A stretch of DNA of 14,262 nucleotides from Pseudomonadota bacterium (lineage in GTDB: Bacteria > Pseudomonadota > Gammaproteobacteria > Steroidobacterales > Steroidobacteraceae), in NCBI GenBank assembly GCA_003242275.1, contig QGUX01000064.1:1-14262 (forward strand), given 5' to 3'. The translations under genes were made by a program, and so were the position numbers. This document shows, one piece after another, positions 1 through 14,262 of this stretch (its first letter is position 1; every line of letters begins with the position of its first letter). The notes below the pieces were generated by a model. It was not told the origin of the DNA, did not search any database, and saw only the letters and a program-made list of their open reading frames with translations.

Positions 1-690
1 GCCGGTGTTGCCGGTGCGCTCGGGCGTGCGGCCGGTAACGAGGTAGGGCACCATCGCCGAGGCCATGAAGGCCACGGAAGCGTCGAACATGGCCACGTCG
101 ATGTAGTCGCCTTCGCCGGTGCGCTCGCGGCGGAACAGCGCGGCCAGGATGGCGAAGGCCGCGGTCTGTCCCGTGAGCGTGTCGACCACCGGGAAGCCCA
201 CGCGCATCGGCGGCGCGTCGGGGTCGCCGCCCAGGCTCATCATGCCGCTGGTGGCCTGCACGATGTTGTCGATGGCGGGCCAGTTGCGGCGCGGGCCGGC
301 CTGGCCGTAGCCCGACACCGAGCAATAGACCAGCTTCGGGTTCAGCTCCCGCGCCTGGTCGTAGCCCAGTCCCAGCCGCTGCATCACGCCGGGGCGGAAG
401 TTCTCGACCAGCACGTCGCAGCGGGCGATGAGCCGGCGCGCCACCTCCAGGTCGCCGGCATCCTTCAGGTCCAGCACGATCGACTTCTTGCCGGCGTTGA
501 CGGCGATGAATGCCGGCGCCATGCCGTCGTAGCGGCGGTCGGCGCCGTAGTAGCGCATGGCGTCGCCGCGGTCCGGCGATTCCACCTTGATCACTTCCGC
601 GCCGAGCAGGCGCAGCAGGTGGGTGGCATAGGGCCCGGCCATCACATGGCTGAAGTCCGCGACCCGGATCCCTTCAAGGGCTGGTTTCAT
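1..690 (-). CDS. Family III (CaiB/BaiF) CoA-transferase, single domain, C-terminus outside window
   Basis: This is the N-terminal 230 residues of a class III CoA-transferase, a cytoplasmic enzyme that moves CoA between carboxylic acids. The family's N-terminal Rossmann-like pattern is clear: GIRVADFSHVMAGPYAT (7-23), LGAEVIKVESP (29-39), the NAGKKSIVLDLK stretch (65-76), VENFRPG (95-101) and the SGYGQAGP turn (126-133). The catalytic aspartate expected from formyl-CoA transferase (Asp169) corresponds to Asp170 in FPVVDTLTG, so the enzyme looks competent. The family is usually about 390-410 residues, so roughly 40% is cut off at the left edge. The ATG overlaps the TGA of the upstream DctP gene by one base (TGATG) and has an AGGA ribosome-binding site just upstream, which supports this start and translational coupling. 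It is the last gene visible in the operon. The acid it activates is unknown. Confidence 0.93.
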   Translation of the reverse strand, partial: MKPALEGIRVADFSHVMAGPYATHLLRLLGAEVIKVESPDRGDAMRYYGADRRYDGMAPAFIAVNAGKKSIVLDLKDAGDLEVARRLIARCDVLVENFRPGVMQRLGLGYDQARELNPKLVYCSVSGYGQAGPRRNWPAIDNIVQATSGMMSLGGDPDAPPMRVGFPVVDTLTGQTAAFAILAALFRRERTGEGDYIDVAMFDASVAFMASAMVPYLVTGRTPERTGNTG

Positions 691-1733
691 CAAAAATCCT
701 CGCGACAGTTCACTTCGCCGCCGGCGCCGATGCTGGCGCGGGCCACGCGCCAGGAGCGCTCGCCGTCGATGCCGTAGCGCTGCAGCGCGCCGGCGTTGCG
801 GCGCGCTTCCCGCAGGTAGATCTCGTCGAAGCGGCGCTGGTCGTCCTCGCCGATGACGGTGCGGGTCACGCCGTGCTGCTGGGCCAGCTTCCAGCCCTCG
901 TCCAGGGCCTTCATGTTCTCCTCGGCCAGCGCGGCTTCCCACACGGAGACGGATTCGCGCAGCACGGCGCGATGCGCCTCGCTGAGCGAGCGCCAGCGCC
1001 GCCCGCCCATGGCCCGCGCGGGGTAGGCGCCGCGCGGGATGCGCAGGCTGGCATAGTACTTCGCCACCTCGGCCAGGTGCAGTGCCCTGAAGGTGTCCGT
1101 CGGCGCCACCACGCCGTCGATCACGCCCTTGGCCAGCGCGGAGTACACCTCGCCCATGGGCACGTTGATGGGATCGGCGCCCAGCTCGCGCAGCACGGGC
1201 AGCAGTTCGGTCGGGACGCGGATGCGCAGCCCGCGCAGGTCGGAAAGGGCATGGATGGGCTTCTCGCGCGTGATGATGCCCGGCAGGCTGCCGCCCTGCA
1301 CGGCCAGCACTTCCAGGCCCTCCAGCTCGCGCGCGAACTGCGGCTCGTGCGCGGCCAGGCAGCGGTACAGCGCCACCTGCTCGGGTATGCCGCCGATGCC
1401 GGCATAGAAGCCGGACTGGATGCGGATCAGGTGCGCGCCGCCCTTCACGTAGATGGGCGTGATCAGGCCGATGTCCACCACGCCGTGGCGCAGTTCCAGC
1501 ATCGAGTGCTCGGTGGACAGCAGTGCGCCCGACCACACCGGGCGGATGCGCAGCGTGCCGCCGGAGCGCTCTTCCACCCAGGCCATCCAGCGCAGGTCGG
1601 CGCGGCTGAAGGGATGCGCGGGGCTGTACGGCGTGGCGTACACCAGTTCGGTGACGCCCTCGGCCGCGGGCCGGCCGCAGGCGGCGAGGCCCGCGGCCAT
1701 GGCCAGCAGCAGCGGCAGCAGCGCGCGTCTCAC
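690..1733 (-). CDS. TRAP transporter substrate-binding protein, DctP family, predicted lipoprotein
   Basis: This 347-residue extracytoplasmic solute receptor should capture a carboxylate-type solute and deliver it to the DctQM membrane pair. The N-terminus MRRALLPLLLAMAAGLAAC is a lipoprotein signal with lipobox LAAC and acylated Cys19. DctP hallmarks follow: VWSGALLSTEHSMLELRHGVVDIGLI (about 66-91), then DLRGLRIRVP (165-174), whose Arg172 fits the conserved arginine that salt-bridges substrate carboxylates, then GEVYSALAKGVIDGVVAP (194-211). Length is normal for the family. The start is GTG at 1733. It gives a GTGA overlap with the stop of the preceding HGD-D gene, has a GAGGTG ribosome-binding site about 5 bases upstream, and opens directly onto the signal peptide. 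Its frame stays open far upstream, but that is only a shadow of the neighbour. Most Gram-negative DctP proteins are soluble in the periplasm, so a lipid-anchored one is somewhat unusual. The gene is separated from dctQM by three enzyme genes. Confidence 0.93.
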   Translation of the reverse strand: MRRALLPLLLAMAAGLAACGRPAAEGVTELVYATPYSPAHPFSRADLRWMAWVEERSGGTLRIRPVWSGALLSTEHSMLELRHGVVDIGLITPIYVKGGAHLIRIQSGFYAGIGGIPEQVALYRCLAAHEPQFARELEGLEVLAVQGGSLPGIITREKPIHALSDLRGLRIRVPTELLPVLRELGADPINVPMGEVYSALAKGVIDGVVAPTDTFRALHLAEVAKYYASLRIPRGAYPARAMGGRRWRSLSEAHRAVLRESVSVWEAALAEENMKALDEGWKLAQQHGVTRTVIGEDDQRRFDEIYLREARRNAGALQRYGIDGERSWRVARASIGAGGEVNCREDF

Positions 1734-3016
1734 GCACCCACCTCGCGCCGCAGGAACTTCGCCACCTGCGCCACTGCCTCGTCGCGGCTCCAGTTCTTCG
1801 CGTCGACCATGTCCGCATCCAGCATCAGCACCGGCACGCCCGCGGCCTCGAGCGCCGCGCGCGTGAGCAGCGTGCCGGACTGCGACAGGCGGTTGTCGCG
1901 CGGCACCAGCATCACCGCGGCGTCGATGCCGCAGCGGTCGGCCTCGTGCACCATCCATTCGCACATCCACGGCGGCAGGTGCAGCACCTCGTTCATCGAG
2001 CAGATGCGGCTGGCCAGGGCCTCCAGCGGCTGGCCCTTCACGTCGCGGATGTACTGCGCGCCGGCGAAGGGCAGGTACATGGACCAGACGAACACCGCGC
2101 CGAGCTGGTTCTCCAGCGCCTGGTAGAACGAAGTGTCGTGCCACAGCCCGGCGCCGATCCACATCAGCCGCAGCCGCTCGTAGCTGGCCACGCCATGGCC
2201 GGCCTCCACGCGCGCGCGCACCTCGTCGCGGAAGCGCCGCGCATGCGCCACGGCCCAGTCGGTGCCGCGATGCCACTGCGGGATCATGGTGTTGGGCATC
2301 TGGTCGACGATGGACACGGGGCAGGGGCGGGCGCTGCCCACCAGCGCCGCGGCCTCGGCGAGGCAGGTCTCCTGCTCGTTGATCCGCTCCATCAGGTGCG
2401 CGAGGCGCTCCATGCTGAAGCGGCGGCCGGTCTTCTCCTCGAGCACGCCGATCAGCTCCTTCAGCTCGGCGGTCATCAGCGCGATGCGCCCAGCGCCGTA
2501 CACCTCCTCCCAGTGGCTGCGGCCGTGGCGGTACCACTCCGGCAGGCTCCGCTCCCAGGCGGGCGCCTCCATGGGAAAGAAATCGGTGCCCAGCGCCGCC
2601 GCCCACTGCGAGAACACCTGCTGGATGCAGTCGCAGGTCAGCCGCGCCACCAGCAGCGTGGGACGCGGCATGCCGCCCCAGGGCGCGGTGGCGGGATCGT
2701 CGGCCAGCGTGCAGGCCAGCCCCAGCGAGCAGTAGCTGCAGCGGTTCGAGGGAAAGCCCAGCGTGTCGAGTACGTCGAAGTAGCGCCGGCCGAGGCGCTT
2801 GGCCGAGATGTAGGCCGACCACCACTGGTTGGACACCATGGGGATGTCCATGGCGTGGAAGATCTCGTGCGGCGTGTCGGCCTGCGCGATCACGAAGGGC
2901 TCGCCGCGATCCACCACGCGCTCGCGCAGCGTGGCGACGAAGTCCTTCTGGAACCCGGTGGCGGCGGCGGTGCAGGCGAGGTCCTTGCGGGCCGCGCCGG
3001 GGGGGCGGGCAGTCAT
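1730..3016 (-). CDS. 2-hydroxyacyl-CoA dehydratase / benzoyl-CoA reductase-like (HGD-D) subunit with partial Fe-S ligand set
   Basis: This 428-residue protein belongs to the HgdB/HadBC/FldBC/BcrBC family. Those proteins carry [4Fe-4S] clusters and perform radical dehydration of 2-hydroxyacyl-CoA or reduction of aromatic acyl-CoA. Family signs are PHEIFHAMDIPMVSNQWW (49-66), CSYCSLGLAC (93-102), the TCDC segment (127-130) and the C-terminal GVPVLMLDADMVDAKNWSRDE (393-413), which matches the usual 'GIPvL.ldgD..D.rn.s' ending. Known members use three cysteines per cluster. Here Cys93/Cys96 and Cys128 fit the first two. The third should lie after DAAVMLV (365-371), but that stretch reads PRDNRLSQSG with no cysteine. 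Cys339, Cys352 and Cys362 lie nearby and might substitute. The ATG overlaps the upstream stop as ATGA, with AGGAG 8 bases before it. It most likely pairs with the HGD-D homologue at 5148-6188. The reaction is not known. Confidence 0.88.
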   Translation of the reverse strand: MTARPPGAARKDLACTAAATGFQKDFVATLRERVVDRGEPFVIAQADTPHEIFHAMDIPMVSNQWWSAYISAKRLGRRYFDVLDTLGFPSNRCSYCSLGLACTLADDPATAPWGGMPRPTLLVARLTCDCIQQVFSQWAAALGTDFFPMEAPAWERSLPEWYRHGRSHWEEVYGAGRIALMTAELKELIGVLEEKTGRRFSMERLAHLMERINEQETCLAEAAALVGSARPCPVSIVDQMPNTMIPQWHRGTDWAVAHARRFRDEVRARVEAGHGVASYERLRLMWIGAGLWHDTSFYQALENQLGAVFVWSMYLPFAGAQYIRDVKGQPLEALASRICSMNEVLHLPPWMCEWMVHEADRCGIDAAVMLVPRDNRLSQSGTLLTRAALEAAGVPVLMLDADMVDAKNWSRDEAVAQVAKFLRREVGA

Positions 3017-5151
3017 TTCAGCGCTCCTGCCGCGACCAGGGCGGCATAACGTTCCTCGTCCAGGCCGGCAATGGACAATGCCACCTCGCGGCCGTGTTCG
3101 CCGAGCTTCGGTGCGCGATAGGGCTCGCCGGCGTCGAGCGACAGCGAGACCGGCGTGCGCATGTGGCCGAAGGGTCCCAGGTACGGGTGCGGCAGTTCCA
3201 CCAGCGCGCCGCGCGCCTGCAGGACGGGATCGGCCATCATGTCCTCGATGTCCTGCACCACGCCGGCGGCGATGCCCTCGGCCTGCAGCCGCTCCACCAG
3301 TTCGATGTCCTGCTGGCCGCTCGTCCACTCGTGCAGGGGTTTTCCGCCCGAAAGCTGCGCCAGGCGTCCGGCCTGCGCTGCATCCTGCAGCGTGATCGCC
3401 ACCCAGCGGTCCTCGCCGCGCGCCGGATACACGTCCTGGTGGTACACGCCGGGATCGGCATTGCCGGCGCGGCGCAGCGGCGTGCCGCGCTGCGCGGCCA
3501 GCAGCGCCTCGTGCATCTGCTGCACGCAGATCTCGTACATCGAGGCGTCGATGTGGCAGCCGGCGCCGCCCTGGCGGCGGTGCGCCAGCGCGGCGATGAG
3601 GCAGGCGGCCATCACGTAGGGCACGATCACGTCGCCATAGGGCACCGCGCCGGGCACCACCGGGTCACGGTCCGGCCAGCCGGTCAGCCAGGTGCGGCCG
3701 GACAGCGCGCCGCCGGTGCCATCGACACCCCATTCCTGCGCCAGCGGCCCGGTCTGGCCGTAGACGCTGCCCGAGGCCATCACGATGCCGGGATTGCGCG
3801 CTGACAGCGCCGCATAGCCCAGCCCCAGCTTGTCCATGGTGCCGGGGGAGAAGTTCTCGACCACGGCATCGGCCCAGTCCACCAGCGGTTCGATCAGCGC
3901 GCGCGAGGCCGGGTTCTTCAGGTCCATGGCCACGCTGCGCTTGGAGGTGTTCAGGTGCGCGAACCAGGGCTTGTCGTCGGGATTGTCGGCGCGCGAGACG
4001 CTCACCTGCACGTCCAGGCGCGACAGGCAGGGGCGCGTGCTGCTCTCGATCTTCACCACGTCGGCGCCGAGGTCGCCGAGGATCTTGGTGGTGATCGAGC
4101 CCACCAGCGCCCAGGAGAAATCGAGGATGCGCAATCCGGCCAGCGGGCCGGGGCGCGTGCCGCGCTCGCGCGGCCGCCAGGCCGGCACGTCCGCCGGTCC
4201 CGCCGTGATGCGCGCGAAACGCCCCGGCACGCGCAGGCCGTCCTGCTCGATCCAGAAGCCCCGCGCCTCGAGGTGCTGCGAGGCCAGCACCGATTCGGGC
4301 GACTCCACCACGCAGGCGTTGATGCCACGCCGCCGTCCCTCGGTGCGGATCTGCTCGCAGGTGCGCGTGCGGAAGAAGGCATCGATGGCCGATTCCCATT
4401 GCGCGCGCGTGGCCGGGTCCAGCGTGGAGCGGTTGTAGCGCAGCCAGTCCACGCCGCGCAGCGGGTTGGCGACGCCGCACTCGTCCATCCAGTCCGACAG
4501 CGCCTGGTTGGCCGGTGCGCCGAAGCGCCCGGTCATCAGGCTGTGGAAGCACCAGCCGTCGGCCAGCTTCCAGATGCAGCGCACCGTGGCGCGGCCATAG
4601 TTGAGCGCGCCGCCCACGCGGTGCAGCTTGCGGCGGTCGAACTGCCACACCAGCACGCCATTGACGTTGCGGCTGAAGGCCACCTCCTGCACGGACACGT
4701 CCACGTGCTGGCCGAGGCCATGCTCCAGCCGCGCGTAGTGCGCAGCCATCGCCCCGGCGGCGGCCACCATCTCGGCGTGGAAGGTGCAGGCATCCAGCGC
4801 TTCCTTCACCGGCGGGCGGTCGGGCTCGCCGGTCAGGCGCAGCGTGCCGCCCATGGCCGAGGCCACCAGCTCGCCGCCGCGCCAGTGCGCACGCGGCGTG
4901 CCGCTGCCGAAGGGCGTCACCGATACGTGCACCAGCGCGGGATTCCACTGCTCAAGCAGCTCGCGGGTGAGGCCCTGCGCGGCCAGGCGCTCCAGGCCCT
5001 GGTCCTCGACCAGGAAATCCGCGGTGCGGACCAGCCCGCCCTGCGCATCGCCGTGCACGATGTCGGCGCCGAGGCTGGCCAGCAGGCGGCACAGCGGCCG
5101 CCGGTGCATGTCGCCGAGCGCCAGCACGCTCGTCCCGGAAAGCGGCTTCAT
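3013..5151 (-). CDS. Tandem (double-domain) family III CoA-transferase; N-terminal copy lacks the catalytic Asp
   Basis: This 712-residue protein is two CaiB/BaiF domains in series, about 1-330 and 336-712. The second copy is canonical: LAGLRILDFSWALVGS (337-352), LGADVVKIES (361-370), the NTSKRSVAMDLKN stretch (401-413), VENFSPGTMDKLGLGY (431-446), YGQTGPL (464-470), and catalytic-type Asp507 in VPYGDVIVPYV. The first copy matches in GLGQHVDVSVQE (145-156) and the flanking helices. It is degenerate before residue 90, and where Asp is expected (28 residues before the D of HVDVS) it has Thr123. The pattern suggests one catalytic and one structural or substrate-gripping half. The ATG overlaps the previous stop as ATGA and has GGGAG upstream. 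Flanked on both sides by HGD-D genes, it probably makes the CoA thioester they act on. Classical family III enzymes are interlocked dimers of one-domain chains, so the fusion may be a built-in heterodimer. Confidence 0.93.
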   Translation of the reverse strand: MKPLSGTSVLALGDMHRRPLCRLLASLGADIVHGDAQGGLVRTADFLVEDQGLERLAAQGLTRELLEQWNPALVHVSVTPFGSGTPRAHWRGGELVASAMGGTLRLTGEPDRPPVKEALDACTFHAEMVAAAGAMAAHYARLEHGLGQHVDVSVQEVAFSRNVNGVLVWQFDRRKLHRVGGALNYGRATVRCIWKLADGWCFHSLMTGRFGAPANQALSDWMDECGVANPLRGVDWLRYNRSTLDPATRAQWESAIDAFFRTRTCEQIRTEGRRRGINACVVESPESVLASQHLEARGFWIEQDGLRVPGRFARITAGPADVPAWRPRERGTRPGPLAGLRILDFSWALVGSITTKILGDLGADVVKIESSTRPCLSRLDVQVSVSRADNPDDKPWFAHLNTSKRSVAMDLKNPASRALIEPLVDWADAVVENFSPGTMDKLGLGYAALSARNPGIVMASGSVYGQTGPLAQEWGVDGTGGALSGRTWLTGWPDRDPVVPGAVPYGDVIVPYVMAACLIAALAHRRQGGAGCHIDASMYEICVQQMHEALLAAQRGTPLRRAGNADPGVYHQDVYPARGEDRWVAITLQDAAQAGRLAQLSGGKPLHEWTSGQQDIELVERLQAEGIAAGVVQDIEDMMADPVLQARGALVELPHPYLGPFGHMRTPVSLSLDAGEPYRAPKLGEHGREVALSIAGLDEERYAALVAAGALK

Positions 5152-6188
5152 GGCAGCTTCTCCCTGCAGAAGCGCGTGATGGCCTCGAGCGCGCCGTCGT
5201 CCGCCGCCCAGCGGCGGTCGGCGAGCAGCAGCAGCGGCACGCCGGCCTCGCGCAGCGCCCGCACCTGCGCGGGCACCTGCCAGGCCAGCGCCTCGTCCTC
5301 GCGGGTCATCCACAGGATCACGCCCTGCGCGCCGCTGTCGCGCACGCGCGCGAGCAGCTGCACGGCGCGGTCGACGAAGACGCGCTGGCCCGCACCATGG
5401 CGCTGCAGGTGACGCGCGATGCGCAGCGACGGTGGTTCGGCAGACTCGCCCAACGGCGGGCCGAGGCGCAGAGGGCCGCCCGCATGCAGCTCGTCCACGA
5501 TGCAGGCGCCGCCGGCCTCGGCGGCGCGATGCAGGCGATCATCCGGCGGCATGCTGCCGGCGAGCAGCACGCGGCGGCCGGTGTCGTCCATCGGCAATGC
5601 GACCTCGTCGATCCACTGCGTGGCATCGCTCCACAGCGCGGCGCGGTACATGTGCTCGTACAGCGGGCCGTGGCTGCGCCGCCGGGAATTCATCGCCGCC
5701 AGCGTCAGGCGCAGGCAGTCGGCGCGCGCGATGGCCGACGGCCATGCCGCGGGGTCGATGCCCAGCCGCTTCGCCAGTTCCTCGATGGCCGCGGCCGTGT
5801 GCGCGAGGCTGGTGTCGCGCGGGATCAGCGCCAGGTCGAGCAGGTGCGTGCCAGGCCCGCGCAGCAGCCCGCGCGCCTGCAGCTCGCGCACGTAGTAGCA
5901 CAGCCGCTGCGCGGCATCGTCGGCGCGCGAGAACACCACGTCGGCGATGCCGTCGAAGTCGCCGGCGAACCATTGCTCGAGGATGGAACGCGCCCAGCCG
6001 GGAAAGCTGGACTCCAGCCAGCGGTCGGCCGCGGGGGTCGGAACATCCGCATACCAGGGAAGATGTCCGAACGGCCGACCGCTGGCCAGAAGCAGTTCGG
6101 GCGGAATGTCCGCGCCGACGAAGCCCACCCCGTCCCGGCGCAGGGAATCCAGGGGCGAGGCCAGCAGGGTTTCAAACGGTTGGCTCAT
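5148..6188 (-). CDS. Divergent 2-hydroxyacyl-CoA dehydratase-like (HGD-D) subunit lacking cluster cysteines
   Basis: This 346-residue protein is a remote member of the HGD-D family. The evidence is GADIPPELLLASGRPFGHLPW (25-45), the central RVLLAGSMPPDDRLHRAAEAGG stretch (206-227) followed by CIVDEL (229-234), and the C-terminal QGVILWMTREDEALAWQVPAQ region (288-308) followed by AGVPLLLL (315-322). These follow the family's order and spacing. The cluster-ligand positions appear empty. The 'CD' of the second ligand site reads A-D in FSRADDAAQ (86-94), the first site reads FPGWARS (62-68), and the third has acidic residues (REDEAL). Its four cysteines (97, 158, 229, 341) sit elsewhere. It may be a non-redox partner of the 428-residue HGD-D protein. 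The ATG follows the dctM stop by 7 bases with a weak GGATGAG site, and an upstream in-frame extension belongs to dctM. Confidence is good for the family and low for any activity. Confidence 0.8.
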   Translation of the reverse strand: MSQPFETLLASPLDSLRRDGVGFVGADIPPELLLASGRPFGHLPWYADVPTPAADRWLESSFPGWARSILEQWFAGDFDGIADVVFSRADDAAQRLCYYVRELQARGLLRGPGTHLLDLALIPRDTSLAHTAAAIEELAKRLGIDPAAWPSAIARADCLRLTLAAMNSRRRSHGPLYEHMYRAALWSDATQWIDEVALPMDDTGRRVLLAGSMPPDDRLHRAAEAGGACIVDELHAGGPLRLGPPLGESAEPPSLRIARHLQRHGAGQRVFVDRAVQLLARVRDSGAQGVILWMTREDEALAWQVPAQVRALREAGVPLLLLADRRWAADDGALEAITRFCREKLP

Positions 6189-6195
6189 GGGTGAC

Positions 6196-7500
6196 TCATC
6201 CGGAAAGCAGTTGCGGCAGGCCCAGCGCCAGCACGGGGAAGACGACCAGCAGCGCCAGGTGCACCAGGTCGGCCGCGAGGAAGGGAAGTACGCCCTTGAA
6301 CACGCGCGCAAGCGGCACGTCCGGCGCCACGCCGCGGATCACGTACAGGTTCATGCCGATGGGCGGGTGCACGAAGCCGATCTCCATCGCGCGCACCAGG
6401 AAGATGCCGAACCAGATCGGCGAGAGCCCCATGCCCTGCACCAGTGGCAGCAGGATGGGCGTGGTCAGCAGCATCAGCGCCAGGCCGTCGAGCACCGAGC
6501 CGACCAGCAGCAGGAACAGCGCCACCAGCAGCATGGTGGCCACGGGACCCAGGCCCAGCCCCTCGATGCCGGCGCCGATGACGTCGGTGAAGCCGGTGAC
6601 GCCGATGAAGGTGGAGAAGATCAGCGCGCCGATGACCACCAGGTAGATCAGGCCGCTGGTCTTCAGCGTGTCCTCCAGCGCGCGCCGCAACGAGGCCCAG
6701 GTGAGCTGTCCGCGCCAGAAGCAGATCAGCAGCGCGCCGGCGGCGCCCACCGCGGCCGCCTCGGGGGGCGTGACCCATCCCAGCGCGATGCCGCCGATCA
6801 CGGCCAGCACCAGGATGCCGATGTCGAGCATGCGCCTGAGCGCCGCGCGCCGTTCCGCCCAGCTCGCGCGTGGCAGCGACGGCGCGATGTCCGGCCGCCA
6901 GCGCACCAGCAGCGCGATCACCAGGAAGTAGCTCAGCATCTGCGTGACGCCCGGCACGATGGCGGCGGTGAACAGCGTGCCGATGGACTGCTCGGCGATG
7001 ATGCCGAACACGATCAGCGCGCCCGAAGGCGGGATCATCTGGCCCAGCGTGCCGCCGGCGGCCACCGAGCCGGTGGCCAGCGCGTCCGAGTAGCCGCGGC
7101 TGCGCATCTCGGGCAGCGCCACCAGGCCGATGGTGGCGGTGGTGGCGAGGCTGGAGCCGTTGATGGCGCCGAAGCCCGCGCAGCCGGCCACCGAGGCCAC
7201 CGCCAGGCCGCCGCGGCGATGGCCGAACATGCGCGCGGCCACGTCGAAGAAGTCGCGGCTGGCATTGGCCGCGAAGCACAGGTGCGCCATCAGCATGAAC
7301 AGCGGCAGCGTGCCGAGCTCGTAGCGCGTGACGGTCTCGAAGAACAGCACCGCGGACTTCACCAGCATGGGTTCGAGGCCCAGCGTGAACGCCAGGCCCG
7401 CCATGCCCACCAGTCCGAGTGCGACGCCGATGGGCATGCCCATCACCAGCAGCAGCAGCAGCGCGCACACGCCGATCAGTCCCGGCGCCAGCCCGGTCAT
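6196..7500 (-). CDS. TRAP transporter large permease, DctM family
   Basis: This 434-residue integral inner-membrane protein is the ion-driven transport subunit of a TRAP system. It is hydrophobic throughout, in line with the family's dozen or so membrane segments. It carries DctM signatures: FGAINGSSLATTATIG (about 128-143), GGTLGQMIPPSGALIVFG (about 167-184) followed by the SIGTLFTAAIVPG loop, and FVHPPIGMNLYVIRGVAP near the C-terminus. Length is typical. The ATG overlaps the dctQ stop as ATGA, with GGGAGA a few bases upstream. dctQ and dctM are adjacent, as in most TRAP operons, while the binding-protein gene is displaced to 690-1733. The TRAP family suggests uptake of a carboxylate or sulfonate driven by a sodium or proton gradient, but the substrate is not predictable from the permease. 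Confidence 0.95.
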   Translation of the reverse strand: MTGLAPGLIGVCALLLLLVMGMPIGVALGLVGMAGLAFTLGLEPMLVKSAVLFFETVTRYELGTLPLFMLMAHLCFAANASRDFFDVAARMFGHRRGGLAVASVAGCAGFGAINGSSLATTATIGLVALPEMRSRGYSDALATGSVAAGGTLGQMIPPSGALIVFGIIAEQSIGTLFTAAIVPGVTQMLSYFLVIALLVRWRPDIAPSLPRASWAERRAALRRMLDIGILVLAVIGGIALGWVTPPEAAAVGAAGALLICFWRGQLTWASLRRALEDTLKTSGLIYLVVIGALIFSTFIGVTGFTDVIGAGIEGLGLGPVATMLLVALFLLLVGSVLDGLALMLLTTPILLPLVQGMGLSPIWFGIFLVRAMEIGFVHPPIGMNLYVIRGVAPDVPLARVFKGVLPFLAADLVHLALLVVFPVLALGLPQLLSG

Positions 7501-7958
7501 CGCGTCTCTCCCGGGCGAAGGAGGCCACGCAGCGCCAGCAGCAGCAGCCAGGCCGTGGTCAGCACCGCGGCGATGCGCAGCGGACGGTAGGGCAGGTGCC
7601 AGATCTCGCTCTCCTCCTGCGCGCCCCACAGGTCGGCGGCGATCCACAGGCTCCCGGCCAGCAGGGCGAGGTACACCAGCGCCGAGGCCACGGCATTGAC
7701 GAACTGCATCACCCTGCGCGTGCCGCCGGTGGCGCGGTCGAGCAGCAGGTGCACGCGGGCATGCGCGGCGGCGCGCGTGGCCACCACCAGGCTGCCGCAG
7801 GCGGCGAACAGCACCGCGGCCTGCACCAGCTCGATGGAGCCCGGCAGCGGGAAGCGGACCTGCCTGCCGAACATGGCGAGGGTGTCCACCACCATGGCCA
7901 GCAGCAGCGCGCCGCCGGCGACCCACACGAGCAGGTCCCTTGCACCAGGACGCTTCAT
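7497..7958 (-). CDS. TRAP transporter small permease, DctQ family
   Basis: This 153-residue protein has four hydrophobic segments (about 8-30, 40-62, 85-107 and 127-147), the layout of the small DctQ subunit that joins DctM in TRAP transporters. The loop after segment 2 carries HARVHLLLDR, resembling the family's 'H..vd.l...l' motif. The chosen ATG overlaps the upstream CapA-like stop as ATGA. There is no clear ribosome-binding site (upstream reads TGTGGTTGTGCGC), so it is probably translated by coupling. Alternative upstream starts in this frame lie inside the CapA-like gene and would put a soluble arginine-rich tail on a membrane protein. DctQ sequences vary greatly, so the call leans on topology plus adjacency to dctM. 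Confidence 0.88.
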   Translation of the reverse strand: MKRPGARDLLVWVAGGALLLAMVVDTLAMFGRQVRFPLPGSIELVQAAVLFAACGSLVVATRAAAHARVHLLLDRATGGTRRVMQFVNAVASALVYLALLAGSLWIAADLWGAQEESEIWHLPYRPLRIAAVLTTAWLLLLALRGLLRPGETR

Positions 7959-9097
7959 GCGCACAACCACAGTTGCGGCGAGACGCGTTGCCACTGCAGC
8001 GCCGGCAGGCCGGCATCGCGGCCGATGCGCCCGAGGTAACGGATGACGGCCTCGGCGCGTTCGTCCTCCACGCACACGGGCCGGCCCGGCGGTTCCACGT
8101 ACACGGGAACCACGCCGGCCTCGAGCCGGCCGTCCGCATGCCATCGCACCACGCCCAGCGCCGCATGGACCGCCTCGGGATGGAAGGGCGCCAGCGTGTA
8201 GCGCGGATCGGGCTCGAAGCCGAACAGCTCGCGCCGGCGGCGCGCCCATTCCGCGCGCGCCGGGTGGGACTGGTCCATGGACAGCGCGGCGGTCACCACG
8301 CAGCCATTGCCCAGCCCGTGGAAGACCGGATGCCCGCCGGGCAGCGAGATGCCGCGCAGGATGTGCGCGTGGTGGCAGACCACCACGTCCGCGCCGGCCT
8401 CGAGCGCGGCCCGGGCCAGTTCGCGCTCATAGGGCTCGATGCGCGCCGGCGTGTGCACCACGCCCTGGTGCAGCGAGACCACCACCAGGCCGGCCACCGG
8501 CCTTGCCGCGGCGATGTCGCGCGCCAGCCATTCGCGCGCGGCCGGATCCATGGCGGTGATGGGCGACCTCGGCGTCACCGGGCTGCCGTCGGCGGTGCGC
8601 ACGGGCAGGTAGTTGCAGCCAGCGCGGTTCTCTCCGGCCCAGGCCGCCTCCGGGCCGACGCAGTTGTAGCTGAGCAGGGCAATGTTCCGGCCTTCGTGTT
8701 CCAGCCAGCCGGGGCGGCGCGCGATGGCGAGGTCGGCGCCCGCGCCGGCGTGCGCGATGCCCAGCCGGTCCAGCCGCGCGATGGTGTCGGCAATGCCCTC
8801 CGGGCCGCAGTCGGCGATGTGGTTGCCGGCCAGCGTCAGCGCGTGCACGCCGGCGCGCGCCAGCGCATCCAGGTGTTCCGGGTCCGCCCCCGGCGCCGGC
8901 ACGTCGCCGGCCAGCTCCTGTCCGCGGCGGGTGTGCGGCACTTCCAGGTGGCCGATCACCAGGTCGGCCTCGCGCAGGGCGGGGGCAATGCCCGACAGCC
9001 AGTGATCCGGCTCCGGCACGTCGAGCACGATGTCGCCGGTGAACAGCAGCGTCAGCGCGCGCGGAGATTGCTTCGTGTCGGCTGGATGCTTGATCAT
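7955..9097 (-). CDS. CapA-like (PGA_cap) metallophosphatase-fold protein, first gene of the operon
   Basis: This 380-residue protein has the CapA / poly-gamma-glutamate synthesis fold related to calcineurin-like phosphoesterases. Its motifs come in the right order: TLLFTGDIVLD (16-26), HLEVPHT, TLAGNHIADCG (the GNH motif), the VVVSLHQGVVHTPARIE stretch, and ADVVVCHHAHILRGISLPGG followed by PVFHGLGN. The Asp and His residues are those expected for metal binding. There is no signal peptide or membrane anchor ahead of the domain, unlike capsule-type CapA, so the product should be cytoplasmic, and no capsule genes are nearby. Leading a TRAP/CoA-transferase operon, it more likely acts on a small metabolite (perhaps a phosphoester or amide) than on capsule; this is inference. 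The ATG at 9097 is the only methionine near the domain start, and its ribosome-binding site (TGGTGAA) is weak. Confidence 0.88.
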   Translation of the reverse strand: MIKHPADTKQSPRALTLLFTGDIVLDVPEPDHWLSGIAPALREADLVIGHLEVPHTRRGQELAGDVPAPGADPEHLDALARAGVHALTLAGNHIADCGPEGIADTIARLDRLGIAHAGAGADLAIARRPGWLEHEGRNIALLSYNCVGPEAAWAGENRAGCNYLPVRTADGSPVTPRSPITAMDPAAREWLARDIAAARPVAGLVVVSLHQGVVHTPARIEPYERELARAALEAGADVVVCHHAHILRGISLPGGHPVFHGLGNGCVVTAALSMDQSHPARAEWARRRRELFGFEPDPRYTLAPFHPEAVHAALGVVRWHADGRLEAGVVPVYVEPPGRPVCVEDERAEAVIRYLGRIGRDAGLPALQWQRVSPQLWLCA

Positions 9098-9105
9098 TTC
9101 ACCAA
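9090..9105. promoter_or_regulatory. Imperfect dyad between the divergent CapA-like and GntR starts, possible operator
   Basis: The 16 bases from 9090 read TTG-N-T-N-A-NN-T-N-A-N-CAA, in which 10 of 16 positions obey two-fold symmetry, including the outer TTG/CAA. TGATCA (9091-9096) and ACCA-A-TGGT (9101-9109) are smaller palindromes in the same place. The site covers both start-codon regions. A GntR dimer could bind here and control both directions. I found no convincing -35/-10 pair for either gene. The symmetry is modest, so this is tentative. Confidence 0.35.
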
Positions 9106-9830
9106 TGGTCCAGCGGATTGCAACCAGGCCTGCGCGCCGTGCGCGCAACGTCAAGCCGGCTTCGCGTGCGGGCGATGCCGGCGCGGCGTTGCGTTCGCCG
9201 GCCGACGTGGCGGCATGGCTGCGCGAGCGCATCCGCCTCGGCCGCTTCGTGCCCGGCCAGCGCCTGGTCGAGGCCGACCTGGTCGAGGCCACCGGCGCGA
9301 GCCGCAGCAAGGTGCGCGAGGCATTGCGGCGCCTGGAGGCCGAGGGGCTGGTCTCCATCGAGGAATTCCGCGGTGCCTCGGTCAAGCGCCTGGGGCCGGA
9401 TGAAGTGCGGCAGATCTACCGCGCGCGCATGGCGCTGGAAGGGCTGGCCGCGGCCGAATGCGCGCTGCGCGCCGACGACGCGCTGCGCGCGCGCCTGCGC
9501 GAGACCCAGGCGAAGCTCGACGAGGTCGAGAAGGCCGGCGACCACGACCGCTTCGCGCAGCTCAACGGCGCCTGGCACCGCATGATCATCGAGGGCTCGG
9601 GCAATCCCTACATCGCCCAGTTCCTCACGCACCTGACGGTGCCCATCTACCGGCTGCTGTTCTCGACCTTCTACTCCACCCAGCGGCTGGCCGAGGCCAA
9701 TGCCGACCACCGCCTGATCACCGCCGCCATCGTGGAGGGACGGGCCGCCGATGCCGAGCAGGCCATGCGCACCCACATCAGCAACGGCCTTGCCGCGCTG
9801 CTGGAGCTCGATACACAACTGCAGGCCTGA
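9105..9830 (+). CDS. GntR-family transcriptional regulator, FCD (FadR) subgroup
   Basis: This 241-residue DNA-binding regulator has a winged helix at about 31-97: SPADVAAWLRERIRLGRF, then PGQRLVEADLVEATGASRSK with VREALRRLEAEGLVSIE. An FCD ligand-binding helical domain follows at about 98-238. FCD metal-site residues are visible: N154 where Asp is usual, H158 (AWHRMI), H202 (ADHRLI) and H224 (RTHIS). This fits a sensor of organic acids, the usual FCD ligands. The start at 9105 leaves a basic, disordered 30-residue leader; a later TTG at 9189 is possible, and an upstream ATG at 9030 would overlap the divergent gene. It faces away from the eight-gene operon, with 7 bases between the start codons, so self-regulation and control of that operon are likely. 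It ends convergent with the TonB receptor gene, 35 bases apart. Confidence 0.94.
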   Translation: MVQRIATRPARRARNVKPASRAGDAGAALRSPADVAAWLRERIRLGRFVPGQRLVEADLVEATGASRSKVREALRRLEAEGLVSIEEFRGASVKRLGPDEVRQIYRARMALEGLAAAECALRADDALRARLRETQAKLDEVEKAGDHDRFAQLNGAWHRMIIEGSGNPYIAQFLTHLTVPIYRLLFSTFYSTQRLAEANADHRLITAAIVEGRAADAEQAMRTHISNGLAALLELDTQLQA

Positions 9831-9836
9831 AGGGAC

Positions 9837-9859
9837 ATCGGCGCCATCGCGGCGGTGAT
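9837..9859. terminator. Weak hairpin in the convergent gap, possible terminator
   Basis: The 35-base gap between the convergent GntR and TonB-receptor stops contains ATCGGCGCC, a 5-base loop and GGCGGTGAT, which can pair over 7 of 9 positions. There is no run of T on either side, so an intrinsic terminator is only a weak possibility. Confidence 0.2.
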
Positions 9860-9865
9860 CCGGTT

Positions 9866-12523
9866 CTACCATTTCTTTCGCAGGGTCAGGGCGAAGAGCC
9901 GCCCGATGGGATTGGTGACGGTCGCATCGTAGCCGCCGCTGCCATTGGCGGACGGCGCGACATTGACATAGGGCGGATCCTCGTCGAAGGCATTGCGTAC
10001 CTCGAGTCCCACCTCGAGGTCCCGCAGCGCCGGTCCCTGGCTGAACGACCCGAGGTCGACCCCGAACGCGAGGTCCACCGGCGTGTACGGGCCGACGCCT
10101 TCGGCGGGCGTGACCGAATTGTTCCTGTAGCCGTGCACGCGCGTGATGGTAGCCTGCGCGGACCACGGTCCGCTGCTCCAGGCCGCGCCGCCGCGCAGCT
10201 TCAGCTTCAGCGGATTGAAGATGGTGTTGAGGCGGTCGACCATGGGTGCCGCCGGCGTGATCGCCACTTCATAGGTGGTGAGCCACGTGCCGTTGAGCGT
10301 GAAGGTCCAGCGCCCGGCGCTTGCGGTCTGCAGGGCGTAAGCCGCGGTGAAGTCGAAGCCCCTCATGTCCGAAACGCCCAGGTTCTGGTTGCGGCCGTCG
10401 ACGAACAGCGTGACGTTCGCCGCCGAACCGCCGGGCAGCACACCGACCACCCCGATGCCCTGGTCGATCGCCGCCTGCACGGCGGCGGCGGCCTCGGCAC
10501 CGCGCAGGATGATGTCCGTGCCCTCGAAGTCCGCCTCGTTCGCCAGCAGGTTGAGGTTCGACAGGTAGGCCTCGACCTGGTTCTTGTAGTGGACGTCGAA
10601 GTACGTGGCGCCCAGGCGCAGGTTGTTGCCCACGTCCCAGTCGAAGCCCACCGACCACGTGGTGGCCTCCTCGGGACCCAGGTCGCGGTTCTCGCCCGAC
10701 AGCGCCACACCCTGGATGGGCGCGCCGCCGGCCGGGTTCTGGTAGTTCTGCACGTACAGGTTGTTGCTGTTGCCGTAGATCTGCGAGATCAGCGGCGCGC
10801 GGAAGGAGGTGCCGTAGCTGCCGCGCACCGCGAGGTTGGCCACGGGACGCCAGGTGACGCCGAACTTGGAGTTGGTGGTGTCGCCCACGTCGCTGTAGTC
10901 GTCGTAGCGGATGGCGGCGTTGACGGTCAGCCGCTCGGCGCCGGGACGGGCGTTGCCGGGGCCGAACAGCGGGATCTGCAGCTCGGCATAGGCCGAGTCC
11001 ACGGTACGGCCGAAGTGGCGCCATGCCATGGCGGTGGTCGGGGCGCCGCGCGCGGAGCCCAGGTCCACGCCGATGTCCTGCCGCTCGTAGCCGGTGGCCA
11101 GGCCCAGGTTGCCGCCCGGCAGGCGCGCCAGCGTGCCGTTGAAGCGCAGCTCGTAGCCCTTGAAGTCGCTCTTCGTGGGCGCGAGGAAGATCTGGTTGGC
11201 GAGGGTCTCGAGCACGGCGCTGGAGGTGCGGTGCAGGCCGTAGGGATCGAAGGCCGTGGCCGGGTCGGAGCTGGCCAGCGCGGCGTTCAGGGCGCCGCTG
11301 TTCAGGCCGTACCACTGCTCGGAATTGTCCGAAGTCTTGCCGTAGCCGAACACCGCCTCGGCCTGCCAGTCGCCGCCCAGCTCCACCTGCACCGACGGGG
11401 TGACCTGCCAGTTGCGCGCGAAGCCCTCCGAGTCGTTGCGCGGCAGCTCGCCGGCGAAGCTGTAGTCGATGAAGTACGAGGTGCCCTCGAAGCCCTCGGG
11501 CCGCACGAACCAGGCATTGGTTTCCGGCACCGACAGGCGCGCGTTCGACCAGGGGAAGGCGCGCTTGAAGCGGCGGCGGCTGTAGAAGCCGTCGGCCAGC
11601 AGCCGGACCCGCGGCGAGATCTCGTAAGTGAAGGTGGAGGCGACGGAGTCGTAGGTCTGTTCCGGGAACAGATCCTGGCCGATGAGCTCGTCACAGCGAT
11701 TGGCCGTGCCGGGGGACAGGCTGGCCACGTTCTCCGTGGTGAGCCCACCTGCCGGGATGGCGTAGGTGGTCGAGTCGATCACCAGCGTGCCGGGGGAGCA
11801 GCGCGTGGTGCGGTAGTCGCGCCCGCCGCGCGCGGTCTGGTCGGCGCGGAAGAAGTCGCGGTCGTCACCTGAAAGGTTGTCGCGAAACACGTGCTCGTAG
11901 GCGAGCATGAACTGGCCACGCTCGAACACCGTGCCCCACGCGGCGCCCACCACGTATTCGCCGAAGTCGTCGGCGACGCCGCCGCGCGCGAAGGCTTCCG
12001 CGCCGTCGAGGCTGCGCCGCGGGATCAGGTTCACCACGCCGGCGATGGCATCCGAGCCGTAGATCGCGGAGGAGCCGTCGGCCACCACCTCGACGCGCTC
12101 CACGCCCAGCGTGGGCAGGATCGAGGGGTCGGTGCTGCGCGAGTTGTTGGTCACGCGGTGGCCGTCGACGATGATCAGCGTGGCATACGGGCCGATGCCG
12201 CGCAGGTTGACCGTGTTGCCATAGACGATGTTGCCGCTGCCGCCGGATTGCGCGCGCGAGTTCTCGCTCACGCCCAGGTCGAAGTTCTGCGGCAGTTCCT
12301 TCAGCATGCGGTCGAGGCTCACCTGGCCGGCGGTCTCGATCTCCTCGCGGCCCAGCGAGGTGACGGTGGCACCGACCACCTCGGCGCCGCGCACGCGGCT
12401 GCCGGTGACCACGACCTCTTCCAGTTCCGCGTCCGGCGCCGCCGCCGCGAACAGCGGCGATGCCCCGGCGATGCAGGCAGCGCCCAGGACCAGGCGGCGA
12501 ACGGTGAGCGACACTTCATCCAT
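9866..12523 (-). CDS. TonB-dependent outer-membrane receptor
   Basis: This 885-residue outer-membrane gate should take up a substrate using TonB-transmitted energy. A signal peptide occupies about 1-29 (hydrophobic LVLGAACIAGASPLFA). A TonB box (ELEEVVVTG, 33-41) follows, then the plug with TVNLRGIGPYATLIIVDGHR and VERVEVVADGSSAIYGSDAIAGVVNLI-type motifs (about 125-185), then a 22-strand-type barrel with FRAPLISQIYG and NLRLGATYFDVHYKNQVE late in the chain. It ends in LRKKW, an aromatic C-terminus as needed for barrel assembly, after an NAFDEDPPYVN motif seen in many receptors of this type. The ATG has GGAGGG 5 bases upstream. The first residues (MDEVSL) are acidic for a signal peptide, and a GTG three codons later would give a more typical one. 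Substrate is unknown. A strong palindromic operator precedes it. Confidence 0.96.
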   Translation of the reverse strand: MDEVSLTVRRLVLGAACIAGASPLFAAAAPDAELEEVVVTGSRVRGAEVVGATVTSLGREEIETAGQVSLDRMLKELPQNFDLGVSENSRAQSGGSGNIVYGNTVNLRGIGPYATLIIVDGHRVTNNSRSTDPSILPTLGVERVEVVADGSSAIYGSDAIAGVVNLIPRRSLDGAEAFARGGVADDFGEYVVGAAWGTVFERGQFMLAYEHVFRDNLSGDDRDFFRADQTARGGRDYRTTRCSPGTLVIDSTTYAIPAGGLTTENVASLSPGTANRCDELIGQDLFPEQTYDSVASTFTYEISPRVRLLADGFYSRRRFKRAFPWSNARLSVPETNAWFVRPEGFEGTSYFIDYSFAGELPRNDSEGFARNWQVTPSVQVELGGDWQAEAVFGYGKTSDNSEQWYGLNSGALNAALASSDPATAFDPYGLHRTSSAVLETLANQIFLAPTKSDFKGYELRFNGTLARLPGGNLGLATGYERQDIGVDLGSARGAPTTAMAWRHFGRTVDSAYAELQIPLFGPGNARPGAERLTVNAAIRYDDYSDVGDTTNSKFGVTWRPVANLAVRGSYGTSFRAPLISQIYGNSNNLYVQNYQNPAGGAPIQGVALSGENRDLGPEEATTWSVGFDWDVGNNLRLGATYFDVHYKNQVEAYLSNLNLLANEADFEGTDIILRGAEAAAAVQAAIDQGIGVVGVLPGGSAANVTLFVDGRNQNLGVSDMRGFDFTAAYALQTASAGRWTFTLNGTWLTTYEVAITPAAPMVDRLNTIFNPLKLKLRGGAAWSSGPWSAQATITRVHGYRNNSVTPAEGVGPYTPVDLAFGVDLGSFSQGPALRDLEVGLEVRNAFDEDPPYVNVAPSANGSGGYDATVTNPIGRLFALTLRKKW

Positions 12524-12528
12524 GATGA

Positions 12529-12534
12529 CCCTCC
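12529..12534 (-). promoter_or_regulatory. Ribosome-binding site of the TonB receptor gene
   Basis: GGAGGG on the minus strand lies 5 bases before the ATG at 12523. It is among the strongest Shine-Dalgarno matches in the window and decides the start against the longer open frame, which runs back through the operator into the hydrolase gene. Confidence 0.75.
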
Positions 12535-12568
12535 GTGTGGGCGGGTGTGGAGGCCGTCCCGCCCTGTG

Positions 12569-12592
12569 ATTGTTGACAATTTTGTCAACAAT
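12569..12592. promoter_or_regulatory. Near-perfect 24-base palindrome, probable GntR-type operator
   Basis: Arms ATTGTTGACAA and TTGTCAACAAT flank a 2-base TT centre, so 22 of 24 positions are symmetric. Each arm also contains its own smaller dyad: TTGT-TG-ACAA at 12570-12579 and TTGT-CA-ACAA at 12582-12591. GntR/FCD repressors commonly bind T-N-G-T...A-C-N-A dyads of this kind, and two sites offset by 12 bases would suit two dimers. It is an AT-rich island in GC-rich DNA and overlaps the predicted -10 element and transcription start of the TonB receptor gene, a position suited to repression. The FCD regulator at 9105-9830 is a candidate binder, but its own upstream dyad does not clearly match. 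Confidence 0.72.
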
Positions 12593-12618
12593 GTAATCGG
12601 CCCGGGCCGGGCCTGCAA
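12590..12618 (-). promoter_or_regulatory. Sigma-70-type promoter for the TonB receptor gene
   Basis: On the minus strand a -35 TTGCAG (12613-12618) is followed by a 17-base spacer and a -10 TACATT (12590-12595). The -35 matches four of six consensus positions (TTGACA) and so does the -10 (TATAAT), at ideal spacing. It starts right after the hydrolase stop codon (12625-12627). Initiation would fall near 12583, inside the palindrome, leaving a leader of about 60 bases. No experimental support is available. Confidence 0.5.
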
Positions 12619-12624
12619 GTGCCG

Positions 12625-14262
12625 TTACGGCGCCTCGGGCGGACGCAGCGGCAGGTCGATCCAGGAAGCGTTGCGGCCGGAGGCCACGCGGATGCGCGGC
12701 GGGGGCTCCTTGCGAAGTTCGGCGAGATTGCGCTGGCGCGGGTCGGCGCCGGTCACCACCACCCGCAGCCGCGAGCCGGCGGAGATGACGCGCGCCACCG
12801 GCGTGAGCGCGAATTCCAGGTCCACCTCGCGCCCCGGCGACAGCGGGACATGGTCGGCGGACAGGCCGGTGATCCACGGCAGGCCCAGCGTGTCGTAGGG
12901 CGCCTTGCCGGTCCTGCGGTAGGCGGCGGCGAGGCGGCCGAAGGCCAGCACGTCCGCGCTGCCATCCGGCGAAACCTGCTCCAGGTAGGCGAACAGCAGC
13001 GGCTCGGGATCATTCGACGCCACGCGCAGCCGCATCACCGGGAAACCCACCAGTTCCCGGGGCCCATCCAGCGCCGCGCTGGTGAAGCTCAGCCCGCGCC
13101 CGTGCTGGGACCCGACCCAGAAGGCGAAGGCCTCGGCCGGGCCGAGGTCGTAGTCCACCGTGAACTCGCCCGAACCGCGCCTGGGCGCCTTCGGCTGCAG
13201 CAGGCCCTCCGCGCCGGATGCGGCGAGGTACCAGCGCTGGCGCGGCGCATCCACGCCCGGCCAGCGGTCGGCCTCGCGCCAGTTGCGGCCGGCGGGCGCT
13301 TCCTCCAGCCACCACTTCACCCGCGCGGAAGCCGGTGCGGGAATGTCGCGCAGGTGCTGGTCGAAGTGGCGCTGCACCTCGCCGGCGAAGTCGAAGTCCG
13401 GTGGCACCGCGCAATGCGAGCCGGGACCGATCAGCAACCGCCCGCCGAGGTTCTCCGCGGCGAGGATCATCTGCCCGGTGGGCTCGTCGCGCAGGTTGCT
13501 CCAGAAGTAGGTGGCGATGCCGGAGCCGCGCAGCGTGTCGAGATAGGTGTAAGGGCCGACCTCCTCCCAGAAGCGGTTGCCGGTCAGCGGCGAGACACTG
13601 TCGCGGAAGGGCATGCCGTACCACAGCGGCGCCATCGGCGTGTTGTCCGCATGCTGCGCCACCGCCGCGCGCAGCAGCTCGCCGCGCCAGTCCTCGTCCA
13701 CCGGCACGCTGGCGAGGTCGTCGCTCAGTGGCTCGTCGGGGCGCGTGTTGAACTGCGCCGTGATGCCGCCGTTGCGCACGAAGGCGAACTTGTCGAGGTC
13801 CGATGCGCCGGTGAAGATGGCCCGCAGTGCCGGCGGCGCGGTCGACGCCACGTGCACCGTGGTGCCCCCCACGTAGGAGCAGCCGTACATGCCCACGCGG
13901 CCATTGGACCAGGGCTGCGCGGCCAGCCACTGGACGAGGTCGTGGCCGTCCATGGCTTCGGTGCGGTCCTGGAAGCCGCGCCGCGCCCCGAAGGAAGCGC
14001 CCTTGCCGCGGATGTCGGCCACCGCCAGCACGTAGCCGGCCGCCAGCAGGCGCTGGGCGATCTCGCGCGGGAAGGACTCCAGCTCACGCACCCGGCCGTC
14101 GGCGTCGCGGAAGCGGGCGCGATAGGGCGTGAACGCGAACACCGTGGGCAGTCGGCCCGGCAGCAGCGCGCCGTCGCGGGCCGGACGGTAGACGTGCATC
14201 GCCAGGCGCGTGCCGTCGCGCACCGGCACGTACAGCGACTCGCGCCGCGGGCCCTGCGGCGG
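12625..14262 (-). CDS. CocE/NonD-type alpha/beta hydrolase (X-Pro dipeptidyl-peptidase S15 family), N-terminus outside window
   Basis: About 545 residues are visible and the frame is still open at the right edge. Residue numbers here count from the in-frame GTG at 14229, which lies just inside the usual CocE opening (SLYVPVRDGTRLAMHVYRPA) and is therefore not taken as the start. The family hydrolyses esters or amides such as cocaine, cephalosporin esters and X-Pro peptides. Visible motifs are VADIRGKGAS (70-79), the nucleophile elbow GCSYVGG with Ser118, and GPGSHC with His272 as the likely catalytic histidine. A C-terminal jelly-roll domain (about 315-534) starts at WYLAASGAEG. The catalytic Asp, usually in a GWxD motif, is not obvious: the segment reads IATYFWSNLRDEP, with Asp248 three residues after the expected place. 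Missing residues probably include a signal peptide. It lies upstream of the TonB receptor gene on the same strand, suggesting linked processing and uptake of one compound. Confidence 0.92.
   Translation of the reverse strand, partial: PPQGPRRESLYVPVRDGTRLAMHVYRPARDGALLPGRLPTVFAFTPYRARFRDADGRVRELESFPREIAQRLLAAGYVLAVADIRGKGASFGARRGFQDRTEAMDGHDLVQWLAAQPWSNGRVGMYGCSYVGGTTVHVASTAPPALRAIFTGASDLDKFAFVRNGGITAQFNTRPDEPLSDDLASVPVDEDWRGELLRAAVAQHADNTPMAPLWYGMPFRDSVSPLTGNRFWEEVGPYTYLDTLRGSGIATYFWSNLRDEPTGQMILAAENLGGRLLIGPGSHCAVPPDFDFAGEVQRHFDQHLRDIPAPASARVKWWLEEAPAGRNWREADRWPGVDAPRQRWYLAASGAEGLLQPKAPRRGSGEFTVDYDLGPAEAFAFWVGSQHGRGLSFTSAALDGPRELVGFPVMRLRVASNDPEPLLFAYLEQVSPDGSADVLAFGRLAAAYRRTGKAPYDTLGLPWITGLSADHVPLSPGREVDLEFALTPVARVISAGSRLRVVVTGADPRQRNLAELRKEPPPRIRVASGRNASWIDLPLRPPEAP

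Follow-up and report, generated by a model that had tools for sequence, protein, structure and literature searches.

This locus raises the question of what reaction a pair of HGD-D homologues, HGD1 and HGD2, might catalyze in an operon whose main host genera are aerobes. The two proteins resemble oxygen-sensitive enzymes from which some of the working parts have been removed, and their function is probably undescribed. The reading that we prefer, with a probability of roughly 45%, is that the window (the whole 14,262-nucleotide stretch of DNA that was analysed) carries an aerobic catabolic operon for an ester-borne organic acid, in which uptake and CoA activation would be followed by a non-radical, activase-free step on the acyl-CoA.

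A preliminary description of this DNA had listed eight minus-strand genes joined by overlaps of 1-4 bases and a single 7-base gap. Recomputed starts and stops gave the same joints, in the order CapA-like, DctQ, DctM, HGD1, CoAT1, HGD2, DctP and CoAT2, and each gene family named there was recovered with Pfam (Table 1). Moreover, the predicted operon frames were matched by the high-GC codon position along the whole window. The layout supports reading the eight genes as one transcription unit. The TRAP set was complete (DctP, DctQ and DctM in Pfam), with three genes separating DctP from DctQM. In the interval between the CapA and GntR genes, a scan for promoters and terminators found none and an Rfam search of the region gave no match; the assumed start codons of these two genes were just seven bases apart, and therefore one of them is probably annotated too early.

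Table 1. Genes of the operon and its neighbours in the window
Feature	Coordinates	Strand	Evidence
CoAT2, family III CoA-transferase, cut by window end	1..690	-	Pfam PF02515 6.7e-90; 1-base overlap with DctP
DctP, TRAP solute-binding protein, GTG start	690..1733	-	Pfam PF03480 3.6e-29; NF037995 above cut-off; 4-base overlap with HGD2
HGD2, alpha-type HGD-D homologue, 428 aa, altered cysteine set	1730..3016	-	Pfam HGD-D 2e-49; 4-base overlap with CoAT1
CoAT1, tandem family III CoA-transferase, 712 aa	3013..5151	-	Pfam PF02515 1.5e-115, two stretches; 4-base overlap with HGD1
HGD1, beta-type HGD-D homologue, 346 aa	5148..6188	-	Pfam PF06050 1.7e-10 (weak); 7-base gap after DctM
DctM, TRAP large permease	6196..7500	-	Pfam PF06808 7e-93; TIGR00786 above cut-off; 4-base overlap with DctQ
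DctQ, TRAP small permease	7497..7958	-	Pfam PF04290 9.5e-12; 4-base overlap with CapA
CapA-like (PGA_cap, calcineurin-like metalloenzyme), 380 aa	7955..9097	-	Pfam PF09587 2e-50
GntR/FCD regulator, divergent, start codon uncertain	9105..9830	+	Pfam GntR 3e-15, FCD 3e-28
TonB-dependent receptor	9866..12523	-	Pfam Plug and barrel
CocE/NonD (S15) hydrolase, 5' end outside window	12625..14262	-	Pfam PF02129 2e-37; TIGR00976 above cut-off

The layouts of related loci were judged from tblastn matches because our own ORF calls included antisense and shadow frames. The gene order of the window was kept in 42 of the 51 genome loci with enough flank, largely from Sphingomonadales, Steroidobacter and gammaproteobacterial MAGs, and thus recurs more often than by chance. 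This comparison, in which the set proved to be conserved in relatives, did not refute the earlier description. Its statement that no named pathway is known to contain the set also agreed with the open literature searched, in which no published description was found; the portion available of a review article on the TonB receptors of sphingomonads (PMC7142613) made no mention of this gene set. Furthermore, the neighbourhood runs past position 9097 into genes that the earlier description had left out, namely a GntR/FCD regulator, a TonB receptor and a CocE/S15 hydrolase, homologues of which were found anywhere in the examined stretch in 26, 46 and 44 of the 51 loci, respectively.

The HGD1-HGD2 pair has the HGD-D fold and the alpha/beta heterodimer type of the BCR/HAD family. 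HGD2 has the HadB/BzdO type of fold, HGD1 matched the HadC (5e-13) and BzdN (2e-8) profiles, and the two proteins are fused in three relatives (L085, L087 and L100). When compared with the class I benzoyl-CoA reductases BzdNO and MbdON (8S02, 9G87), HGD2 aligned with most of MbdO and parts of BzdO and retained the thioester-binding tyrosines, Y95 and Y314 aligning with BzdO Tyr97 and Tyr298, which hydrogen-bond the thioester oxygen (PMC11971306). However, the three-cysteine ligand set of the [4Fe-4S] cluster (BzdO Cys95, Cys128 and Cys380) was not complete in HGD2, where positions 93 and 128 were kept and N375 stood in place of Cys380. Position 375 was never Cys in 72 rows (N in 66, S in 5, a gap in 1), and Cys was likewise absent there from 120 window-type HGD2 proteins among the matches listed, whereas control alpha subunits had all three ligand cysteines in 4/4 cases. 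In addition, HGD2 had no His at 129-135, and the conserved active-site Glu (found at the 'PE' position in MbdO and HadB and equated here with Glu65 of BzdO) aligned with Q64, a position that was Gln in 72/72 rows and 120/120 proteins but Glu in 4/4 canonical alpha controls. In HGD1, two columns that were Cys in all 6 controls held no Cys in 14 HGD1 rows, and no Cys was invariant across 66 rows; position 101 was Cys in at least 90% of 27 HGD1 rows, yet Arg in the window.

The window-type HGD2 proteins also had Cys at 93, 96, 102 and 128 in 72/72 rows, and these four invariant residues could bind a cluster. A sister clade (L082, 43.5% identity) had Cys at 93, 128 or 375 in 0/120 of the matches listed. 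On the other hand, the HGD2 of L099, which is 54% identical to that of the window and whose genome has no activase, retained all three canonical cysteines (93, 128 and 375); some members of the family may thus still depend on a cluster, and the notion that the whole HGD2 family lacks cluster ligands was dropped.

The alteration of the usual catalytic groups while the thioester tyrosines remain would also fit a pair that is not an enzyme in its own right but binds CoA thioesters as a partner or carrier for the CoA-transferases. Such a role is compatible with L065, where HGD1, HGD2 and a CoA-transferase form a small set next to GntR, although the same genome (G319) carries a fuller copy (L005), which weakens L065 as a minimal pathway. 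Among the matches listed from the window-type and L082 clades, Y95, Y314, K73, W248, R250 and G251 were kept in 240/240 proteins, and Y79, W254, W311 and M313 were, together with K73, W248 and R250, equally invariant. Because the residues of this second group mostly differ in the canonical controls, their invariance speaks for selection on an active site and not for a scaffold, and we regard the carrier role as unlikely.

Regarding CoA activation, the preliminary description had counted two CoA-transferases. Two genes are indeed present, but CoAT1 joins two CoA-transferase domains in tandem, and therefore the operon holds three CoA-transferase units. A candidate catalytic Asp was found in both halves of CoAT1 (D120, chosen by eye from the motif of the N-terminal half, in 62/65 rows; D507 in 65/65 rows) and in CoAT2 (D170, 70/70 rows), and CoAT2 D170 and CoAT1 D507 aligned with an Asp of 10uh. 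The catalytic Asp of family III CoA-transferases corresponds to Asp169 of formyl-CoA transferase. CoAT2 matched YfdE at 3e-60, and formyl-CoA transferase, YfdE and benzylsuccinate CoA-transferase were alike in aligning with CoAT2 and the C-terminal half of CoAT1; CoAT1 differs from the known family III enzymes as a 712-aa tandem. The earlier suggestion of TRAP uptake together with CoA activation is supported.

The best models for CoAT1 and CoAT2 were formyl-CoA/oxalate, glutarate and mesaconate CoA-transferases, all below cut-off; CoAT2 is incomplete and could hardly reach one. TRAP carriers often take up carboxylates. Thus, a C4-C6 di- or tricarboxylic acid of the citramalate, aconitate or itaconate type may be considered as substrate, with HGD1-HGD2 acting on its CoA ester as a hydro-lyase or isomerase. 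MmgE/PrpD genes occur in the vicinity of modules that are divergent or paralogous (L082 has two, L072 and L081 have one apiece), and these, as well as an HpcH aldolase gene in L082, point the same way. Nevertheless, these neighbours all lie outside the window and the CoA-transferase scores were far under the cut-offs, so that this substrate class seems improbable on present evidence. Other flanks gave an ester context that favours the preferred reading: a tannase/feruloyl esterase lies beside a CapA paralogue in L081, and VanA-type oxygenase, Aldedh, ECH and AMP-binding genes, a ferulate-type set, lie near L099. A Pfam tally of 113 of the 211 flank proteins, hand-picked to skip near copies, gave tannase 2, VanA_C 2 and FAD_binding_3 4, which was too mixed to name a substrate and indicated aromatic esters only loosely.

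The known HGD-D enzymes need an activase. None was found among the window's genes with Pfam or NCBIfam, the window ending within CoAT2, and a TIGR00241 match over cut-off was absent from 67 of the 71 genomes with a window-type HGD2 (present in 0/25, 4/42 and 0/4 new genomes by set), while the positive control W03 was detected. In three of the four positive carriers, the activases lay beside HGD-D genes resembling the canonical controls; in the L027 carrier, the activase was on a contig of 106,689 bases, the same size as the operon's contig. A partial TIGR00241 match in G334 was below cut-off. The broader PF01869 matched in 9 of 25 genomes, over cut-off in 5; because TIGR00241 found none in the same 25 genomes, these matches probably represent related kinases.

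The operon therefore differs from BzdNO/MbdON, in that most carriers gave no match to a BzdPQ-type activase, and from the 2-hydroxyacyl-CoA dehydratase HadBC (3O3M) and FldABC-type clusters, since the window and 67/71 carrier genomes lack an activase, HGD2 lacks the third ligand Cys and HGD1 the aligned cluster Cys. The TonB, TRAP and CapA genes that belong to the operon or adjoin it set it further apart from HadBC and FldABC-type clusters. The Azoarcus KH32C plasmid cluster (L089) likewise combines an HGD-D pair with a family III (CaiB) CoA-transferase, but it has an activase and alpha-subunit Cys at 93, 128 and 375, and CapA and TRAP genes were absent from the stretch examined. The preliminary assumption that the HGD-D proteins act as their established family does, in dehydration or reduction, was thus not supported, given the activase missing from most carriers and the lost cysteines of both subunits. 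Could the pair nonetheless be an ordinary radical BCR/HAD member activated by an unrecognized or borrowed ATPase? The shared fold and heterodimer type, the four invariant cysteines of the window type, the three of L099, the five PF01869 matches over cut-off and the activases of 4/71 carriers speak for such an enzyme. The absence of TIGR00241 from the other 67, of PF01869 over cut-off from 20/25 genomes, of the third HGD2 Cys and the aligned HGD1 Cys, the Gln in 120/120 and a sister clade with any of the three Cys in 0/120 among the matches listed argue against it, and we consider it quite unlikely.

The best solved relative of the CapA-like protein, by sequence and by fold, was the lasso-peptide epimerase MslH (8GQ9). 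Of the eight metal and dyad residues of MslH, as given in PMC10406935, six were identical in CapA: E52, N92, H93, D96, H210 and H245 correspond to Glu44, Asn87, His88, Asp91, His259 and His295. Asp11 fell outside the alignment, with D22 as its likely match, and the metal ligand His261 aligned with G212. Moreover, CapA scored 91 of 700 bits, far below the cut-off of the MslH model. As an operon member, CapA was in its usual place in 45 of the 51 loci and lay close to HGD2 in L085 and L099, two divergent relatives; however, three carrier genomes (G319, G328 and G330) gave no CapA match at all, so the gene is usual but not indispensable. The suggestion that the substrate is an aryl-lactate from a rosmarinate-kind hydroxycinnamate ester, whose aryllactyl-CoA the pair would dehydrate to cinnamoyl-CoA as FldABC does, with CapA setting the stereoisomer, draws on the ferulate-type set adjoining L099, the tannase/feruloyl esterase of L081, the closeness of CapA to an alpha-carbon epimerase and the FldA-FldBC precedent of a CoA-transferase working with an HGD-D pair, but is very improbable, given that alpha-hydroxyl removal is known as the step that requires a radical mechanism and the activase that most carriers lack, that the full ferulate-type set occurred in one locus only, that some carriers lack CapA, and that 'rosmarinic acid' was absent from the ten listed of the 52 papers matched in a literature search on rosmarinic acid and Novosphingobium.

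In the preferred reading of an activase-free catabolic operon, the TonB receptor would take up the ester-bound acid across the outer membrane, and the CocE/S15 enzyme would free the acid by hydrolysis. By a crude hydropathy count, 17/25 S15 frames of at least 560 aa had a hydrophobic N-terminus; the start codons there are unsure, and we therefore infer, rather than observe, a periplasmic site for this hydrolase. The TRAP system would import the freed acid, CoAT2 and CoAT1 would transfer CoA to it, and the HGD1-HGD2 heterodimer may then act on the CoA thioester in a non-radical step that needs neither ATP nor activase, most likely an elimination or isomerization via an enolate held by the two tyrosines. 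CapA, as a metal acid/base enzyme, might prepare or epimerize the acid or an intermediate in most carriers, others managing without it, and GntR would control the operon.

A more far-reaching proposal, which is conceivable although we lean somewhat against it, is that HGD1-HGD2 represents a new class of enzymes, namely acyl-CoA lyases or isomerases that tolerate oxygen, need no activase and use a fold known from the most oxygen-sensitive radical dehydratases. The activase would have been dropped first (L099), the cysteine set changed next (window type) and all three ligand cysteines then lost (L082 type and fused forms), with the thioester tyrosines kept throughout. Such a class would open a new aerobic route for acids that derive from plant or algal esters, a CapA-type metal enzyme giving an epimerization or other acid/base step in most carriers. 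HGD2 relatives abound in public genomes and metagenomes (at least 2,350 scored matches), and many of the named ones are labelled 'benzoyl-CoA reductase subunit B' or '2-hydroxyacyl-CoA dehydratase', which implies an anaerobic metabolism of aromatics or amino acids. If the preferred reading is right, such labels misname a large aerobic family, which would itself be a test case for the reuse of a radical enzyme fold that has given up the cluster it usually carries. The three Cys positions together with the activase would offer a simple rule separating the groups. Since culturable strains, among them the carrier type strains Novosphingobium subterraneum DSM 12447 and Croceibacterium mercuriale, have this compact operon, its substrate and reaction should be directly findable.

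Near some loci, a recurrent haem-motif protein of about 530 aa was observed that has no Pfam or NCBIfam name. The idea of a RoxA-type rubber oxygenase was unsupported by its PDB matches, which were weak and pointed to di-haem cytochromes.

Recomputed gene bounds confirmed the eight consecutive minus-strand genes (9097 to 1) of the preliminary description, namely CapA (a PGA_cap-family protein), DctQ, DctM, HGD1, CoAT1, HGD2, DctP and CoAT2. The genes are joined by overlaps of 4, 4, 4, 4, 4 and 1 bases and by one 7-base gap, and Pfam returned the families that had been named. Both proposed CoA-transferase genes were present, and the reading of CoAT1 was refined as listed in the table. Just seven bases (window 9098-9104) lie between the start codons assumed for CapA and for the GntR gene, so any promoter between them must sit inside one annotated start.

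Features of the window with their positions and strands
Feature	Position	Strand	Remark
CoAT1	5151..3013	-	tandem of two CoA-transferase domains
CoAT2			incomplete gene, cut off at window edge
GntR/FCD gene	9105-9830	+	divergent, outside the eight-gene set
TonB receptor	12523..9866		outside the eight-gene set
CocE/NonD (S15) hydrolase	14229..12625		open, outside the eight-gene set

A protein search with HGD2 found at least 2,350 relatives among 7,998 scored candidates, the best 120 of which shared 74-91% identity. When an alignment of 28 HGD2 sequences was used as the query against one genome per species, 72 loci were obtained from Novosphingobium, Sphingobium, Erythrobacter relatives, Asticcacaulis, Steroidobacter, gammaproteobacterial MAGs and a few others. 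Gene order was counted in loci whose sequence extended at least 6.6 kb before and at least 4.2 kb beyond the point where the HGD2 match begins; 51 qualified and 21 were excluded. The expectation that the set is conserved together held, as all eight genes lay on one strand in the window's order in 42 of the 51. The genes in place were HGD1 in 51, DctM and DctP in 50, DctQ in 49, CoAT1 and CoAT2 in 48 and CapA in 45. The order was broken in nine loci; one locus (L065) had only HGD1, HGD2 and CoAT2 beside GntR, with a fuller copy (L005) in the same genome (G319). Flank homologues anywhere in the locus stretch (tblastn, E 1e-5 or better, paralogues therefore included) were the TonB receptor in 46, S15 in 44 and GntR in 26 of the 51. 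Two HGD1-HGD2 pairs in differing settings were seen in G319 (L005 and L065) and in G735 (L033 and L041).

In an even sample of 296 genomes (order of G005), a close HGD2 (66-69%) occurred in 10, a distant one (37-43%) in 3 and weak matches only (20-25%) in 13. Moreover, HGD2 at 68-69% was carried by 6 of 11 matching plasmid records, four from Novosphingobium and two from Croceicoccus. Because of this distribution the gene set is an accessory unit, and its patchy spread and presence on plasmids suggest transfer. The operon also occurs, with TonB receptor and GntR gene as elsewhere, in a metagenome-assembled record titled Klebsiella pneumoniae (L024), probably a wrong assignment.

According to PMC11971306, the cluster of the class I benzoyl-CoA reductase subunit BzdO is ligated by Cys95, Cys128 and Cys380, Glu65 and His131 adjoin the water bound to it, and the oxygen of the thioester is hydrogen-bonded by Tyr97 and Tyr298. 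The three cysteines and two tyrosines align with C93, C128, N375, Y95 and Y314 of HGD2; residues 129-135 of the window HGD2 contain no His, and Q64 stands where MbdO and HadB have their Glu. In 72 rows (the window and 71 loci; L069, at less than 80% length, excluded), Cys93, Cys96, Cys102, Cys128, Q64, Y95 and Y314 were present in 72/72, and position 375 was N in 66, S in 5 and a gap in 1. Among the 120 best-matching window-type HGD2 proteins listed, the same four cysteines were found in 120/120, with N in 105, S in 14 and T in 1 at position 375. A Rhizobium sp. SSA_523 homologue was 43.5% identical to the window HGD2, and none of its 120 listed relatives had Cys at 93, 128 or 375. K73, Y79, Y95, W248, R250, G251 and W254, as well as W292, Y298, W311, M313, Y314, R337 and W354, were kept in all 240 listed proteins of both groups. 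The alpha subunits of four canonical controls (L083, L089, L088 and L090; activase neighbours annotated in L083 and L089) had Cys at all three positions.

For HGD1, no invariant Cys was found across 66 rows, and 14 HGD1 rows had no Cys at the two columns that were Cys in all six controls; another column, position 101, is Cys in at least 90% of 27 HGD1 proteins, but the window protein has Arg there. HGD1 and HGD2 are joined in a single open reading frame in three loci, L085 (774 aa), L087 (780 aa) and L100 (788 aa), and these fusions speak for a functional heterodimer. The pair was classed as a separate member of the HGD-D fold superfamily rather than as a 2-hydroxyacyl-CoA dehydratase or benzoyl-CoA reductase, since defining features that were tested are lacking.

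No HGD-D enzyme is known to work without an activase. The activase model TIGR00241 scored over cut-off in 4 of 71 possibly incomplete genomes with window-type HGD2 (0/25, 4/42 and 0/4 new genomes; the genome of L013 lay outside these searches). The other 6 of the 48 targets in the 42-genome search were 3 distant relatives, all negative, and 3 plasmid records, including the positive control W03 (canonical pair and activases), which was detected. No match was found in G319 (repeat), G366 or G526, and G334 gave a partial match below cut-off. HGD-D was detected in 25/25 of the first genome set, and the broader PF01869 was over cut-off in 5/25. All four positive carriers were MAGs, and in three the activases adjoined HGD-D genes like canonical controls; one contig only was examined in the fourth. 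In G331, the canonical-type cluster (L101, contig 101) and the operon (L027) each lie on a 106,689-base contig. ATP-dependent electron activation is described in PMC11971306.

The HGD2 of L099 (8774-10024), 54% identical to that of the window, has C93, C96, C128 and the canonical third Cys. Its genome is the activase-free G366, so the series of Cys losses looks gradual, and this HGD2 is possibly an intermediate form. Window-type HGD2 may retain a metal site on its four invariant cysteines.

L099 also offers substrate clues, its genes running TonB, S15, CoA-transferase, HGD1, HGD2 and CapA, followed by MarR, a VanA-type oxygenase, MFS, a second MarR-like gene (by eye), an aldehyde dehydrogenase, an ECH protein and an AMP-binding enzyme. 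The genes beyond CapA are of the kinds usually found in ferulate and vanillate breakdown. In Novosphingobium sp. ES2-1 (L081), the operon adjoins a second module (26749-34461) of a CapA paralogue (36%), a membrane protein with no Pfam match, a TonB receptor, a tannase/feruloyl esterase and MmgE/PrpD. Furthermore, L086 carries an RPE65-type oxygenase and PaaX, and L082 two MmgE/PrpD genes and an HpcH aldolase. Most of these clues, thin and mixed as they are, would be compatible with an acid derived from an ester of plants or algae.

The CapA model (pLDDT 91.5) was nearest, as was its sequence, to the lasso-peptide epimerase MslH (Foldseek E 5e-28), a metal-dependent alpha-carbon epimerase according to PMC10406935. 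Six of eight MslH residues were matched in CapA, His261 being replaced by Gly and Asp11 falling outside the alignment. Because some of the matching residues are widely shared among calcineurin-like enzymes, epimerisation by CapA is a guess. CapA comes directly after HGD2 in L099 (48%), follows it at a distance of 2.4 kb in L085 (60%) and lies out of its usual place in L006 and L071. No match was found in G319 (L005, L065), G328 (L024) or G330 (L026), nor in G220 and G526, both with distant HGD pairs. Second copies at 34-36% occur in L011, L016, L020, L030, L037, L048 and L072.

The most likely order would be uptake, hydrolysis, TRAP import, a loan of CoA to the imported acid by the CoA-transferases and an HGD1-HGD2 step on the CoA ester. 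Because of the features lost and kept, this step would use the retained two-tyrosine hold on the thioester and no ketyl radical; CapA would contribute in most carriers only. In the portion of the open-access PMC literature covered, no description of the gene set was found.

Further gene arrangements were also observed. On a Rhizobium leguminosarum plasmid (L083:11890-17318), a canonical HGD-D pair, two activases and an ABC binding protein are followed by rhodanese and sulfate-permease genes; the genus is usually considered aerobic. In several Novosphingobium-type loci, a secreted alpha/beta-hydrolase-like protein that bears a weak likeness to PET-type ester hydrolases lies between DctP and CoAT2 (for example L004:12315-13214). 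A protein of about 530 aa with CxxCH motifs and no match in Pfam or NCBIfam lies near the operon in 17/72 loci (L004:15032-16618 and similar ORFs), sometimes adjoined by an OmpA-like secreted protein.
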